This document shows positions 1 to 64,000 of a stretch of DNA of 64,000 nt, in pieces (within the stretch, counting starts at the first letter, position 1; each line of letters starts with the position of its first letter). This DNA is from Lachnospiraceae bacterium (GTDB lineage: Bacteria; Bacillota; Clostridia; Lachnospirales; Lachnospiraceae). Made by a program: the position numbers and the translations under genes. Where the stretch lies: NCBI GenBank assembly GCA_017405805.1, contig JAFQZU010000005.1:124001-188000 (forward strand). The letters run 5' to 3'. Under the pieces are notes generated by a model. That model saw nothing but the letters and a program-made list of their open reading frames with translations. It did not search any database and had not been told where the DNA came from.

Positions 1-216
1 CTTCTTGATGCCGCGCTCGATGGTGTCATTGGGCATGTTGTTGGACTTTGCCTTCTGGATCACCTGCGCCAGCTTGAAGTTATTGGCCGGGTCCGGGCCG
101 CCCTCCTTGACGGCGACTGCGATCTCTCTTCCGATAATGGTAAAGATCTTGCCCTTTGCGGCGTCGTTTTTTTCTTTTTTATGCTTGATATTCGCAAATT
201 TGGAATGCCCTGACAT
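1..216 (-). CDS. yebC: YebC/PmpR-family DNA-binding regulator, 5' part
   Basis: Only the first 72 codons lie in the window; the gene runs off the left edge. The N-terminus [20 protein letters not shown] followed by KGKIF is the near-invariant opening of the YebC family. These proteins bind DNA as regulators, and some members help ribosomes through proline stretches. The ATG at 216-214 is preceded by a modest AAGGTG site about 10 bases upstream. The gene lies downstream of alr on the same strand with a 97-base gap in which I see no clear terminator or promoter. Assignment rests on the N-terminal signature alone and is secure at family level. Which of the two family roles applies cannot be told from this fragment. 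Confidence 0.93.
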
Positions 217-313
217 GCTATAATGCACCTTTTTTCTCGTATTTACATAGATTCGTCAGTCTTTTTTACATCCGAACATATAGATTAAAATATACCATTA
301 ACGGTGTCTGCCG

Positions 314-1483
314 TCAACCGTTCACGAAGACGCGGGGGACTCTCTGATTGATGTCGCAGGCAAGTTCATAGTTGAACCGTCCGGACAGATCGCCCAGCGT
401 CTCCATGGTGATCTCCTCTTCGCCGTCGCGGCCTATGAGCGTCACGACCTCGTTCTCCCGCACGTCCGGGATATCCGTGACGTCCACCATCATCTGGTCC
501 ATGCAGATCCTGCCCAGGATCGGCGCCCTTTTCCCCCTGATCAGCACATATCCCTTTCCGGACAGAGCGCGGGGATAACCGTCCCCGTATCCCGCCGGCA
601 CCGTGGCGATGCGCGTGGCGCTCCCGGAAGTGACATAAGTGCCTCCATAGCTGACAGGCGTGCCCGCGGGCACATCCTTGACATATACGACTCTGGAATA
701 CAGGGACATGACCGGCCTGAGCGGCACGATGTCCTTTGGAACGTCCGGCGAAGGCCAGAGGCCGTAAAGGGTGATCCCGGCGCGGACCGCATTCAGATTA
801 GCCTCGGTAAAAGAGATGATCCCCGCGCTGTTGGAGGCGTGCACCATGGGGATGCGGTATCCCGTCCTCTCCCTTACGGCCGCTTCAAAATCCCTGAACC
901 GCTTCAGCTGCAGATCCGTGTGGCTCCTGTCCGTCTCGTCCGCCCTGGCAAAGTGGGTGAACATGCCTTCCAGGATGATCCCCTCCGCGGCCAGCACCTG
1001 CCCGACAAAAGAAAGACCCTCCTCATCCGGCGTTATGCCGATCCGGGTCATGCCGGTATCCACGGCGATATGGACGCGGATCTCGGATCCTGCGGCGCGG
1101 GCGGCGCCGCTCAGCTGCCGCAGCATGTCGGGGCGAAAGACTGCCGGGCGGATATCCAGAGGGCCCAGCTGCCCGTAACAGTAGGGAAAGACATATCCGA
1201 GCAGGAGGATGGGCTTTGCGGCGCCCCCTTCCCGCAGGGCCGCTGCCTCTTCAAAGGTCGCGACCGCATAGCCCCATACATAAGGGATTTTTTCCAGTTC
1301 CGTCGCTATGGAGAGCGCGCCGTGCCCGTATGCGTTTGTCTTGAGCACCGCAATAATAGGCGTGCCGGGCGCCGTGCTTGCATGCATGCTCTCCATGTTG
1401 AAGCGGATGGCGTCCAGATCGATCTGCGCCCAGATCCTGCCGTTTTGTGCCGTTATCTTCTCCTGCAGATCATCCGTTTTCAT
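314..1483 (-). CDS. alr: Alanine racemase
   Basis: PLP-dependent interconversion of L- and D-alanine in the cytoplasm, feeding D-Ala-D-Ala for peptidoglycan. The 389-residue product has the N-terminal barrel with the PLP lysine K48 in AVLKTNAYGHGA. It also has HFARAD, the RAGITLYG phosphate-site region and the second catalytic tyrosine Y279 in VSYGGTY, followed by RICMDQMMVDVT in the beta domain. The reading frame is open further upstream, but the ATG at 1483 is chosen. It gives the usual family N-terminus, and its ATGA overlaps the stop of nnr (1480-1483), which indicates translational coupling. The nnr-alr order is common in Firmicutes. Length is normal for the family. Confidence 0.96.
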   Translation of the reverse strand: MKTDDLQEKITAQNGRIWAQIDLDAIRFNMESMHASTAPGTPIIAVLKTNAYGHGALSIATELEKIPYVWGYAVATFEEAAALREGGAAKPILLLGYVFPYCYGQLGPLDIRPAVFRPDMLRQLSGAARAAGSEIRVHIAVDTGMTRIGITPDEEGLSFVGQVLAAEGIILEGMFTHFARADETDRSHTDLQLKRFRDFEAAVRERTGYRIPMVHASNSAGIISFTEANLNAVRAGITLYGLWPSPDVPKDIVPLRPVMSLYSRVVYVKDVPAGTPVSYGGTYVTSGSATRIATVPAGYGDGYPRALSGKGYVLIRGKRAPILGRICMDQMMVDVTDIPDVRENEVVTLIGRDGEEEITMETLGDLSGRFNYELACDINQRVPRVFVNG

Positions 1484-3078
1484 ATCTTCGCAAGCTCCTC
1501 CTCCATTAAACGCAGTACGGTTCCGGTCTCCTCGCAGAGGTCCGAAGCCAGCATCGCGTGCTCTCCCAGTCTCTTTTTGGCCCGGTCTCCCGCCAGGGCG
1601 TGGATCCATGCTGCCGTGCGGGCCGCGGCCGCTCCGCCGTCTTCATCACGCCTGCCCGTTTCCCGGCATGCCAGCATGGCCGCCGTGATCCCTGTCAGCA
1701 TATCGCCGCTTCCCGCTGTCGCCATCCCGCTGTTGCCGTGCGTGATCAGGCAGATCTGCGGCGACGTGTATGATCCGATCATGGTGCGGGCGTCCTTGCC
1801 GGTCACCGTACAGCGGTATTTTGCCGCCAGATCCATAAGTCTCCCGTCCCTGTCCACGGCCGCTTCCTTCACGCTGCATCCGGCCAGGTCCGCGAATTCG
1901 GCCAGATGCGGCGTCAGGATGCAGGCGGTCCTGTCCGAGTGCGCCTGAAGCAGTTTTCCCAGCGCCTCTTCCTTTGCAAGGATACGCAGCGCGTCGGCGT
2001 CCAGTACGAGGCCCCGCAGCCGTGTATCCTGCAGGGAGGCGGTCTCCAGAAGGATCCTGACGATCGTCTCCGCATCCGCCGAGCGGCCGATCCCGGGGCC
2101 TGCGGCGGCCGTATCCGCCCAGTCGGCCGCTTCCCGCAGCTTATCTGCAAGATCGGGATCTCCCTCCTTATAGGTGGTCAGAAGCGCTTCCGGGAGCATC
2201 TGCTGGATGATCAGCCGGTTCTCGTCCCTGGTAAAGATCCGGACCATTCCGGCGCCTGCGCGCAGCGCTGCCTTTGCGCTGAGAACGGCCGCGCCGCACA
2301 TGTTGTAACTGCCGGCGGCCAGCAGGATCCTGCCGAATGTCCCCTTGTTTCCATGCTGTGCTCTGACCGGAAGGCTTGCAAGGATATCCTGCCGGTCCAG
2401 CGTGTACATGCCCGGGCGGGACGTGAGGGATCTCTCCGTGATCCCGATCTCACGCAGTATGACCTCCCCGCAGTGAGCGCTTCCGGGAAAGAGGCAGTGC
2501 CCCCTCTTTCGAAAGGCGAAAGTAACGGTCATGTCGCATACGGGCGCGCACCCCAGGATCCGGCCGTCCTGCGCGCTGACGCCGGAGGGAATGTCCAGCC
2601 CGATCACCGTGACCCCTTTCGTCCCGCGCATGCGGTCTATGATCCCGACGGCTTCTTCCGCCTTTCCCGTCATGTCCCTGGCAAGACCGGTCCCGAACAT
2701 GGCGTCCACGATCACATCGGGGCGAAAATCCTCCAGCGCCTGTGCAGACATCTCTGCGGGCGCCGCGCCATACTGCGAGAGAATGCCGAGCTGTACAGCC
2801 ATGGAGGTGCCGGGCGCCGGCGCGCGGTCAAAGAGCATGAGAAACTGCACGGCGTAACCCCTGTCCAAGAGGATCCTGCCGGCAGCTGCCCCGTCCGCCC
2901 CGTTGTTGCCCGGGCCGCATACGATGCTGATCCTGCTGCCCCCGCTGAACCGCTCCGTTATGACATCCGCGACACTGAGGGCGGCTCTTTCCATCAGGAC
3001 AAGGGAAGGGATCCCGATCGACTCGGATGTAAAACGGTCCGCTTCCGCCATTTCCGTTCCGGTCAGTATATATTCCAT
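1480..3078 (-). CDS. nnr: Bifunctional NAD(P)H-hydrate epimerase / ADP-dependent dehydratase
   Basis: Metabolite-repair enzyme that epimerises and dehydrates damaged NADHX/NADPHX back to NAD(P)H. The 532-residue protein has an N-terminal YjeF_N epimerase domain (about 1-215), with GPGNNGADG at 55-63 and VDAMFGTG. The C-terminal ribokinase-like dehydratase domain carries NKGTFGRILLAAGS, AAGPGIG, LTPHLAEFA and the catalytic GSGD at 456-459. The ATG at 3078 is chosen because AGGAGG sits seven bases upstream and the product begins at the family start MEYILT; the longer open frame is not needed. The stop overlaps the alr start by four bases. The gene follows rex on the same strand but is separated from it by a terminator-like hairpin. 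Confidence 0.96.
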   Translation of the reverse strand: MEYILTGTEMAEADRFTSESIGIPSLVLMERAALSVADVITERFSGGSRISIVCGPGNNGADGAAAGRILLDRGYAVQFLMLFDRAPAPGTSMAVQLGILSQYGAAPAEMSAQALEDFRPDVIVDAMFGTGLARDMTGKAEEAVGIIDRMRGTKGVTVIGLDIPSGVSAQDGRILGCAPVCDMTVTFAFRKRGHCLFPGSAHCGEVILREIGITERSLTSRPGMYTLDRQDILASLPVRAQHGNKGTFGRILLAAGSYNMCGAAVLSAKAALRAGAGMVRIFTRDENRLIIQQMLPEALLTTYKEGDPDLADKLREAADWADTAAAGPGIGRSADAETIVRILLETASLQDTRLRGLVLDADALRILAKEEALGKLLQAHSDRTACILTPHLAEFADLAGCSVKEAAVDRDGRLMDLAAKYRCTVTGKDARTMIGSYTSPQICLITHGNSGMATAGSGDMLTGITAAMLACRETGRRDEDGGAAAARTAAWIHALAGDRAKKRLGEHAMLASDLCEETGTVLRLMEEELAKI

Positions 3079-3112
3079 GATCGACCTCCTGCGTAGTGTT
3101 CGGCATAAACGC

Positions 3113-3150
3113 AAAACAAACGCGCTCCGCAACAGATCGTACGGAGCGCG
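3113..3150 (-). terminator. Rho-independent terminator after rex
   Basis: A perfect nine-base stem CGCGCTCCG (3121-3129) pairs with CGGAGCGCG (3142-3150) around a 12-base loop. On the minus strand it is followed by GTTTGTTTTG, a T-rich tail. It lies just after the rex stop codon and before the nnr Shine-Dalgarno site, so it should separate rex from nnr-alr, at least partly. Confidence 0.75.
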
Positions 3151-3158
3151 GCTGGTAT

Positions 3159-3788
3159 TTACCCGTTTTTGTGAAGATTGTAAGAGAGTTTCATGATGCT
3201 GTCGTAAAGATGGACATTTTCCACTTCGATATGAGGAGGCGTCTCCAGATCGACATGGGCAAAATTCCAAATCGCCTTGATCCCCGTGTCATACAGAAGT
3301 TCCGCTGTCTCCTTGGCCGCCGCCTTGGGTACGGTCAGGACCGCCATATCGATCCCGTGCTCTTTGACAAAGGGAGCGATCTGATCCATGGGATAGATCA
3401 TGACGGTATCCACCATGGTCCCGTGAAGGGACGGATCGATATCGAAGGCGCCCTTGAAATAAAAACCTCTCTTTTTAAAATGCATATACTTGATGATCGC
3501 CTGCCCGAGATTACCTGCACCGATCAGAATCATATAGTGATCCTTGTCCAGTCCGAGGATCTTGCCGATCTCCTGGTGAAGATAATTGGTGTTGTAGCCA
3601 TATCCCTGCTGTCCGAACCCGCCGAAATTATTGAAGTCCTGACGGATCTGGGAAGCCGTCACATGCATGATCCTGCTCAGCTCCTGCGAGGAGATCCTCT
3701 CAACGCCCTCGTGCTTCAGGTCGCCCAAATACCGGTAATAGCGAGGCAGTCTTGTGATTACTGCGCGGGAAATTCCTTTATCTTCCAA
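3159..3788 (-). CDS. rex: Redox-sensing transcriptional repressor Rex
   Basis: Cytoplasmic repressor that senses the NADH/NAD+ ratio and releases fermentation and respiration genes when NADH rises. The 209-residue protein has an N-terminal winged helix (about 1-80, with SQELSRIMHVTASQIRQDF and the FGGFGQQGYGYN stretch). A Rossmann domain with GAGNLGQA at 90-97 follows. The start is TTG at 3788-3786: an in-frame stop lies three codons upstream, and AGAAAGG is 12 bases away. The nearby ATG at 3798-3796 is out of frame. The gene has a near-perfect sigma-A promoter about 90 bases upstream, shared back to back with the ABC-F gene. I saw no clear Rex operator of the TTGTTAA-N4-TTAACAA kind upstream of rex itself. 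Confidence 0.96.
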   Translation of the reverse strand: MEDKGISRAVITRLPRYYRYLGDLKHEGVERISSQELSRIMHVTASQIRQDFNNFGGFGQQGYGYNTNYLHQEIGKILGLDKDHYMILIGAGNLGQAIIKYMHFKKRGFYFKGAFDIDPSLHGTMVDTVMIYPMDQIAPFVKEHGIDMAVLTVPKAAAKETAELLYDTGIKAIWNFAHVDLETPPHIEVENVHLYDSIMKLSYNLHKNG

Positions 3789-3884
3789 ATCAAATCATTT
3801 CCTTTCTGATAATATGCCGACCGGCAGGGATGTTCCTGCTTTTCCGTAAAAAACATGTAAAACAGGTCCGGTCAGACACTCATA

Positions 3885-3913
3885 ATTATATATTTTTGAC
3901 ATAAAACTGTCAA
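3885..3913 (-). promoter_or_regulatory. Sigma-A promoter of rex
   Basis: Reading the minus strand, TTGACA (3913-3908), a 17-base spacer and TATAAT (3890-3885) match the full consensus. Transcription should start near 3878, giving a leader of about 90 bases before the rex TTG start. The -35 box is one half of a 14-base palindrome shared with the divergent promoter. Confidence 0.8.
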
Positions 3914-3942
3914 TTGACAGCCCATTCTGAAATCAGTAAACT
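3914..3942 (+). promoter_or_regulatory. Sigma-A promoter of the ABC-F gene
   Basis: TTGACA (3914-3919), a 17-base spacer and TAAACT (3937-3942) give a good -35 and a moderate -10. The -35 box directly abuts the rex -35 box, so the two promoters run in opposite directions from the palindrome CTGTCAATTGACAG (3907-3920). Confidence 0.6.
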
Positions 3943-4000
3943 AATGATGCCATACATGCATTTTTTTTGAGACATACTTTATAGGAGAAATGAGGTTTTC

Positions 4001-5989
4001 ATGATTCTGGCCTGTCATCACATCACAAAAGAATTTCCCGAGAGAACGGTTCTCTCCGATGTCACATTTCATCTTGAAAAGGGTGACAAGGCAGCCATCG
4101 TCGGCGTCAACGGCGCAGGCAAAACGACGCTTCTGAAGATCATCACCGGACAGATGGCGCCGGATGAGGGCTCTGTCTCCGTCACGCGCGGCATGTCGGT
4201 CGGATATCTTGCGCAGAACCAGGAATTCTCCTCCGATTCGACCATCTATGAAGAGCTTCTGAGCGTCAAAAAATATCTGCAGGATATGGAGCGGGAACTG
4301 GCCCGCAAGGAAAAACTCATGACCACTGTCAAGGGCGAAGCGCTCACGCAGCTGGTCTCTGACTACACGGATCTTTTAAATCGCTTCGAGCAGGAAAACG
4401 GCTACGCCTACAAGGGCGAGATCACGGGCGTACTGCGGGGGCTCGGTTTCGGGGACGAGGATTTTGACCAGCGCGTCAGCACGCTGTCCGGCGGCCAGAA
4501 GACCCGCGTCGCGCTCGGAAAGCTCCTCCTGGCCCATCCGGACATCATCCTTTTGGACGAGCCCACCAACCACCTGGATCTGGGGAGTATCCGCTGGCTT
4601 GAGACCTACCTGATGAATTACCGCGGAACGGTGATCCTCGTCTCGCACGACCGCTATTTTCTCGACCGGACCGTGACCAAGATCGTGGAGATCGAAAACG
4701 GCAAAGCGGTCATGTTTAACGGCAATTACACAGTATATTCACAGCGCCGTGAGGCCATGAGAGAGGCGCAGAAGGCGGCCTATCTCAACAACCAGGCGGA
4801 GATCCGCCATCAGGAGGAGGTCATCGAGAAGCTCCGGCGCTTCAACAGGGAGAAATCCATCAAGAGGGCGGAGAGCCGCGAGAAAATGCTGCAGCGCATG
4901 GAGGTGGTCAATAAACCTTTTGAACTGCGCGACGACATGCGGCTCACCTTTACGCCCTGCATCCGGAGCGGTCGGGAAGTCCTCAGCGTGGAGGACCTCG
5001 CCAAGTCTTTTGACGATAAACACCTGTTTTCCGGCCTTTCCTTCAAGATCCGGCGCGGAGAGCACGTCGCCCTGATCGGCGACAACGGGACGGGAAAGAC
5101 GACCATTCTCCGCATCCTCAACGGACTCCTCGAACCGGATGCGGGAACCGTCCGCACCGGGACCAACGTCCACATCGGCTACTACGACCAGGAGCACCAC
5201 GTGCTGCATGACGACAAGACCGTCTTCGAGGAGATCGCCGACGAATATCCCTCCATGACCAACACCGCCGTGCGGAATGTGCTGGCCTCCTTCCTCTTTA
5301 CCGGGGAGGATGTCTTCAAGCTGGTCCGCGACCTGAGCGGCGGCGAGAAGGGCCGTGTCTCCCTCGCCAAGCTCATGCTGTCCGAGGCCAATTTCCTCAT
5401 TCTCGACGAGCCGACCAACCATCTGGATATCGTCTCCAAGGAGATCCTGGAGAACGCGCTCGACAGCTATGAGGGAACCGTGCTGTACGTCTCCCACGAC
5501 CGCTATTTCATCAACCGCACGGCAAGCCGGATCCTCTCGCTGACCCGGAATGTGCTTCTGAACTACCCTGGCAACAATGCGGAGAGCGCGCCGGAGAAAT
5601 TCATCGGCAACTACGACTATTACATGGAGAAGTCTGCCCAGATCGAGGACGTCCTGCTGGCGGACGCCATGCAGGAAGCCGGCATCGCACCCCGCGCAAA
5701 CGCTGCGCGGCAGCAGGAGGACAGGCCCCAAAGCTCCTCCAAGGAAGACTGGAAGCGCATGCGGGAGGAACAGGCAAAGCAGCGCAAGGCGGAAAACGAC
5801 TTCAAAAAATGTGAAGAGGAGATCGCCCGTCTCGAGGAGCAAAGCGCCGCATTGGACGAAGAGATGGCGCTTCCCGCCAACAGCACCAACGCGGCCCGTC
5901 TGGGTGAACTGATCAAACAAAAAGAGGCGGTGAGCGAAAAGCTCACGCACCTCTATGAAAAGTGGGAAATCCTGAGCGAAGCTCTGTGA
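4001..5989 (+). CDS. ABC-F family ATP-binding protein (ribosome-associated type)
   Basis: A 662-residue soluble protein with two ABC ATPase domains and no membrane segment, the ABC-F layout of translation factors that act at the ribosomal E site. Domain 1 has Walker A GVNGAGKTT at 35-43 and signature LSGGQKTRVALGKLLL. Domain 2 has GDNGTGKTT near residue 360 and LSGGEKGRVSLAKLML. Both domains carry LDEPTNHLD. A charged interdomain linker (RHQEEVIEKLRRFNREKSIKRAESREK) and a C-terminal coiled coil rich in K, E and Q are present. The start ATG follows ATAGGAG and TGAGG. The family covers housekeeping factors and antibiotic-protection proteins; this one resembles the YdiF/Uup-like housekeeping type, but resistance cannot be excluded from sequence alone. 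Confidence 0.9.
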   Translation: MILACHHITKEFPERTVLSDVTFHLEKGDKAAIVGVNGAGKTTLLKIITGQMAPDEGSVSVTRGMSVGYLAQNQEFSSDSTIYEELLSVKKYLQDMERELARKEKLMTTVKGEALTQLVSDYTDLLNRFEQENGYAYKGEITGVLRGLGFGDEDFDQRVSTLSGGQKTRVALGKLLLAHPDIILLDEPTNHLDLGSIRWLETYLMNYRGTVILVSHDRYFLDRTVTKIVEIENGKAVMFNGNYTVYSQRREAMREAQKAAYLNNQAEIRHQEEVIEKLRRFNREKSIKRAESREKMLQRMEVVNKPFELRDDMRLTFTPCIRSGREVLSVEDLAKSFDDKHLFSGLSFKIRRGEHVALIGDNGTGKTTILRILNGLLEPDAGTVRTGTNVHIGYYDQEHHVLHDDKTVFEEIADEYPSMTNTAVRNVLASFLFTGEDVFKLVRDLSGGEKGRVSLAKLMLSEANFLILDEPTNHLDIVSKEILENALDSYEGTVLYVSHDRYFINRTASRILSLTRNVLLNYPGNNAESAPEKFIGNYDYYMEKSAQIEDVLLADAMQEAGIAPRANAARQQEDRPQSSSKEDWKRMREEQAKQRKAENDFKKCEEEIARLEEQSAALDEEMALPANSTNAARLGELIKQKEAVSEKLTHLYEKWEILSEAL

Positions 5990-6002
5990 GATCAGAGCTT
6001 CG
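5977..6002. terminator. Bidirectional hairpin over two convergent stop codons
   Basis: A perfect ten-base stem, CGAAGCTCTG (5977-5986) with CAGAGCTTCG (5993-6002), closes a six-base loop. The loop contains the TGA of the ABC-F gene (5987-5989) and reaches the first base of the icd stop (5992-5994), most of which lies in the right arm. There is no U-tract on either side, so it may be a weak bidirectional terminator or an mRNA 3'-end stabiliser. Confidence 0.55.
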
Positions 6003-7200
6003 TCTCCAGGCACTTCCGGATCTCCTTAATAAATTCCTCCGTATCGAGCTTCTGCACCTCGGGAAGGCTTGTGATCAGCGCCAGGTCTCCCGTCATCTTA
6101 CCCGATTCGATGGTCTCTATGACCGCCTCGTCAAGCAGATCGGCAAAACGCATCAGATCCTGCAGCCCGTCCATCTCTCCCCTCTTGCGCAGCGCGCCTG
6201 TCCACGCAAAAATGGTCGCCACGGAATTGGTGGAGGTCTTTTCTCCCTTCAGATGCTTGTAATAATGCCGCTGAACGGTTCCGTGGGCGGCTTCATACTC
6301 AAAGCATCCGTCCGGGGAAGTCAGGATCGACGTCATCATGGCAAGCGATCCGAAGCTCGTGGCCATCATATCGCTCATGACATCGCCGTCATAATTCTTG
6401 AGCGCCCACACAAAACCGCCCTCGGAGCGGATGACGCGTGCCACCGCATCGTCGATCAGCGTGTAGAAATACTCCAGTCCCGCCTTGTCGAAGGCTTCCT
6501 TGTACTCCTCCCTGTAAATTCTGTCGAAGACGTCCTTGAAGTTGCCGTCGTATGTCTTGGAGATGGTATCCTTGGTCGAGAACCAGAGATCCATTTTCTG
6601 ATCCAGGGCGAATGTGAAGCAGGATCTCGCAAAGCCCTCGATGGACCTGTCCAGATTGTGAATGCCCTGCACGATGCCGGGGCCGTCAAAATCATGAATG
6701 GTCATTCTCTGTACCCCGCCGTCAGCAGCAGTAAAGACAAGCTCGGCCTTTCCGGGACCTTCTATGCGCATCTCCGTATTTTTGTAGACGTCGCCGTAGG
6801 CGTGACGCGCCATGATGATAGGCTTTTTCCATGTGCGGACATAGGGATCGATTCCTTTTACGAGGATCGGGGCGCGGAAGACCGTGCCGTCCAGGATCGC
6901 GCGGATCGTGGCGTTGGGGCTCTTGTACATAGCCTTCAGGCTGTACTCCTCCACCCGCTGCTTGTTGGGCGTAATGGTAGCGCACTTGACTGCCACGCCG
7001 AGCCGCTTGGTCGCGTTCGCAGCCTCTATGGTCACCTGATCATCCGTCTCGTCTCTGTGCGGCAGGCCCAGGTCGTAGTATTCGGTCTTGAGGTCGACGA
7101 AGGGAAGGAGCAGTTCATCCTTGATCAGCTGCCAGATGATCCTCGTCATCTCATCTCCGTCTATCTCAACCAGGGGCGTAGCCATCTTGATCTTATCCAT
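5992..7200 (-). CDS. icd: NADP-dependent isocitrate dehydrogenase
   Basis: Oxidative decarboxylation of isocitrate to 2-oxoglutarate, supplying 2-oxoglutarate for glutamate synthesis and NADPH. The 402-residue product is of the dimeric eukaryote-like subfamily, shown by [23 protein letters not shown] at the N-terminus, [20 protein letters not shown], and [17 protein letters not shown]. The substrate and metal aspartates lie in that last region. The ATG at 7200 is preceded by AGAAAGGACAG, which lies inside the end of the GntR gene. The two genes are two bases apart and clearly cotranscribed. No citrate synthase or aconitase is in the window. The stop is two bases from the convergent ABC-F stop. 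Confidence 0.95.
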
Positions 7201-7202
7201 GC

Positions 7203-7907
7203 TTAACTGTCCTTTCTGTCGCTTTTGTATATATCGTATAGTCCGTTGCGTACCATGTTCTCATATGCGCTCCGCATATGTTCTCCCGCAAGCCTCTCCG
7301 CGAGATCCGCCTTGCCGGCGCGGATCGCTTCCATGATCCCCCGGTGCTCTTTATTGCAGGCCGTGCTCCTCTCCACCGTAGAGAGCGTCTTCTTTCTGAT
7401 CCGCAGGACATACTGGTGATAGTCGATCAGAAGATGCTCGAGCATTTTGGAGGAACACGCGTCGTAGAGGATGTGATGAAACTGGCTGTCCAGCTCCGCC
7501 ATCTGGTCCATATGCCCCTTTGCGGCGTGATATTCGGCCAGATAGATGTTCTCTTCCATCGCCTCGAGCTGTTCCGGTTTAATGCGCTCGGTCGCCCACC
7601 TGGCGCAAAGGCCTTCCAAAAGCGCCCGGATCATATAGATATCATGTACGTCATTTTCCTGGATCCCGGTGACGAAGGCACCGCGGTTGGGGATGATCTG
7701 TACCAGCCCTTCCAGCTCCAGCTGCCTGAGCGCCTCCCGGACCGGCGTCCTGGATACCCCCAGTTCCTTGCCGATCTTGATCTCCTTGAGCTCGTCATGC
7801 TCCTTGTATACGCCGTTGAGTATATCGTCCCGGATCTTGTTGAATACTCTGCCTCTGAGCGAGTATTTGTCCGTTACTTCCTTTGTCAGGTCATATTCGC
7901 TGCTCAT
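7203..7907 (-). CDS. GntR-family transcriptional regulator, FadR/FCD type
   Basis: A 234-residue DNA-binding regulator. The N-terminal winged helix (about 15-80) has [18 protein letters not shown] and the recognition helix [21 protein letters not shown]. The C-terminal all-helical FCD domain (about 88-215) has the usual histidine metal/ligand positions in [10 protein letters not shown] and [13 protein letters not shown] regulators bind carboxylic acids, often citrate-cycle intermediates. The gene lies directly upstream of icd with a two-base gap and shares its promoter, so it most likely controls its own operon. Ligand unknown; citrate or isocitrate is an inference from context. The ATG at 7907 has only a GGGGG-type ribosome site. 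Confidence 0.88.
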
Positions 7908-7964
7908 GATCCGCAGTACCCCCGTACATCAGCTTTTGGTTTAGAGAATTTTTGCGCACGTACG

Positions 7965-7999
7965 TGTATAATTGTATACATCAAAAACAATTCTGTCAA
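7965..7999 (-). promoter_or_regulatory. Promoter and probable operator of the GntR-icd operon
   Basis: On the minus strand TTGACA (7999-7994), 17 bases, then TACAAT (7976-7971). The -10 box overlaps the palindrome TGTATACA (7973-7980), and a second TGTATA lies at 7965-7970. FCD-type GntR operators are typically short palindromes such as TTGTATACAA, so autoregulation by steric block at the -10 is likely. The start site would be near 7964, about 57 bases before the gene. Confidence 0.65.
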
Positions 8000-8026
8000 T
8001 CCTCATTGCGCTTTCTATCACGGCAT

Positions 8027-8063
8027 AAAAAAGGAGATCCTCCCTCTTTGGAAGGATCTCCTT
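8027..8063 (-). terminator. Rho-independent terminator of leuS
   Basis: A perfect 11-base stem, AAGGAGATCCT (8031-8041) with AGGATCTCCTT (8053-8063), flanks an 11-base loop. On the minus strand it is followed by a run of T residues (8032-8027). It lies 20 bases after the leuS stop codon. Confidence 0.9.
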
Positions 8064-8083
8064 CAGACCATATCGAAACAGCC

Positions 8084-10486
8084 TTATTTCACGACAAAAT
8101 TGAGGATCTTGCCGGGCACATAGATCTCTTTGACCAGCTTTTTTCCCTCGAGGAAGGATGCAACCCTCTCGTTTTCCCTGGCGATCCTGAGTGCCGTGTC
8201 CTTATCGCACCCTACCGGGATCGTGACCGCTGCGCGGACCTTGCCGTTGACCTGTACGCCGACCTCGATGGTCGCGTCCACAGTCTTGGCCTCGTCGTAA
8301 GCGGGCCACTCGGAGACGGTCAGGAACCCCTCTCCGCCCAGCTGCTCGTAGATCTCCTCGGTCAGATGCGGTGCGAAGGGAGACAGGAGCTTGAGGAAAG
8401 TGATCAGCTCTCCCTTTGCGATCGAACCGTTTTTGTAGATCTCGTTGAGGAGCGTCATGAGCGCTGCGATCGCCGTGTTGAATTTCTGGGCTTCAATATC
8501 CTCCGAGACCTTCTTGATGGTCTTGTGCAGCATGGTTTCCAGCGCGGGCGTGCTCTCCTGCTCTCCGATGAGATCCGTGAGCCCGGCCACCCTGTCGAGG
8601 AACCTGCGGCATCCCTTGACGGAGCTGTCATTCCAGGGCGCCGCGCTGCCGTAGTCACCCATGAACATGACGTATACGCGGAGCGTATCCGCGCCGTAGA
8701 GATTGACGATATCCAGCGGATCCACGACATTGCCGCGCGATTTACTCATCTTCTCGCCGTCGGAGCCAAGGATCATGCCCTGTGCGGTTCTCTTCGCGTA
8801 AGGCTCGGGCGTATTGACAAGCCCGATGTCATACAGGAACTGATGCCAGAACCTTGAGTAGATCAGATGGCGCGTCACGTGCTCCATACCGCCGTTATAC
8901 CAGTCCACGGGCATCCAGTATTTGAGCTTATCCATGGAGGCGAACTCTTTGTCATTGTGCGCGTCCGTATAGCGGAGGAAATACCAGGAAGAGCCTGCCC
9001 ACTGCGGCATGGTATCGGTCTCTCTCTTCGCCGCTGCGCCGCACTTGGGGCACGTGCAGTTGACGAAGGAATCGATCCTTGCCAGAGGGGACTTGCCGTC
9101 CTCGCCGGGTTCAAAATCCTTCACGTCGGGCAGGCGCAGCGGAAGCTCCTCATAGGGAACCGCTACGACGCCGCACTTCGGGCAGTGGATCAGCGGAATG
9201 GGCTCGCCCCAGTAGCGCTGCCGGTTGAAGGCCCAGTCCTTCATCTTGAACTGGATGCCTGCGCGGCCGATACCCTTCTCCTGAAGCCATGCCAGCATGG
9301 CCTCGATGGAATCCTTCTTGTTGGAGTAGGCGTTGAGGAAATCGGAGTTGATCATCTTGCCGTCGCCGGTGTAGGCTTCCTTCTCGATGTCGCCTCCCTC
9401 GATGACCTGGATGATATCGATCCCGAACTTGTGCGCGAATTCCCAGTCTCTCTGGTCGTGCGCGGGCACGGCCATAATGGCGCCGGTTCCGTATCCCATC
9501 ATGACATAATCCGCGATGAAGATCGGGATGGTCTTTCCGTTGACGGGATTAACTGCGCTGAGGCCTTCGATCTTCAGACCGGTTTTATCCTTGACCAGCT
9601 GGGTCCTCTCAAACTCGGTCTTCTTCGCGCACTCTTCGCGGTAGGCGCGGATGGCGTCCATATTGGAAATGCGGTCCGCATACTTGTCGATGAGCGGATG
9701 CTCGGGCGCCATGACCATGAAGGTCACGCCGTAAAGCGTATCGCAGCGGGTCGTATAGATCTCGAGCTTCTCATCCGTGCCGTCGATGGTAAAGTCAACG
9801 AAGGCACCGGTGGATTTGCCGATCCAGTTGATCTGCTGCTGCTTGATATTCTCAGGGTACTCCACCGTCTCCAGCCCGGAGAGGAGTTTGTCCGCATACT
9901 CCGTGATCCGAAGATACCAGACATCCTTGGGAAGCTGGATCACGTCGCTGTGGCAGATGTCGCACTTGCCGCCCTGGCTGTCTTCATTGGAGAGGACGAC
10001 CTTGCAGTGCGGGCAGTAATTGACCAGCGTCTTGTCGCGGAAGACCAGGCCGTGCTCGAAGAGCTTGAGGAAGATCCACTGGGTCCACTTATAGTAATCG
10101 TCGCTGGAAGTGTCGATGACACGGTTCCAGTCAAAGGAAAAACCGACGCTCCGAAGCTGGTCGGAAAATTTCTTGATATTGACATCCGTGATGTATCTGG
10201 GATGCGTGTTGGTCTTGATCGCATAGTTCTCCGTGGGCAGGCCGAACGCGTCAAAACCAATGGGAAACAGCACGTTGTATCCCTGCATGCGGCGCTTTCT
10301 GGAGATGACCTCCACGCTGGAATATGCCTTGATATGGCCCACGTGCATTCCGGCTCCGCTCGGATAGGGAAACTCCACCAGGCCGTAGAACTTGGGCTTG
10401 GAGCTGAAATCCTCTGCGCTGAAGAGTCCTGCGTCCTCCCACTTCTTCTGCCACTTGGGCTCCATCTTCTTAAAATCGTATTTCAT
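8084..10486 (-). CDS. leuS: Leucyl-tRNA synthetase
   Basis: Class I synthetase that charges tRNA-Leu. The 800-residue protein has the HIGH-type motif HVGH at 48-51 and the signature KMSKS within GSDGEKMSKSRGNVVDP. The CP1 editing domain carries TTRCDTLYGVTF and VPAHDQRDWEFA, including the aspartate used in post-transfer editing. Two cysteine pairs (YCPHCKVVLS with CDICHSD, and CPKCG twice) form the zinc-ribbon regions. The frame opens 11 codons earlier, but the ATG at 10486 is chosen because GGAGGAGA sits just upstream and MKYDFKKMEPKWQ is the family start. It has its own promoter and a strong terminator, so it is a single-gene unit. Confidence 0.97.
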   Translation of the reverse strand: MKYDFKKMEPKWQKKWEDAGLFSAEDFSSKPKFYGLVEFPYPSGAGMHVGHIKAYSSVEVISRKRRMQGYNVLFPIGFDAFGLPTENYAIKTNTHPRYITDVNIKKFSDQLRSVGFSFDWNRVIDTSSDDYYKWTQWIFLKLFEHGLVFRDKTLVNYCPHCKVVLSNEDSQGGKCDICHSDVIQLPKDVWYLRITEYADKLLSGLETVEYPENIKQQQINWIGKSTGAFVDFTIDGTDEKLEIYTTRCDTLYGVTFMVMAPEHPLIDKYADRISNMDAIRAYREECAKKTEFERTQLVKDKTGLKIEGLSAVNPVNGKTIPIFIADYVMMGYGTGAIMAVPAHDQRDWEFAHKFGIDIIQVIEGGDIEKEAYTGDGKMINSDFLNAYSNKKDSIEAMLAWLQEKGIGRAGIQFKMKDWAFNRQRYWGEPIPLIHCPKCGVVAVPYEELPLRLPDVKDFEPGEDGKSPLARIDSFVNCTCPKCGAAAKRETDTMPQWAGSSWYFLRYTDAHNDKEFASMDKLKYWMPVDWYNGGMEHVTRHLIYSRFWHQFLYDIGLVNTPEPYAKRTAQGMILGSDGEKMSKSRGNVVDPLDIVNLYGADTLRVYVMFMGDYGSAAPWNDSSVKGCRRFLDRVAGLTDLIGEQESTPALETMLHKTIKKVSEDIEAQKFNTAIAALMTLLNEIYKNGSIAKGELITFLKLLSPFAPHLTEEIYEQLGGEGFLTVSEWPAYDEAKTVDATIEVGVQVNGKVRAAVTIPVGCDKDTALRIARENERVASFLEGKKLVKEIYVPGKILNFVVK

Positions 10487-10517
10487 ACATCTCTCCTCCG
10501 GTCGTATTATCTTTCCC

Positions 10518-10547
10518 ATTCTAATCCCATGACAGTATGTTTGTCAA
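10518..10547 (-). promoter_or_regulatory. Sigma-A promoter of leuS
   Basis: TTGACA (10547-10542), an 18-base spacer and TAGAAT (10523-10518) on the minus strand, about 30 bases upstream of the leuS ATG. The leader is too short for a T-box, and no T-box consensus is present. Confidence 0.6.
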
Positions 10548-10577
10548 AATGTATCTGCTGCTTTTCCGCCGGGATCC

Positions 10578-11129
10578 TCATTTGACGACCACCTCGTAGT
10601 CCGTCCTGTGAAGCGTCCGCACCGTGCCGTTCTCTTCATCCCCCTCAAACTGCACCGCTTCCGCCGTATAGATCCCGGAGAGCAGCATGTCTCCTTTTAA
10701 GACGATCTTGCCTTCTTCGGTCCCAGGCTTCAGTTTCCCGTATCTCTTGCCGTTTATATACAAAAAAGTGGAGAGGGAAGCGTCGAACTCCTTCAGCGCA
10801 TATCTGACAGACTGGCTGTCCGTCCGCTCATCCGCATAGACAATGACCTGCCCGCCGTCTGCAGAGGAACCGGTGCTGCCGTAAAGGATCAGGGCTCCCT
10901 CTTTTGTCTCCGCGCGGCCTGTCCCGTCAAAATCAAGCGCAGGATCGGCAAAAGAAATGCCCTGGCCGTCCGCTTCCTCTTCCTCCCGCACAGGTTCCTC
11001 CTGTTCAGGTTCCTCCTGCACAGTTTCCTCCTGTACAGGATCGGCAGCCGCCTGCGCAGTCCCCGCGCCGCATGCGGGCAGAAGGATGCAGAAGAGCGTG
11101 AAGAGCACTGTGATGATCTGTTTTTTCAT
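10578..11129 (-). CDS. Small lipoprotein of unknown function
   Basis: A 183-residue exported protein. MKKQIITVLFTLFCILLPAC is a lipoprotein signal ending in the lipobox LPAC with the acylated cysteine at position 20. A glutamate-rich spacer (about 34-54, repeats of QEEP/EEP) follows, then a compact region with alternating strands (DGTGRAETKEGALILYGS to the C-terminus). I do not recognise a family. The start ATG follows GGGGG. The gene sits between the terminator of the EF-G-like gene and the leuS promoter, so it seems to be transcribed alone, although no strong promoter is visible. A cell-surface role outside the membrane is the only firm inference. Confidence 0.8.
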   Translation of the reverse strand: MKKQIITVLFTLFCILLPACGAGTAQAAADPVQEETVQEEPEQEEPVREEEEADGQGISFADPALDFDGTGRAETKEGALILYGSTGSSADGGQVIVYADERTDSQSVRYALKEFDASLSTFLYINGKRYGKLKPGTEEGKIVLKGDMLLSGIYTAEAVQFEGDEENGTVRTLHRTDYEVVVK

Positions 11130-11169
11130 TGCCGCAGCCCCCTTAACTCGGTACAGTGAAAAGCGCTGT

Positions 11170-11202
11170 AAAAAACAGGCAGGCCATATATAGGCCTGCC
11201 TG
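11170..11202 (-). terminator. Rho-independent terminator of the EF-G-like gene
   Basis: A perfect ten-base stem, CAGGCAGGCC (11176-11185) with GGCCTGCCTG (11193-11202), has a seven-base loop. On the minus strand it runs into six T residues (11175-11170). It is 35 bases after the stop of the preceding GTPase gene. Confidence 0.92.
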
Positions 11203-11236
11203 CTGACATTTGTATTCGTAACCTGCTGCTTCGGGA

Positions 11237-13327
11237 TCAGTCCTCGATGCCCTCGGCGATCTGCGCTGCTCTGGCCTCAACTTCCTTATTCTGGATGTCG
11301 GCGGGAGCCTGCTCATATCTGGCGAAGGTGTACTCGTAATCGCCGCGGCCGCCGGTCATGGAACGGAGCACTGTGCAGTAGTCGAACAGCTCGGACTGAG
11401 GAACTTCAGCCTCGACGACCTGCTTGCCGCCGCCGATCGGGTTCATGCCGAGCACTCTGCCTCTCCTCTTGTTCAGATCACCCATGACATCGCCCGTGAA
11501 GGCATCCGGGATGGTGACCTTGAGGCTGACGATGGGCTCGAGAAGAACAGGGCCTGCCTCCATGAAGCCCTTCTTGAAGGCCTGCACGGATGCGGTCTTG
11601 AAGGCCATTTCGGAGGAGTCTACGGGGTGGTAGGATCCATCGTACAGGGTCGCCTTTACGCCGACAACGGGATATGCCGCGAGGGGTCCCTTCTGGACGG
11701 AATCGATGATACCCTTTTCAACCGCCGGGAAGTAGTTCTTGGGAACGCTGCCACCCACGACCTCTTCGTCGAACTCATAAGCCTTCGTCATATCGCCGAG
11801 AGGGCTGAATTTCATCTTGACGTGACCGTACTGGCCGTGACCGCCGGACTGCTTCTTATACTTGGACTCGACGTCGGAGGTCTTGCGGATGGTCTCGCGG
11901 TAAGCTACCTTCGGAGCCATGGTCTCGATCTCGACCTTGTACTCGTTCTTGAGCATGCTCTTGACCACTTCGAGCTGCATGTCGCCGATGCCGTACATAA
12001 GGGTCTGGCGGTTGGCAGCGTCGTTCTCCATGCGGAAGGTGGGATCCTCGGAGGAGATCTTGGTCATGGCCTGGGCGATCTTGTCGATATCGTTCTTGTT
12101 CTTTGCCTTGTAGCGGATATAGGTATAAGGCGTGGAGATCTCCGTCTTCGCGTACTGGATCGGCGTAGCCTTGGTGGACAGGGTGTCGCCGGTCTTGGCT
12201 TCGCCGAGCTTGGCCAGCGCGCCGAGGTCGCCCGCGTGAAGCTCCGGAACCTCCTGGGTCTTGTTGCCCTGCATGATGTAGAGCTTGCCCACGCGCAGCT
12301 CGGATTCGAGAGCGCTGTCGTAAACCGTGTCGTCCGTCTTGATGACGCCGCTTCTGACCTGGATCAGGGAATAGCGGCCGATGAAAGGATCCACGATGGT
12401 CTTCCAGATATAGGCGCTCTTGGCCTTGCTGAAATCAAAGTTCGCCTCGAAGATCTCATTGGTCTTGAGATTGATGCCGTTCATCTGCCTGTGGTCGGGG
12501 CTGGGAACGTACTTGACGATGTCGTCAAGGAGCGTGTACACGCCGCGGCACATGGTGCTGGAGCCCATCTCGACGGGGACGATGGAGCAGTCGAAGATCT
12601 GGGTCCTGACGGCGGAGCGGATCTCTTCGTCGGAGAACTCTTCGCCCTCAAAATAGCGCTCCATGAACTCCTCGCTGGTCTCGGCCACGGTCTCCATCAG
12701 GGTGTCGCGGTAGTTCTCCAGGTACTCCTGGCTGTAGTCCGGCACTGCGCACTCGACGGCTTCCTTGTCCTTCCATGTATATGCTTTCTGGGAGATGACG
12801 TTCACATAGCCGGTGAACTTCTCCTGGGCATGAATCGGGAAATTGAAGGGCGCAATCTTCTTGCCGTACATATCGGACAGCTTCTCCACCACGTCGCGGT
12901 AGGAGACATTGTCGATATCCATATCCGTCACGAAGAACATTCTCGGAATCTTGTACTTCTCGCACAGATCCCATGCTCTCTCGGTGCCGACTTCGATGCC
13001 GGCCTTGCCGGAGATCACGATGACGGCAGCGTCAGCGGCGCTGATAGCCTCTTCCACTTCGCCGACAAAATCGAAATATCCGGGCGTATCCAGAACGTTG
13101 ACCTTGCAGCCCTGCCACTCGATGGGAAGCATAGCGGTGCGGATGGAGAATCCTCTCTTCTGCTCCTCCTTCGTGAAGTCGCTTACGGTGTTGCCGTCTT
13201 CGACCTTGCCCATTCTGGAAGTGACGCCGGCAAGATAGCACATGGCTTCCGCCAGTGTGGTCTTTCCTGCACCGCCGTGACCCAGAAGAACGATATTTCT
13301 GATCTTATCGGTAGTATAAACTTTCAT
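11237..13327 (-). CDS. Elongation factor G-like GTPase (EF-G paralogue)
   Basis: A 696-residue five-domain EF-G homologue, not the canonical translocase of the str operon. The P-loop is GHGGAGKT (16-23), whereas true EF-G has AHIDAGKT. Switch II reads DTPGYFDF (80-87), with tyrosine replacing the catalytic histidine. The guanine-specificity motif NKxD is TDMD (134-137). EF-G domains III-V are present (GGHGQYGHVKMKFSP, LDGSYH-like and YCTVLRSMTGGRGDY regions). Proteins of this FusA2-like group often have weak or altered GTPase activity and unclear roles. The ATG at 13327 is chosen because GGGAGAGG lies just upstream; an ATG five codons earlier has no ribosome site. Confidence 0.9.
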   Translation of the reverse strand: MKVYTTDKIRNIVLLGHGGAGKTTLAEAMCYLAGVTSRMGKVEDGNTVSDFTKEEQKRGFSIRTAMLPIEWQGCKVNVLDTPGYFDFVGEVEEAISAADAAVIVISGKAGIEVGTERAWDLCEKYKIPRMFFVTDMDIDNVSYRDVVEKLSDMYGKKIAPFNFPIHAQEKFTGYVNVISQKAYTWKDKEAVECAVPDYSQEYLENYRDTLMETVAETSEEFMERYFEGEEFSDEEIRSAVRTQIFDCSIVPVEMGSSTMCRGVYTLLDDIVKYVPSPDHRQMNGINLKTNEIFEANFDFSKAKSAYIWKTIVDPFIGRYSLIQVRSGVIKTDDTVYDSALESELRVGKLYIMQGNKTQEVPELHAGDLGALAKLGEAKTGDTLSTKATPIQYAKTEISTPYTYIRYKAKNKNDIDKIAQAMTKISSEDPTFRMENDAANRQTLMYGIGDMQLEVVKSMLKNEYKVEIETMAPKVAYRETIRKTSDVESKYKKQSGGHGQYGHVKMKFSPLGDMTKAYEFDEEVVGGSVPKNYFPAVEKGIIDSVQKGPLAAYPVVGVKATLYDGSYHPVDSSEMAFKTASVQAFKKGFMEAGPVLLEPIVSLKVTIPDAFTGDVMGDLNKRRGRVLGMNPIGGGKQVVEAEVPQSELFDYCTVLRSMTGGRGDYEYTFARYEQAPADIQNKEVEARAAQIAEGIED

Positions 13328-13428
13328 TCTTACCTCTCCCATTCATTAATGCGTTGACAGTTCCTGTATTGTCGATTCTGCTGCCTGCAAAGGCCGCAGA
13401 GGACGCTTCACAGCAAAATACCTTGTAT

Positions 13429-13457
13429 ATTTTACCAATATCCGGACGTTATTACAA
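13429..13457 (-). promoter_or_regulatory. Probable promoter of the EF-G-like gene
   Basis: TTGTAA (13457-13452), 17 bases, TAAAAT (13434-13429) on the minus strand. The -10 is one base from consensus and the -35 is fair. The predicted leader is about 95 bases. Confidence 0.45.
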
Positions 13458-13490
13458 GTAATATCGGCAAATAGTTCTATCGCCCGCTTG

Positions 13491-13519
13491 TTGCCTTTAG
13501 CGCTTTAAACTGCTATATT
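13491..13519 (+). promoter_or_regulatory. Probable promoter of tyrA-aroA
   Basis: TTGCCT (13491-13496), 17 bases, TATATT (13514-13519), with TGC directly before the -10, an extended -10 element that compensates for the weak -35. The start site would be near 13526. Confidence 0.5.
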
Positions 13520-13528
13520 TGTATTTGT

Positions 13529-13569
13529 TCCGCCCGCATCCGAAGCAGGCGGACTGGCGCAGCTGCGCC
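13529..13569 (+). promoter_or_regulatory. Two leader hairpins before tyrA
   Basis: The predicted tyrA leader contains TCCGCC (13529-13534) pairing with GGCGGA (13548-13553). A perfect 14-base palindrome GGCGCAGCTGCGCC (13556-13569) then ends one base before the AAAGGAG ribosome site. The position suggests an effect on translation initiation or mRNA stability. No upstream peptide with Tyr or Phe codons was seen. Confidence 0.4.
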
Positions 13570-13584
13570 GAAAGGAGTACTGAC

Positions 13585-14682
13585 ATGGATCACAATCAGC
13601 ATACGTTCGGTTTCATAGGCCTCGGCCTCATCGGCGGCTCCATCGCGAGAGCCATCCGGGAGAAATATCCCCGGTCCAGGATCATCGCGTATACGCCCCA
13701 TCCCGAGACGGTCCAGAGCGCCATCTCCGACAGCGTCGTAAACGAGGCCGCCTCCGGACCGGATGGATCTTTTGCCGGCTGCAGCGTGATATTTCTCTGC
13801 GCGCCCGTAGAGTACAATGTCGTCAATATGAAGCGGCTCATGCCCCACCTCTCATCCGGCACGATCCTGACGGACGTCGGCAGCACCAAGAGCGATATTC
13901 ACCGGCACGTGCGGGAAGCCGGCCTCCAGAAACAGTTTATCGGCGGCCATCCCATGACCGGAAGCGAGCGCATAGGCTACCGCAATTCCGCGTCGCGCCT
14001 TCTGGAAAACGCATACTATATCCTCGCGCCGGAGCCGGAATTCCCGGCGGAAAAGACGGATTTCATGAGAGATCTGGTCGAGGGGATCGGCGCGCTTCCT
14101 CTGATCGTGGAGCCGGAGCGGCACGATTTCGCCACCGCCGCGATCAGCCATCTTCCGCACGTGATCGCCGCCTCTTTGGTCAATCTGGTCCACGACAGCG
14201 ACGGGGAGGACGAACTTCTCCGCACCATAGCCGCGGGCGGCTTCAAAGACATCACGCGGATCTCCTCCTCCTCCCCGGAAATGTGGGAGCAAATCTGTAT
14301 GACCAACGCGGACAATATCATGGATCTGCTGGACCGGTATATAGGCTCTCTGAAGGAGTTCAGGGAGCAGCTCGAAAAGAGGCGCGCGGCTTCCTTATAC
14401 AGCTTTTTTGACGAGGCGAGAAATTACCGGAACAGCTTCTCCAACAACGCGCCGGGCCCCATCCGGCCCATGTACGTGCTGCACGTGGATATCGCCGACC
14501 GCCCGGGCGTCCTCGCAGAAGTCGTCATGTATCTGGCCATCGCGGGCATCAATATCCGCAATATCGGGATCGAGCACAACCGGGAGTACCAGGAAGGCGT
14601 CCTGCGCGTCGAGTGCCACTCTTCGGACGGTCTCGAGAAGGCCCGGGAACTTCTTACGGACAGAAACTATAAGGTTTATTGA
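13585..14682 (+). CDS. tyrA: Prephenate dehydrogenase with C-terminal ACT domain
   Basis: Oxidative decarboxylation of prephenate to 4-hydroxyphenylpyruvate in tyrosine synthesis. The 365-residue protein has a Rossmann start FGFIGLGLIGGS (9-19), the DVGSTKSDI loop and the conserved histidine H122 in IGGHPMTGSE. A helical dimer domain follows, then a C-terminal ACT domain (about 297-365, MYVLHVDIADRPGVLAEV). The ACT domain probably gives feedback control by an aromatic amino acid, as in Bacillus TyrA. The ATG at 13585 is preceded by AAAGGAG. The open frame extends 22 codons further but without family similarity. aroA follows after 32 bases, so the two form an aromatic-pathway operon. Confidence 0.95.
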   Translation: MDHNQHTFGFIGLGLIGGSIARAIREKYPRSRIIAYTPHPETVQSAISDSVVNEAASGPDGSFAGCSVIFLCAPVEYNVVNMKRLMPHLSSGTILTDVGSTKSDIHRHVREAGLQKQFIGGHPMTGSERIGYRNSASRLLENAYYILAPEPEFPAEKTDFMRDLVEGIGALPLIVEPERHDFATAAISHLPHVIAASLVNLVHDSDGEDELLRTIAAGGFKDITRISSSSPEMWEQICMTNADNIMDLLDRYIGSLKEFREQLEKRRAASLYSFFDEARNYRNSFSNNAPGPIRPMYVLHVDIADRPGVLAEVVMYLAIAGINIRNIGIEHNREYQEGVLRVECHSSDGLEKARELLTDRNYKVY

Positions 14683-14714
14683 CCTTGTAAATGAGAAGCA
14701 GGGAGGGAACGCAT

Positions 14715-16025
14715 ATGCCTTCACCCATCACCGTAAAGCCGGCAGACGCCCTGCGCGGCGAGATCACTGTCCCGGGAGACAAATCCATCTCCCACAGAGC
14801 CGTAATGTTCGGCGCCATGGCAGAGGGGCTGACGCGGATATCCGGCTTTTTGAGCGGCGCGGACTGCCTCGCCACCGTGGATTGTTTCCGCAGGCTCGGC
14901 GTGTCCGTCGACATGGACGAGAGGAGCGGCTCCGTACTCGTGCACGGGCTCGGGATGCGCGGATTTGCGCCGGACCGGGATCCGGTGCGGCTCTATACAG
15001 GAAACAGCGGCACGACGACCAGGATCATCTCCGGGATCCTCGCGCCGCAGCCTTTTATCTCCGAGCTGTCCGGGGACGATTCCGTGAACAGCCGCCCCAT
15101 GAAGCGGATCATCGAACCGCTCACGCAGATGGGTTCCCGGATCGAGAGTCTGAAGGGAAACGGCTGCGCGCCTCTTCGGATCACCGGCAGCGCCCTTCAC
15201 GGCATCACCTATCGCTCCCCCGTCGCCTCCGCCCAGGTCAAATCCGCGATTCTCTGTGCGGGACTCTACGCGGAGGGAGCGACGTGCGTCATTGAACCCG
15301 CCCTCTCCCGGGATCACACGGAGAGGATGCTGTCCGCATTCGGAGCGGACGTCACCTCCGAATTAACAGCAGAGGGATGGGCTGCAGGGATCAGACCCTG
15401 CAGCCGTCTGGACGGACAGGATATCCATGTTCCGGGCGACATCTCTTCCGCCGCCTATTTTCTGACGGCCGGCGCCATTGTTCCGGGCTCCGAGATCCTT
15501 CTGCGGGGTGTGGGGTGCAACCCGACCAGGGCAGGGATCCTGACGGCTTTGGGAGATATGGGCGCCGAGATCACTCCTGTCTCGTTCGGGAACGGTCCCG
15601 AACCGGAAGCGGATCTGCTCGTCCGCACCGCTTCTCTTCACGGTACAGTCATCGGGGGAAACATGATCCCGACCCTGATCGACGAGCTGCCCGTGCTGGC
15701 AGTGGCGGCGGCGTACGCGGCGGGAACGACCGTCATCCGTGACGCGGCCGAGCTGAAGGTCAAGGAGACCAACCGGATCGACACCGTCACGGAGAACCTG
15801 CGCGCCATGGGAGCGGACGTAACGCCCACGGAAGACGGACTGGTCATCCGCGGAGGAAAGCCTCTGCACGGCGCCCGGATCCGGACATACGGCGATCACC
15901 GGATCGCCATGGCTTTTGCCGTGGCAGCGCTGGCAGCCGAGGGCGAAACCGTCATCGACAACCGTGCGTGCGTAGACGTAAGCTATCCCGGCTTTTTTGA
16001 CGAACTAACCCGAATTACCGAATAG
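14715..16025 (+). CDS. aroA: 5-enolpyruvylshikimate-3-phosphate synthase
   Basis: Shikimate-pathway enzyme that joins PEP to shikimate-3-phosphate. The 436-residue product carries GDKSISHRAVMFGAMAEG (21-38), LYTGNSGTTTRIISGILA, SRPMKRIIEPL, ASAQVKSAILCAGLYAEG, LIDELPVLAVAAAYA, KVKETNR and DHRIAMAFAVAAL, covering both halves of the two-domain fold. The GNSGTTTR loop differs from the GNAGTAMRPL of class I and fits the class II enzymes of Gram-positive bacteria. The ATG at 14715 has AGGGAGGG upstream. It is the last gene before a convergent junction marked by tandem and inverted repeats. Confidence 0.96.
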   Translation: MPSPITVKPADALRGEITVPGDKSISHRAVMFGAMAEGLTRISGFLSGADCLATVDCFRRLGVSVDMDERSGSVLVHGLGMRGFAPDRDPVRLYTGNSGTTTRIISGILAPQPFISELSGDDSVNSRPMKRIIEPLTQMGSRIESLKGNGCAPLRITGSALHGITYRSPVASAQVKSAILCAGLYAEGATCVIEPALSRDHTERMLSAFGADVTSELTAEGWAAGIRPCSRLDGQDIHVPGDISSAAYFLTAGAIVPGSEILLRGVGCNPTRAGILTALGDMGAEITPVSFGNGPEPEADLLVRTASLHGTVIGGNMIPTLIDELPVLAVAAAYAAGTTVIRDAAELKVKETNRIDTVTENLRAMGADVTPTEDGLVIRGGKPLHGARIRTYGDHRIAMAFAVAALAAEGETVIDNRACVDVSYPGFFDELTRITE

Positions 16026-16031
16026 ATAGAG

Positions 16032-16198
16032 CAGCCGCAGGACCTTTTATCAAACTCTATTAGCATACAAAACCGCCGTGTATAAACAGCCGCAGGGCTT
16101 TTAGCAAGCTCTATTAGCATGCAAAATCGCCGCGTATAAGCAGCGCAGGGCTTTTTAGCAAGCTCTGCTTGCGTGCCCAAGCGTTTATACACGGCGGT
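16032..16198. repeat. Tandem and inverted repeat element at a convergent junction
   Basis: Three imperfect tandem units start at 16032, 16087 and 16141. The first two are 55 and 54 bases and differ at only a few positions; the third is divergent in its second half. The end of unit 1, ACCGCCGTGTATAAAC (16072-16087), is perfectly complementary to GTTTATACACGGCGGT (16183-16198), so 16072-16198 can fold into one long hairpin. Unit 3 contains GCAGGGCTTTTTAGC and GCGTGCCCAAG, a core also found at 62880-62937. The element fills the gap between aroA and the HerA-like gene, whose 3' ends face each other. A terminator or mRNA-end role is likely. Confidence 0.85.
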
Positions 16199-16218
16199 CC
16201 ATATACTAACAATTATTA

Positions 16219-17784
16219 TTATTTTCTGAAGAAGGTACTCAAAATCCCCCTCCCCAGACTCGACCCGAGATTTCCTCCCAGCGTCTTCCCGAATTTACCG
16301 AACTTCCCGCCGAGCGTCTTGCCGACTTCCCGTCCGACGGTCCCCGCAACGCTGCTTCCCACGGACATGGAGGCGCGGCGTTTGGCAGCCGCTTCCTTTT
16401 CTCTGATCTTCTCCTCTTCCCTGGCAGCCTTCTCCTCCTCTTTGCGCTTAGCTTCCTCTTCCGCTGCCCTGGCAGCTTCCGCTTCCTTCTCGAGTCCCAT
16501 TCTCTCCAGGAACTCATAGGCAGAATCGGGATCATAAGCGTTGGCGTATTTGCTGTAAAGAATACTCCCCTTGATCTTCTGCTCCCTCTCCGCATCCGTG
16601 ATAGCGCCCATGCGGCTCTGCGGAGGAAGGACGTAGGACTTCTGCGCTATGCCGGGGATCCCGTCCTCGCCGAGGAAGGAAATGACCGCTTCGCCGGTGC
16701 CCAGCGCCATGATGGTGTCGTAGGTGTCGAAATCAGGGTTGGAGCGGAAGGAATCCGCCGCGGCCTTCACCGACTTCTGGTCGGAAGGCGTATAGGCGCG
16801 GAGCGCGTGCTGAACGCGGTTGCTCAGCTGTGCCAGGACGCCGTCGGGAATATCCCTGGGATTCTGCGTGCAGAAATAGACGCCCACGCCCTTGGAGCGG
16901 ACCAGCTTCACGACCTGTTCGATCTTGTCCAGAAGGGTCTTCGGGGCATCCTTGAAGAGGAGGTGTGCCTCGTCGAAGAAAAAGATCATCTTGGGCTTGT
17001 CCAGATCCCCGACTTCCGGCATGGTCTCGAAGAGCTCGGAAAGTAGCCACAGAAGGAAGGTGGAATAGAGTCTGCCGTTGTTGATCAGGCTCTCGCTGTC
17101 CAGGACATGGATCATTCCTTTTCCGCCCTCTCCCTGGGTCAGCCAGTCTGTCACGGAGAGCGCCGGCTCGCCAAAAAACACGTCTCCGCCGTCGATCTCG
17201 AGCGCGACGACCGCGCGGAGGATGGCAGCGATGGAGGCGGGGCTCATTTTGCCGTATTCCGCGGCATAAGCTTTGTTGTTCTCCTGCACATAATTGAGCA
17301 TGGACTTGAGGTCTTTGGTGTCGACCAGAAGAAGTCCCTCGTCGTCGGCGATCTTAAATACGATGGACAGGATATCGCTCTGCAATTCATTCAGGTTCAG
17401 GATGCGCGCCAGAAGGACCGGTCCGATCTCGGAGACCGTCGTGCGCAGCTGGATGCCCTTCTGTCCGTAAATATCCCAGAAAGTGACGGGATATCCCTGA
17501 TAGCTGAAGCCAGCCTGTGCAAGGCCGAAACGCTCGATACGTTTCTTCATATCCTCGCTGTCGGTACCGGGGGCCATCATGCCTGCCAGGTCCCCCTTGA
17601 CATCAGCAAGAAAGACCGGGACGCCCATGTCGCTGAAAGCCTCGGTCATGACCCGCAGCGTGACGGTCTTACCGGTGCCGGTAGCACCGGCGATCAGGCC
17701 GTGCCGGTTTGCCTTTGCGGGAAGAAGGCAGATCTCCTCCCCGGCGTCATTGAGTGCCATCCAAACTTTTCCGTCCTTATACAT
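16219..17784 (-). CDS. HerA-like ATPase (DUF853 family)
   Basis: A 521-residue ATPase of the HerA/FtsK clade. Walker A is GATGTGKT (33-40), Walker B is IFFFDEAHLL near 270, and FCTQNPRDIPDGVLAQLSNRVQHALRA resembles sensor/arginine-finger regions. The C-terminal third is rich in charged residues (EEEAKRKEEEKAAREEEKIREKEAAAKRR), a likely coiled coil, and ends in a glycine-rich tail. The family (YjgR type) is widespread but poorly characterised; members are predicted to move DNA or remodel proteins. The start ATG follows GGGGG. It is the last gene of the long minus-strand series, 13 bases behind an SGNH gene. The surface-acylation cassette gives no obvious reason for an ATPase of this kind. Confidence 0.88.
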   Translation of the reverse strand: MYKDGKVWMALNDAGEEICLLPAKANRHGLIAGATGTGKTVTLRVMTEAFSDMGVPVFLADVKGDLAGMMAPGTDSEDMKKRIERFGLAQAGFSYQGYPVTFWDIYGQKGIQLRTTVSEIGPVLLARILNLNELQSDILSIVFKIADDEGLLLVDTKDLKSMLNYVQENNKAYAAEYGKMSPASIAAILRAVVALEIDGGDVFFGEPALSVTDWLTQGEGGKGMIHVLDSESLINNGRLYSTFLLWLLSELFETMPEVGDLDKPKMIFFFDEAHLLFKDAPKTLLDKIEQVVKLVRSKGVGVYFCTQNPRDIPDGVLAQLSNRVQHALRAYTPSDQKSVKAAADSFRSNPDFDTYDTIMALGTGEAVISFLGEDGIPGIAQKSYVLPPQSRMGAITDAEREQKIKGSILYSKYANAYDPDSAYEFLERMGLEKEAEAARAAEEEAKRKEEEKAAREEEKIREKEAAAKRRASMSVGSSVAGTVGREVGKTLGGKFGKFGKTLGGNLGSSLGRGILSTFFRK

Positions 17785-17797
17785 TCTTATACCCCCG

Positions 17798-18829
17798 TTA
17801 TTTCTTTTCCTCTTTTTCCCTCTTGAGGGCTTCGTTCCTCTCCTGTTCTATATCGCCGAAATACTTGCCCTTCATCTCCTCGACCAGCTGCTCAAAGGGC
17901 TGTACCAGCGCGTCCCATTCCGCGTAGTAACTGTCTCCCCTGTGATCCTCCGCCAGGCAGTTTTCCTTCAGGTACTCCCCGAAGAAATGCGATACTTTGC
18001 GGGCCCCGTAAAGATTGATATGGTCTCCGCCGTCGGAGGTATCCTGCTGCCAGTCGATCACGATGCTCGGCTCTGAATTCAGATCCAGATAGGTAAGCCC
18101 GTTCTCCTGCGCAAGCGCCGCCAGCGTGTCGCACCTGGGATGGTTGTAGTTGAAGGAGGAAGGGATGCTGTAAAGGATCAGGCGGATGCCGTTCTCCTCA
18201 CACAGTTTCTTGAGCTGGCTGAACTCGTATCTGGTCTTGGACGGAACATCCGTCCGCATAGTCCAGTGCAGGACCTGGTCCATATAATTTTCCGGGCCCT
18301 CGTAAGGCGTGATGCGCTGATTGACGAGGTACCCCTTATAATATGTCTTTACCCCCTCCAGTTCGAACGGCTGCTTCCACAGATTGTGATAGCGAAGGCC
18401 ACGAAAATAATAATAAACAAACTGCGCGACATCCGTCTCAAACTCTTCGATCAGATGAAAGCGGAAGAACATGTTGGTCTCCATGAGGATGACCTTGGGC
18501 TTCTGGTTCTCCAGCGCCAGCTTGACAACGTAATAGGCTTCCCCCATCCTGAGCGCGTCCGCCCCGCAGTTGAAGGACGTAAAGCCGTATTCCTTCCAGA
18601 GATCGATGGGAGAAAAACCGGCTACCGATTCGCTGTCCCCGAGATTGAGGATATCGATGGTGTTCTCTTTTTCCAGGGAGAGCTCCGCGATCCTGCAGTT
18701 TCCGTCCTGCAGGCGTTTTTGGGGATACCAGTAGGACGGTGCAAAAACCCATGAAAGAGACAGGAGCAGCAGGATCAGTATTGCTGCGAACGCTGCTGTT
18801 TTGACGATGTTTTTATATCGATTGTTCAA
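17798..18829 (-). CDS. Membrane-anchored SGNH/DltD-like protein, second copy
   Basis: A 343-residue protein with one N-terminal membrane segment (about 12-31) and an extracytoplasmic SGNH-type domain. The nucleophile block is LNLGDSES with Ser66; a block GGDHINLYGARKVS has His270. It is a paralogue of the preceding gene: both share ENTIDxLxLGxS, FNCG, YHNxW, YxKGYLVN and the DGGxHxN block. The start is TTG at 18829, as no ATG or GTG precedes the membrane segment; ACAGGTAG lies nine bases upstream. In Dlt systems DltD, an SGNH-fold protein, hands the acyl group on to the polymer. A role as acyltransferase or esterase partner of the nearby MBOAT protein is inferred. Confidence 0.8.
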   Translation of the reverse strand: MNNRYKNIVKTAAFAAILILLLLSLSWVFAPSYWYPQKRLQDGNCRIAELSLEKENTIDILNLGDSESVAGFSPIDLWKEYGFTSFNCGADALRMGEAYYVVKLALENQKPKVILMETNMFFRFHLIEEFETDVAQFVYYYFRGLRYHNLWKQPFELEGVKTYYKGYLVNQRITPYEGPENYMDQVLHWTMRTDVPSKTRYEFSQLKKLCEENGIRLILYSIPSSFNYNHPRCDTLAALAQENGLTYLDLNSEPSIVIDWQQDTSDGGDHINLYGARKVSHFFGEYLKENCLAEDHRGDSYYAEWDALVQPFEQLVEEMKGKYFGDIEQERNEALKREKEEKK

Positions 18830-18856
18830 AATAAACTACCTGTGACAGATCAATAA

Positions 18857-19891
18857 TTACCAGTTAATAATGCCGAACGGCTCCTCCAGTTCGGTGTAGC
18901 AGGTTCCGGACATTTCATCCGCGGTCTGACGATAGATTGGGATCATATTCTCCCAGTCTTCATAACCGGCCTGTCCCCTGTGGTCTTCGAGCGCATACCG
19001 GGACGTCAAAAGATCAGCCAGATCCAGGCTGACCTTGGCCGCGCCGCGGACATTCAGATGCATGCCCCCGTCGCGGGTATCCTCCTGCCAGTTGATCCCT
19101 ATGGCCTCCGGATCCTCGTTCATGTCATAGTAAAGAACGTCCTCTTCCGCCGCCAGATCGCTGATCCGGTTGTGACGCGCCATGCTGTAATTGCCCGGGG
19201 ACGGCGCGCTGTAAAGAACAGGCACGACGCCGCGGCTGCGCAGCACGCGGATCATTTTCCGGAGATAATAGAGGTAGATCGGCTTGATCTCCTCGCGCTC
19301 CTGCGTGGGCTCGTAATAGGCTCCTCCGGTGTAGGCGTCTGTCACGCCGTTCACCAGATACCCCTTAAAGTAAGTCCGGAAGGGATGCACCTGCACCGCC
19401 GTCATCCAGACGTTGTGATAGCGGATCATGGGAAACGCGTTCTGAAAGGGCATCTTCAGCGCCACCTGGCGCAGCATCATGTCCTTGTTGCCCTGATAGA
19501 GCATGTCCGTCTCGATCAGGCATATCTTCGGCTTCTGCATGGTCAGGATCCGCTCCGCCACCGCGCAGGTCTCTACCGGATTGGCGCCGTCCTGACCGCA
19601 GTTGAAGACGGTTATGCCGTACCGGTCCCACATCTCCGGCGGACATATGGCCGATACGCCCAGACTGTTCCCCAGTGCGAGGACATCGATGGTGTTCTCC
19701 GGCTCCGCTTCGATGGCTGCGACCCTCGCGTTGCGGTTGATGATCCAGCCGCGCTTGAACCATGAAGCCCCGTCAAAGACCGTCACGGACAGCACATAGA
19801 GGATCACTCCAAGGAGCGCCGCAAAAACGGCGATCCTCACAAGCGAGGCCGCACCGATCCTTTCCCTGCCCTTTCCGTCAGAATCCCGCAT
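18857..19891 (-). CDS. Membrane-anchored SGNH/DltD-like protein, first copy
   Basis: A 344-residue protein with a single N-terminal membrane segment (about 17-38). Its SGNH-like domain faces outward, with Ser76 in LALGNSLG and His278 in GGMHLNVRGAAKVS. The aspartate of the classical GDS block is asparagine here, while the downstream paralogue keeps it. The ATG at 19891 lies inside the end of the MBOAT gene (14-base overlap), so the two are translationally coupled. This is the same arrangement as membrane acyltransferase plus SGNH partner in alginate acetylation and D-alanylation systems. Having two diverged copies suggests two acceptor steps or a heteromeric partner; that is inference. Confidence 0.8.
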   Translation of the reverse strand: MRDSDGKGRERIGAASLVRIAVFAALLGVILYVLSVTVFDGASWFKRGWIINRNARVAAIEAEPENTIDVLALGNSLGVSAICPPEMWDRYGITVFNCGQDGANPVETCAVAERILTMQKPKICLIETDMLYQGNKDMMLRQVALKMPFQNAFPMIRYHNVWMTAVQVHPFRTYFKGYLVNGVTDAYTGGAYYEPTQEREEIKPIYLYYLRKMIRVLRSRGVVPVLYSAPSPGNYSMARHNRISDLAAEEDVLYYDMNEDPEAIGINWQEDTRDGGMHLNVRGAAKVSLDLADLLTSRYALEDHRGQAGYEDWENMIPIYRQTADEMSGTCYTELEEPFGIINW

Positions 19892-21467
19892 AGATCAGGT
19901 CTACCGCCTGATATCCGGCGCCGTACGCGCCAAAGATCAGGATCGCTAAGATGAGGGCATAGTAAGCCGCCCACTTGAGAGGCAGTCTGGAAGAAAGGAT
20001 CTTCTCCCGCAGGTCCACTTTGTGCTCACGAAGGAAGCCGACGATCCAGACGACGATGCAGCCGCCCGCGATCGCGAGATAATCCGCCGTGTGAAGGGAC
20101 GTCTCCGGAAAGCTCCCGTTCCACAGATCGCTGATATGGAAATCGACGAAAAGGTTCCGGAACATGATGAACCCTGCCTTGAGTCCCCTCGCGTTAAAGA
20201 AGAGCTCGCCCGTAAAGATGATGAGCCAGGTCTTCAGGATCCGCAGCGCCTTGAACCAGGGGGCGTTCGGATCGATGTGCAGCACCTGGTTGCGCTTTTC
20301 CTTGAAGGGCTCCAGCGCCACGCCTATGAACAGGATCACAAAGTAGTACAGACCGTAAAAAATATACTTCCACTCTGCGCCGTGCCAGAGGCCTGTCGCG
20401 ATCCACACCGGGAAGAGCGCCATGGCGGATGCGCCGAGCATGGAGACATATTTGCCGTAACGCTTTCTCGCGTACCTGTTCCATTTTTTTACGGGAGCGG
20501 ACACGGTCACGGGATAGAACAGGTAGTTCTTAAACCACGTTCCCAGTGACATGTGCCATCTGCGCCAGAACTCGGCCGCACTCTGTGCGGAGAAGGGCTG
20601 GTTGAAGTTCTCGGGAAGCTTTACGCCGAACAGTCTTCCGCTGCCGATGACGATGTCGATACTGCCGGAAAACTCCATGTAGAGCTGGATCGTGTAGGTG
20701 ACGGCCGCCACGGCGATCATGACGCCGTGATAGTCTTTATAATTGTTAAAGAGCTCCCCGGTCAGCGTCGCAAGCCTGTCGGACACGATCATCTTCTTGA
20801 AAAGGCCCCACAGGATCCGCTCGAAGCCGGCGTTGAGATCTCCCATGTTCAGGGGTTTCCCCTCGTACAGCTGGTCCGCAGTATCGGAATACCGGGCGAT
20901 CGGTCCCTCCATGATCTGGGGGAAGAAGCTCAGGAACAGAGCGAGCTTGCCCAGATGCTTCTCGGCGGGGATGCGGTTCCAGTAGACATCTGCAAGATAG
21001 CCGATAGCCTCCAGCGTATAGAAGGAGATGCCCATAGGGAAAGCGATGTCCAGGATCGGCAAAGCCGCCGCGGAAAAGTGCGCGGCGAGCTTATTGATGT
21101 TTTCGGCAAAAAAGTTGTAGTACTGGACATAGAACAAAATGCCCAGCAAAACAAGGACTCCCAGTGCCAGAACGCCCTTCTTGCGAGCCTGGTAGCCCTT
21201 TTTGATCTCTGTCTTCTGTTTCCTGTCGGAAGCTTCCGCCTGCTCCTGTTTGCTCCGTATGTCGATCCATTCCATCCAGATGGAGATGTAATGGGTGAAT
21301 ACCGCCGTGCCGATCAGCAGGAGCACCAGCTTCTTGCTGAATGTGAAATACATGATATAACTGGCACAAAGCAGTATCTTCCATCTGTGCTTTTGCGGAA
21401 TGATCTGATACAGGATCAGTACTAAAGGCAGAAATACCAGAAGATATAGATTAGTGTATATAGCCAT
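19878..21467 (-). CDS. MBOAT-family membrane acyltransferase (DltB/AlgI-like)
   Basis: A 529-residue polytopic protein of the membrane-bound O-acyltransferase family. It transfers acyl groups from a carrier on the cytoplasmic side to a hydroxyl outside. The two signature histidines are H305 in RRWHMSLGTWFKNYLFYP and H362 in GLWHGAEWKY. FPQIMEGPIARY and MGISFYTLEAIGYL are also typical. A charged cytosolic loop (about 70-97, RSKQEQAEASDRKQK) is longer than in DltB. The ATG at 21467 is preceded by AAGGAAG. It lies 20 bases behind a DltC-like carrier gene and overlaps an SGNH gene. Neighbourhood favours a D-alanylation-like system over O-acetylation. Confidence 0.92.
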   Translation of the reverse strand: MAIYTNLYLLVFLPLVLILYQIIPQKHRWKILLCASYIMYFTFSKKLVLLLIGTAVFTHYISIWMEWIDIRSKQEQAEASDRKQKTEIKKGYQARKKGVLALGVLVLLGILFYVQYYNFFAENINKLAAHFSAAALPILDIAFPMGISFYTLEAIGYLADVYWNRIPAEKHLGKLALFLSFFPQIMEGPIARYSDTADQLYEGKPLNMGDLNAGFERILWGLFKKMIVSDRLATLTGELFNNYKDYHGVMIAVAAVTYTIQLYMEFSGSIDIVIGSGRLFGVKLPENFNQPFSAQSAAEFWRRWHMSLGTWFKNYLFYPVTVSAPVKKWNRYARKRYGKYVSMLGASAMALFPVWIATGLWHGAEWKYIFYGLYYFVILFIGVALEPFKEKRNQVLHIDPNAPWFKALRILKTWLIIFTGELFFNARGLKAGFIMFRNLFVDFHISDLWNGSFPETSLHTADYLAIAGGCIVVWIVGFLREHKVDLREKILSSRLPLKWAAYYALILAILIFGAYGAGYQAVDLIYAGF

Positions 21468-21487
21468 TGGTTATTCTTCCTTAAAAC

Positions 21488-21715
21488 TTAGTTCTCTCTG
21501 AGCCTCTGGATCATTGCCCACAGCGCTTCTACGGAATTGAAGTTCTCGGGAGTCATCTCTGCGGCGTCAATCTCGACATCGAAGCGTTCTTCGATCTCGG
21601 AGACCAGTGTGATGATTCCGAAGGAATCGAGGAGATGATCGTCGATCAGTGCTTTTTCGTTTTCGTAATCGATGGAATCATCGATGTCATTTAAGATTTC
21701 CAGTAATTCATCCAT
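21488..21715 (-). CDS. Acyl/aminoacyl carrier protein (DltC-like)
   Basis: A 75-residue acidic four-helix carrier. The phosphopantetheine serine is S31 in LLDSFGI, matching the DSF block of DltC rather than the DSL of fatty-acid ACP. A perfect Shine-Dalgarno AAAGGAGGT lies eight bases before the ATG. It follows the PLP enzyme gene after 76 bases; that gap holds a lone TATAAT (21747-21742) without a matching -35. The carrier would receive an adenylated amino acid from the ligase two genes upstream and present it to the MBOAT protein. The phosphopantetheinyl transferase at 40.8 kb is the only candidate activator in the window. Confidence 0.92.
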   Translation of the reverse strand: MDELLEILNDIDDSIDYENEKALIDDHLLDSFGIITLVSEIEERFDVEIDAAEMTPENFNSVEALWAMIQRLREN

Positions 21716-21791
21716 TTTTAGTACCTCCTTTTCATGACTCTATTATATCTAATAGCAAAAGTCAAGGATTGACAGACGCATCCTGCCCCTT

Positions 21792-22988
21792 TCAAATCTC
21801 GTATTCTCCGATGTTCAGTCTGTAGCTCTCCCGGCGCTTTCTGATCTGCACGAGGCCGCCCTCTTCACTGTAAACCGCGGCCGCGGGGATCTCGTGGCTG
21901 AGGAACAGGGACATTCCCTCGTAAAAACTGTAAGCGCCCGTCTTTTCAAAGACAATTCTGTCTCCCGTGCGCAGCTCGCCCGCGGGGAGCTCTTTGCACA
22001 GGACGTCATTCATGGTGCACAAAGACCCGTAAATGCCCCAGATCTCATCCGACTGCTCCCTTTCTCCGCCGCAGGGAAGCACTGTGATATGCGGGCGGTA
22101 CATGCCCTTGATCTGGCCGTCATAGTTGATCTGGTGTATTCCGCCGTCCACGAGGGCGATCCGGTTTCCGTCGTTCTCCTTGCAGTCCCGTACGGTCGTG
22201 ACGTAAGAGCCGCATTCCGCCGCGAAGGCACGGCCCATCTCCAGCGTCAGCTTTCCTTTCCACTGCATGGCGCCGACCAGGTCCATGAACTGCTGCATGG
22301 TCTCTGGCGTGCGCATATCCTGCTCTTTGCCCTCAAAATAGGGCACGGCAAAACCGGTCCCGTACTCGAGCTCGGGCACTTCGAAACCGCACTCCTCTTT
22401 CAGTCTCCCGAAGAAGGCGTCCAGGGCGGCGAGTTCCTTTGCGTGCTTCTGCAGGCGTCTCTTCTGCGTGCCCGAGAAGAAATGGATGCCCGCGATCTCG
22501 ACGGACGGGTACTTTGCGCGGTCCCTGACCAGTGCCGCGATGGTATCCTCGTCCATGCCGAACTGACTGCCGTTTGTCAGGCGCGGGTATACGCGCAGCG
22601 TAAGTCCGCGGTCGGCCGCCCACTTTGCCAGCTGTCTGAACTGCTGGGGGGATTCCGCCGTATAGCGGCTCTGATCCCGTCCGTATTCCAGGATCTGCTC
22701 CAGATCCTCCTCCAGCTTGAGAACGCCGGAAATGAACAGTTTTTCCGGTGCCGTCTTAAGATCCCTGCAGATCAGGAACTCCCCGAAAGAGCACACTTCG
22801 ATCCGGTCGGTGATCTGCGCCATGGTGCGCGTGACAAAAGGATTGGTCTTCATGGCGTAGGTGAGACCCGTCCGCGGTCCGAGGCTTTCCCGGAACATCT
22901 TCACCCGGCTGCGCAGCGCATCCAGGTCAAAAACATAGAGAGGCGTGCCAAATCGTTCTGCCGCTTCCCTGAGCACCTCTTTTTTCAT
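21792..22988 (-). CDS. Fold-type III PLP-dependent decarboxylase-like enzyme
   Basis: A 398-residue homologue of diaminopimelate/ornithine decarboxylases. The PLP lysine is K47 in YAMKTNPF, SFGEF and HFFSGTQ line the barrel, and EMGR replaces the usual EPGR. The active-site cysteine C324 lies in GSLCTMNDVL. In diaminopimelate decarboxylase the residue after this cysteine is Glu, and in ornithine/lysine decarboxylase Asp; both hold the distal amino group. Here it is Thr325, so a diamino acid substrate is unlikely. Location between an adenylating ligase and a carrier protein resembles BtrK of butirosin synthesis, which decarboxylates a carrier-bound glutamyl group. Racemase activity is the alternative. 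Confidence 0.82.
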   Translation of the reverse strand: MKKEVLREAAERFGTPLYVFDLDALRSRVKMFRESLGPRTGLTYAMKTNPFVTRTMAQITDRIEVCSFGEFLICRDLKTAPEKLFISGVLKLEEDLEQILEYGRDQSRYTAESPQQFRQLAKWAADRGLTLRVYPRLTNGSQFGMDEDTIAALVRDRAKYPSVEIAGIHFFSGTQKRRLQKHAKELAALDAFFGRLKEECGFEVPELEYGTGFAVPYFEGKEQDMRTPETMQQFMDLVGAMQWKGKLTLEMGRAFAAECGSYVTTVRDCKENDGNRIALVDGGIHQINYDGQIKGMYRPHITVLPCGGEREQSDEIWGIYGSLCTMNDVLCKELPAGELRTGDRIVFEKTGAYSFYEGMSLFLSHEIPAAAVYSEEGGLVQIRKRRESYRLNIGEYEI

Positions 22989-23014
22989 GCATCCGTCCTT
23001 TCTGGGATCCTTAC

Positions 23015-24523
23015 TTATTTTCCCTCGATCTGGCTGCGGAAGTAAGCGCGGTCGATTTTGCCGTTTTTGTTGAGGGGCATCTCGTCCACCTTCGTGATCC
23101 GGTTGGGCACCATATAATTGGGAAGAGATACCTTGAGCTTGGTGCGCACTTCTTTTCCGTCGACGGTTCCCGTGTAGAAGGACACGATGCGGTTCTTCTT
23201 CTGGTCGAAGAAGCAGCAGGCCCTGTCGACGCCGTCCAGCGCCGAGAAAGCGGTCTCGATCTCTTCGAGCTCGATCCTGTGTCCCATATGCTTGATCTGG
23301 AAATCGCCGCGGCCGGCAAAATAGAGGTTTCCGTCCTCCGCAAATTTCGCCATGTCGCCGGTCCGGTAGATCCGCTGCTCTCTTCCGTCCAGATCATACA
23401 TCGTGAAGTGTTTGGCCGTCTGTTCCGGATTGTTGATATACCCGATCGCGATGGATTCGCCCGCGCAGCAGATCTCTCCGCGCTCTCCCGGCGCCGTGAT
23501 CCTCTGGTCCTTCTCGTCGACGAGGAAGACTGTTCTTCCCGGGAACGGCTTGCCGATGGGAAGCGTCTCCGTCTTCTCATAGACATGGTCGATCCTGTGA
23601 TAGGTGCAGTTGCAGGTGATCTCGGAGGGGCCGTAGAGATTTACGAACTCCGTGCCGGGAAGCGCCTTCTGCCACATCTGCAGGTGCTTGACGGGCATGA
23701 CTTCGCCGCTGAACATAATGATGCGGATCTTGTCCGGCACTTTGTAGGAAAGTCCCTTCAGCCCGGAGATGATGCAGAGCGCCGACACGGCCCATACGAG
23801 CACCGTCACGTCCTTGTCGATCAGATAGTCCAGGAGCCTGGGCGGCGTCGAGAAGAAGGTCCGGGGAATGAGGATCAGTCTGGCACCCGTCGTAAAGGCG
23901 GAGTAGATATCCTTGACGGAGACATCGAAGTCAAAAGGCGCCTGGTTGCCTATGATATCCCTGTCCGTGATGGCGAAGATCTCCGTAAAATGGCTGATGA
24001 AATCGATGACCGATTTGTGACTGACAAGGATTCCCTTGGGATCGCCCGTAGATCCGGAAGTGAACACGCTGTAGAGCGGATCGTTTTCGCTCAGCTGCGC
24101 ACGTCTTTGCGCGAGCGCTTCCTCATCGATCTCCGTATCGCCAAGGCTCTCCAGGGCAATGACCTTTCCGGCAAAACCGGTCATGGCAAGCGTCTCCTCC
24201 CGCTCCTTGTCGACCACGACGAGCTTTGCCTCCAGGATATTCAGGATCCTCGACACGCGCGCCGCGGGCTGCTCGGGATTGATGCTGACGTAAAAGCCGC
24301 CGGCGTATACCGCGCCGATCATGGCCGCCAGTGTCTTCGTGCCCTTCTCTGCAAAGACCGCCACGGGCTCGCCGCCGCCGATCACCGGCACGTAAGCGCT
24401 TGCGGACCGTTTGCAGAGCGCGGCAAAATCGCTGTATGTAAGAGCGAGCTCCCCGTCGTCCACTGCGATATCCTGCGCATGGGACGCGGCAGTTCTCTCA
24501 AAATAATCCAGTATCGTTGCCAT
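23015..24523 (-). CDS. DltA-like amino acid adenylating ligase
   Basis: A 502-residue adenylate-forming enzyme that should activate an amino acid with ATP and load it on the carrier protein. Core motifs are VFTSGSTGDPKG (153-164), NLYGPSEIT (295-303), YRTGD (386-390) and PLNKNGKID (483-491). Size and NQAPFDFDVSVKDIY match DltA, and the amine-binding aspartate is kept (D200). The position equivalent to the DltA cysteine linked to D-alanine selection (FCGEVLP) is Ser272 in MFSGEVMP. So an amino acid is likely, but not necessarily D-alanine. The ATG follows AAGGAG. It starts four bases after rsgA and is the first gene of the cassette. Confidence 0.87.
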   Translation of the reverse strand: MATILDYFERTAASHAQDIAVDDGELALTYSDFAALCKRSASAYVPVIGGGEPVAVFAEKGTKTLAAMIGAVYAGGFYVSINPEQPAARVSRILNILEAKLVVVDKEREETLAMTGFAGKVIALESLGDTEIDEEALAQRRAQLSENDPLYSVFTSGSTGDPKGILVSHKSVIDFISHFTEIFAITDRDIIGNQAPFDFDVSVKDIYSAFTTGARLILIPRTFFSTPPRLLDYLIDKDVTVLVWAVSALCIISGLKGLSYKVPDKIRIIMFSGEVMPVKHLQMWQKALPGTEFVNLYGPSEITCNCTYHRIDHVYEKTETLPIGKPFPGRTVFLVDEKDQRITAPGERGEICCAGESIAIGYINNPEQTAKHFTMYDLDGREQRIYRTGDMAKFAEDGNLYFAGRGDFQIKHMGHRIELEEIETAFSALDGVDRACCFFDQKKNRIVSFYTGTVDGKEVRTKLKVSLPNYMVPNRITKVDEMPLNKNGKIDRAYFRSQIEGK

Positions 24524-24527
24524 CTCA

Positions 24528-25433
24528 TTACTCCTTGTCTTTCTTGCGGTAAACAGGTTTCCTGCTCCTTAGTTCCTCATACAGTTCCCTGTAATTGCTG
24601 TATCGTTCGGCGCTGATCGATCCCTCTTCCGCCGCCTGTCTGACGGCACAGTCCGGCTCGCTGATATGCATGCACGGGCCGAAGCGGCATCTCTTTTCCA
24701 GCGGCGCAAATTCCTCATAGTAGAGCCGCAGCTCTTCCGGCTCGAATTCGGGGAGATAAAGGGACGTAAAGCCCGGCGTATCCACCAGATACGTATCCCC
24801 GCCGGCGGACAGAAGTTCCACGTGTCTCGTCGTATTTCTGCCGCGGCTGATCTTGCGGCTCAGCTCGCCGGTCTGCATATCCGCCCCCGGACACAGAAGA
24901 TTGATCAGCGTAGATTTGCCGACGCCGCTGGGCCCGGTGAGCACGGTCGTCTTTCCCTCCAGTTCCCCGCGCAGCACATCCAGCGAAGCTTCGTCTCTGG
25001 CCGAGATAAACAGGACTTTGCTCCCGCAGAGACTGTAGGTCTCCCGCAGGTGCCGGATCTCCTCTTCCTCTGCCAGGTCAGTCTTGTTAAAGCAGAGGAT
25101 GGATTTAAGTCCTCTGTGTCTGACTTCGATCAGAAAGCGGTCCAGCATATTCGTACTGGGCCTCGGATGCACAACGGCGAACAGGATCAGGGCCTGATCC
25201 ACATTCGCCGCATTGGGGCGGATCAGCCTGTTCCTGCGCGGAAGGAGACGGACCACATTTCCTTCCTTTGGAATGCTCACTTCATCCGTGACTTCCATCA
25301 CTACTTCGTCCCCGACAAGGGGCTTTTCCCCCAGCGCGCGAAAAAGGCCCCGCGCCCTGCAGCGGTAGATACCGTCCCTTGTGTGGACTTCATAGAAACC
25401 CGCTATACTTTTGATGATCCTGCCATTAATCAT
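24528..25433 (-). CDS. rsgA: Ribosome small subunit-dependent GTPase A
   Basis: Circularly permuted GTPase that checks late 30S maturation. The 301-residue protein has an N-terminal OB domain. The permuted G motifs follow in order: NKTD (116-119), SARD, the P-loop GPSGVGKST (167-175) and DTPGF. A C-terminal zinc site is formed by CRFGPCMHISEPDC. In Firmicutes rsgA follows prkC, as here, and the two are eight bases apart. It is normally followed by rpe and thiN; instead the Dlt-like cassette begins four bases after its stop. The ATG at 25433 has a distant GGAGAA site that lies in the end of prkC, suggesting coupled translation. Confidence 0.96.
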   Translation of the reverse strand: MINGRIIKSIAGFYEVHTRDGIYRCRARGLFRALGEKPLVGDEVVMEVTDEVSIPKEGNVVRLLPRRNRLIRPNAANVDQALILFAVVHPRPSTNMLDRFLIEVRHRGLKSILCFNKTDLAEEEEIRHLRETYSLCGSKVLFISARDEASLDVLRGELEGKTTVLTGPSGVGKSTLINLLCPGADMQTGELSRKISRGRNTTRHVELLSAGGDTYLVDTPGFTSLYLPEFEPEELRLYYEEFAPLEKRCRFGPCMHISEPDCAVRQAAEEGSISAERYSNYRELYEELRSRKPVYRKKDKE

Positions 25434-25441
25434 ATTCTGCT

Positions 25442-27760
25442 TTAGTTCTCCGGGGAGAATGTGAGCTCCCTGGTCAGCACTTTTTCGACAGTGGTCTCAA
25501 CGGTCGTCTCGACCATCTGGGGCGCGGCGGGCGTCTCCTGTACGGAGGAGGAATTCTGTTCCCCTCCCGTCATGTCGTCCGTGCCGACCTCCTCGTCCGG
25601 CGGCGGCACGTCTTCCGCGCTGTAATCCGCTTCCTCTTCCTCTGTCTCCTCCGGCACCGTCTCGACGGGGACCTCGATCGTCTCCAGCACGGTGTTTTCA
25701 TAGGTCATGGTGAGCGTCCCCGTAGAAGAAGTGAGACCGGTATAGCTTACCTTGTAGGGAAACGCTTCCGTCGTCGTGTCCAGAAGGGTCTGTCCGTCCG
25801 AGGACGTGATGACCAGATGCACCGGCGTCCCGTTCACGTAATCCGGGTCTTCCGCGTATCCCGGCGCCGCAATATCGTCGCTGTAGCTGTACGTCTGCTG
25901 TCCGCCCACCTCAAAATCGATGTAGGCGCCGAGCTCTACGTACTGCCCGCTCTCCGTCCCCTGGTTTATGACATAGCCTCTGTCGTCGGGATCCGCGTCC
26001 TTGTTCACGTGGACCGTGCCCGCATGGAGTCCTACGTCCGACAGAAGATTTCTCGCCTCCTGCTCCGTCATGCCAAGAAGATCCGGCACCTTTGCCTTGC
26101 CCGACAGATCGGGCCCCTGGCTTACCGTGATCGTGACATAGGATCCGCCCGCCGCATAGATTCCGGCAGCGGGATCCTGGGAGATGACGCCCCCTTCTTC
26201 CACATCCTCACTGTAGGCCTGCGCTATATTGACGAGGAAGCCGGCGTCCGTCAGAAGCTCCTCTGCCTCGTCCCTCGTCATGCCGGAGACGTCCGGGACC
26301 TCCGTCCCGCTGCTGCCGCATACCGTCAGAAGCACCGTCTCCCCGATCGGGACCTGCTCCCCGGATTCGACGCTGGAATTCATGACGATACCGGGTTCAA
26401 ACTTATCCGATTCCTCGTATGTGATCTCCGGGATCAGCCCTGCCTTCACGACGGCAGTCCTGGCTGTCTCCACGTCCTGGCCGATGACCGTCGGCATGGA
26501 TACCGTCTCGACCGCCGCGTCGGCGGTCTGCGTGGATCCGGCCGGCACGCCGAAGGAAAACAGACCGAAACGGCTCGAAGCAATGATCACGACGATCACG
26601 GTGATGATGATCACTGCCAGGATCGTCAGGATCCTCGCCGTCCGCTCCATCCGGTGATCGATCTCGTCCTCGAAGGGTTCCTCGTCCTGCACGGGCTGCC
26701 TTTCGCCTTTTTTCCTGGCGCGGCCCTTTCCCGCTTCGTTCTCTTCCTCTTCCTTCTCGACGGCGTAAGCAGTGCCGCTCCTGCCCTTTGCGACGGTAAG
26801 GATCTCCTCCTCTTCCTCCTCGGCGGGAACTGCCGTCCCCTTCCTGCGGGTGCTCTCCAGGATCTGCTTTTTTTCCTCCTCCGTCATCATGTGGGTCTTG
26901 CCCAGGCGGTCGGGATCATAGCGGACGACAAAATCTCCGTCCGGATCCGACATGGAACGCTTGAGATCGGCCGCCAGCTCGCCCATGTTGTGATAGCGTC
27001 TGTCGGGGCTCTTCTCGCAGCATTTCATGATGATCTGCTCGACGGCGTAGGGAAGATCCGGTTTGATCTCCCTGGGGGAGGGCATGGGCTCCTGGATATG
27101 CCGTATGGCGATCGCCACGGTCGTCTCGCCGTCAAAAGGCACTTCGCCCGTGACCATTTCGTACAGCGTCACGCCGAGCGAATAGATATCGCTCTTCTCG
27201 TCGCTGTACCCGCCTCTTGCCTGCTCCGGGGAGGTGTAATGCACGGATCCCATGACGTTGGAGGTGATCGTGTCGCTGGTGGCGGCCTTGGCTATGCCGA
27301 AGTCCGTCACTTTCACCTTTCCTTCCCTGGAAATGATGATATTCTGCGGCTTGATATCCCGATGGATGATGTGGCCGCGGTGTGCGCTCTCCAGTCCCAT
27401 GGAGACCTGGATGGCGATACTGACGGCTTCTTTATAAGGAAGGCCGCCTTTTTTCTCGATGTAGCTCTTGAGAGTGATCCCCTCTACAAGCTCCATGACT
27501 ATGTAATAAATGCCCTTTTCTTCTCCGACGTCGTATACATTTACGATGTTGGGGTGGGTCAGTCCCGCCGCAGCCTGGGCCTCCACCCTGAACTTGGAGA
27601 CAAACGTGGCATTTTCCGAAAATTCCTGCTTGAGAACCTTGACCGCCACCATCCTGTTGAGGGTGTGGTCCTTGGATTTATAGACGTCCGCCATGCCGCC
27701 GGTCCCGACTTTTTCCAGGATCTCGTAGCGGTCGGCGATGAGCATTCCTATCCTAATCAT
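25442..27760 (-). CDS. prkC: PASTA-domain Ser/Thr protein kinase
   Basis: Membrane kinase that senses muropeptides or lipid II and phosphorylates cell-wall and division proteins. Of 772 residues, the kinase domain (about 11-270) has GTGGMADVY, K41, HRDIKPQN (133-140), DFGIAK (153-158) and the SPEQARGG activation-segment end. A charged linker precedes one membrane helix (377-397). Three PASTA repeats follow (starting near VSMPTVIGQD, EVPDVSGMT and KVPDLLGMT), then a Pro/Glu-rich tail. The frame is open for 36 more codons, but the ATG at 27760 has AAGGGAGGG upstream and overlaps the stp stop by eight bases. The kinase and the surface-acylation cassette share one transcription run. Confidence 0.96.
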   Translation of the reverse strand: MIRIGMLIADRYEILEKVGTGGMADVYKSKDHTLNRMVAVKVLKQEFSENATFVSKFRVEAQAAAGLTHPNIVNVYDVGEEKGIYYIVMELVEGITLKSYIEKKGGLPYKEAVSIAIQVSMGLESAHRGHIIHRDIKPQNIIISREGKVKVTDFGIAKAATSDTITSNVMGSVHYTSPEQARGGYSDEKSDIYSLGVTLYEMVTGEVPFDGETTVAIAIRHIQEPMPSPREIKPDLPYAVEQIIMKCCEKSPDRRYHNMGELAADLKRSMSDPDGDFVVRYDPDRLGKTHMMTEEEKKQILESTRRKGTAVPAEEEEEEILTVAKGRSGTAYAVEKEEEENEAGKGRARKKGERQPVQDEEPFEDEIDHRMERTARILTILAVIIITVIVVIIASSRFGLFSFGVPAGSTQTADAAVETVSMPTVIGQDVETARTAVVKAGLIPEITYEESDKFEPGIVMNSSVESGEQVPIGETVLLTVCGSSGTEVPDVSGMTRDEAEELLTDAGFLVNIAQAYSEDVEEGGVISQDPAAGIYAAGGSYVTITVSQGPDLSGKAKVPDLLGMTEQEARNLLSDVGLHAGTVHVNKDADPDDRGYVINQGTESGQYVELGAYIDFEVGGQQTYSYSDDIAAPGYAEDPDYVNGTPVHLVITSSDGQTLLDTTTEAFPYKVSYTGLTSSTGTLTMTYENTVLETIEVPVETVPEETEEEEADYSAEDVPPPDEEVGTDDMTGGEQNSSSVQETPAAPQMVETTVETTVEKVLTRELTFSPEN

Positions 27761-28508
27761 CGGAGCCCTCCCTTCCCGCGGGATGAGGGTCCGCAATAAG
27801 CACCGTGATATTGTCCTTTCCGCCCGCTCTGTTCGCGCTCTCGACCAGTGCCTGCGCCGCCTCGTCATAATCGGTGCGGCCCGAAAGGATCTGCAGGATC
27901 TCCTCGTCGGTGAGCATATTGGTGAGCCCGTCCGTGCACATCAATATCTTCTCGCCGGGCCTTAACGGGAATCGAAACAGATCGACGCGAAGCTGGTCTT
28001 CGGCGCCGATCGCCCTTGTGATCACATTCTTCTCCGGGTGGGTCCTGGCCTGTTTCCGGGAGATCGTGCCCGCCTTTACCATCTCCTCCACAAGGGAATG
28101 GTCCCTTGTGACCTGGCGGATCTCTCTCTCGTTGAACATATAGAGCCTGCTGTCCCCGACGTTGGCGGCGATCACGTCGTCTCCGAGAATGACGGCGGCC
28201 ACCATGGTCGTTCCCATGCCGTAATATTCCCTGTGGGCCGATCCCGCTTCGATCACGACCGCGTTGGCTTTCTGAAAGGCTTCCTCCAGAAGGCGGCCCG
28301 GATTTTCTTCCTTCGACTCTTCTATAAAGCTGACTACCGCCTCCACGGCGCACCGGGAAGCGTAGTCCCCGGCCTGATGGCCACCCATGCCGTCCGCCAC
28401 GATATACAGATTGGGCAAGGGGCCGGCTGCCGTGTCGCAGCCGTAGACATAATCCTGATTCAGATCGCGCCTGCGTCCTGTATCAGTGATGGAATAAGAT
28501 GTAGGCAT
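27753..28508 (-). CDS. stp: PP2C-type Ser/Thr phosphatase
   Basis: Partner phosphatase of the PASTA kinase, dephosphorylating its substrates in the cytoplasm. The 251-residue protein has the PP2C metal motifs NQD at 17-19, DGMGGH (39-44), GTT, ANVGDSRLY, CTDGLTN and the final GGKDNITVL. AGGAGG lies before the ATG at 28508. The stop overlaps the kinase start by eight bases, the usual stp-prkC coupling. rlmN ends 54 bases upstream, with no terminator between them. Confidence 0.96.
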   Translation of the reverse strand: MPTSYSITDTGRRRDLNQDYVYGCDTAAGPLPNLYIVADGMGGHQAGDYASRCAVEAVVSFIEESKEENPGRLLEEAFQKANAVVIEAGSAHREYYGMGTTMVAAVILGDDVIAANVGDSRLYMFNEREIRQVTRDHSLVEEMVKAGTISRKQARTHPEKNVITRAIGAEDQLRVDLFRFPLRPGEKILMCTDGLTNMLTDEEILQILSGRTDYDEAAQALVESANRAGGKDNITVLIADPHPAGREGSDD

Positions 28509-28562
28509 ACAATCCTCCTGCCGGCAGGGCGCTCTGCCGCGGGCGCAAAAACACGCCCCTTT

Positions 28563-29624
28563 TCATTGCTGTCCCTGCATGGTCCTCCGGCGCAGCTGAC
28601 CGCAGGCGCCGTCGATATCTCTTCCGAGAGCTCTTCTAATACTAACATTTGCACCGCTTTTTTCAAGTTTATTTTTGAAGGACAGAACGTCCCTGCGGTC
28701 CGGGCGCCTGAAACTCCGCTCTTTTACGGGGTTGACGGGGATCAGATTGATGTGGGCGTGCACCCTTCCCGCCAGCGCTGCCAGCGCCTCCGCGTCCTCC
28801 CGGGTGTCGTTGACGCCCCCGATCAGGCTGTATTCGAAAGTGACGCGCCGGCCCGTCTTTTCAAAATAGTGCCCGCACGCCTTCATCAGCTCCTCAATGG
28901 ACCAGGTCTTTGCGACCGGCATGATCTGCATGCGCTTTTTGTCCGAGACCGCGTGGAGCGAAAGAGCCAGCGTGATCTGCAGCTTCTCCTCCGCCAGTCT
29001 CTCGATGCCGGGCACGATGCCGCAGGTGGAGATCGTAATGTTTCTCTGGCTGATATGCAGCCCCGCTTCATCCGTCAGAAGCCTCACGAAACGGACCACA
29101 TTGTCGTAGTTGTCCATGGGTTCGCCCGTTCCCATGACGACGACATGGGAGATCCGCTCGCCCGTCAGGCGGGAGATCTCGTAGACCTGCTCCAGGATTT
29201 CGGACGGGAGAAGGTTCCTCACCAGTCCTCCGATGGTCGAAGCGCAGAACTGACAGCCCATCCTGCAGCCCACCTGCGAGGAGACGCAGACGCTGCAGCC
29301 GTACCGGTAGCGCATGAAAACGCTCTCGACGAGCGCGCCGTCCTGCATCGCGAACAGATATTTGCGGGTCCCGTCCACACGGGAAACCTGCTCGTCCACT
29401 TTTTTTACGGTAAAAAGCGGCGCTTTTTCAAGAAGTTCCTCCCGCAGCGCCCTGGGGAGATTGGTCATCTCCGAATAGGACCTGGCCAGATCCGCGTGCA
29501 TCCACTTGTAGATCTGCGACGCCCGGTAGGCGGGCATCCCCATTTCCCTGATATAAGCTTCCAGTTCCTGCCTGGTCATGGATTTAAGATCCGGGCCGGA
29601 AAGATTTGGCGTAATACTGTTCAT
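28563..29624 (-). CDS. rlmN: Dual-specificity 23S rRNA/tRNA adenine-C2 methyltransferase
   Basis: Radical SAM enzyme that methylates C2 of A2503 in 23S rRNA and A37 of some tRNAs, tuning the peptidyl-transferase tunnel. The 353-residue protein has the cluster motif CRMGCQFC (C120, C124, C127). The methyl-carrying cysteine lies in the final DIDGACGQLRRR, with STCGIVPGI in the barrel. GEPMDNYDNV binds SAM. The ATG overlaps the rsmB stop (ATGA, 29621-29624), so the genes are coupled. It is RlmN rather than Cfr, because it sits in the housekeeping cluster and has the RlmN N-terminal domain. Confidence 0.95.
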   Translation of the reverse strand: MNSITPNLSGPDLKSMTRQELEAYIREMGMPAYRASQIYKWMHADLARSYSEMTNLPRALREELLEKAPLFTVKKVDEQVSRVDGTRKYLFAMQDGALVESVFMRYRYGCSVCVSSQVGCRMGCQFCASTIGGLVRNLLPSEILEQVYEISRLTGERISHVVVMGTGEPMDNYDNVVRFVRLLTDEAGLHISQRNITISTCGIVPGIERLAEEKLQITLALSLHAVSDKKRMQIMPVAKTWSIEELMKACGHYFEKTGRRVTFEYSLIGGVNDTREDAEALAALAGRVHAHINLIPVNPVKERSFRRPDRRDVLSFKNKLEKSGANVSIRRALGRDIDGACGQLRRRTMQGQQ

Positions 29625-31075
29625 GCGTCCTGGCCTCTCTCCTGTTCCGGGCGCATTTCCGCCCCCTGTTCCGGTCGGACGAAACGCGCGATGAAAAAGC
29701 CGTCTGTCCCGTGCGTGTCGGGAAACAGCTGCAGCCGGCAGCTCTCCCCTTCGACAAGCCCTGCGGGCAGATGGGGTGCGAGCGGATCCGGACGGAGCCC
29801 TGTCTCGGAGGCGAGGAAGGCGGCGTTGTCGTCATTTTCCCGCTTGTTGATCGTACAGGTGCTGTAGAGCAGGACGCCCCCCGGTTTTACGAGGCGCGCC
29901 GCCGCGCGGAGGATCTCCCGCTGCAGAAGCACCAGCGCGCCGATCTGCTCCTGCGTGATCCGGTATTTGATATCGTTCTTTTTGCCCGTCACGCCAAGGC
30001 CCGAACAGGGCAGGTCGCAGAGCACCACGTCGGCCGTTCCCTCCAGCGCAGGATCCGGCCGTCTCGCGTCGCGGACGGATACGTTCAGATTGTCCAGCTT
30101 CATGCGCTTTGCGTTAGCGGCGATCCGGGCCGTCTTCTCTGTGTTTTTGTCGAAGGCAAGGACCTTGCCTCTCTTCCCGGTCTCCTTCTCCAGCGCCGCA
30201 AGCCTCGAAGCCATGTGCAGCGCTTTGCCGCCGGGCGCGGCGCACACGTCGATAACGGTCTCTCCGCCCCGGAGGCCGGCCGCTTCCGTGACGAGCATCG
30301 AGCTCTCGTCCTGGACGGTCCAGGACCCTGACGCAAAGCCCGGGAGCCTGCGAAGATCCGACGTCTTCTCAAGGCGGAAGCAGTAAGGTAAATATCTGCC
30401 CGGCGCCGCTTCGGCGCCCTGCAGCGCGATCTCATGAAGGACCTGCTCTCTCTCCTGACTGTCCAGTCTCTCATCCAGCCGGATGGTCACGGGACGCACT
30501 TCCATGAGGGCGGCGGTCAGGGCGTCCGTCTTTCGAGCCCCGTACTGCCGGATCCACATATTCCGGATCCAGGCGGGCATGGCATACTGCAGTCCCTGTT
30601 CCCGCAGATCTTTACTGTCTTTATTCTCCTTAAGACGCTCCTTCTCGCGGCACACCGCGCGCAGAACGCCGTTGACATATCCGGCCTGGTCCTTTCTGCC
30701 TCTTCTCTTGACCATTTTCACGGCCTCGTTGCAGGCGGCGGAATCCGGGACGGAATCCATATAAAGGATCTGATAGAGTCCGATCCGCATGATATCCTGC
30801 AGAAGGGGCTTGGTCTTTCCCCTGCCGGTACTGTGCCGCCGGATCAGGGCATCCAGCTCGTCACGGCGCTCCAGGACGCCTTCCGCCAGCCTTTTTATGA
30901 ACGCTTTGCGGCTTCTGTCCATTCCGTCCGCCGCTTCGAGCGCCTCTCTCACGGCCACATGGCTGAAGACGCCGTCCCTGTGGACCCGCTGCAGGATGGA
31001 GAGCACGATCTCCCTCTGGTCAGTCTCCCGGGCGTGTCTGCCCGGCGCTGCCCCTTTGCCCGCGGCGCCCGTCAA
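29621..31075 (-). CDS. rsmB: 16S rRNA cytosine-C5 methyltransferase RsmB
   Basis: SAM-dependent enzyme making m5C967 in 16S rRNA. The N-terminal NusB-like RNA-binding domain (about 15-150) is followed by a methyltransferase domain. That domain has VIDVCAAPGGKALHMA, the catalytic DLPCSGLG and YSTCTINKRENDD with the second cysteine. The frame is open to 31195, overlapping fmt by far. I choose TTG at 31075, because GAGAGG stands six bases upstream and the TTGA overlaps the fmt stop by four bases. That gives 484 residues, slightly longer than usual, with a short basic N-terminal extension. The start is less certain than the function. Confidence 0.93.
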   Translation of the reverse strand: MTGAAGKGAAPGRHARETDQREIVLSILQRVHRDGVFSHVAVREALEAADGMDRSRKAFIKRLAEGVLERRDELDALIRRHSTGRGKTKPLLQDIMRIGLYQILYMDSVPDSAACNEAVKMVKRRGRKDQAGYVNGVLRAVCREKERLKENKDSKDLREQGLQYAMPAWIRNMWIRQYGARKTDALTAALMEVRPVTIRLDERLDSQEREQVLHEIALQGAEAAPGRYLPYCFRLEKTSDLRRLPGFASGSWTVQDESSMLVTEAAGLRGGETVIDVCAAPGGKALHMASRLAALEKETGKRGKVLAFDKNTEKTARIAANAKRMKLDNLNVSVRDARRPDPALEGTADVVLCDLPCSGLGVTGKKNDIKYRITQEQIGALVLLQREILRAAARLVKPGGVLLYSTCTINKRENDDNAAFLASETGLRPDPLAPHLPAGLVEGESCRLQLFPDTHGTDGFFIARFVRPEQGAEMRPEQERGQDA

Positions 31076-32025
31076 CGCTGCCTCTCGAAGGCTTCGCCTT
31101 CGCGCACGCGGCAGCCCAGAAGGAACGCCTGCACCGGCATTCTCTTCTTGCCCTCCAGCTGTACTTCCGTAAGTCCCAGGAGATCTTTGCCGCACTGGAC
31201 GTAAATGGTCTTTTTATCCACGGCCGCGATCCGGCCCGGTTCCGCTTTGTTCTCCCCGCAAAGGTCCTCCTGGCTCCTGACGGCGGCTCCCCAGATCTTC
31301 AGGGTCTTTCCGCCGTAATACGTATAGGCGCCCGGCCAGCTGTTGAGGCCCCGCACGAGGCGCTCCAGCTCCTGTGCCGGAAGCGACCAGTCCAGATTTC
31401 CCAGGCTTTTGCTGATCATGGGAGCGTAGCTGGATTCCGCGTCATTTTGTTTGATCGGGACGATGGTCCCGTTCTCCAGTCCCGGGAGCGCTTCCAGGAG
31501 CGCCTCTCCGCCCAGGACGGAGAGCTTGTCGTACAGGCTGTCCGAGGTCTCGTCCGGCGCCAGATCGATCCTGCGCTGCAGGAGGATGTCGCCCGTATCC
31601 AGGCCCTCGTCCATCTTCATGATGGTCACCCCGGTGGTCTTCTCGCCGTCTATGACCGCCCGCTGGATGGGCGCCGCGCCCCTGTACCTGGGCAGAAGGG
31701 AAGCGTGTACATTCACGCAGCCCAGAGGCGGGATCTCCAGGAGCGCCTTGGGAAGGATCTGCCCGTAGGCCGCGACCACGATGAGGTCGGGGCTCTCCTG
31801 CCGGATCCTCTCTACCGCCTCCGGATCCCGGATCTTTTCCGGTGCAAATACCGGGATATCGTGCCGGAGGGCACATTCCTTAACGGGCGTCATGACTACG
31901 CCCCTTCCCCTTCCGCGGGGTCTGTCGGGCTGGGTCACGGCCAGTGAAACTTCGCACCCGGCGGCCAGCATGGCGTCCAGGACGGAAGCAGCCAGCTGCG
32001 GGGTTCCCATAAAAATGATCTTCAT
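31072..32025 (-). CDS. fmt: Methionyl-tRNA formyltransferase
   Basis: Formylates initiator Met-tRNA using 10-formyl-THF. The 317-residue protein opens with MKIIFMGTPQLAASVLDAM and has the catalytic block NVHASLLPRYRGAAPIQRAV with Asn, His and later Asp in MDEGLDTGDIL. A C-terminal OB-like domain follows. AGGAGA is positioned before the ATG at 32025. def lies 27 bases upstream, the standard def-fmt pair. Confidence 0.97.
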   Translation of the reverse strand: MKIIFMGTPQLAASVLDAMLAAGCEVSLAVTQPDRPRGRGRGVVMTPVKECALRHDIPVFAPEKIRDPEAVERIRQESPDLIVVAAYGQILPKALLEIPPLGCVNVHASLLPRYRGAAPIQRAVIDGEKTTGVTIMKMDEGLDTGDILLQRRIDLAPDETSDSLYDKLSVLGGEALLEALPGLENGTIVPIKQNDAESSYAPMISKSLGNLDWSLPAQELERLVRGLNSWPGAYTYYGGKTLKIWGAAVRSQEDLCGENKAEPGRIAAVDKKTIYVQCGKDLLGLTEVQLEGKKRMPVQAFLLGCRVREGEAFERQR

Positions 32026-32052
32026 CTGTCTCTCCTGCTGCTCACCGGCGGA

Positions 32053-32556
32053 TCACGCCTCCGGTGCCTCTTCCTCTTCCTCGGTCAAAGGCTCCACGTC
32101 CTGCAGTTCTCCCTCGACAAAATCGACGTAGAGCTTGCCGTCCAGATGATCCAGTTCGTGGCACATGGCCCTCGCCAGAAGGTCCTCTCCCTCCAGCTCG
32201 ATGGGCTCCATGTTCTCGTTATAGGCGCGTACGACTACGTGCTGCGGACGCGTCACCACTCCGCACTTGCCCGGTACCGAGAGACAGCCCTCATTTCCGG
32301 TCTGTTCCCCGTCCTGCGCCGTGATCTCGGGATTGACGAGAACGATGGGCTGATTCTGCTCCTCGGTCACGTCGATGACCACGATCCTCTTGAGTATGCC
32401 GACCTGCGGCGCGGCAAGTCCCACGCCTCCGGTCTCGTACATGGTCTCCAGCATGTCCTTGACAAGCTGCTGCATCCGGGGGTTCATCTCCTTAACGACC
32501 TTCGCTTTTTTGGTCAGTACCGGGTCGCCGATCTCTCTGATAATACGCAATGCCAT
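32053..32556 (-). CDS. def: Peptide deformylase
   Basis: Metalloenzyme that removes the N-formyl group from new proteins. In 167 residues the three family motifs are GVGLAAPQVG (44-53), EGCLSVPG with the metal cysteine C91, and HELDHLDG with H133, E134 and H137. The C-terminal tail is acidic (EPLTEEEEEAPEA). AAAGGAA lies before the ATG at 32556. Downstream is fmt, upstream priA, the conserved Firmicutes order. Confidence 0.97.
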   Translation of the reverse strand: MALRIIREIGDPVLTKKAKVVKEMNPRMQQLVKDMLETMYETGGVGLAAPQVGILKRIVVIDVTEEQNQPIVLVNPEITAQDGEQTGNEGCLSVPGKCGVVTRPQHVVVRAYNENMEPIELEGEDLLARAMCHELDHLDGKLYVDFVEGELQDVEPLTEEEEEAPEA

Positions 32557-32576
32557 TTTGTTTTTCCTTTCAAATG

Positions 32577-34829
32577 TCAGTAGGGATTAACGGGATCGAA
32601 ATCGAAAAAGACCTGCACCTTCGTGTCGATCCCTTTTTCCCTCAGGCAGTCCAAATATGCTTCTGCAGTATCCTTGCACTGCATAAGTGTATCATAACTT
32701 TCTTCTTTTATGTAGAGCACGAACCGATAGATATCCCGCAGGCGCCCGTAGGAGGCGGCCGCCGGTCCGATGACGGTGAGATCCGGGAACTGTTTTCTGA
32801 TCCTCATCGCGATATAGCCGGCCATCGCCATCGCCCTGTCCTCCAGCTCCGACTGAAACTGTATTCCCAGCATGTGGGCGGCGGGCGGATAGTGCATCAC
32901 TTCCCTGTACATGATCTCTTCTTCGTAAAAACCCTCGTAATCCTGCGACGCGGCCCGCCGGATGCTGTAGTGGTCCGGCTGGTAGGTCTGGATCACGACG
33001 GTCCCCGGGGACTCCCCCCTGCCGGCTCTCCCCGCCGCCTGCGTCAGAAGCTGAAACGTCCGCTCCCCTGCGCAGTAATCCGACGCGTAGAGAGAGAGGT
33101 CCGCCATCAGGATCCCCACAAGCGTAACTTTTGGAAAATCATGTCCCTTGACGATCATCTGCGTCCCGATCAGGATATCCGCCTCCTCGTTGGCAAAGGA
33201 CGACAGGATCCTCTCGTAGCTTCCTTTCGCGGACGTCGTATCCGCGTCCATTCTGAGCACCCGTGCCTTCGGATACATCCGGTGCATGGTCTCTTCCACC
33301 TGCTGCGTACCGGCCCGCATGCCCAGGATATAGGGTGAGCCGCACTCCGGACAGACTTTCGCGGCCGGCTCCTCGTGCCCGCAGTAGTGGCAAAGCATTC
33401 TCCCCCCTCTGTGAAGGGACAGCGTCACGTCGCAGTGGGGACATTTGAAGACAAAACCGCAGGACCTGCAGCTGACAAAACCCGAAACGCCCCTTCTGTT
33501 GAGAAAGAGCATGATCTGCTCTCCCCCGTCAAGCCTCTTCGTGATCAGCTCCTGCAGCCTTGCGGACAGGATCGAGCGGTTGCCGTCGCGCAGTTCCTGC
33601 CGCATATCCGTGATCTCCACGGAGGGAAGCGTCCCCCCGGTGAGCCTCTGTGAGAGTCTGCACAGACGGAATTCGCCCTTCATGGCGCGGTGATAAGAAT
33701 CCATGGAGGGAGTGGCGCTCCCCAGCACCACGCAGGCGCCGCGCATCTTCGCGATCTGTATGGCCGCGTCGCGCGTGTGATATTTGGGCATGGATTCATT
33801 TTTATAGCTGTTCTCGTGCTCCTCGTCGATCACGATCACGCCCAGCTTTGAAAACGGCGTAAAGAGCGCGCTCCTTGGGCCGATCATCACATCCAGCTCC
33901 CCGCGTCTTGCGCGCTCGAACTGGTCTGCCTTTTCCCCGGCGGAGAGGGCCGAACTCACGACGGACACTCTGCTGCCGAAATGCCGGTAAAACCGTAGCA
34001 GCGTCTGATAGGTCAGAGAGATCTCCGGGATCAGCATGATGGCCTGCCGTCCCTGCGCGCAGATCTCCCGGATAATGGAGATGTAGACCTCTGTTTTGCC
34101 GCTGCCGGTGATCCCGTGGAGCAGGGTGACGGTGCTCTCCCCTCTTTCGAAATCGCCGAGGACGCTCTGTATGGCCTCCTCCTGTTCCCTGCTGTGGACC
34201 AGCGTCTGCGCCTGCGTCTTCCTGACCGAGACGGGATTGCGGAGCGTCCGCACCTCCTCGATCGCGAGAACGCCGCTCTTTTGCATGGCGCGCAGATTCT
34301 GGGCGGATATGTGGAGTTTGTTTACGACCAGACTGTAGGGCTGGCGCGGAACGCGGATCAGCTCACTGAGCAGCCGCTCTCTTGCCACCTGATGCTTTTT
34401 TTGATAAAACAGCAGTTTTTCCTGCGCTTCCTCCGGTGAGAGAAGGAGGCGCACTTCCCTTTTCATGAGGGGTTTTGCCGCGGAGGACGAAGGGAGCACG
34501 GTTTTGAGGGCCGCCGCCATGGTCGAGCCGTACCTGGCGCGCATCCAGGCAGCCAGCCGCACGGCGTAGCCGCCGTAGGGATCATCCGAACGGGAGGACT
34601 CCTCCCGGACGATCCCCTCTATGTCCTTGAGCCGCTCGTCGGGAAGTCCGCACTGGTCCGTCAGGCCGATGACGTATCCTTTTCTGATCGTATTGGCCCG
34701 GCCGAAGGGAATATTGACTACCGTCCCCGGCTGGATTGCCTCCCGGAGCGATTCCGGTACCCGGTAGGTAAAGGGACGGTCCAGTTTGCTCAGCGCGATA
34801 TCCACGATGATCTGAGCGTATTTGTTCAT
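32577..34829 (-). CDS. priA: Primosomal replication-restart helicase
   Basis: 3'-5' helicase that reloads the replisome at stalled forks. The 750-residue protein has the N-terminal 3'-DNA-binding domain, then helicase motif I HGITGSGKTEVYI and the DEEH box. The zinc-binding insertion carries four cysteine pairs (CRSCGFVFKCPHC and CHYCGHEEPAAKVCPEC). Motifs GTQMIVKGHDFPKV and QAAGRAGRG follow. AGAGGAG is just before the ATG. murE ends 12 bases upstream. Length and order of domains are normal. Confidence 0.97.
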   Translation of the reverse strand: MNKYAQIIVDIALSKLDRPFTYRVPESLREAIQPGTVVNIPFGRANTIRKGYVIGLTDQCGLPDERLKDIEGIVREESSRSDDPYGGYAVRLAAWMRARYGSTMAAALKTVLPSSSAAKPLMKREVRLLLSPEEAQEKLLFYQKKHQVARERLLSELIRVPRQPYSLVVNKLHISAQNLRAMQKSGVLAIEEVRTLRNPVSVRKTQAQTLVHSREQEEAIQSVLGDFERGESTVTLLHGITGSGKTEVYISIIREICAQGRQAIMLIPEISLTYQTLLRFYRHFGSRVSVVSSALSAGEKADQFERARRGELDVMIGPRSALFTPFSKLGVIVIDEEHENSYKNESMPKYHTRDAAIQIAKMRGACVVLGSATPSMDSYHRAMKGEFRLCRLSQRLTGGTLPSVEITDMRQELRDGNRSILSARLQELITKRLDGGEQIMLFLNRRGVSGFVSCRSCGFVFKCPHCDVTLSLHRGGRMLCHYCGHEEPAAKVCPECGSPYILGMRAGTQQVEETMHRMYPKARVLRMDADTTSAKGSYERILSSFANEEADILIGTQMIVKGHDFPKVTLVGILMADLSLYASDYCAGERTFQLLTQAAGRAGRGESPGTVVIQTYQPDHYSIRRAASQDYEGFYEEEIMYREVMHYPPAAHMLGIQFQSELEDRAMAMAGYIAMRIRKQFPDLTVIGPAAASYGRLRDIYRFVLYIKEESYDTLMQCKDTAEAYLDCLREKGIDTKVQVFFDFDPVNPY

Positions 34830-34841
34830 GCAGTGCTCCTC

Positions 34842-36371
34842 TTATTGCTCCGTCTTTCTCTCCTGCAGGATCTCGGCGATCAGGACGCGCTCGTCCATGG
34901 GATACTTTACGCCGCAGATCTCCTGATAGTCCTCGTGCCCCTTGCCGGCCAGTATGATGATGTCGCCGGGTTCACCGTGATCGATGGCGTAGGCGATCGC
35001 TTCTTTTCTGTCCGGGATCTCCACGTACGCGCCGCCCGTGGGCTGTATTCCCGTCAGGATGTCGGCGATGATATCCAGCGGCTTTTCAAAGCGCGGATTG
35101 TCCGAGGTGATGATGGAGAGATCGGAGAGTCTGCCGCTCACTTCCCCCATCTCGAAGCGCCTGTTCCGGTCGCGGTTTCCGCCGCACCCGAAGGCGGTCA
35201 CCAGTCTGTGCGGATGATATTCCCGCAGCGTCGTCAGAAGGCTCTCCAGCGCCATGGCGTTGTGGGCGTAATCAATGAGAAGGGTAAAACTGTCGCTCAC
35301 CTTCACCATCTCGATCCTGCCCTTTACATGGATGCCAGCCAGCGCGCGCCCGATGTCCGAGGCATCCACGCCAAAATGCCTGCACACAGCGATAGCGCAC
35401 AGCGCATTGTAAACGCTGAACCGCCCCGGAGCGGGCACATGCGCGTGCATCTCCACAAGGCCGTGGACGTCAAACTGCACGCCGAGCTCTCCCGGCGTGT
35501 GCACGAGAGAAATGTTGTCTGCGGCAAGATCGCTCCCGTCTCCCGTCCCGTAGCGCTCCACTTCGCAGGTACTGCCCTCCAGGATCATGTCACAGTGCGG
35601 ATCGTCCCCGTTTACGATCCCCACCCTGCACTGCCGGAAGAGGCGGCTCTTGCACTCCAGATACTCGTCAAAATCCTTGTGCTCCCCCTCTCCGATATGA
35701 TCCGGCGAAAGGTTGGTAAAGATGCCCAGATCGAATACAAACCCCTGCGTCCTGTGGAGCTTGAGCGCCTGGGACGAGACCTCCATGACCACGGCCTGTA
35801 CGCCGCAGTCGGCCATATCCCGGAAGGTCTTCTGCAGCACGATGGATTCGGGCGTCGTGTTGGCGGAGGGAATACTGTGTCCCTCGTAGAGCGTCTCGAT
35901 GGTCCCGATCAGGCCGGTCCTGATCCCCGCCCGCTCCAGGATGGAGCGGATCATGTATGTGGTCGTCGTTTTTCCCTTTGTGCCCGTCACGCCGATCAGC
36001 TTCATTCTTTCGGCGGGGTGTCCGTACCAGGCCGCGGACACGAACGCCATGGCGTAGCGTGTGTCCGGCACGCGGATGAGGACCGGATGGTTTCCGGTCT
36101 GCGCCGCTTCCTCCATGACGTTTACGTCGTGTGAGATCAGGATCGCAGCGGCGCCTTTTCTGACCGCCTCGGCAGCGTAGTCGTGTCCGTCGCTTTTCAT
36201 GCCGCTTATACAGATAAACAGGCATCCTTCACTGAGCTTTCTGGAATCATTTACGACATCGCTGACCCATGTCTCCTGCGCGCTTTCGATCTCTTCCCGG
36301 TCCGAAAGCACTTTCCCGTCTGTGTTCTCAAAGGTATATGTCAATCCGCGCAACAGTTCCTGTAATTTCAC
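34842..36371 (-). CDS. murE: UDP-MurNAc-tripeptide synthetase, meso-DAP type
   Basis: Adds the third amino acid to the peptidoglycan stem peptide in the cytoplasm. The 509-residue ligase has the ATP loop GVTGTKGKTTTT, the ANTTPES substrate loop, the carbamylated-lysine region and DNPR at 424-427. The DNPR arginine marks meso-diaminopimelate specificity. The start is GTG at 36371: AATAGGAG is about eight bases upstream and an in-frame TGA lies two codons before it. The stop is 12 bases from priA. The DAP-type wall agrees with a clostridial host. Confidence 0.95.
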   Translation of the reverse strand: MKLQELLRGLTYTFENTDGKVLSDREEIESAQETWVSDVVNDSRKLSEGCLFICISGMKSDGHDYAAEAVRKGAAAILISHDVNVMEEAAQTGNHPVLIRVPDTRYAMAFVSAAWYGHPAERMKLIGVTGTKGKTTTTYMIRSILERAGIRTGLIGTIETLYEGHSIPSANTTPESIVLQKTFRDMADCGVQAVVMEVSSQALKLHRTQGFVFDLGIFTNLSPDHIGEGEHKDFDEYLECKSRLFRQCRVGIVNGDDPHCDMILEGSTCEVERYGTGDGSDLAADNISLVHTPGELGVQFDVHGLVEMHAHVPAPGRFSVYNALCAIAVCRHFGVDASDIGRALAGIHVKGRIEMVKVSDSFTLLIDYAHNAMALESLLTTLREYHPHRLVTAFGCGGNRDRNRRFEMGEVSGRLSDLSIITSDNPRFEKPLDIIADILTGIQPTGGAYVEIPDRKEAIAYAIDHGEPGDIIILAGKGHEDYQEICGVKYPMDERVLIAEILQERKTEQ

Positions 36372-36382
36372 CTTTCACACTC

Positions 36383-38170
36383 CTATTCCTTCACCCGGTA
36401 ATCCCGGATGATATACTGCATGGTCTCTCTGCCGTTCCACGCATTGATGTCCGGATAAAAGACCATATCGATCAGGACCGATCCGCTCCCGGCAAGAAGG
36501 TCTTTCCACCTCGACGTCTCTTCTCCTCCGGCCAGCCTGTGCGCCGTCCTTTCCGCATCGCCGAAACAGACCAGGTCAAGCATATTTCCCCTGTCGTCCG
36601 CACCTCTGAATTTAACTACATTTCTGCTTTTTCCCAGCACGCGGGCCGACAGAAGGCGGATATCCCGGGTGACGAACAGCGCTTTCGGATTGTCTGTCCC
36701 GCAGGGCTCAAGCTGTTCCATTTCCCTCGTCAGATCGATTCCCATCAGGCAGGGCGGAAGTTCCATATCTATGTGCAGGACTTCCGTGAGGTCCTCCTCG
36801 GTAAGCGTGCACAGGGCGTTCAGCCGCTCCGTCAGCTCCCCGAGATTTTCCTTTCGGATCGTGAGCCCGACTGCCATCTTGTGGCCGCCGAATTTCTCGA
36901 AAAGATCGCTGCAGCGGCTCAGTCCGCCGTACATATCATAAGCCGGAACCGACCTGCCCGACCCCTTCAGGAGCGCGTCGTCCACCTGTGTCAGTACAAT
37001 GGCGGGGCGGTAAAAGCGCTCTCTGATCCGGCCCGCTATGATGCCGGCCAGCGATTCGTGGCATTCTTCGAGGAGCACTACCAGCACCCTCTGTTCCGGA
37101 TCCTGCCCGATCCGCCCGATGGCCAGCTCTGTCTGGGAGGCCGTCATGCTCTTGCGCCGGTCATTGAGGTCCTTGAGCTCCTGCGCCGTGCGCAGCGCCC
37201 TGTCCCTGTCCGTCTCCATGAACAGGTGAAGCCCCCGCAGGGCTGTGTCCAGCCTTCCCGAGGCGTTCAGACACGGTCCGAGGATAAATCCGGCGTGATA
37301 GGCCGTGAGATGACTGCCCGACAGGCCGGTTACGCCAATGAGGGCCGCAAGGCCGATATTGTCCGTCTTCTCCGCGATCCTGAGGCCTTCCCGCACGATG
37401 ATCCGGTTCTCCTCTTTGAGCGGCATGACGTCGCACACCGTCGCAAGCGCGCAGAAAGGAAGAAGGTCGTGCAGGAGTCTTTCCCGCTGCGGACAGCCCA
37501 TCCGGTCCATCAAAACGTCGGACACCTTCCAGGCGGTGACGGCGCCGCAGATGGAAGGAAACGGGTAATACGTCTCTCCGGTCCCGGGGTCCCGCATGAC
37601 CGGATCCACAAGGGCGTCCGCAGGCGGATAACAGTATATTTTTTCCCCGTCCTCATTTTCTGTATAAGGGACTTCGTGATGATCCGTGACAACGACGGTC
37701 ATGCCGCGTTCCCCGGCCTCCCGCACGGCCTCGGCGGCTGAGATCCCGTTGTCGCAGGTGAGCAGTATCTCCACCCCCTGTTCAGCGGCCTCCCGCACCA
37801 GCCGGACATTCATGCCGTAGCCGTCGCGCACTCTGTCCGGAACGGTCGCGTCCGCCCGGGCGCCGCAGGCGCTGAGCACTCTGCAGAATATATAGGAGGC
37901 GCAGATCCCGTCGACGTCATAGTCGCCGATCACGCGGATCCTTCTGTCTTCCCTGATCCCTCTCTCCAGGACCGCCGCAGCCTCTTCCATCCCATGCATA
38001 AGGAGGGGGCTGTACAGATCTTCAACGGTTCCGTACAGATACCGCCTCGTATCGTCTGCGCCTGTCACGCCGCGGTTCCGAATGAGACGGGCCAGCACCG
38101 GCGAGATCCCGCACGACTCCGATATGGCTTTGAAATCCGCCCTTTTGGCGCTGACCATCCACTTGCTCAT
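36383..38170 (-). CDS. recJ: Single-stranded-DNA-specific exonuclease RecJ
   Basis: 5'-3' ssDNA exonuclease for recombination and mismatch repair. The 595-residue DHH-family protein has GDYDVDGICAS, TCDNGIS, VVTDHHEVP, a DHHA1 domain with GPCLNASGRLD, and a C-terminal OB region. An insertion between the DHH motifs (YTENEDGEKIYCYPP) is modestly longer than usual. GAGAGGAA precedes the ATG at 38170. It lies downstream of secDF as in many Firmicutes, with a hairpin terminator between them. Confidence 0.95.
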   Translation of the reverse strand: MSKWMVSAKRADFKAISESCGISPVLARLIRNRGVTGADDTRRYLYGTVEDLYSPLLMHGMEEAAAVLERGIREDRRIRVIGDYDVDGICASYIFCRVLSACGARADATVPDRVRDGYGMNVRLVREAAEQGVEILLTCDNGISAAEAVREAGERGMTVVVTDHHEVPYTENEDGEKIYCYPPADALVDPVMRDPGTGETYYPFPSICGAVTAWKVSDVLMDRMGCPQRERLLHDLLPFCALATVCDVMPLKEENRIIVREGLRIAEKTDNIGLAALIGVTGLSGSHLTAYHAGFILGPCLNASGRLDTALRGLHLFMETDRDRALRTAQELKDLNDRRKSMTASQTELAIGRIGQDPEQRVLVVLLEECHESLAGIIAGRIRERFYRPAIVLTQVDDALLKGSGRSVPAYDMYGGLSRCSDLFEKFGGHKMAVGLTIRKENLGELTERLNALCTLTEEDLTEVLHIDMELPPCLMGIDLTREMEQLEPCGTDNPKALFVTRDIRLLSARVLGKSRNVVKFRGADDRGNMLDLVCFGDAERTAHRLAGGEETSRWKDLLAGSGSVLIDMVFYPDINAWNGRETMQYIIRDYRVKE

Positions 38171-38187
38171 AGCTTCCTCTCATCCGT

Positions 38188-38224
38188 AAAAAAGCAAAGG
38201 AGGATACACACCCATGCATCCTCC
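38188..38224 (-). terminator. Probable terminator of secDF
   Basis: GGAGGAT (38199-38205) pairs with ATCCTCC (38218-38224). On the minus strand a TTTGC spacer is followed by six T residues (38193-38188). The stem is only seven bases, so some read-through into recJ is likely. Confidence 0.55.
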
Positions 38225-38262
38225 CCCGCAGTGCGCGCCGCGCACTCAAACGATCCTACACG

Positions 38263-40662
38263 TCAGACCGTGATCTTTGCTTTATTTCTCTCTTCAGCTT
38301 CGCGCTGTCTCTTCTGCCTTCTCTCTTTCCTGGAAAGGCTGCTGTCTTCGCCCTTCTTCTTTTTCTGGGAAGGAACGCTGCCGGAACCGCCTTCGCTTCC
38401 GCCGCCCAGGATCACGTCGCCGGCTTTGCCCTTAAGCATATACCACACGGGACCTGCAAGGCAGATGGAGGAATACGCGCCGCTCACGATACCTACCATG
38501 ATCGGGAGGGCGAACTCCTTGACGGTGGCGACGCCGAAGATATACAGCGTCAGGACCATGAAGAAGGTCGTCAGAGAAGTAAACAGACTTCGTGAGAGGG
38601 TCTGCGTGATACTCTCGTTGACCACGTCCGCAAGCTTCTTCCCCCTGCTGCTGATGCGCAGGTTCTCGCGTACACGGTCGAAGATAACGATCGTGGCGTT
38701 GATGGAATAACCGACGATGGTCAGCATGCACGCGATGAAGGTGCTGCCCACGCTGATCCGGATAATGGCATACGCCGCCAGGACGACGAGCGTATCGTGT
38801 GCCAGGCAGATGACGGACGAAGCGCCGAAGCGGATATCCTTGAACCGGAACCAGATGTAGATGAGCATCAGGATCAGGGCCGCGATGACAGCCTGGATGG
38901 CTGCGGTCTTCATCTCGGAGCTGATGGTCGAGCTGATGGTCTCGGATGTAATGCTGTCCTTGTCGACGTCAAAATTCTCGATCAGGGCATTGGCGAGCTC
39001 CGTGCTCTCCTCCGTGCCCAGTTCTCTCGTCTTAAAGATGACCTCGTTGCTGCCGGCCACCTTCTGGACCTGAACGCCTGCCTCGCCTGTCACTTCCGTG
39101 AAGACCGGCACTACGTCCGCATTCAGTTCTTCAAGGGAGCGGTCCTCGTTGAAGGTCACGCTCGTGGACGTGCCGCCCACGAAATCAAGGCTGTAATTGA
39201 GCATGCTTTCGCCTCTGGAGGCGTGAATGCCCATTCCGGCAAAACCGGCCGCGATGACCACGACGGAGATCGCGATGAAGAGCTTCCTGCGGCCGACAAA
39301 ATCGATCACCTTGAGATTTTTGCCAACGCCGTATAACTTCTTGTCACGAAGTCCGAGCGCATAGAAGATATTCATCAGAAGCCGTGTGATGAACAGCGCC
39401 GTGAACATGGAAAGGATGATACCGATGGCCAGCGTATAGGCAAAGCCCTTGACCGAGCCGGAACCCAGGACTGCCAGGACTGCGGCTGCGATCAGAGTCG
39501 TGACGTTTCCGTCGATGATGGCGCTCAGCGCCTTGCTGTAACCGGTCCGGATGGCGTTGCGGACAGAGATGCCCGCGCCGATCTCTTCCCGGATCCTCGC
39601 GAAAATAATAACGTTAGCATCGACCGCCATACCGATGGAAAGAAGGATGCCGGCGATGCCGGGCAGCGTCAGCGTGATGTCGAATGCGTTGAGGACCAGT
39701 GCCATAAGGAGGCAGTAGATGGTCAGCGCGACAGACGCCGCAAAGCCGGGCAGGTAGTAGACTGCGATCATGAACAGGACGACCAGTGCAAAGCCGATGA
39801 CGCCGGCCTTCTTGCTGGTCTGAATAGCGTCCTGGCCGAGCTGTGCGCCGACGATCTGGGAGCGCAGACGCTCAAGTTCCACCTTCAGTCCGCCGATGCG
39901 GATGGTCGAAGCCAGATTCTGTGCGGCTTCGATCGTAGGCTCGCCGGTGATGACCGCGCGTCCGTCCGTGATGGCCGCCTGTACGTGCGGAACGCTGATA
40001 AAGGAACCGTCATAGTAGATACCGATGGTCTCGTCCTTTGCCAGCGCCCTCTTCGTGGCCTCGGCAAATTTCTGCTTGCCCTCGTCGTTAAAGGTCAGGG
40101 ATACGACGATCTGCTGATTCTGCATCGAATCCTGCTGATAGCCCGCCTGTGCCTCCGCCACGTCGGTACCGGAGAGCACCGCGTCGCCGGTCGCGATGAT
40201 ATCGCTCAGCTCTCTCGTGAGAACATAGTTCATCAGGCCGCTGTCGTCCACGCTCATCGTGTAGTTTTCGTTGCCGTCGTCATCCGTCTGCCGGATGAAG
40301 TAAAGGGAACCGGGGCGTCCGAGGTCCTCCAGGATGGCGTTGGTCTCCGCTACGCCGGAGATGCCGGGGATCTCGATATTGACGCGGTCGGCGCCTTCCT
40401 TGTAGACCTGTGCCTCGGTGCTGTACTGGTCCACTCTCTGCTGAAGCTTGTAAACCGTATCGTCCAGATCCTCTTCGGAAGGGGCCTCTTCTCCCACTGC
40501 CTGATAGGTGATGCTGGCGCCGCCGGCCAGGTCAAGGCCGAGCTTGATGTTGTGGTAGGATCCGCGTTGCCCTTCGCCCAGACCGATCAAAGTGGTGTAA
40601 GCAAGACCCGCAGTGATCACGATGGTGATGAGCAGCGCTATGACAGCGTTTTGTTTTTTCAT
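38263..40662 (-). CDS. secDF: Fused protein-export membrane proteins SecD-SecF
   Basis: Proton-driven accessory of the Sec translocase that pulls exported proteins out of the channel. The 799-residue protein has the SecD half first: one N-terminal helix, a large external P1 region with LGLDLAGGASITYQ, then a helix bundle with GTGAxA-type residues. The SecF half follows (helix near FVGRRKLFIAISVVVI, LNYSLDFVGGTSTSV, and a second helix bundle). The tail is lysine-rich with RKERRQKRQREAEERNKAK. GGGGAGAA precedes the ATG at 40662; the open frame begins seven codons earlier. It has its own strong promoter and a terminator before recJ. Confidence 0.96.
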   Translation of the reverse strand: MKKQNAVIALLITIVITAGLAYTTLIGLGEGQRGSYHNIKLGLDLAGGASITYQAVGEEAPSEEDLDDTVYKLQQRVDQYSTEAQVYKEGADRVNIEIPGISGVAETNAILEDLGRPGSLYFIRQTDDDGNENYTMSVDDSGLMNYVLTRELSDIIATGDAVLSGTDVAEAQAGYQQDSMQNQQIVVSLTFNDEGKQKFAEATKRALAKDETIGIYYDGSFISVPHVQAAITDGRAVITGEPTIEAAQNLASTIRIGGLKVELERLRSQIVGAQLGQDAIQTSKKAGVIGFALVVLFMIAVYYLPGFAASVALTIYCLLMALVLNAFDITLTLPGIAGILLSIGMAVDANVIIFARIREEIGAGISVRNAIRTGYSKALSAIIDGNVTTLIAAAVLAVLGSGSVKGFAYTLAIGIILSMFTALFITRLLMNIFYALGLRDKKLYGVGKNLKVIDFVGRRKLFIAISVVVIAAGFAGMGIHASRGESMLNYSLDFVGGTSTSVTFNEDRSLEELNADVVPVFTEVTGEAGVQVQKVAGSNEVIFKTRELGTEESTELANALIENFDVDKDSITSETISSTISSEMKTAAIQAVIAALILMLIYIWFRFKDIRFGASSVICLAHDTLVVLAAYAIIRISVGSTFIACMLTIVGYSINATIVIFDRVRENLRISSRGKKLADVVNESITQTLSRSLFTSLTTFFMVLTLYIFGVATVKEFALPIMVGIVSGAYSSICLAGPVWYMLKGKAGDVILGGGSEGGSGSVPSQKKKKGEDSSLSRKERRQKRQREAEERNKAKITV

Positions 40663-40719
40663 TCTACAATTCTCCCCATTCAAAGTAAGCTGTTCCTCAA
40701 AAAGCCAACAGCTTTTGAA

Positions 40720-40748
40720 ATTATAGCACCTTGGGTCCCGCTTGTAAA
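40720..40748 (-). promoter_or_regulatory. Sigma-A promoter of secDF
   Basis: TTTACA (40748-40743), 17 bases, TATAAT (40725-40720) on the minus strand, with TGC directly upstream of the -10 (extended -10). The leader would be about 50 bases. Confidence 0.75.
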
Positions 40749-40829
40749 ATGTTTTTGCGGCTTCCGTTTCTAAACGGGCGCAAATCTGCTAATGTATAAA
40801 AAGCAGTTTAAAGCGCCCCGGAGGTGATC

Positions 40830-41462
40830 ATGATCCTTCTATTTGCAGGAAACGAAAACAACACATCGGACAGACAGCTCTCCGAAACCCTTTACCGCGC
40901 CGCCCTCGACGCCTATCTGGAAAACACGAAGCGCCGCGTTTCCGGGAAGGACTGTGAAAGGACTGCCGGCGTGCACGGAAAACCTGCGGCCGCCGGCCTC
41001 CCCGGCTTTCACTTCAACATCTCCCACTCCGGCGGGATCGGCGTATGCGCCCTCTCTGACCGGCCGGTCGGCGCCGACCTGCAGAGGATCCCGAAGGATC
41101 CCGGGAGATGCCTGCGGATCGCGCGGCATTTTTACTCAGAGACGGAAGTGCGGGCCCTGGAGGCCCTCTCAGGGCGTTCAGAGGATCTCTGCGCCCTTTT
41201 CTGCCGGCTCTGGACGGCCCGCGAGAGTTTTGTCAAGTGCACGGGGGAAGGACTCTCCCGGGATTTCCGCTCCTTCTGTCCGGACCTGCAAAAAGGCGTG
41301 ATCCGTACGGTTATAAGCAAAACCGGGGACCACGCCTCCTCCGCCCCGGAGGGCGGTCAGTATTATATCCGGGAATATCCCGCGCCGGACGGGTATGTGC
41401 TCACGGTCTGCTCACAGGCACCGCTCACTCCTGCGCCACAATGCCGATGGACAGATCTCTGA
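40830..41462 (+). CDS. 4'-phosphopantetheinyl transferase (Sfp-like)
   Basis: Transfers phosphopantetheine from CoA to carrier proteins. The 210-residue protein has FHFNISHSG, the magnesium-binding VGADLQRI and WTARESFVKCTGEGL, the three Sfp signatures. Glutamate of the usual GxDxE is glutamine here, a small departure. The ATG at 40830 is five bases behind GGAGG; a GTG six bases earlier overlaps that site and is rejected. It is a lone plus-strand gene, and its last 38 bases overlap the aspS 3' end on the other strand. It could activate the DltC-like carrier at 21.5 kb, though other carriers surely exist elsewhere. Confidence 0.9.
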   Translation: MILLFAGNENNTSDRQLSETLYRAALDAYLENTKRRVSGKDCERTAGVHGKPAAAGLPGFHFNISHSGGIGVCALSDRPVGADLQRIPKDPGRCLRIARHFYSETEVRALEALSGRSEDLCALFCRLWTARESFVKCTGEGLSRDFRSFCPDLQKGVIRTVISKTGDHASSAPEGGQYYIREYPAPDGYVLTVCSQAPLTPAPQCRWTDL

Positions 41463-43215
41463 GCTGCGCGTCGTCCACCACGTCGGGCGCGCCGCTCATC
41501 AGGTCGGCTGCGTCCTTGTTCTTGGGAAATGCCATCACGTCGCGGATGCTCTCCGCGCCGGTCAGCAGCATGACAAAGCGGTCCAGGCCGTAGGCCAGGC
41601 CTGCGTGAGGCGGCACCCCGTACTTGAAGGCCGTCAGCAAAAAGCCGAATTTCTCCTGCGCCTCTTCCGGCTTAAGGCCGATCACCTCGAACATTTTCTC
41701 CTGAATGTCATTCTGATGGATACGGACGCTTCCGCCGCCCAGCTCGACGCCGTTGAGCACGATGTCGTACGCCTTCGCGCGCACTTTGCCGGGATCCGTG
41801 TCGATCATATGCCAGTCCTCCTCCACCGGCATGGTGAAGGGATGGTGCATGGCCATAAAGCGGTTCTCCTCCTCGGACCACTCAAGGAGCGGGAAGTCAA
41901 CGACCCACAGGAAATCGAAGCGGTCGTGATCGATCAGGCCAAGCTCCTCTCCCAGGTGAAGCCGGAGCGCTCCCAGGACATTCCAGACGATCGTATTTTT
42001 GTCGGCCGCAAAGAAGAGCAGGTCTCCCTTCTCGCCGTCCATGGCCGCGATCAGCGCGTCCACTTCCTCCTGGGTCATGAACTTGCTGAAAGAGCACTTC
42101 ACGGAGCCGTCCTCTTTGAGGGCGATGTAAGGCAGGCCCTTGGCGCCGTTGCCCTTGGCCATGGTGACCAGCGCGTCGATCTTCTTGCGCGCCATGCCGC
42201 CCTGCCCCTTGACATTGATCCCGCGCACGGATCCGCCCGCGAGGGCAGCCGCGTCGGCGAATACGCCAAAACCGCAGTTCCTGACCAGTTCCGTCACATC
42301 CTTCAGCTTCATGCCAAAGCGCGTGTCCGGCTTGTCGGAGCCGTAATCGTTCATGGCGTCGATCCACTTCATTCTGGGAAGCGGGAGCTGCACGTCCAGG
42401 CCGATCGCCTTCTTCACCACATACTGGATCAGTCTCTCGTTGACGTCGATCACATCGTCCACGTCGACAAAAGAGAGCTCCATGTCCGCCTGCGTGAACT
42501 CGGGCTGTCTGTCCGCGCGCAGATCCTCGTCGCGGAAGCACTTGGCGATCTGGAAGTAGCGGTCGAAGCCGGAGCACATAAGGAGCTGCTTAAAGAGCTG
42601 CGGAGACTGGGGCAGCGCGTAGAAGGTGCCCCTTCTGATGCGGCTGGGCACGAGATAGTCTCTTGCGCCCTCCGGCGTGGACTTGCAAAGGATCGGGGTC
42701 TCGATCTCGAGGAAGCCCTCCGCCGCCATGAATTCTCTCATATACTGCACGATCCTGCTGCGCAGGATCAGCCTTCTCTGCATGTCGGGCCTGCGCAGGT
42801 CCAGACTCCTGTACTTGAGTCTGAGATCCTCTCTCGTCGTGATGCCCTCCGCGATGTGGAAGGGCGGCGTCTCGGATTCGGAGAGGATCCTCGTATCCGT
42901 GACCTTGATCTCGATGGTGCCCGTCTGCAGGGACTCGTTCACGGCCCCTTCCCTACGGACGACATTGCCGGTTGCCGCCACAACGAACTCCGCGCGCATA
43001 CGCTCCGCCTTCTCAAAATTCTCCTGCCCGCAGGTGCTCTCCTCATAGATCAGCTGGATGATGCCGCTCCGGTCGCGCAGGTCCACAAAGACGACGCCGC
43101 CCTTGTTGCGCTGTTTTGCCACCCATCCCATGACGGTTACGGTCTTGCCGATATACTCCTCACTCAGTTCCGCGCACCGGCACGTGCGCCGGAGGCCTTT
43201 CATTGATTCTGCCAT
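41425..43215 (-). CDS. aspS: Aspartyl-tRNA synthetase
   Basis: Class II synthetase for tRNA-Asp. The 596-residue protein has an N-terminal OB anticodon-binding domain (VTVMGWVAKQRNKGGVVFVDLRD) and class II motif 2 (FRDEDLRADRQPEFTQADMELSF). A bacterial GAD insertion domain and motif 3 GLAYGLDRFVMLL follow. The ATG at 43215 with GAGG upstream is preferred over the ATG four codons later; upstream frame codes for repeat DNA. It follows hisS after 52 bases, a usual hisS-aspS pair, and shares its promoter. Confidence 0.95.
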   Translation of the reverse strand: MAESMKGLRRTCRCAELSEEYIGKTVTVMGWVAKQRNKGGVVFVDLRDRSGIIQLIYEESTCGQENFEKAERMRAEFVVAATGNVVRREGAVNESLQTGTIEIKVTDTRILSESETPPFHIAEGITTREDLRLKYRSLDLRRPDMQRRLILRSRIVQYMREFMAAEGFLEIETPILCKSTPEGARDYLVPSRIRRGTFYALPQSPQLFKQLLMCSGFDRYFQIAKCFRDEDLRADRQPEFTQADMELSFVDVDDVIDVNERLIQYVVKKAIGLDVQLPLPRMKWIDAMNDYGSDKPDTRFGMKLKDVTELVRNCGFGVFADAAALAGGSVRGINVKGQGGMARKKIDALVTMAKGNGAKGLPYIALKEDGSVKCSFSKFMTQEEVDALIAAMDGEKGDLLFFAADKNTIVWNVLGALRLHLGEELGLIDHDRFDFLWVVDFPLLEWSEEENRFMAMHHPFTMPVEEDWHMIDTDPGKVRAKAYDIVLNGVELGGGSVRIHQNDIQEKMFEVIGLKPEEAQEKFGFLLTAFKYGVPPHAGLAYGLDRFVMLLTGAESIRDVMAFPKNKDAADLMSGAPDVVDDAQLRDLSIGIVAQE

Positions 43216-43230
43216 TTCTTCCTCGATTTC

Positions 43231-43257
43231 CTGTATATGCTGTATATACTGTATATG
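43231..43257. repeat. Nine-base tandem repeat, three units, between hisS and aspS
   Basis: CTGTATATG, CTGTATATA, CTGTATATG run head to tail, differing only in the last base of the middle unit. They fill half of the short hisS-aspS spacer, just upstream of the aspS ribosome site. Copy number could vary by slippage. Confidence 0.85.
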
Positions 43258-43267
43258 TTTGATGATG

Positions 43268-44527
43268 TTACTGCAGCGGCTTATTGAAGAACTCCCGGAT
43301 CTCGGTGATCCCCCTGTCATGGAGCTGCTGCTTCTGGAACTTCTTGTTCTTGGCCATGCGTGCGATCAGCACTTCACAGCCCTGGGCCCTCTCGCGCTGC
43401 GCCTCTTTGATCACCTCGCGAAGGCGCTCTGCGGGCATGTTCTTCTCGATCAGATAAGCCTTCTTCTGCGGGCTTCCCGGGATTGAGAATCCCTGCTCCA
43501 TAAGGATCAGGATGATGCGCTCGAAGCCGATGGAGAAGCCGCAGGCGGGAACGTCGCTCCCGGTGAACTTCCCGACCATGGAATCGTAGCGGCCGCCCCC
43601 GCCGCAGCTGATGCCCAGCTCCGGCATGGCGATCTCAAAGATGGTCCCGGTGTAATAGGACATGCCGCGCACGATCGTGGGATCGAACACGATCTTAAAA
43701 TCGGCTTCTTTGGTCGCTTCCACGCTCTCCATGATCTCCCGCAGGCCGGGGATCACGTCGGGCTCCGCAAAGCCCTGCAGCTGCTCTTCCAGATAGCCGA
43801 GCTGGTCCTGCGCCTCTTCCAGTCCCCTGAACAGGTCGATGAAACGCTTTGAAGCCGCGGGATCGTAACCGCCCTTCTCCAGCTCCTGAGCGGCGCCCTC
43901 CAGGCCGATCTTGTCCATCTTGTCCAGAATGATGAACACCTCGTCGTACTGCCCGGGCGTAAAGCCGCTGTAGGCTGCCATGGCCTTGAGGAGCCTGCGC
44001 TCGTTGATCCGGATCTGGAAATTCTTAAAGCCGAGATTGCCCAGCGTCGTCGTGGTCGCCAGGATCAGCTCGATCTCCGCCAGATTGGAGGGCTCGCCGA
44101 TAATATCGATATCGCACTGCATGAACTGGCGGTATCTGCCCTTCTGCGGCCTGTCGGCCCTCCAGACATTGCCCATCTGCAGCGCCTTAAAGGGCATGGG
44201 GAGCTCTGCTGCATGCGCGGAAAAATACCGCACCAGCGGAACGGTCAGATCGTACCTGAGACCGCCGTCCACCAGGTCTGCCTCCTCTTTCGCCTCCGCG
44301 AGGCGGAGCTTCTCGCCCCTCTTTAAGATCTTAAAGATCAGTTTTTCGTTGTCGCCGCCCTGCTTGCTCGTCAGGTTCGCGATGTTCTCGACGCAGGGCG
44401 TCTCGATGGACGAAAAGCCGAACGCCGCATATGTTTTCTTGATCACGGAGATGCAGTAGTCCCTGATCTCCATCTCTGCCGGGAGGATATCCTTCATGCC
44501 TGTCACAGGCTTTTTGACCAGCGCCAT
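43268..44527 (-). CDS. hisS: Histidyl-tRNA synthetase
   Basis: Class II synthetase for tRNA-His. The 419-residue protein has motif 2 in GNVWRADRPQKGRYRQFMQCDIDIIG, the histidine-binding RGMSYYTGTIFEI, motif 3 near GFSIGFERIILIL, and a C-terminal anticodon domain. It opens with VKKPVTGMKDILP. The ATG at 44527 has GGAAGG about 12 bases upstream. A sigma-A promoter lies about 60 bases upstream. No T-box leader is present. Confidence 0.96.
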   Translation of the reverse strand: MALVKKPVTGMKDILPAEMEIRDYCISVIKKTYAAFGFSSIETPCVENIANLTSKQGGDNEKLIFKILKRGEKLRLAEAKEEADLVDGGLRYDLTVPLVRYFSAHAAELPMPFKALQMGNVWRADRPQKGRYRQFMQCDIDIIGEPSNLAEIELILATTTTLGNLGFKNFQIRINERRLLKAMAAYSGFTPGQYDEVFIILDKMDKIGLEGAAQELEKGGYDPAASKRFIDLFRGLEEAQDQLGYLEEQLQGFAEPDVIPGLREIMESVEATKEADFKIVFDPTIVRGMSYYTGTIFEIAMPELGISCGGGGRYDSMVGKFTGSDVPACGFSIGFERIILILMEQGFSIPGSPQKKAYLIEKNMPAERLREVIKEAQRERAQGCEVLIARMAKNKKFQKQQLHDRGITEIREFFNKPLQ

Positions 44528-44583
44528 GTTCTTACTTTACCTTCCTGAATTGCCAATTTGCGGTTTTATGCTCATATTCTCCG

Positions 44584-44612
44584 ATTGTACAATCTTTTGA
44601 CGTGGTTTTCAA
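44584..44612 (-). promoter_or_regulatory. Sigma-A promoter of hisS-aspS
   Basis: TTGAAA (44612-44607), 17 bases, TACAAT (44589-44584) on the minus strand, each box one base from consensus. The leader is about 50 bases. Confidence 0.65.
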
Positions 44613-44617
44613 CTACT

Positions 44618-44639
44618 GACTCCGGTCGGGGTTTTTTTT
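44618..44639 (+). terminator. Small hairpin with U-run in the hisS-comM gap
   Basis: GACTCC (44618-44623), loop GGTC, GGGGTT (44628-44633), then T residues to 44639. On the plus strand it looks like a minimal terminator, yet no plus-strand gene ends here. A short upstream RNA, or attenuation of a comM leader, are possible. The six-base stem includes two wobble pairs, so confidence is low. Confidence 0.3.
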
Positions 44640-44799
44640 AAATATATCCCCCATCAAATTTCAAATTTTATAATTTTTTTACCAAGCCTTCCCTAATGCA
44701 GACCGCCGCCTCCCTTGTGGCACCTCCCGCCCTGCACTACAATTGGTTCATGCGGTACCCATCCGCACTCGCAGACGGCTTCAGAAAGGAGTGTTTTTT

Positions 44800-46422
44800 A
44801 TGTTCAGCAGTATCACTGCCGGCGCCGTCCGCGGAATCGACAGCTACCTCATTCAGGTGGAGACCGATATATCGGACGGGCTGCCGATTTTCTCCATGGT
44901 AGGCTACGTCGGCGCAGAGGTGCGGGAGGCCGGCGAGCGGGTCCGCGTCGCCCTGCGCAACTACGGCGTCCGCCTTCCTCCCAAACGCATAACCGTAAAC
45001 CTCGCCCCCGCGGACATTCCCAAGCGCGGCATCGTCCTGGACCTTCCGGTCTGCGTGGGCATTCTGTCCTGCATGGGGATCCTGCCGGAGGGGGCCGCGG
45101 ACGGCGTCCTGATCACGGGCGAGCTGAGCCTGGACGGAGAGATCCGCCCCGTGCGCGGCGTCATGTCCGCGGCGGCGGAGGCCTGCAGACAGGGGCTCCA
45201 CACCTGCATCGTGCCGGAGGCAAACGCCGCGGAAGGCGCAGCTCTGGGCGGCATCCGCACCGTCGGCGTCTCGGACCTGTCGGAACTGGTCCGCTATCTG
45301 TGTACGCCGCTCGAGCAGCGCGACAGCCTGATCCCGCCCGTCCGCGTGGACGTGGAAAAGCTGCTGCGGGAGCATTCCGCCCGCAAAACGGCAGACTTCG
45401 CCTCCGTACACGGGCAGATGGAGGCGAAACGGATCCTGGAGATCGCAGCGGCCGGTAGGCACAACGTGCTCCTCACAGGTCCCCCGGGAACGGGCAAGAG
45501 CATGCTTGCCTCCTGCCTGCCCGGCATCATGCCCCGCCTGACCGTACCGGAGTGCCTGGAGATCTCCGAGATCTACTCCGTCGCGGGCAAGCTCCCCGAG
45601 GACACGAGCCTCATATTGGAGAGGCCCTTCGTGGCGCCCCACCACAACAGCACGCGGGCGGCGCTTCTGGGCGGCGGGCGCATCCCGGTCCCGGGCATGC
45701 TCTCCCTTTCTCATCTGGGCGTACTGTTTCTGGACGAATTCCCGGAGCTGGGACGGGAGCAGCTGGAGCTCCTGCGAGAGCCCCTCGAGGACCATGAAGT
45801 GCGGATCGCGCGCCAGGGCGGGACCTTTCGCTTTCCCGCCCGCGTCCTGATGGTGGCCGCGCAAAATCCCTGCCCCTGCGGCTTTTATCCAGACCGCAAC
45901 CTGTGCCGCTGCTCGCCCTGGCAGATTGCCCGCTACCACAACAGGATCTCCGGCCCGCTCCTGGACAGGATCGATCTGCAGGCTTACGTGGGAAGGGTGG
46001 ATATATCCCAGCTCATGGAGCCGGCCGGACCCGGTACGGAGACCTCCGCGGACATCCAAAAGCGCGTGGAGATGGCCGCCGCACGGCAGAGGGAGCGCCT
46101 CTCAGGCACCGGCTGTTACGCAAACGGGGATATGGACGGCGAGCTGACGGAAAAATACTGCCTCCCCGACAAGGAAGGTACTGCCTTCATGCGTGTCCTT
46201 TACGACCGTCTCTCCCTCAGCGCCAGAGGCTATCACCGGATCCTCCGGACGGCCCGGACGATCGCGGATCTGGACGAGAGTGAGACGATCGGCGTACAGC
46301 ACCTGCGGGAAGCGGCGCAGTGCCGCCTGCGGAACATTGGAGCGGACATGACGGGAACGATGACTGGAAAGATGACTGGAAAGGAGGAGAGAAAACGAAT
46401 CAGGAAAAGAGCGCATTTCTGA
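44800..46422 (+). CDS. comM: ComM/YifB-family AAA+ ATPase (Mg-chelatase-like)
   Basis: A 540-residue hexameric ATPase; ComM is a branch-migration helicase that helps integrate DNA during natural transformation. An N-terminal Lon-like domain (SDGLPIFSMVGYVGAEVREAGERVR) precedes the AAA+ core with GPPGTGKSMLASCLPGI and FLDEFPEL. A zinc-like CPCGFYPDRNLCRCSP and the C-terminal Mg-chelatase-type domain follow. The ATG at 44800 has AGAAAGGAG upstream. The last codons include a perfect 12-base duplication (46359-46382) that lies in the overlap with dprA. The comM-dprA pair is a common competence-related arrangement. Confidence 0.93.
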   Translation: MFSSITAGAVRGIDSYLIQVETDISDGLPIFSMVGYVGAEVREAGERVRVALRNYGVRLPPKRITVNLAPADIPKRGIVLDLPVCVGILSCMGILPEGAADGVLITGELSLDGEIRPVRGVMSAAAEACRQGLHTCIVPEANAAEGAALGGIRTVGVSDLSELVRYLCTPLEQRDSLIPPVRVDVEKLLREHSARKTADFASVHGQMEAKRILEIAAAGRHNVLLTGPPGTGKSMLASCLPGIMPRLTVPECLEISEIYSVAGKLPEDTSLILERPFVAPHHNSTRAALLGGGRIPVPGMLSLSHLGVLFLDEFPELGREQLELLREPLEDHEVRIARQGGTFRFPARVLMVAAQNPCPCGFYPDRNLCRCSPWQIARYHNRISGPLLDRIDLQAYVGRVDISQLMEPAGPGTETSADIQKRVEMAAARQRERLSGTGCYANGDMDGELTEKYCLPDKEGTAFMRVLYDRLSLSARGYHRILRTARTIADLDESETIGVQHLREAAQCRLRNIGADMTGTMTGKMTGKEERKRIRKRAHF

Positions 46423-47564
46423 ATATACACGCCCTGTGGCTGTGCTGTGCCGGCGGCGTGGGCGCTTTGACCGCCAAAAGACTGACATCCGGAGGCCTTA
46501 CAGCCAGAGACTTATTTGAAGCAAAAGCCGGAGAACTGAAAGATTTATGCCGCGAGTGTATTCCGAACGGCTCTGCCGCCGCAAGGGCTTTCACCTGCCT
46601 GATGCGGGCGAAGGCCCTTGATCCGGCGCAGTTTGTACAGATGCTCCGCAGATCGGGAATCGGTTTTGTGAGCATAGAGGAAGACTGGTATCCGGAAAAG
46701 CTCCGGTACATACCCGACCCGCCCTACGGACTCTTTTACATTGGAAAGCTCCCCCTGTCCCACAGGCCCTGCGTGGCGCTGATCGGGGCCAGGGAGTGCT
46801 CCCGCTATGGATTGCAGCAGGCGGAGCGTTTTGGCGCGGTCCTCGCGTCGGCCGGTATCCAGATCGTAAGCGGGCTCGCGAGGGGCATTGACGGGGCCGC
46901 AGGCAGAGCGGCCGCAGCCTGCGGGCTCTCCTACGCCGTGATGGGATGCGGGCCCGACATCTGCTACCCGCAGGAGAACCTGGAAATTTACGACATGATC
47001 GCGCGCAGCGGCGGGATCCTCTCGGAATACGTTCCCGGAACGGAGCCCAAGCCGGGCATGTTTCCTCTCAGAAACCGCATCATCAGCGGCCTGGCCGATG
47101 CGGTCGTCGTGCTGGAAGCGCGCAGAAAGAGCGGCTCACTGATCACGGCCGACCAGGCGCTGGAGCAGGGACGGGACGTCTACGCGCTGCCCGGCCGCGT
47201 CAGCGACGGACTCAGCGACGGGTGCAACCAGCTGATCCGGCAGGGCGCGGAGATCATCTGCTCCCCGGAGGATCTTATCGAGCGTTTCTTCGGGCTGCGA
47301 GGCACTGATTCGAGCGGCAGCGGTCCCCTTCAGAGCGGCAGGACACCGGCCGCGCAGCAGACATCCATGCTTCCCCCGTCGGAACGTACCGCTATGGAGT
47401 ATCTTGATACGGTCGAGAGTGCGGATTTGGACGAAATATCGGCAGAAATGGCAAATCGTCTGGGCAGAGCCGTCGGACTGCGGGAGGTCTCCGGCGTGCT
47501 TCTTCAACTTGAACTGATGAACCTTGTCAGGGTGGAGGGCGGCAGGTATATGCTCTCCCGCTGA
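46320..47564 (+). CDS. dprA: DNA-processing protein DprA
   Basis: Loads RecA on incoming single-stranded DNA during transformation. The protein has an N-terminal SAM-like helical region, the Rossmann-like core CVALIGARECSRYGLQQAE, SGLARGIDGAAGRAA and MGCGPDICYPQENLEIY. FPLRNRIISGLADAVVVLEA and a C-terminal winged helix (ERTAMEYLDTVESADLDEISAEM) complete it. Start is uncertain. The only standard start before the core is GTG at 46320, with a weak ribosome site and 103 bases of overlap with comM. A strong AAGGAGG (46381-46387) points instead to an ACG codon at 46395-46397, seven bases away. From that codon the protein would have 389 residues. Confidence 0.92.
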   Translation: MPPAEHWSGHDGNDDWKDDWKGGEKTNQEKSAFLNIHALWLCCAGGVGALTAKRLTSGGLTARDLFEAKAGELKDLCRECIPNGSAAARAFTCLMRAKALDPAQFVQMLRRSGIGFVSIEEDWYPEKLRYIPDPPYGLFYIGKLPLSHRPCVALIGARECSRYGLQQAERFGAVLASAGIQIVSGLARGIDGAAGRAAAACGLSYAVMGCGPDICYPQENLEIYDMIARSGGILSEYVPGTEPKPGMFPLRNRIISGLADAVVVLEARRKSGSLITADQALEQGRDVYALPGRVSDGLSDGCNQLIRQGAEIICSPEDLIERFFGLRGTDSSGSGPLQSGRTPAAQQTSMLPPSERTAMEYLDTVESADLDEISAEMANRLGRAVGLREVSGVLLQLELMNLVRVEGGRYMLSR

Positions 47565-47571
47565 AAATAGT

Positions 47572-47612
47572 CCTCTGCGGCAAATCTGTCAAATGCAGGC
47601 TTGCCGCAGGGG
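47572..47612 (+). terminator. Hairpin after dprA
   Basis: CCTCTGCGGCAA (47572-47583) pairs with TTGCCGCAGGGG (47601-47612) over 12 bases with one G-T pair and a 17-base loop, seven bases after the dprA stop. There is no U-run, so it may stabilise the mRNA end rather than terminate efficiently. Confidence 0.5.
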
Positions 47613-47677
47613 CTCTATGCTGTCACGGTCCTCGGCCCCGTCCACACATAAGACATCAGTTCTGATGCACAGGAATA

Positions 47678-47709
47678 TTGACAGGTGATATATACCATGA
47701 TATAAATCA
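47678..47709 (+). promoter_or_regulatory. Promoter and operator of the vapBC pair
   Basis: TTGACA (47678-47683), 17 bases, TATAAA (47701-47706). A 24-base near-palindrome (47686-47709, centred on CATG, two mismatched pairs) covers the spacer and the -10. This fits autorepression by a VapBC complex binding across the promoter. Confidence 0.72.
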
Positions 47710-47726
47710 TTTAGGAGGTGATTCTT

Positions 47727-47957
47727 ATGCTGACTGCAAAAATATTTGAAAACGGGAGAAGTCAGGCGGTACGTCTTCCTAAAGAGTGCCGGTTCACTGT
47801 ATCCGAAGTTGCTGTTAACCGAATCGGTGACATGGTTATCCTTGTTCCAAAAGACGACAAATGGACTTCATTTATGCGCGCTATTGATATGTTTTCAGAT
47901 GATTATATGGCCGAGGGCCGGGCAGACCAGACCATCCAGGAGCGTGAAGAACTGTGA
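47727..47957 (+). CDS. vapB: VapB-type antitoxin
   Basis: A 76-residue protein with an AbrB/SpoVT-like swapped-hairpin DNA-binding start (TAKIFENGRSQAVRLPKECRF) and an acidic tail (AIDMFSDDYMAEGRADQT) that would wrap the toxin. The ATG at 47727 lies seven bases behind TTAGGAGGTG; the GTG at 47718 is part of that ribosome site and is rejected. The stop overlaps the toxin start by four bases (GTGA). Base composition is visibly richer in A and T than neighbouring genes, in line with recent acquisition. Confidence 0.88.
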   Translation: MLTAKIFENGRSQAVRLPKECRFTVSEVAVNRIGDMVILVPKDDKWTSFMRAIDMFSDDYMAEGRADQTIQEREEL

Positions 47958-48355
47958 AATACATGCTGGATACCAACATTTGCATTTATGCGATAAAACA
48001 AAAGCCAGAGAAAGTGTTCCAAAAGCTTCAGGAGTGTTCCCCTGAAGATGTATGTATTTCCGCAGTAACTTATGCAGAATTACTTCATGGTGTCGAAAAA
48101 AGTGCAGCTGTTGAAAAAAACCGTCTTGCACTTGCCTTGCTATTGAGTTCTATCGAAATCTTTGATTTCGACACAAAGGCTGCCGAAGCATATGGAATCA
48201 TCAGAGCAGATTTAGAAAAAAAAGGAACACCTATCGGACCTCTTGACATGATGATCGCCGGACACGCCGTATCGAAAGGATACATCCTGGTAACAAACAA
48301 AACACGTGAATTTAGACGGATCGGGAGACTACGACTGGAAAACTGGGCACTGTGA
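47954..48355 (+). CDS. vapC: VapC-type PIN-domain toxin
   Basis: A 133-residue PIN-domain nuclease, the usual VapC size. Acidic residues of the active site are D6 (MLDTNICIY), E42 in TYAELLHG, and the aspartates in GPLDMMIAGHA. VapC toxins typically cut tRNA or rRNA; the target here is unknown. The start is GTG at 47954, overlapping the antitoxin stop. An ATG three codons later is the alternative. Like vapB it is AT-rich. Its 3' end forms the left arm of a hairpin shared with the convergent hemW gene. Confidence 0.9.
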   Translation: MKYMLDTNICIYAIKQKPEKVFQKLQECSPEDVCISAVTYAELLHGVEKSAAVEKNRLALALLLSSIEIFDFDTKAAEAYGIIRADLEKKGTPIGPLDMMIAGHAVSKGYILVTNKTREFRRIGRLRLENWAL

Positions 48356-48373
48356 ATGCGCTTCATAGTGCCC
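48345..48373. terminator. Hairpin between convergent vapC and hemW
   Basis: GGGCACTGTGAA (48345-48356, including the vapC stop) pairs with TTCATAGTGCCC (48362-48373) over 12 bases with one G-T pair and a five-base loop. On the minus strand it is followed by AGTTTTCC, a short T-run, so it should terminate hemW transcripts. On the plus strand there is no U-run. Confidence 0.6.
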
Positions 48374-48407
48374 GGGGCACTTATTCACTCGAGAGTCCCC
48401 CACTGCT

Positions 48408-49577
48408 CTACAGCAGATACTCCGCCATGATCGTGTTCGCTACATCTTTCCCATACTCCGTGAGCCTGTACCGCTCTCCTTTCTTCTCCAATCCCCCCTC
48501 TTTCAGATGCTTTTCCAATACCTCTCCGTAAACGCGCCCGATCGGCACACCGAACCTGCCCAGAAAATCTCTCTCCGAGACGCCCTCCGTGAGCCGCAGG
48601 CCCAGGAACATGAATTCCTCCATCCGGTCCTGTGGGGAGAGGGCTGTTTTTTCGCACATAAGCGCAGGGAGATCCCTGTTTGTGACGGCTGCCTTATAAA
48701 GGGCATAGTCGGAGGGGTTGTGAAAACGGCAGTTTCCAAAGAGGGAGGCGGCGCCGGTTCCCAGACCCAGATACGGCCTGCCGGTCCAGTACCCCTTGTT
48801 GTGGATGCATTCGTATCCGGGCGCGGCGTAATTGGAGATCTCGTAGCGGAAAATGCCGTGCTCCGCGAGAAAAGCGCGGGTAAAGTGATACATCTCCCGG
48901 TCCTCGTCCTCCGCGGGGAGCGGCGGGAGCTCCATGGTGTAGAAGGGCGTCCCCTCCTCGATCTGCAGACTGTAGGCCGAAATGTGTTCCGGTCCCCAGG
49001 AGACGGCAGTCTCCAGCGTATACTTCCAGTCCGCGAAGGTCTGCCCGGGCAGGGCTGACATGAGGTCTACGTTGAGATTGGAAAAGCCGGCGTCCCTTGC
49101 AGCGCGGAAGATCTCTTCCGCCTGTGCCGCGGTGTGGATCCTTCCCAGAAGCGCCAGTTCCCTGTCGTGCAGGGACTGCACGCCGATGGAGAGCCGGTTC
49201 ATGCCGCATTCCCTGTAGGCCCTCAGCTTCTGCAGATCCGCCGTCCCGGGATTGACTTCCATGCTGCACTCCGCATCCGGCAGAAGGGAAAAACTCCGGC
49301 GCACGGTTTCCATCACCCGGTCCAGCTGGGCGGCGCTCATAAGGGAAGGCGTGCCGCCGCCGATAAAGAGGGAAACGATCTGCGCTTCCGGCGCCTCCCC
49401 TCTGCACTGCTCCCCGCGCAGCGCGATCTCGGCACACAGCGTATCGATATAATCCTGTCTGGCTTCTTCCCCCGCGGGGGCGGACAGAAAATCGCAGTAC
49501 CTGCATTTCCGCACACAAAACGGGAAATGCAGGTACAGTGACAGACTTGTCCTTTTTTCGGACGGCGCGCGCATCAT
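48408..49577 (-). CDS. hemW: Radical SAM heme chaperone HemW-like protein
   Basis: A 389-residue homologue of oxygen-independent coproporphyrinogen oxidase. The cluster motif is [10 protein letters not shown] (C21, C25, C28 followed by D-F). It lacks the fourth cysteine of true HemN (CxxxCxxCxC), so it fits HemW, which inserts heme into proteins. [19 protein letters not shown] and [10 protein letters not shown] are present, and a C-terminal winged helix follows. The frame is open far upstream inside lepA, but the ATG at 49577, overlapping the lepA stop as ATGA, gives the family start. lepA-hemW is the usual Firmicutes order. Confidence 0.94.
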
Positions 49578-51403
49578 GACCCGCTGTCCAGCTTCAGCAC
49601 GTTCATGAAGGCTTCCTTGGGGATCTCTACATTGCCCACGATCTGCATGCGCTTCTTGCCTTCCTTCTGTTTCTCGAGCAGCTTCTTCTTTCGGGAGATA
49701 TCGCCGCCGTAGCACTTTGCCAGGACGTCCTTGCGAAGCTGCCTGACCGTCTCCCTCGCGATCACGCGGCCGCCAACCGCCGCCTGGATCGGCACGTCGA
49801 AGAGCTGTCTGGGGATCTCCTCCTTGAGCTTTTCGCACATCTTCCTGCCGCGCTCGTAGGCGCCGGCGGCGTGCACGATAAAGGAGAGGGCGTCGACCGG
49901 TTCCTTGTTGACCAGGATGTCCATTTTGACGAGTTCGGAGCGCTCGTAGCCCTTGAGCTCATAGTCGAAGGAGGCGTAGCCTCTGGACCTGGATTTGAGC
50001 GCATCAAAAAAGTCATAGATGATCTCGTTGAGCGGCAGCTCATACCGCAGAATGGCCCGCGTGGACTCGATGTACTCCGTGTCCAGATAGCGCCCGCGGC
50101 GCTCCTGGCACAGCTGCATGATGGGCCCGATGAACTCGGTGGTCACCATGATCTCCGCGCTGACGATGGGCTCCTCCATGTAGTCGATCTTGGAGGGGTC
50201 GGGCAGGTTGGAGGGATTGGTGAGCTCGATCATGGTGCCGTCGGTCTGATAGACCTTGTACACGACGCCGGGCGCCGTGGAGATCAGATCCATGTCGTAT
50301 TCGCGCTCGAGGCGCTCGAGGATGACCTCCATGTGCAGAAGGCCCAGAAAGCCGCAGCGGAATCCGAAGCCCAGCGCAAGGGAAGTCTCCGGCTCGAAAA
50401 AGAGCGCGGCGTCGTTGAGCTGCAGTTTTTCCAGCGCGTCGCGCAGGTCCGGATAGCGGGCGCTGTCCGCGGGATAGAGTCCGCAGAAGACCATGGGCTG
50501 CGCCTTTTTGTAGCCGGGAAGCGGCTCCGCGCAGGGTCTTTCGTTCCCCGTGACCGTATCACCCACGCGGGCGTCCTTGATATTTTTGATGGAAGCGGTA
50601 AAATACCCCACCTGCCCCGCGGAGAGCTCTTCGCAGGGAATGAACTGGCCGGGGCCGAAATATCCCACCTCCGTGACCTCGTTGACCGCACCGGTCGCCA
50701 TCATGCGCACGGGCATGCCCTTTCTGATGACGCCGTCCCGGATCCGGCAGAAGACGATGACGCCCCTGTAGGAATCGTAGAGAGAGTCAAAGATCAGCGC
50801 CTTCAGCGGCGCCTGCGCGTCTCCGTCCGGCGCGGGGATCTTCTCCACCACGGCCTCCAGGACGTCCTCTATGCCGATGCCCTGTTTTGCCGAGATCAAA
50901 GGCGCGTCCTCCGCCTCCAGACCGATCACGTCCTCGATCTCCTGCCGCACCAGGTCGGGCTGGGCGCTGGGAAGATCGATCTTGTTGATGACGGGAAATA
51001 CGTCCAGGTCATGCTCGAGCGCGAGGTATACGTTGGCCAGCGTCTGCGCCTGAATGCCCTGCGTGGCGTCCACCACCAGGATGGCGCCGTCGCACGCCGC
51101 CAGGGACCGGCTCACCTCGTAGTTGAAGTCGACGTGGCCGGGCGTATCGATCAGGTTGAACAGGTACTCTTTGCCGTCCTTCGCTTTGTAGACCAGGCGC
51201 ACCGCCTGGGATTTGATGGTGATGCCGCGCTCCCGCTCCAGGTCCATGTTGTCGAGCACCTGGTTCTGCATCTCCCTGCTGGTCAGAAGACCTGTTTTTT
51301 CGATCATCCGGTCAGCCAGCGTGGACTTGCCGTGGTCGATGTGGGCCACGATGCAGAAATTTCTCGTGCGCTCCTGAAGCTGCCGGTATTTATCCGTTGT
51401 CAT
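49574..51403 (-). CDS. lepA: Elongation factor 4 (LepA)
   Basis: Ribosomal GTPase that back-translocates or aids 30S assembly and initiation under stress. The 609-residue protein has the P-loop AHIDHGKST (20-28), [20 protein letters not shown] and NKID. Domains EF-G-like II, III and V follow, then the LepA-specific C-terminal domain ([44 protein letters not shown]). AAAAAGGGG lies about ten bases before the ATG. hemW overlaps its stop. Confidence 0.97.
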
Positions 51404-51430
51404 GCGTTTTGTAACCCCTTTTTGCTTATA

Positions 51431-54091
51431 TCACTCGTTTTCTCTCAGATAGATCTGCACCCTGCTCTGGATGACGTCCGCCACGTCCTGCGCGTTCTTT
51501 TGCCCCGCGAAGAAAGCGGCCGCCTCTTCCATAATGATATTCTCGACCGCCGCGTCACTGTAGACCGCCTTGTCGATACTGCGCAGGAACGCCTTGATCT
51601 GGTCGGCCTCTTCCATGGTGAGCGTCGGGAGCGAAATCATCTCCCCGCCGATGTTGACGACGATCGGCTCCTCCACGAGATTTCCCTGCCCGTCGTCGTA
51701 GACCTTGGGCTCCATGGCCTTCATGGCAAGCTCGTCGATCGCGCCCTCGTTTACGGGCCAGTAATAGGTGTTGATCTTCTGCTGGTACTCGTCCGTGAGG
51801 AAACTCCTCATGAACTGCCAGCACACGTCTTTATCCTTGGCAGCGGAGCTCATGGCAATCTGCAGCTGCGGGGAGATCGCTGCGTGGGAGCCGCCCTCGG
51901 ACGGGAATCCCGTCATCGTCAGATCCGCTCCGAAAACCCCGTAGCGCATGTAGGAGTAATCGTCATAGGAACAGAAATCCGTGATGTAGAACAGCGACTT
52001 GCCGCTCCTGTAGTCCGCGGATGTGTCCTCCATCAGGTCCTCGTCCTTGATCTCGCCCGGGAACTGGTTCATGAACTCCAGGAGAGAAACAAATTCCTCC
52101 CCGTCAAAATAGCACTCCCCCGTCTCCAGATCGATGAACCTGTCGCCGGACAGCTGCAGCGCGTTGTACATCAGCGTATCCCTCTCGACGAGGCCGAAGG
52201 CCCTGGAGATGTCAGTGCCCTTTTCCTGTGCAAGCGCGGATGCCTTCTGCAGATCAAAGGAGGCGGGATCGCCTATATCCGAAGCCAGTCCGGCCAGCGT
52301 CAGCACGTAGAAGGCCGGTACGACGGTATACATTTTGCCGTCTGTACGGAAGGCGTCCATTACATTGTTCAGGAACGTGATGTTCTGGAGCTCTCCGTCC
52401 CCGTCAAAATAGGGCGTCAGATCTTCCAGCACACCCTTTGCGATATAGCTGCGCAGGGGCATGGAGGCGGACAAAAGCATGATATCCGGCGCATTGCCCG
52501 ACGCGATGTCCGTGTTCAGGCGCGTCAGTCCCTCGGTCCCGGTCTGCGTGTCATACTGGGAATAATCCAGGATCTTGATGCGGGAATCGGTGCTGGTCTT
52601 GTTGAAATTCAGGACCTGCCTGCGCACCTCGTAGTCGATCTGGTAGCAGCCCAGCGTCAGCACCTGCCGGTTCGCCGCCACCTCCGGGTCCACCTTCTCG
52701 AGCACCGCGAGCTGGGTACTGCCCTCCGCGTCGACCGCAGCGGTGATAAACCTGCCCTCACCCAGCTCCGCGAACGCGTCCAGGGAGAGGATATCAATGT
52801 CCGAATCCAGGAAATTGATGATCTCGACAGGCTGACCGTCGTCCAAATTCAGCGCCGACACGTTTCTGTCGGACACAAGATAGAACTTCCCTTCGCTCCC
52901 GGCAAAAATGGTTCCCGCCACATTTCCGGAAGGCAGGACGCAGCGCTTCGATACACTGCCGTCCTGCGTACTGAGGATCGAGAGCTCCTCTCCTTCATCC
53001 CCCATGTACCATGCGGCCAGCTGCCCGTCCCCGGTGGCGTAAATGCCGCTTCCGATATACTTTTCGTCCCTTGAGATCTCTCTGACCAGGGACCCGTCCT
53101 CGCTGCTGTACAGAGAGAGTCCGTTGGAATCGCTCAGGACCAGTCCGTCCGCCGTGCTGACGATCTGATTCACATAGTACATGCTGTCATCAGTCGAGAG
53201 GGAGGTTTCCCAGACCATGGACCCGTCTGCCTCAAAGCAGGCGAGCTTGAAAGCGCTGGTCGAAGGCGCGCCGGTCCCCTCCGCGTCAAAATCCGCGTCT
53301 TCCACGATATCGGCGGTATATTCCTCTGTCGGATCCCCCTCCGTCTCCACGGGTTCCGGCTCTTCCACGATCCCTTCCGCTTCGCTGCCGGGCGTGATCC
53401 CCAGATCCTGTCCGTAGTCCTCCGCCGGGGCCTCTTCGGAACCCTCATCTGCGCTGCCTTCCGCGGGAGCCTCTTCTGTGCTGCCCTCTGCAGGAGCCTC
53501 TTCCGTACCGCCCTCCGCGGCCTCGTCGGCCGGTCCCTCCTCATACGTGAGGTCCTGGGCCGAGTCGATGACCTCAGCGCCGGGATCCGCCTCCGGAACG
53601 CCGGTCATCATGCCTTCGGTGCCGGTCGTCACCAGATAGAGCCTGCCGTTTCCGTCAAAACAGGAAGCCAGATAATCCTCGTCTCCATAACTGAGGATAT
53701 CGCCCACCTGCGCGCCGCTCCCGTCCTCATTGAAGGAGAGGATCTGCTGAGCTGTTCCGAAGTCGCTGTAGGAGACGGTCATGGCGTAAACTTTTCCGTC
53801 CTTGGCCATGATATTTTTGACGCTGCAGGAAGGAATATTGATGACCATGTCGTCACCCAGATTAAGCGGCTTCATGGTGTAGATCGCGTCAAAGCTCTGC
53901 TCGGCCTGCTCCTGGGGCGTCTGTGCCGTATCGGCCGCACCGGCCGCGCCGCCGCCCTGGGCTCCGCCGGACTCAGCTGCGCCGCTTGTCGCCGCGCCGC
54001 CCGCACTGCCTCCGCAGGCCGTGAGCTGCAGTGCCAGCACCGCTGTCATCAGGATTCCCGCCGCTCTTTTAAGCATCGTTTTTTTTCTCAT
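51431..54091 (-). CDS. Large lipoprotein: beta-propeller-like region fused to a solute-binding domain
   Basis: An 886-residue lipoprotein, about twice the length of a usual sugar-binding protein. Lipobox LTAC has its cysteine at position 26, after MRKKTMLKRAAGILMTAVLA. Residues about 65-475 contain repeated strands with [FL]xxDG[SN] turns (FNEDGSGAQ, FEADGSMVW, SSEDGSLV, STQDGSVS) typical of PQQ/WD-like propellers. They are interrupted by an acidic tandem repeat with TEEAPAEGS units. Residues about 475-830 resemble family 1 extracellular solute-binding proteins (LNTDIASGNAPDIMLLSA, FRTDGKMYTVVPAFYV, CWQFMRSFLTDEYQQKI). GGGGAGG precedes the ATG. Its first 23 bases overlap the preceding gene. 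A sensing or ligand-delivery role for the adjacent permeases is inferred. Confidence 0.82.
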   Translation of the reverse strand: MRKKTMLKRAAGILMTAVLALQLTACGGSAGGAATSGAAESGGAQGGGAAGAADTAQTPQEQAEQSFDAIYTMKPLNLGDDMVINIPSCSVKNIMAKDGKVYAMTVSYSDFGTAQQILSFNEDGSGAQVGDILSYGDEDYLASCFDGNGRLYLVTTGTEGMMTGVPEADPGAEVIDSAQDLTYEEGPADEAAEGGTEEAPAEGSTEEAPAEGSADEGSEEAPAEDYGQDLGITPGSEAEGIVEEPEPVETEGDPTEEYTADIVEDADFDAEGTGAPSTSAFKLACFEADGSMVWETSLSTDDSMYYVNQIVSTADGLVLSDSNGLSLYSSEDGSLVREISRDEKYIGSGIYATGDGQLAAWYMGDEGEELSILSTQDGSVSKRCVLPSGNVAGTIFAGSEGKFYLVSDRNVSALNLDDGQPVEIINFLDSDIDILSLDAFAELGEGRFITAAVDAEGSTQLAVLEKVDPEVAANRQVLTLGCYQIDYEVRRQVLNFNKTSTDSRIKILDYSQYDTQTGTEGLTRLNTDIASGNAPDIMLLSASMPLRSYIAKGVLEDLTPYFDGDGELQNITFLNNVMDAFRTDGKMYTVVPAFYVLTLAGLASDIGDPASFDLQKASALAQEKGTDISRAFGLVERDTLMYNALQLSGDRFIDLETGECYFDGEEFVSLLEFMNQFPGEIKDEDLMEDTSADYRSGKSLFYITDFCSYDDYSYMRYGVFGADLTMTGFPSEGGSHAAISPQLQIAMSSAAKDKDVCWQFMRSFLTDEYQQKINTYYWPVNEGAIDELAMKAMEPKVYDDGQGNLVEEPIVVNIGGEMISLPTLTMEEADQIKAFLRSIDKAVYSDAAVENIIMEEAAAFFAGQKNAQDVADVIQSRVQIYLRENE

Positions 54092-55451
54092 TGACTTTCC
54101 TCCCCGATCCGGCGTCCGCGCCGTCTTCCAGAGAAGCTGCGCCGTAGTATTCCGGATACTGTTTTTCAGATTGTCTCTCATAGACCGCCTCCTGCAGGGA
54201 ATGCAGGCCGCCCGCGAGGGACCAGGTCCTGTTCCGGTACATGAAGACGATGACTTTTACTATCTTCCAGACTGCCGCGAGAACGAACAGGAGCTGCGCC
54301 CCCAGAAGAAGAATGAGGATCTCTTCCCAGTAGGCGGCCGCGTTCTCCCAGCGCGGATATTTCACTGCCGCGGTCCTGACACCCCTTGTGCCGAGCTTCG
54401 TCAGTCCGTTAAGCCGGCCGCGCAGGGTCCAGCGGAAGGTGTTGTCCACGCATATCAGCTGCGAACTTTCTCTTCCGATCGATCGAAGTACGACCTGCCT
54501 TGCGTATCCCTCGACCGGTCCCGGGAGCACGATCTCATAACAGGTGATCCGGCCTGTATCGGTGACAGTCTGTCTCGTCACCTGGGCGCTCTTTCCGCTC
54601 TGGTCTGCGGCAGCGTTCCCGGTGTCCGCCGTCGGATCTGCCTCTTCCGGCGCGGCAGCGCTGCCCTGCGCTGCACTGCTGCCCTGTGCAGACACCATGT
54701 CCGCGGCAGCCGCTTCCGCCTCGCTCACGGACCCTCTGCCGGCGGTATTGGCCAGAAGAGACCGGTAAGGCACGAACAGGACCGGCAAGTCGGTCTCCAT
54801 ATCTTCGCTCATTCCGTCCCGGTTCAGTTCATTTTCCGGCAGCCATACCTGCGGCCTTCTGAAGACGCCGCAGATGATGTGGGACTGCTCGCCCAGAAGG
54901 AGCGTCCTGCCCGCCACGTCGGGAGAGCCGAACAGTTCCCAGGCCGTCTCCTCGTCGATCAGGACCTGGTCCTTCATCAGATTGTCATCCGCATAGTAGG
55001 ATCCGGACAGAAGCTGCAGGGGATGAAACTGGAAAAAGTCTCCTCCGGTCCCGACCGCTTCCGCCTCTATGCTCTTTTTTCCGCTGCGGATCGTCACGGT
55101 GCCCGTGCCGCTGTAGCAGTCCTGAAAGATTCTGTCCCCCGGCTTCTCCGGGTCAGGCTCGATGGAATCGCCCGCCAGCGCCTGCATCACGGCGCTCCGC
55201 ACCTGCGTCAGGTCACTCTCAGGAAGGCCTGCCTCCGGACTGAGGAAAGCGGAGATCTGGGAATAGCCTCCCGCGCTCTCCCAGCGGCGGGCGGCCTCCT
55301 GTTCAAACATCTGGGAGATCTTCCACTGAGAAAATCCCCACAAAAGGGCGGCTGCGGCCGCAAAAAGCACCGCGCCCCGGATGGCGGAACGTATATAGCT
55401 GTAGTACAGGGCACTGTGACGGCGCCCTGCGGCGCTCCTTTTTTTCTTCAT
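54069..55451 (-). CDS. Membrane protein with MacB-like periplasmic core domain
   Basis: A 460-residue protein with two membrane helices (about 25-43 and 383-407) framing a large outer domain. The stretch VLIDEETAWELFGSPDVAGRTLLLG followed by HIICGVF matches the MacB_PCD domain of FtsX/MacB permeases. The four-helix FtsX core is missing, and an Ala/Ser-rich low-complexity segment (about 230-270) splits the outer domain. It is not a complete exporter. Its ATG overlaps the adaptor gene stop (ATGA, 55448-55451), and its end overlaps the lipoprotein gene. It is presumably a structural partner of the HlyD-like adaptor. Family outside this domain not recognised. Confidence 0.75.
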   Translation of the reverse strand: MKKKRSAAGRRHSALYYSYIRSAIRGAVLFAAAAALLWGFSQWKISQMFEQEAARRWESAGGYSQISAFLSPEAGLPESDLTQVRSAVMQALAGDSIEPDPEKPGDRIFQDCYSGTGTVTIRSGKKSIEAEAVGTGGDFFQFHPLQLLSGSYYADDNLMKDQVLIDEETAWELFGSPDVAGRTLLLGEQSHIICGVFRRPQVWLPENELNRDGMSEDMETDLPVLFVPYRSLLANTAGRGSVSEAEAAAADMVSAQGSSAAQGSAAAPEEADPTADTGNAAADQSGKSAQVTRQTVTDTGRITCYEIVLPGPVEGYARQVVLRSIGRESSQLICVDNTFRWTLRGRLNGLTKLGTRGVRTAAVKYPRWENAAAYWEEILILLLGAQLLFVLAAVWKIVKVIVFMYRNRTWSLAGGLHSLQEAVYERQSEKQYPEYYGAASLEDGADAGSGRKVNEKKNDA

Positions 55452-56875
55452 CGCTTCTCCGTCTGGACGCCCTCACCGTTTTCTGCAAGACGGACCTGCA
55501 TACCAGCCGAGACCGGCTTGGTGGAGGTCGTGATCACATATTCGTAGCCGGACAGGTTCCCGGTCACCGCCGTCAGCGTATCGTCGGAATCGAGCACCGT
55601 CACATCCACCCTTGACGCAATGTAGCGATTTCCAAGGGGACTCTCTTTGCTGACCACGACCAGGACAAATTTGCCTGCGTTGTCCTCTCTGACCGCGCTG
55701 TTGGGAATGGTCAGGTCATAGGAGCGCACGTCGGTCCCCACCGAGAGCTGTACGCTGTCTCCGGGCTCCACCTCGTCCGAGGTGATCACAAATGTCAGTA
55801 CGCGGCTTCCCGCAGGATCCGCCTGGTCCTGCGTGACGGACTCCAGCGTCGCCTTGAAGGAGGTATAGGCCCATTCGTTCTGGGGTCTCGCCTCCATGCC
55901 GACCTTCAGTGCCTGCGCCTGCTCCTTGCTGACGGAGAAACTGACCGTCATCTTTTTGCCGTCCTGCCGGATCACTGCGCCGGGCATGTCGGCTGAGGCG
56001 GTATCGCCCACGTTGTAGCCGACGCTGGTGATCGTGCCGGCAACGGGGGCCTTGACGGTGGTCCCGACTTCCTTCCCTTCAAGGGATTCCACTTTCTTCT
56101 GCGCTTCGTCGATCTGTTTCTGCAGGCCCTTCAGCTCCAGTTCCGCCTGGATGCTGTTGACCGTGTTGTCCCTTGCGGTCGTCGCTGCGGCAAGCGCCGC
56201 GGCCGTATCCGCCTTGTGCTGCATGGCGTCAGCCAGGTCTTCCGCATTTTCCTGCGCTTCCTTGGCTGCTGCCTCGGCTTCTCCTTCCCCCTCGCCGCCG
56301 ACCGGCTGTGCGCGGTTGCTGATCCGGTCCACGACTCTCTGCGCCTCCGTGTCCTCGGACAGCGCCTCGTTGTAATTGGAATTGGCGGCGGAGATCCGCT
56401 CCTGCATCTCGTCGTCCGACAGGAAATTGCCTTCTCTTATTCTGTCCAGGGCCTCATTGGTCAGTGTCCCGCTGAAGAGGGCTTTTTCAAAGGCGCTCTT
56501 TGCGTCCGCCAGCTCCTGGCGCGCCTGGATCAGCTCATCGGATTCCGCATCCTCCAGTTCGAAGAGGACCGCGCCCTCTTCCACCTTCTCACCGACCGTG
56601 ACCTGCACGCTTGAGATCACGCGGTTCGAGGGCACGTTCACGTTGACGGGATTCTCCACCTGCGCCACGCCGGTCCCCCTGATCTTGGGAGAGATCTCTC
56701 CCTGCTGGACATACTGGGTCGCCACCTGCGGCAGCGAGTAATTCATGATGGTATTGGAGAAAAAGGTCAGAAGGAGCATGATCGTCAGGAAGATGATGAT
56801 CAGGTTTTTGACGGTATCCTTTCGTCTGGAAGGCACATACCGGGACTGCAGGTCCTTGTCTTCGATCTCGTACAT
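55448..56875 (-). CDS. HlyD/RND-type membrane fusion adaptor
   Basis: A 475-residue protein with one N-terminal membrane helix (about 22-44), a split biotinyl-lipoyl domain (VSSVQVTVGEKVEEGAVLFELE and VKAPVAGTITSVGYNVGD), and a long coiled-coil hairpin between them (about 110-275, rich in A, E, Q). Beta-barrel and C-terminal domains follow (VQLSVGTDVRSYDLTIPNSAVREDNAGKFVLVV). Such adaptors normally bridge exporters; here the neighbours are sugar-importer permeases, an unexpected pairing. AAAGGA lies before the ATG. The stop overlaps the MacB-like gene by four bases, and the preceding permease ends 39 bases upstream. Confidence 0.9.
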   Translation of the reverse strand: MYEIEDKDLQSRYVPSRRKDTVKNLIIIFLTIMLLLTFFSNTIMNYSLPQVATQYVQQGEISPKIRGTGVAQVENPVNVNVPSNRVISSVQVTVGEKVEEGAVLFELEDAESDELIQARQELADAKSAFEKALFSGTLTNEALDRIREGNFLSDDEMQERISAANSNYNEALSEDTEAQRVVDRISNRAQPVGGEGEGEAEAAAKEAQENAEDLADAMQHKADTAAALAAATTARDNTVNSIQAELELKGLQKQIDEAQKKVESLEGKEVGTTVKAPVAGTITSVGYNVGDTASADMPGAVIRQDGKKMTVSFSVSKEQAQALKVGMEARPQNEWAYTSFKATLESVTQDQADPAGSRVLTFVITSDEVEPGDSVQLSVGTDVRSYDLTIPNSAVREDNAGKFVLVVVSKESPLGNRYIASRVDVTVLDSDDTLTAVTGNLSGYEYVITTSTKPVSAGMQVRLAENGEGVQTEKR

Positions 56876-56914
56876 AGTGGGATCCTTTTTATCTTTGAAC
56901 TACACTGTCAACGG

Positions 56915-57889
56915 TTATTCCTTGATGCCGCCCTGGTACATGATGCCCTCTACAAGCGATTCCTCCCCGTAAATAAAGAGAAGGATGGGCAGGATCATAT
57001 ACACCACGGCGACGGCAAAAGCAAGCGAGATCTCCCCCGCGTTGATCCGGGAGAGAAAAACTGACAAAGGATGCATCTCCTCGTTGCTCAGGAGGATCAG
57101 CGGCTGTTCTACCATGTTCCAGTAGTCTATGAACAGCAGGATCGCTATGGAGGCGAACCCGCCGCGGCACAGGGGCAGACAGATCTGCGAAAAGATCTGC
57201 CACTCTCCGGCCCCGTCGATCGAGGCCGCCTCATAGATGGAGTAGGGAATGCGCTGCATATACCGCGTCAGCATATACACCGCGAAGGGGGAGAAGATCC
57301 CCGGGAGCCATATGGCCCACCGCGTGTCCAGGATCCCCAAAAAGGAGGATACCAGGAAGTTGGGGACGAGCGTCACCTGGTACGGCATCAGCATCAATAT
57401 AATGTAAGCGAAAAAAATGAATTCCTTGACTCTTCCCGAGTACCGCGCGAACCCGTAGGCGGCCAGCGCAGCCACAAGGAGCTGAAAGACCACGATCGGC
57501 ACCACGTAGATCACGGAATTCCAGAACTTGATCAGGTATGCGGGGCTTTTGAAGAGCACCGACGCATACTGGCTGAATGTGACCATGTCCGGTATGAATT
57601 TGAGATTCACCGTCTCCGACACATACACCTTCCCGCCCGTGTCGTTTTTGGCGAAGATGGCCCCGTAGTTGGCGTTGATCTCCGAGGGCGTCATGAAGGA
57701 GTTGGTGATGGTGAGGACGACGGGCGTGAGAAACAAAAACGCAAAAAACACAGCGGCAGCAGTCCGTCTTGCGATGATCCTGCTCTCCCTGCGCTCTTTT
57801 TTCCGCCGGTTCGCGGAAGGTGTTTTTCTGACGGTCCGGGAGACAGCAAGCGCTTTCTCCCGCCGCTTCACGGCCGGTTTGCTCTCCAT
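56915..57889 (-). CDS. Carbohydrate ABC transporter permease (MalG-like)
   Basis: A 324-residue inner-membrane permease of the CUT1 sugar-import family. About six helices begin at TAAAVFFAFLFLTPVVLTI. The coupling motif for the ATPase is EAASIDGAGEWQIFSQICLPLC, the EAA loop. The N-terminus is unusually long and basic (about 40 residues with RKTPSANRRKKERRESR). AGAGGAAAC precedes the ATG. It follows its partner permease by ten bases. No ATP-binding subunit is nearby, so a shared MsmK/MalK-type ATPase encoded elsewhere would be required. Confidence 0.9.
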   Translation of the reverse strand: MESKPAVKRREKALAVSRTVRKTPSANRRKKERRESRIIARRTAAAVFFAFLFLTPVVLTITNSFMTPSEINANYGAIFAKNDTGGKVYVSETVNLKFIPDMVTFSQYASVLFKSPAYLIKFWNSVIYVVPIVVFQLLVAALAAYGFARYSGRVKEFIFFAYIILMLMPYQVTLVPNFLVSSFLGILDTRWAIWLPGIFSPFAVYMLTRYMQRIPYSIYEAASIDGAGEWQIFSQICLPLCRGGFASIAILLFIDYWNMVEQPLILLSNEEMHPLSVFLSRINAGEISLAFAVAVVYMILPILLFIYGEESLVEGIMYQGGIKE

Positions 57890-57899
57890 ATTGTTTCCT

Positions 57900-58838
57900 C
57901 TACAGATCCCTGCTCAGCTTCGATTCCGCCTTCAGCAGGAGTCCTATGATCACGACCATGACCACCGCCATGATCACTGCGGCCGCTGACAGCTTCTGAT
58001 AGTCGAGCGACTGGAATGTGTTGTTCATAAAGTGCTGCAGAAGGTACAGGGAATCAAAAGGATAATCCCCGGTCAGCAGGTACACTTCACGAAAGACTTT
58101 GAAGGAATTGATCAGGGACATGATCGTGACGAAGGCGATCGTGGAGGACAGATACCGGATCTTGATCAGCCAGAAGATCTGCCTCTCGGACGCGCTCTCC
58201 AGCCGCGCCACCTCGATCTGGTCACGCGGCACCGCGGAGAGTCCCGCCATGAACAGGATCATGTTGTATCCCAGGTTTTTCCACAGAAAGAGCAGGACCA
58301 CCACAAGGGGCGCATAGGGCGACTTGAGCCAGTCTATCTTATCGATGCCGATCTTTGTGAGCCACACGTTCACCAGTCCGTTGTAATCGAACAGAACCTG
58401 CCAGATCAAAATGACGGAGGCGACCGGCACCATCATCGGCGTCAGGAAAAAGGACCGGAACTGGCTTCTGAACGGGATCCGGCTCTCCATGATGACCGCA
58501 AGCCACAGCGACAGGGCCACGGCCAGAGGAACGGCGATGGCCGAGAACAGAAGGGTGTTTTTGGCGGCGAGAAGAAACGCGCCGTTTCCCAGGACGCGAA
58601 TGTAATTGCCTATGCCCACAAAGCGTCCCTGCACGGGATTGTTGACCAGGGAATAGCGGATCACGACGCAGAAGGGAGCGACAAAAAAGAGTCCCACGCC
58701 GAAAAGGCTCGGCAGCAGAAAAAGCCAGGATGCCGCCTTTCCCCTCCTGCCCCGCTGCGCATGGGATTTCCTTCTCTCTTCACTTTTGGCTGCGTTCTTT
58801 CGCAGATACCTGTCTGCTCTCTGTACGGCTTCGCTCAT
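57900..58838 (-). CDS. Carbohydrate ABC transporter permease (MalF-like)
   Basis: A 312-residue permease with about six helices, starting at WLFLLPSLFGVGLFFVAPF, a classic MalF/UgpA-type opening. The EAA loop is altered (VARLESASERQIFWLIKIRYLSS): glutamate-alanine-alanine-aspartate-glycine is degenerate, and the usual LP pair is missing. The N-terminus is basic (RADRYLRKNAAKSEERRKSHAQRGRRG). GGAG lies 12 bases before the ATG. It is the first gene of the five-gene operon and has a promoter with a palindrome about 50 bases upstream. The substrate cannot be told. Confidence 0.9.
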   Translation of the reverse strand: MSEAVQRADRYLRKNAAKSEERRKSHAQRGRRGKAASWLFLLPSLFGVGLFFVAPFCVVIRYSLVNNPVQGRFVGIGNYIRVLGNGAFLLAAKNTLLFSAIAVPLAVALSLWLAVIMESRIPFRSQFRSFFLTPMMVPVASVILIWQVLFDYNGLVNVWLTKIGIDKIDWLKSPYAPLVVVLLFLWKNLGYNMILFMAGLSAVPRDQIEVARLESASERQIFWLIKIRYLSSTIAFVTIMSLINSFKVFREVYLLTGDYPFDSLYLLQHFMNNTFQSLDYQKLSAAAVIMAVVMVVIIGLLLKAESKLSRDL

Positions 58839-58876
58839 GCAGTTTCTACTCCGTCCTGCAGTAAATTTCCGTTCTC

Positions 58877-58921
58877 AAATGAATTTCATTTAATAATAAA
58901 GTATAATTTCTGCGCTTGCAA
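58877..58921 (-). promoter_or_regulatory. Promoter with operator-like palindrome before the transporter operon
   Basis: TTGCAA (58921-58916), 17 bases, TATTAT (58898-58893) on the minus strand. A perfect 15-base palindrome AAATGAATTTCATTT (58877-58891) covers the predicted start site, a good place for a repressor. The -35 region (minus strand TGCAAGCGCAGAAA) partly resembles a catabolite-response element, with three mismatches. Confidence 0.5.
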
Positions 58922-58963
58922 CCGATCCGGCTTATTGTGAAGCATATGTGACGGGCGTGTGAC

Positions 58964-59006
58964 AAAACAGCGGCCCCGCCGTCATTTCTTCATGACAGCA
59001 GGGCCG
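58964..59006 (-). terminator. Terminator of gpmI
   Basis: CGGCCC (58971-58976) pairs with GGGCCG (59001-59006), and inside it GTCAT (58981-58985) pairs with ATGAC (58992-58996), with a small internal loop between. On the minus strand the stem is followed by CTGTTTTG. On the plus strand it is followed by TTTTG, so it could work both ways. Confidence 0.6.
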
Positions 59007-59033
59007 TTTTGCATTCACATTCACGTCATATTT

Positions 59034-60578
59034 TTATTTTTTGATCAGGAGCGAATGGCCCGTCATCTCCGCGGGCTGCTCATATCCCATGATCTCGATC
59101 AGCGTGGGAACGATGTCCGCCAGGACGCCGCCCTCTTTCAGTCCGTACCCCTCGTCGTAATTGACCAGGATAAAGGGAACCGGATTGGTGGTGTGCGCCG
59201 TGTGGGGCGCGCCGGTCTCGTAGTCGATCATCTGCTCGCAGTTGCCGTGGTCCGCGCAGATGAACATGGTCCCGCCGGCTTCCTTCACAGCGTCGACCGC
59301 CTTGCCGACGCACTCGTCTACCACTTCCACCGCCTTGACGGCTGCCGCCAGGACGCCGGTATGGCCTACCATATCCGGGTTGGCGAAGTTGATGACGATC
59401 ACGTCGTATTTGCCCGAATGAATGGCCTCAAGAAGCTTGTCCAGAACGCCGTAGGCGCTCATCTGCGGCTTCAGGTCATAGGTGGGGACGTCTTTGGGAG
59501 AGTTGACGAGAACCCTCGTCTCTCCCTCGTTGGGAACTTCGACGCCGCCGTTGAAGAAGAAGGTCACGTGCGCATATTTTTCCGTTTCGGCGATGCGCGC
59601 CTGCTTGAGGCCTTTGGAGGCCAGCCACTCACCGAAGGTGTTGGTGACGTCCACTTTCTTGAAGGCAATCTCCTTGTTGGGGATCTCCGGATCGTAATCC
59701 TTGAAGCAGACATAGGTCACTTTCTTCCTGGGACCCCTGTCGAACTTGTCGAATTCATCGTCGCAGAAGCAGTGCGTGATCTCTCTGGCGCGGTCGGGCC
59801 GGAAATTGAAGAAGATGATGGAATCGCCGTCCTTAATGACCGACAGCGGCTTTCCGCCCTCCGCGATCACGGTGGGTTTTACGAACTCATCCGTCTCGTC
59901 CCTGTCATAGGAGGCGGTGATTGCTTCGTGCGCGCTGGCAGCCTGCAGGCCTTCGCCCTTGGTGAGCGCGTCGTACGCTTTCTTGATCCGGTCGTAGTTG
60001 TTGTCGCGGTCCATGGCGTAGTAGCGGCCGCTGATCATAGCGATCCTGCCCACACCAATCTCGCTCATCTTGTCCTCCAGCTCGGCGATGTAATCCACGC
60101 CGCTCTTGGGAGGCGTATCGCGTCCGTCCAGGAAGCAGTCCACATAGACCCTGTCCAGTCCGTTGCGCTTGCACATCTCCAAAAGGGCGTACAGATGTGT
60201 ATTGTGGCTGTGCACGCCGCCGTCGGAAAGGAGGCCGTAGATGTGAAGGTCCGAGTGATTCTTCTTGCAGTTGTTTATTGCATCCAGGATCTCGGGATTT
60301 TCGAAAAACTCCCCGTCCCTGATCTCCTTTGTGATTCTGGTCAGCTCCTGATAGACGATCCTGCCTGCTCCCATGTTCATGTGGCCGACTTCCGAATTGC
60401 CCATCTGTCCGTCCGGAAGGCCGACCGCCATGCCGCTCGCATAGCCTTTTACGAACGGGCAGTTTTTCATCAGCCCGTCAAGAACCGGAGTATTCGCCAT
60501 TGCCACCGCGTTGGCCTTCGGATTGTCATTGAGTCCGAAGCCGTCCAGGATCATCAGTACTACAGGCCTGTGCTCCAT
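59034..60578 (-). CDS. gpmI: 2,3-bisphosphoglycerate-independent phosphoglycerate mutase
   Basis: Glycolytic interconversion of 3- and 2-phosphoglycerate with two manganese ions. The 514-residue alkaline-phosphatase-fold protein has LMILDGFG (metal aspartate D12), the phosphoserine S62 in GNSEVGHMNMGAGR, FLDGRDTPPKS, FFNFRPDRAREI and the metal site ADHGNCEQMID. Two ATGs are close: the first (60584) directly touches AAAGGAG, while the second (60578) has the ideal six-base spacing, so the second is chosen. It is a stand-alone gene here, away from gapA-pgk-tpi. Confidence 0.96.
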   Translation of the reverse strand: MEHRPVVLMILDGFGLNDNPKANAVAMANTPVLDGLMKNCPFVKGYASGMAVGLPDGQMGNSEVGHMNMGAGRIVYQELTRITKEIRDGEFFENPEILDAINNCKKNHSDLHIYGLLSDGGVHSHNTHLYALLEMCKRNGLDRVYVDCFLDGRDTPPKSGVDYIAELEDKMSEIGVGRIAMISGRYYAMDRDNNYDRIKKAYDALTKGEGLQAASAHEAITASYDRDETDEFVKPTVIAEGGKPLSVIKDGDSIIFFNFRPDRAREITHCFCDDEFDKFDRGPRKKVTYVCFKDYDPEIPNKEIAFKKVDVTNTFGEWLASKGLKQARIAETEKYAHVTFFFNGGVEVPNEGETRVLVNSPKDVPTYDLKPQMSAYGVLDKLLEAIHSGKYDVIVINFANPDMVGHTGVLAAAVKAVEVVDECVGKAVDAVKEAGGTMFICADHGNCEQMIDYETGAPHTAHTTNPVPFILVNYDEGYGLKEGGVLADIVPTLIEIMGYEQPAEMTGHSLLIKK

Positions 60579-60684
60579 ATTCATCTCCTTTATAGTTAAT
60601 ATAAATTCCCGAAATGTTTCAACGTGTATTGTACTACGGAATTGTCAAATAAACAACAATATTCGGTGCGCCAGCACGGCGTAC

Positions 60685-60713
60685 TTTTCAGACTTCCGCA
60701 AATGTGTTATAAA
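60685..60713 (+). promoter_or_regulatory. Possible promoter of glnN
   Basis: TTTTCA (60685-60690), 17 bases, TATAAA (60708-60713), with TGT directly before the -10 as an extended element. The leader would be about 40 bases. The -35 is poor, as expected for an activated promoter. Confidence 0.4.
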
Positions 60714-60759
60714 TAATCTCGTAAATCGATATCATACGAAAAAACACAGGAGAACGTGC

Positions 60760-62853
60760 ATGAAAGACAGCATTCAGAACCTTCCCTCCCTCTTCGGGAG
60801 CATGGTATTCAATGAAGAGACGATGAAGGAGAGGCTCTCTCCCTCCTGCTATAAAGAATGGAAAAAGAGCGTCACGGACGGTTCCCCTCTGGAACTCTCC
60901 ACGGCCAATGAGATCGCGGAGGCCATGAAGCAGTGGGCCGTGGAAAAGGGCGCCACCCACTATACGCACTGGTTCCAGCCCATGACCGGCTTCACGGCGG
61001 AAAAGCACGACAGCTTCATCTCTTTGAACGACGAGGGCAAAGTTGTCATGGAATTTTCCGGCAAGGAGCTCGTCCGCGGCGAACCCGACGCCTCCTCCTT
61101 CCCTTCCGGCGGCCTGCGCGCCACCTTCGAGGCGAGGGGCTACACCGCCTGGGATCCGACCTCCTTTGCTTTTATTAAGGAAAATTCCCTGTGCATTCCC
61201 ACCATCTTCTGCTCCTACTCCGGGCACGCCCTGGACAAGAAGACCCCGCTCCTCCGCTCCATGGACGCCGTGAGCAAGGAGGCTGTGCGGATCCTTCGCC
61301 TGTTCGGCGACACCGCCACGCACAGGGTCATCGCACAGGTGGGACCCGAACAGGAGTATTTCCTGGTCGACAAAAAAGTCTACAACCAGCGCGAAGACCT
61401 GATCATGACGGGACGCACTCTGTTCGGCGCGAAGCCGCCCCGCGGACAGGAGCTGGAGGATCATTATTTTGGCGCCATCCGTCCCAGAGTCGCCGCTTTT
61501 ATGCAGGATCTGGATACGGAGCTGTGGAAGCTCGGCGTCCTGTCCAAGACCAAACACAACGAGGTGGCGCCCGCCCAGCACGAGATGGCGCCGCTGTATA
61601 CCGACGCCAACGCAGCCTGCGACCAGAACCAGGTCACCATGGAGCTCATGAAAAAGGTTGCTGACCGGCACGGCCTGGTCTGCCTGCTCCACGAAAAGCC
61701 TTTTGCCGGCGTCAACGGATCGGGCAAGCATGACAACTGGTCCCTGGCCACGGACTCGGGCGAGAACCTCTTCCGTCCGGGCTCCACGCCCAGTCAGAAC
61801 GCCCAGTTCCTGCTCTTCCTCACCGCCTTTATCAAGGGCGTGGACGAGTATCAGGAGATGCTGCGCGCCACCGTCGCGACCCCGGGCAACGATCACCGGC
61901 TGGGCGCCCAGGAGGCACCCCCGGCAGTGGTTTCCATATTCCTCGGCGATGAGCTGAGCGGCGTGGTGGACGCCATCATCCGGGGCGAAGTCTACCGCGA
62001 TGCCGGCAAGCGCAACCTGCAGATCGGCGTCGACGCCATGCCGCCCATCCCCATGGACAACACGGACCGCAACCGCACCTCTCCCATGGCCTTCACCGGC
62101 AACAAGTTCGAATTCCGCATGGTGGGATCCGGCCTGTCGGTCTCCGGCCCCAATATCGTGATCAATACCATGATGGCCGAGGAGCTGAGCCGTTTTGCGG
62201 ATGAACTGGAGAAGTCCGATGACTTTAAGCACGATCTCAACAAGCTGATCCGGCGAGAGCTGACCGCCCATCAGAGGATCATTTTTGACGGAAACGGATA
62301 CGACGAGTCCTGGCTGATGGAAGCCAAGCGGAGGGGCCTGGCCAACAGCACCACTTCCGTGGACGCGCTGCCCGCCTATATCATGCAGAAAAACATAGAT
62401 CTGTTCGTGCGTCACGCCATTTATACGAAAGAGGAAGTGCACGCCCGCTATAAGATCCACGTCGAGAACTATATCGCGACCATTGCCATCGAGGCGCGCA
62501 CCATGATCGACATGCTCCGCAAGGACATCCTGCCGGCGTGCTCCCGCTACGGCATGAAGCTCTGCGAGGGATATGAAAAGAGAAAAGCACTGGGCTTCCC
62601 CTGCAAATACGAGGAGGAGAACGCACGCAACAACTGCATGCTGACCGACTGTCTGAACGACGCCTGTGACAAGCTCGAGCGTGACATGCGCGAAGTGCCT
62701 GCCGACCCGGAAAACGCCATGCACTACTGCCGCGACGTGATCATTCCGGATATGGACGAATGCCGCAGTTATGCGGATCAGCTGGAGACCATTACGGATA
62801 AGGGGGCGTGGCCGTTCCCAGTCTATTCCGATTTATTATTCAGCGAGAGATAG
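60760..62853 (+). CDS. glnN: Glutamine synthetase type III
   Basis: ATP-dependent synthesis of glutamine from glutamate and ammonia. The 697-residue length and N-terminal region (NLPSLFGSMVFNEETMKERL) identify the large GSIII class. Catalytic-fold motifs are GPEQEYFLVD, KHNEVAPAQHEMAP, PFAGVNGSGKHDNWS and DRNRTSPMAFTGNKFEFR. The ATG at 60760 has AGGAGA upstream; the longer open frame runs back into gpmI and is not coding. The gene is transcribed alone and ends in a long inverted repeat. With icd at 6 kb it links 2-oxoglutarate supply to nitrogen assimilation, but the two loci are not adjacent. Confidence 0.96.
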   Translation: MKDSIQNLPSLFGSMVFNEETMKERLSPSCYKEWKKSVTDGSPLELSTANEIAEAMKQWAVEKGATHYTHWFQPMTGFTAEKHDSFISLNDEGKVVMEFSGKELVRGEPDASSFPSGGLRATFEARGYTAWDPTSFAFIKENSLCIPTIFCSYSGHALDKKTPLLRSMDAVSKEAVRILRLFGDTATHRVIAQVGPEQEYFLVDKKVYNQREDLIMTGRTLFGAKPPRGQELEDHYFGAIRPRVAAFMQDLDTELWKLGVLSKTKHNEVAPAQHEMAPLYTDANAACDQNQVTMELMKKVADRHGLVCLLHEKPFAGVNGSGKHDNWSLATDSGENLFRPGSTPSQNAQFLLFLTAFIKGVDEYQEMLRATVATPGNDHRLGAQEAPPAVVSIFLGDELSGVVDAIIRGEVYRDAGKRNLQIGVDAMPPIPMDNTDRNRTSPMAFTGNKFEFRMVGSGLSVSGPNIVINTMMAEELSRFADELEKSDDFKHDLNKLIRRELTAHQRIIFDGNGYDESWLMEAKRRGLANSTTSVDALPAYIMQKNIDLFVRHAIYTKEEVHARYKIHVENYIATIAIEARTMIDMLRKDILPACSRYGMKLCEGYEKRKALGFPCKYEEENARNNCMLTDCLNDACDKLERDMREVPADPENAMHYCRDVIIPDMDECRSYADQLETITDKGAWPFPVYSDLLFSER

Positions 62854-62859
62854 AATATA

Positions 62860-62956
62860 GGAGTCGTATTTAGTACCCGCAGGGCCTTTTTGCGGCTATA
62901 GGGCCGCGAACGAGCGAGCTTAGGCGAGCGTGCCCAAGGGTATTAAATACGACTCC
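62860..62956. repeat. Long inverted-repeat element between glnN and thiN
   Basis: Arms GGAGTCGTATTTAGTACCC (62860-62878) and GGGTATTAAATACGACTCC (62938-62956) pair over 19 bases with a single G-T pair. Inside is a core beginning GCAGGGCCTTTTTGCGGC and ending GGCGAGCGTGCCCAAG, with GGGC/GCCC and GCGGC/GCCGC inner stems. The right arm is followed by ATTTTTAAT, so it should terminate glnN. The core is shared with the element at 16141-16182, while the arms differ. Confidence 0.85.
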
Positions 62957-62966
62957 ATTTTTAATA

Positions 62967-63668
62967 CTAATAGTGAATATTGTGAAGGTGTTCGGTCAGG
63001 ATCAGTATACCGGCGCCCTTTTGGATGGAAAATGCGCCCGGTCCATTACCCGGAACCGTTTCGTTGCTGATCCCCAGTGAGGAATCATTGGCGATCACCG
63101 CATCGGAAAGTTCATATTTCATGTTCCGGATGGAAACGCCCTCCAGCCGGTCGGACAGCGCACACAGTGACACGGTTCCCTCAAACCCTTCCGGCAGACG
63201 GAAGGTCTCATTCTCTATGACCGTTATGGCAGTCCTTCCAAGGAAGAGCCAGGGTCTTGCCCCTTTCCTGCGGATCTTGAGCGCCATCTGGAGATTGGAA
63301 AAGGAGTGGTCGAAACGTCCGCCCAGCGCGCCGTAAATGAAAAAGCGCGCAAAGCCCCTCTCCAGCCCGATCATGACGGCTTTCTCCGAATCCGTCTCGT
63401 CTTTTTGGACCGGCAGGCGTATGACGCTCTCCGGCCTTTGCGCCTCAAAGCGCTCCAGATACTCTTCTTCCCGCCCTGCGATCGAATCGAAATCCCCAAG
63501 GATCAGATCCGGCTCCAGACCAAGGTCCAGGATATGGCGAAGTCCGCCGTCCACCGCGATGAGAAGATCCTCCTTTGAAAGGGAGGGAAAGTGTGTTTTC
63601 TCGCGGGGATCAAAGCTGGGGTCGAACTCGCCGGCGCAGACCAGGATACATCTTCCCGGCGCGCTCAT
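62967..63668 (-). CDS. thiN: Thiamine pyrophosphokinase
   Basis: Converts thiamine to thiamine pyrophosphate with ATP. The 233-residue protein has the catalytic-domain motifs VDGGLRH, LGDFDS, KDETDSEKA and GALGGRFDHSFSN, then a C-terminal thiamine-binding beta domain (about 150-233). The ATG at 63668 overlaps the pgsA stop (ATGA, 63665-63668); the open frame continues 26 codons further inside pgsA. In many Firmicutes thiN follows rsgA-rpe; here it is about 38 kb away next to pgsA. Confidence 0.94.
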   Translation of the reverse strand: MSAPGRCILVCAGEFDPSFDPREKTHFPSLSKEDLLIAVDGGLRHILDLGLEPDLILGDFDSIAGREEEYLERFEAQRPESVIRLPVQKDETDSEKAVMIGLERGFARFFIYGALGGRFDHSFSNLQMALKIRRKGARPWLFLGRTAITVIENETFRLPEGFEGTVSLCALSDRLEGVSIRNMKYELSDAVIANDSSLGISNETVPGNGPGAFSIQKGAGILILTEHLHNIHY

Positions 63669-64000
63669 TTCATGGAACCCAGCACCTGCTTGTTCTGCAT
63701 GATATACGTCACCAGCGAAACAACCGTGAGCACAAGTGCGATCCACATGACTATCTCAGTGAGCAGGGACAGCTGCGGGAGATCCATGATCATCAGTATG
63801 ATCATGATCATCTGGAAGACCGTCTTCCACTTGCCCCAGTAATTGGCGGCGATGACGATCCCGTTGTCCGCCGCAATGAGACGGAAGCCGCTGATGATAA
63901 ACTCCCGCGCCACGATGATGATCACAATCCAGGAAGGGATCTTCCCCAGGTCCACCAGGCAGATCATGCCTGATACCGTCAGGAGCTTATCGGCGAGCGG
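63665..64000 (-). CDS. pgsA: CDP-diacylglycerol-glycerol-3-phosphate phosphatidyltransferase, 3' part
   Basis: Membrane enzyme of phosphatidylglycerol synthesis. Only the last 111 codons are in the window; the gene continues past the right edge. The visible start of the fragment, PLADKLLTVSGMICLVDLG, is the end of the CDP-alcohol phosphotransferase signature (DPLADK). It is followed by VIIIVAREFIISGFRLIAA and two further membrane helices. The methionine at 63967 is internal and not the real start. The stop overlaps the thiN start by four bases. Confidence 0.92.
   Translation of the reverse strand, partial: PLADKLLTVSGMICLVDLGKIPSWIVIIIVAREFIISGFRLIAADNGIVIAANYWGKWKTVFQMIMIILMIMDLPQLSLLTEIVMWIALVLTVVSLVTYIMQNKQVLGSMK

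Follow-up and report, generated by a model that had tools for sequence, protein, structure and literature searches.

D-alanylation is the textbook Gram-positive route to positive envelope charge, and the locus described here raises the question of what a Dlt-like set of genes would do with a fold-III PLP enzyme in its midst. The locus spans positions 17798-24523 on the minus strand of the window, as we call the whole 64,000-nucleotide stretch of Lachnospiraceae DNA that was analysed. We hold with moderate confidence that it encodes a Dlt-like surface aminoacylation pathway with decarboxylation on the carrier, through which Asp or Glu would become a beta-alanyl or GABA group on a surface polymer.

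Gene content and co-conservation of the cassette

Six consecutive ORFs, taken from a list of window ORFs of at least 60 aa, agree exactly with the first-pass annotation, and family profiles bear out the minus-strand run of ligase, fold-III PLP enzyme, carrier, MBOAT and two SGNH proteins that it had described, the SGNH call being the weakest. The run begins with an AMP-forming amino-acid ligase resembling DltA and NRPS A-domains (23015-24523; 502 aa), which probably loads the carrier, followed by a BtrK-like PLP decarboxylase (21792-22988; 398 aa), whose proposed substrate is the carrier-bound amino acid. Then come a stand-alone acyl/peptidyl carrier protein (21488-21715; 75 aa), an MBOAT O-acyltransferase (19878-21467; 529 aa), and two membrane-anchored SGNH-like proteins (18857-19891, 344 aa; and 17798-18829, 343 aa, with a TTG start). 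The successive intergenic gaps are 26, 76, 20, -14 and 27 bp, and the run is flanked by rsgA, 4 bp upstream, and by a HerA-like gene that follows after 13 bp. The numbers of promoters and terminators found by scanning were close to chance expectation (8 against 5.5, s.d. 2.5; and 16 against 10.6, s.d. 3.2).

The same grouping recurs across the family. PLP homologues are present in 59 of 298 sampled genera, and 299 genomes of the family yielded 60 PLP loci other than the window, which are the 60 of 140 fetched family-sample loci that were picked via the PLP search. Counting genes on the same strand within 6 kb of the PLP gene, these loci carry a ligase in 57 cases, a carrier in 56, an MBOAT in 46, an SGNH protein in 45 and all five types in 41; one counted locus, L063, has a weak PLP match (6e-40) and probably no such cassette. 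The corresponding numbers for 80 loci from a named collection, whose genomes overlap with the family sample so that the two sets are not independent, are 79, 74, 73, 72 and 67. The grouping of the five gene types exceeds chance, and the neighbourhood search proposed in the first-pass annotation has upheld the association of the PLP enzyme with the ligase in nearly every locus.

The association with the acyltransferase genes is looser. An MBOAT is absent from the same strand within 6 kb in 14 of the 60 family-sample loci, and eight of these (L034, L040, L046, L048, L053, L056, L064 and L081) contain a ligase and a carrier but lack both the MBOAT and the SGNH genes, although L053 has an MBOAT on the opposite strand; some of the other MBOAT-less loci are truncated by contig ends. 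These eight suggest that the trio of ligase, decarboxylase and carrier may also serve other acceptors. They would be accounted for if the omega-aminoacyl donor went chiefly to a product that is not an envelope ester (a secreted peptide, a lipid or an amide-linked glycan, for example) and the MBOAT/SGNH pair were one user among several, and NCBI labels related decarboxylase and ligase models as associated with the exosortase A system. That explanation is nevertheless rather improbable, given that 46 of the 60 and 73 of the 80 loci have an MBOAT gene and that a tyrosine, described below, is strictly retained in the MBOAT tail. The exosortase A-associated pair (TIGR03098 ligase and TIGR03099 decarboxylase) comprises the same two enzyme types, but the window proteins fall far under both cut-offs (205.9 against 592.35 for the ligase; 155.3 against 478.45 for the PLP enzyme, whose best NCBIfam match this is), and we know of no MBOAT linked to that pair.

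Individually, the Dlt-like proteins belong to the expected families while lying outside the Dlt equivalogs. The ligase exceeds the cut-offs of TIGR01733 (328.6 bits against 317.4), PF00501 and PF13193, but reaches only 294.8 against the DltA equivalog cut-off of 559.85. The carrier passes PF00550 (23.5 against 20.8); its best NCBIfam matches, the AmcB carrier and DltC, are both under cut-off (34.1 against 68 and 25.4 against 52.35 for the DltC equivalogs), and the expected phosphopantetheine attachment site, Ser31 (codon 21623-21625, minus strand), is Ser in 57 of 57 aligned carriers. Similarly, the MBOAT scores 41.8 against PF03062 (cut-off 27) and 145.1 against the DltB model TIGR04091 (cut-off 375). 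A true Dlt system was accordingly rejected, the cut-offs for DltA, DltC and DltB all having been missed.

The MBOAT bears what appears to be its own acyl shuttle. His305 and His362 are conserved in all 48 aligned rows, an alignment that includes two genes apart from the cassette (the second MBOAT of L047 and the opposite-strand gene of L053), and the protein ends in the sequence LIYAGF (19881-19898, minus strand), in which Tyr526 is the expected acceptor. This tyrosine is kept in 47 of the 47 rows that reach the column, the 48th (L076) ending short. Apart from a Leu in place of the first Phe, the tail resembles the FXYXXF-type C-terminal acyl-shuttle motif described for proteins including PatA and DltX (PMC12148441).

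Assignment of the SGNH-like proteins rests on motifs that score under Pfam cut-offs, and we treat it as provisional. The first protein matches Lipase_GDSL_2 at 24.3 (cut-off 32.9), the second has no Pfam match at E <= 0.01, and neither has an NCBIfam match to DltD or a DltD Pfam match at E <= 0.01. The two are 34% identical, each with a single hydrophobic segment (residues 11-45 and 5-35, respectively). Both were placed in an alignment of 127 proteins, drawn from matches no weaker than 1e-30, in which the G-x-S and D...H motifs are nearly invariant: the catalytic-type Ser (Ser76 in protein 1, Ser66 in protein 2) is found in 123 of 125 and the His (His278, His270) in 120 of 121.

Identity of the PLP enzyme

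The first-pass annotation had tied its proposal to the PLP enzyme being something other than the cell's LysA. By Pfam profiles the enzyme scores above cut-off with PF02784 (68.1) and PF00278 (43.0), and it carries the expected Schiff-base lysine, Lys47 (codon 22848-22850, minus strand; Lys in 61 of 61 aligned). A LysA sitting by chance beside a Dlt-like operon could explain why the LysA model TIGR01048 gives 150.9 bits and why the window sequence alone finds a LysA structure (2p3e, 99.4 bits) ahead of BtrK (87.6 bits). Yet 150.9 is well below the cut-off of 297.9, and the LysA substrate motifs, which we take to be those that bind diaminopimelate, are absent from the aligned cassette enzymes. 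A separate LysA-like gene, scoring 265.6, a little under the same cut-off, adjoins a DAP dehydrogenase gene elsewhere in the genome. Because of these missing motifs, the second gene and a family profile closest to BtrK among solved structures, we regard the enzyme as distinct from LysA; with a ligase accompanying the PLP gene in 57 of the 60 family-sample loci and 79 of the 80 named ones as well, a chance LysA is extremely unlikely.

The analogy with BtrK, also drawn in the first-pass annotation, holds at the level of the family: of all solved structures, BtrK is the top match to a profile of 25 cassette PLP enzymes (209.4 bits), ahead of a "probable diaminopimelate decarboxylase" (179.8 bits). 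It does not hold for the single window sequence, for which 2p3e ranks first. Down to E of about 1e-15 the profile matches are BtrK and enzymes named decarboxylases, with antizyme inhibitors and one aldolase lower. BtrK further shares a Cys-Thr signature with the cassette enzymes, corresponding to Cys324-Thr325 of the window protein (codons 22014-22019, minus strand). Among 134 aligned PLP enzymes of 350-480 aa with E below 1e-100, the first column is Cys in all 133 that have a residue there and the second is Thr in 126 of 133 and Ser in 7; the latter residue is Thr in BtrK and Glu in both LysA proteins compared. Decarboxylases are expected to use this Cys as their proton donor.

These features also bear on whether the enzyme might instead be a racemase or epimerase that places a D-amino acid on the surface in the manner of Dlt. 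Alanine racemase is a fold-III protein, the window enzyme scores slightly above cut-off with PF01168 (Ala_racemase_N; 26.4 against 24.1), and sister cassettes with an Asp/Glu racemase exist. However, both decarboxylase profiles score far above PF01168, the family profile's matches in the range given above are BtrK and named decarboxylases, and the ligase pocket is not the same in the cassettes that carry a racemase: an Asp/Glu racemase lies near 25 of 36 ligases with the DAK code, another Lys-bearing pocket, and near 0 of 68 with the CN/IAR code. Where decarboxylation and racemisation had both been left as options, the invariant Cys324 and the separate pocket of the racemase cassettes favor decarboxylation, and we consider a racemase very unlikely.

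Ligase pocket and the order of steps

If the enzyme is a decarboxylase, the ligase pocket may indicate what is loaded, and when. A ligase profile scored higher with structures of GrsA (318 bits) and DltA (304 bits) than with the beta-aminoacyl-ACP synthetases (263 bits). The pocket is nearly invariant among cassette ligases, and its code differs from the known one of DltA. We take Lys204 (codon 23912-23914, minus strand) and Asp200 to be positions 239 and 235 in GrsA numbering, and a known Glu pocket code also has Lys at the former. Lys204 is proposed to bind a carboxylate, which suggests one in the loaded substrate.

We surveyed 139 family-sample ligases longer than 300 aa with E of 1e-100 or lower, 138 of which, being at least 430 aa, were kept for a tree; ligase matches on G111:C14, G108:C13 and G001:C73 lie outside the fetched set. 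Position 239 is Lys or Arg in 105 of the 139, including 57 of 57 near a PLP gene. A tailoring gene for a decarboxylase, racemase or formyltransferase lies near 87 of these 105 ligases and none of the other 34 (Fisher tests that ignore kinship of loci). The window's own pocket code occurs in 63 ligases, accompanied by a decarboxylase in 52, a formyltransferase in five and neither in six. That one pocket is found with either enzyme or with neither favors tailoring after loading on the carrier. In four PLP cassettes the amine-binding Asp is missing from the ligase, whose code reads IARSCSQASK.

The order could also be reversed, with free Asp decarboxylated to beta-alanine or free Glu to GABA, the ligase loading the ready-made omega-amino acid and the rest of the pathway unchanged. 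Fold-III decarboxylases often act on free amino acids, and many that do so appear among the cassette-profile matches; sequence tools cannot separate a free from a bound substrate, and Asp200 could bind the amine. We judge this order unlikely, given that 11 of the 63 cassettes with the same pocket code have no decarboxylase, that a PLP homologue at E <= 1e-30 is missing from 8 of the 11 genomes concerned, that Lys204 points to a carboxylate in what is loaded, and that the family profile is closest to BtrK. Lys at position 239 is also compatible with ordinary alpha-carboxyl activation of Glu, in which case alpha-decarboxylation on the thioester would be impossible.

A proposed pathway and its precedents

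From the gene content, co-conservation, active-site residues, shuttle tail and missing LysA features, all read directly from sequence, we infer an amino acid, its side-chain loading, an order of steps, a product, an acceptor and a physiological role as follows. The ligase would adenylate the side-chain carboxyl of Asp or Glu and load the carrier as the iso-aspartyl or gamma-glutamyl thioester, from which the PLP enzyme would strip the alpha-carboxyl to leave beta-alanine or GABA in thioester linkage. Transfer across the membrane would follow, the MBOAT passing this group to the Tyr of its own tail; an SGNH protein would collect it there and esterify a glycan at the surface or another polymer of the wall, which would gain positive charge. 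Teichoic acid lacks support as the acceptor, as this 84%-complete genome gave no match to the two polymerase families sought, PF00884 and PF04464.

Parts of this pathway have precedents. With Dlt (DltA, DltB, DltC, DltD and DltX) the cassette has in common a ligase, a stand-alone carrier, an MBOAT that this carrier presumably feeds, and a membrane-anchored SGNH-like protein, but it adds a decarboxylase and has the shuttle tail fused to the MBOAT. PatA of the PatA/PatB MBOAT-SGNH acetylation system is likewise an MBOAT with such a tail (PMC12148441), though it draws on acetyl-CoA in place of the amino-acyl carrier proposed here. In butirosin biosynthesis (BtrJ/BtrI/BtrK) the product goes to an aminoglycoside rather than a surface polymer, and BtrJ is an ATP-grasp ligase. 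BtrK is described as decarboxylating on a carrier, and BolO/BolC/BolN of bolagladin as following the same ligase-carrier-decarboxylase logic, the BolN step being proposed (PMC7756342), while VinN/VinL/VinO of vicenistatin are described as loading an acidic amino acid through its beta-carboxyl and decarboxylating it on the carrier (PMC11284099). The Vin and Bol trios share an AMP-forming ligase, stand-alone carrier and PLP decarboxylase with the window but feed polyketide or peptide assembly lines, whereas the window trio sits with an MBOAT and an SGNH pair, and its ligase is not specially near their beta-aminoacyl type.

Searches of an open-licence literature collection turned up no listing that describes such a cassette, or beta-alanine or GABA esters on bacterial polymers. 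It seems to us about an even call that these loci represent an undescribed, modular class of pathways by which gut Clostridia aminoacylate their surface from a carrier: a Dlt-like core would be joined by a swappable tailoring enzyme (decarboxylase, formyltransferase or Asp/Glu racemase) that fits the ligase pocket, and the version in the window would place beta-alanine or GABA on a polymer that is not necessarily teichoic acid. If so, a sizeable share of gut Lachnospiraceae would charge their envelope by another chemistry than D-alanylation, turning an acidic amino acid into an amine on a carrier before export, and the starter-unit chemistry of natural products would be tied to envelope biology. 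Beta-alanine or GABA esters would be predicted on commensal surfaces, offering a handle on how gut commensals might resist cationic peptides. Judging from the sister cassettes, there may be a wider code of amino-acyl groups at the surface, one readable from the ligase pocket and the tailoring gene.

Conservation of the cassette

The six genes described in the first-pass annotation were recovered at the same positions on the minus strand (17798-24523), separated by intergenic gaps of 26, 76, 20, -14 and 27 bp. By NCBIfam and Pfam, the ligase belongs to the amino-acid adenylating enzymes, the PLP gene encodes an Orn/DAP/Arg-type decarboxylase, the small protein is a carrier, and the one following it is an MBOAT protein; the assignment of the other two proteins as SGNH-like rests on motifs, with Pfam scores not over the cut-off. 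The genome has one phosphopantetheinyl-transferase match, which lies within the window at about 41064-41411.

This gene set is real and conserved. Homologues of the PLP enzyme occur in 60 of 299 same-family genomes at E <= 1e-30, the window's genome included, and in 4 of 398 genomes of a phylum-wide sample searched with a PLP profile at E <= 1e-60, including the window's genome and one same-family genome; the homologue is therefore much commoner in the family, probably Lachnospiraceae to judge from how its closest listed relatives are named, than phylum-wide. When same-strand genes up to 6 kb away are counted, the 60 family-sample PLP loci other than the window have a ligase in 57 cases, a carrier in 56, an MBOAT gene in 46, an SGNH-like gene in 45 and all five in 41. 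In the best 80 loci of at least 577 relatives found by a scan of named genomes, which overlap the family sample, the corresponding counts are 79, 74, 73, 72 and 67, with 17 of the 80 cassettes reaching a contig or locus edge. Holders among the named matches listed include Blautia, Mediterraneibacter, Extibacter, Schaedlerella, Mogibacterium and Lactimicrobium; isolates carrying the set are, for example, Blautia sp. An81 (L143), Extibacter muris (L162) and Schaedlerella arabinosiphila (L178).

Relation of the PLP enzyme to LysA and BtrK

An alternative raised by the first-pass annotation, that the PLP enzyme is simply the cell's LysA acting on free diaminopimelate, is contradicted by its score against the LysA model (150.9 bits, cut-off 297.9), by missing LysA motifs and by a separate LysA-like gene. 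The latter is the only other match to the PLP-decarboxylase domain in the genome; it scores 265.6 bits, slightly under the LysA cut-off, and adjoins a gene that passes the DAP dehydrogenase cut-off. When 134 cassette enzymes were aligned with BtrK, Aquifex LysA and the genome's own LysA-like protein, Cys324 was kept in all 133 cassette enzymes with a residue at that column. It is followed by Thr in 126 and Ser in 7 of them, by Thr in BtrK and by Glu in both LysA proteins. The R-P-x-x-Y stretch of LysA is absent from the aligned cassette enzymes, which have a Y-x-G-Q stretch in its region. A profile built from 25 cassette enzymes ranks BtrK top among solved structures, at 209.4 bits, and entries named DAP decarboxylase score 179.8 bits or lower. 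The link to BtrK needs this family profile, because the window protein alone ranks a LysA first (99.4 versus 87.6 bits for BtrK). Three more cassette PLP enzymes fall under every NCBIfam cut-off among matches at E <= 1e-10. Sequence comparison gives good support for reading the cassette enzyme as a probable decarboxylase distinct from LysA.

In L047 (4713-8057), the PLP enzyme is part of a 1114-aa fusion protein that also contains a long linker, a transglutaminase-like domain and Ig-like domains. In the eight nearest among the named relatives listed (L123-L130), a LysA-like gene precedes the cassette on its own strand, with the match between 1927 and 5341, and in six of them (L123, L124, L126, L127, L128 and L130) an opposite-strand SGNH-like gene lies between the two.

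Ligase pocket codes and sister cassettes

We read pocket positions from an alignment whose register was checked against linear gramicidin synthase, using GrsA numbering. The window ligase has the code D-V-K-S-M-S-L-C-N-K, in which Lys204 occupies position 239. Ligase matches at E <= 1e-90 occur in 117 of the 299 family-sample genomes, and 80 ligase loci lacking a PLP match were fetched in addition. The C-N code of the window is shared by 63 of 139 family-sample ligases, of which 52 have a PLP gene, five a formyltransferase and six neither. In four of the five formyltransferase loci (L106:5556-6440, L108:7822-8688, L110:4922-5803 and L111:3448-4302; PF00551 checked on the first three), the formyltransferase lies between ligase and carrier, where the window has its PLP gene. 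A further locus, with an IARSCSQASK code, combines a PLP gene with a formyltransferase match. Another 36 ligases have a D-A-K code, 25 with an Asp/Glu racemase match (L115:7791-8522, L122:5450-6163 and 23 further loci; PF01177 checked on two members) and one with a PLP gene; in this census of 139, the racemase is near none of the C-N ligases and none of the 40 with other codes.

Across these classes, Lys or Arg occupies position 239 in 105 ligases, and 87 of these have a tailoring gene (decarboxylase, formyltransferase or racemase) nearby versus none of the 34 other ligases. The Fisher test gives P = 1e-19, which is overstated given that the loci share ancestry and that 60 came in through the PLP search. 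In a FastTree phylogeny of 138 ligases rooted at the midpoint, the smallest group holding every C-N ligase (support 0.80) has 68 tips, made up of 62 C-N ligases, those of IAR code and L242, and that holding every racemase ligase has 30, 25 of them racemase-associated (0.87); formyltransferase ligases form no supported clade (0.28).

Other features accompany particular codes. Among the racemase cassettes, 23/25 have a gene from a cluster holding a transglutaminase-like surface protein and 21/25 one from a small-protein cluster (median 182 aa); one member of each cluster was checked against Pfam. Seven loci (L113, L117, L210, L216, L228, L238 and L254) have codes of DNL or DAP type, and by eye the neighbours of several resemble nonulosonic-acid (NeuA/NeuB-like) genes. 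In SMLSLALDIK-like codes (for example L116, L225, L230, L232, L249, L251 and L253), Ser replaces the amine-binding Asp, and no decarboxylase, formyltransferase or racemase gene lies nearby; these ligases may load an acid other than an alpha-amino acid.

Substrate, transfer and regulation

A known Glu code has Lys at position 239. That Lys at this position goes with an Asp/Glu racemase in one of the two clades and with a BtrK-like enzyme in the second points to an acidic amino acid as the substrate. Ligases of the C-N code stand beside a decarboxylase in some cassettes, a formyltransferase in others and neither in a third group, which suggests that they load one common amino acid and that it is tailored afterwards; in 8 of 11 genomes with a decarboxylase-free C-N cassette, there is no PLP homologue at E <= 1e-30. 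Alpha-decarboxylation requires a free alpha-carboxyl, so if tailoring follows loading, the ligase would load Asp or Glu on the carrier through the side-chain carboxyl, and the acidic amino acid would be decarboxylated there prior to export. We infer the substrate, side-chain loading and on-carrier order, as well as an ester acceptor. Precedents are VinN/VinL/VinO and FlvN (PMC11284099) and BolO/BolC/BolN and BtrK (PMC7756342). Two observations speak against this reading: GrsA and DltA score higher with the ligase profile than the beta-aminoacyl ligases do, and in four PLP cassettes with the IAR code the ligase is without the amine-binding Asp.

Two MBOAT histidines are each kept in 48/48 sequences, and the protein ends in a tail of the form (F/L/M/P)-x-Y-x-x-(F/Y), with Tyr in all 47 rows reaching it. 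A tail of this type in PatA is acylated on Tyr and passes the acyl group to an SGNH partner, and the DltX microprotein has the same motif (PMC12148441). The pathway would therefore combine a donor on a carrier, as in Dlt, with a shuttle tail fused to MBOAT, as in PatA. In this genome, which is 84% complete, there is no match to PF00884 (LtaS type) or PF04464 (TagF type). Its only other MBOAT match likewise carries a shuttle tail and has a neighbour that looks SGNH-like by eye; the 3.7 kb covered there holds no ligase.

In regard to regulation, a member of response-regulator or histidine-kinase clusters (three members checked by Pfam) lies within 400 bp on the same strand in 14/60 family-sample and 22/80 named cassettes, a neighbourhood that hints at envelope-stress control. 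Unlike these, the window cassette is flanked by rsgA and a HerA-like gene. Only 4 bp separate the ligase gene from rsgA, which belongs to a run that includes genes for a PASTA Ser/Thr kinase and a PP2C phosphatase (both by Pfam); expression of the cassette may therefore be linked to that of a wall-sensing kinase operon. By eye, this run (24528-31195) also holds rlmN- and rsmB-like genes. The HerA-like gene (16219-17784) lies 13 bp past the cassette end, and a cluster with a resembling protein (for example L125:13559-15193) is present in seven compared loci, six with a PLP cassette.

We found no description of such a cassette in the open-licence literature searched, and a term search of a review of gut cell-surface polysaccharides (PMC12413058) returned no word beginning with 'alanine' or 'ester'. 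The likeliest reading of the gene set is a new form of MBOAT-SGNH aminoacylation that would decarboxylate an acidic amino acid on its carrier before export.
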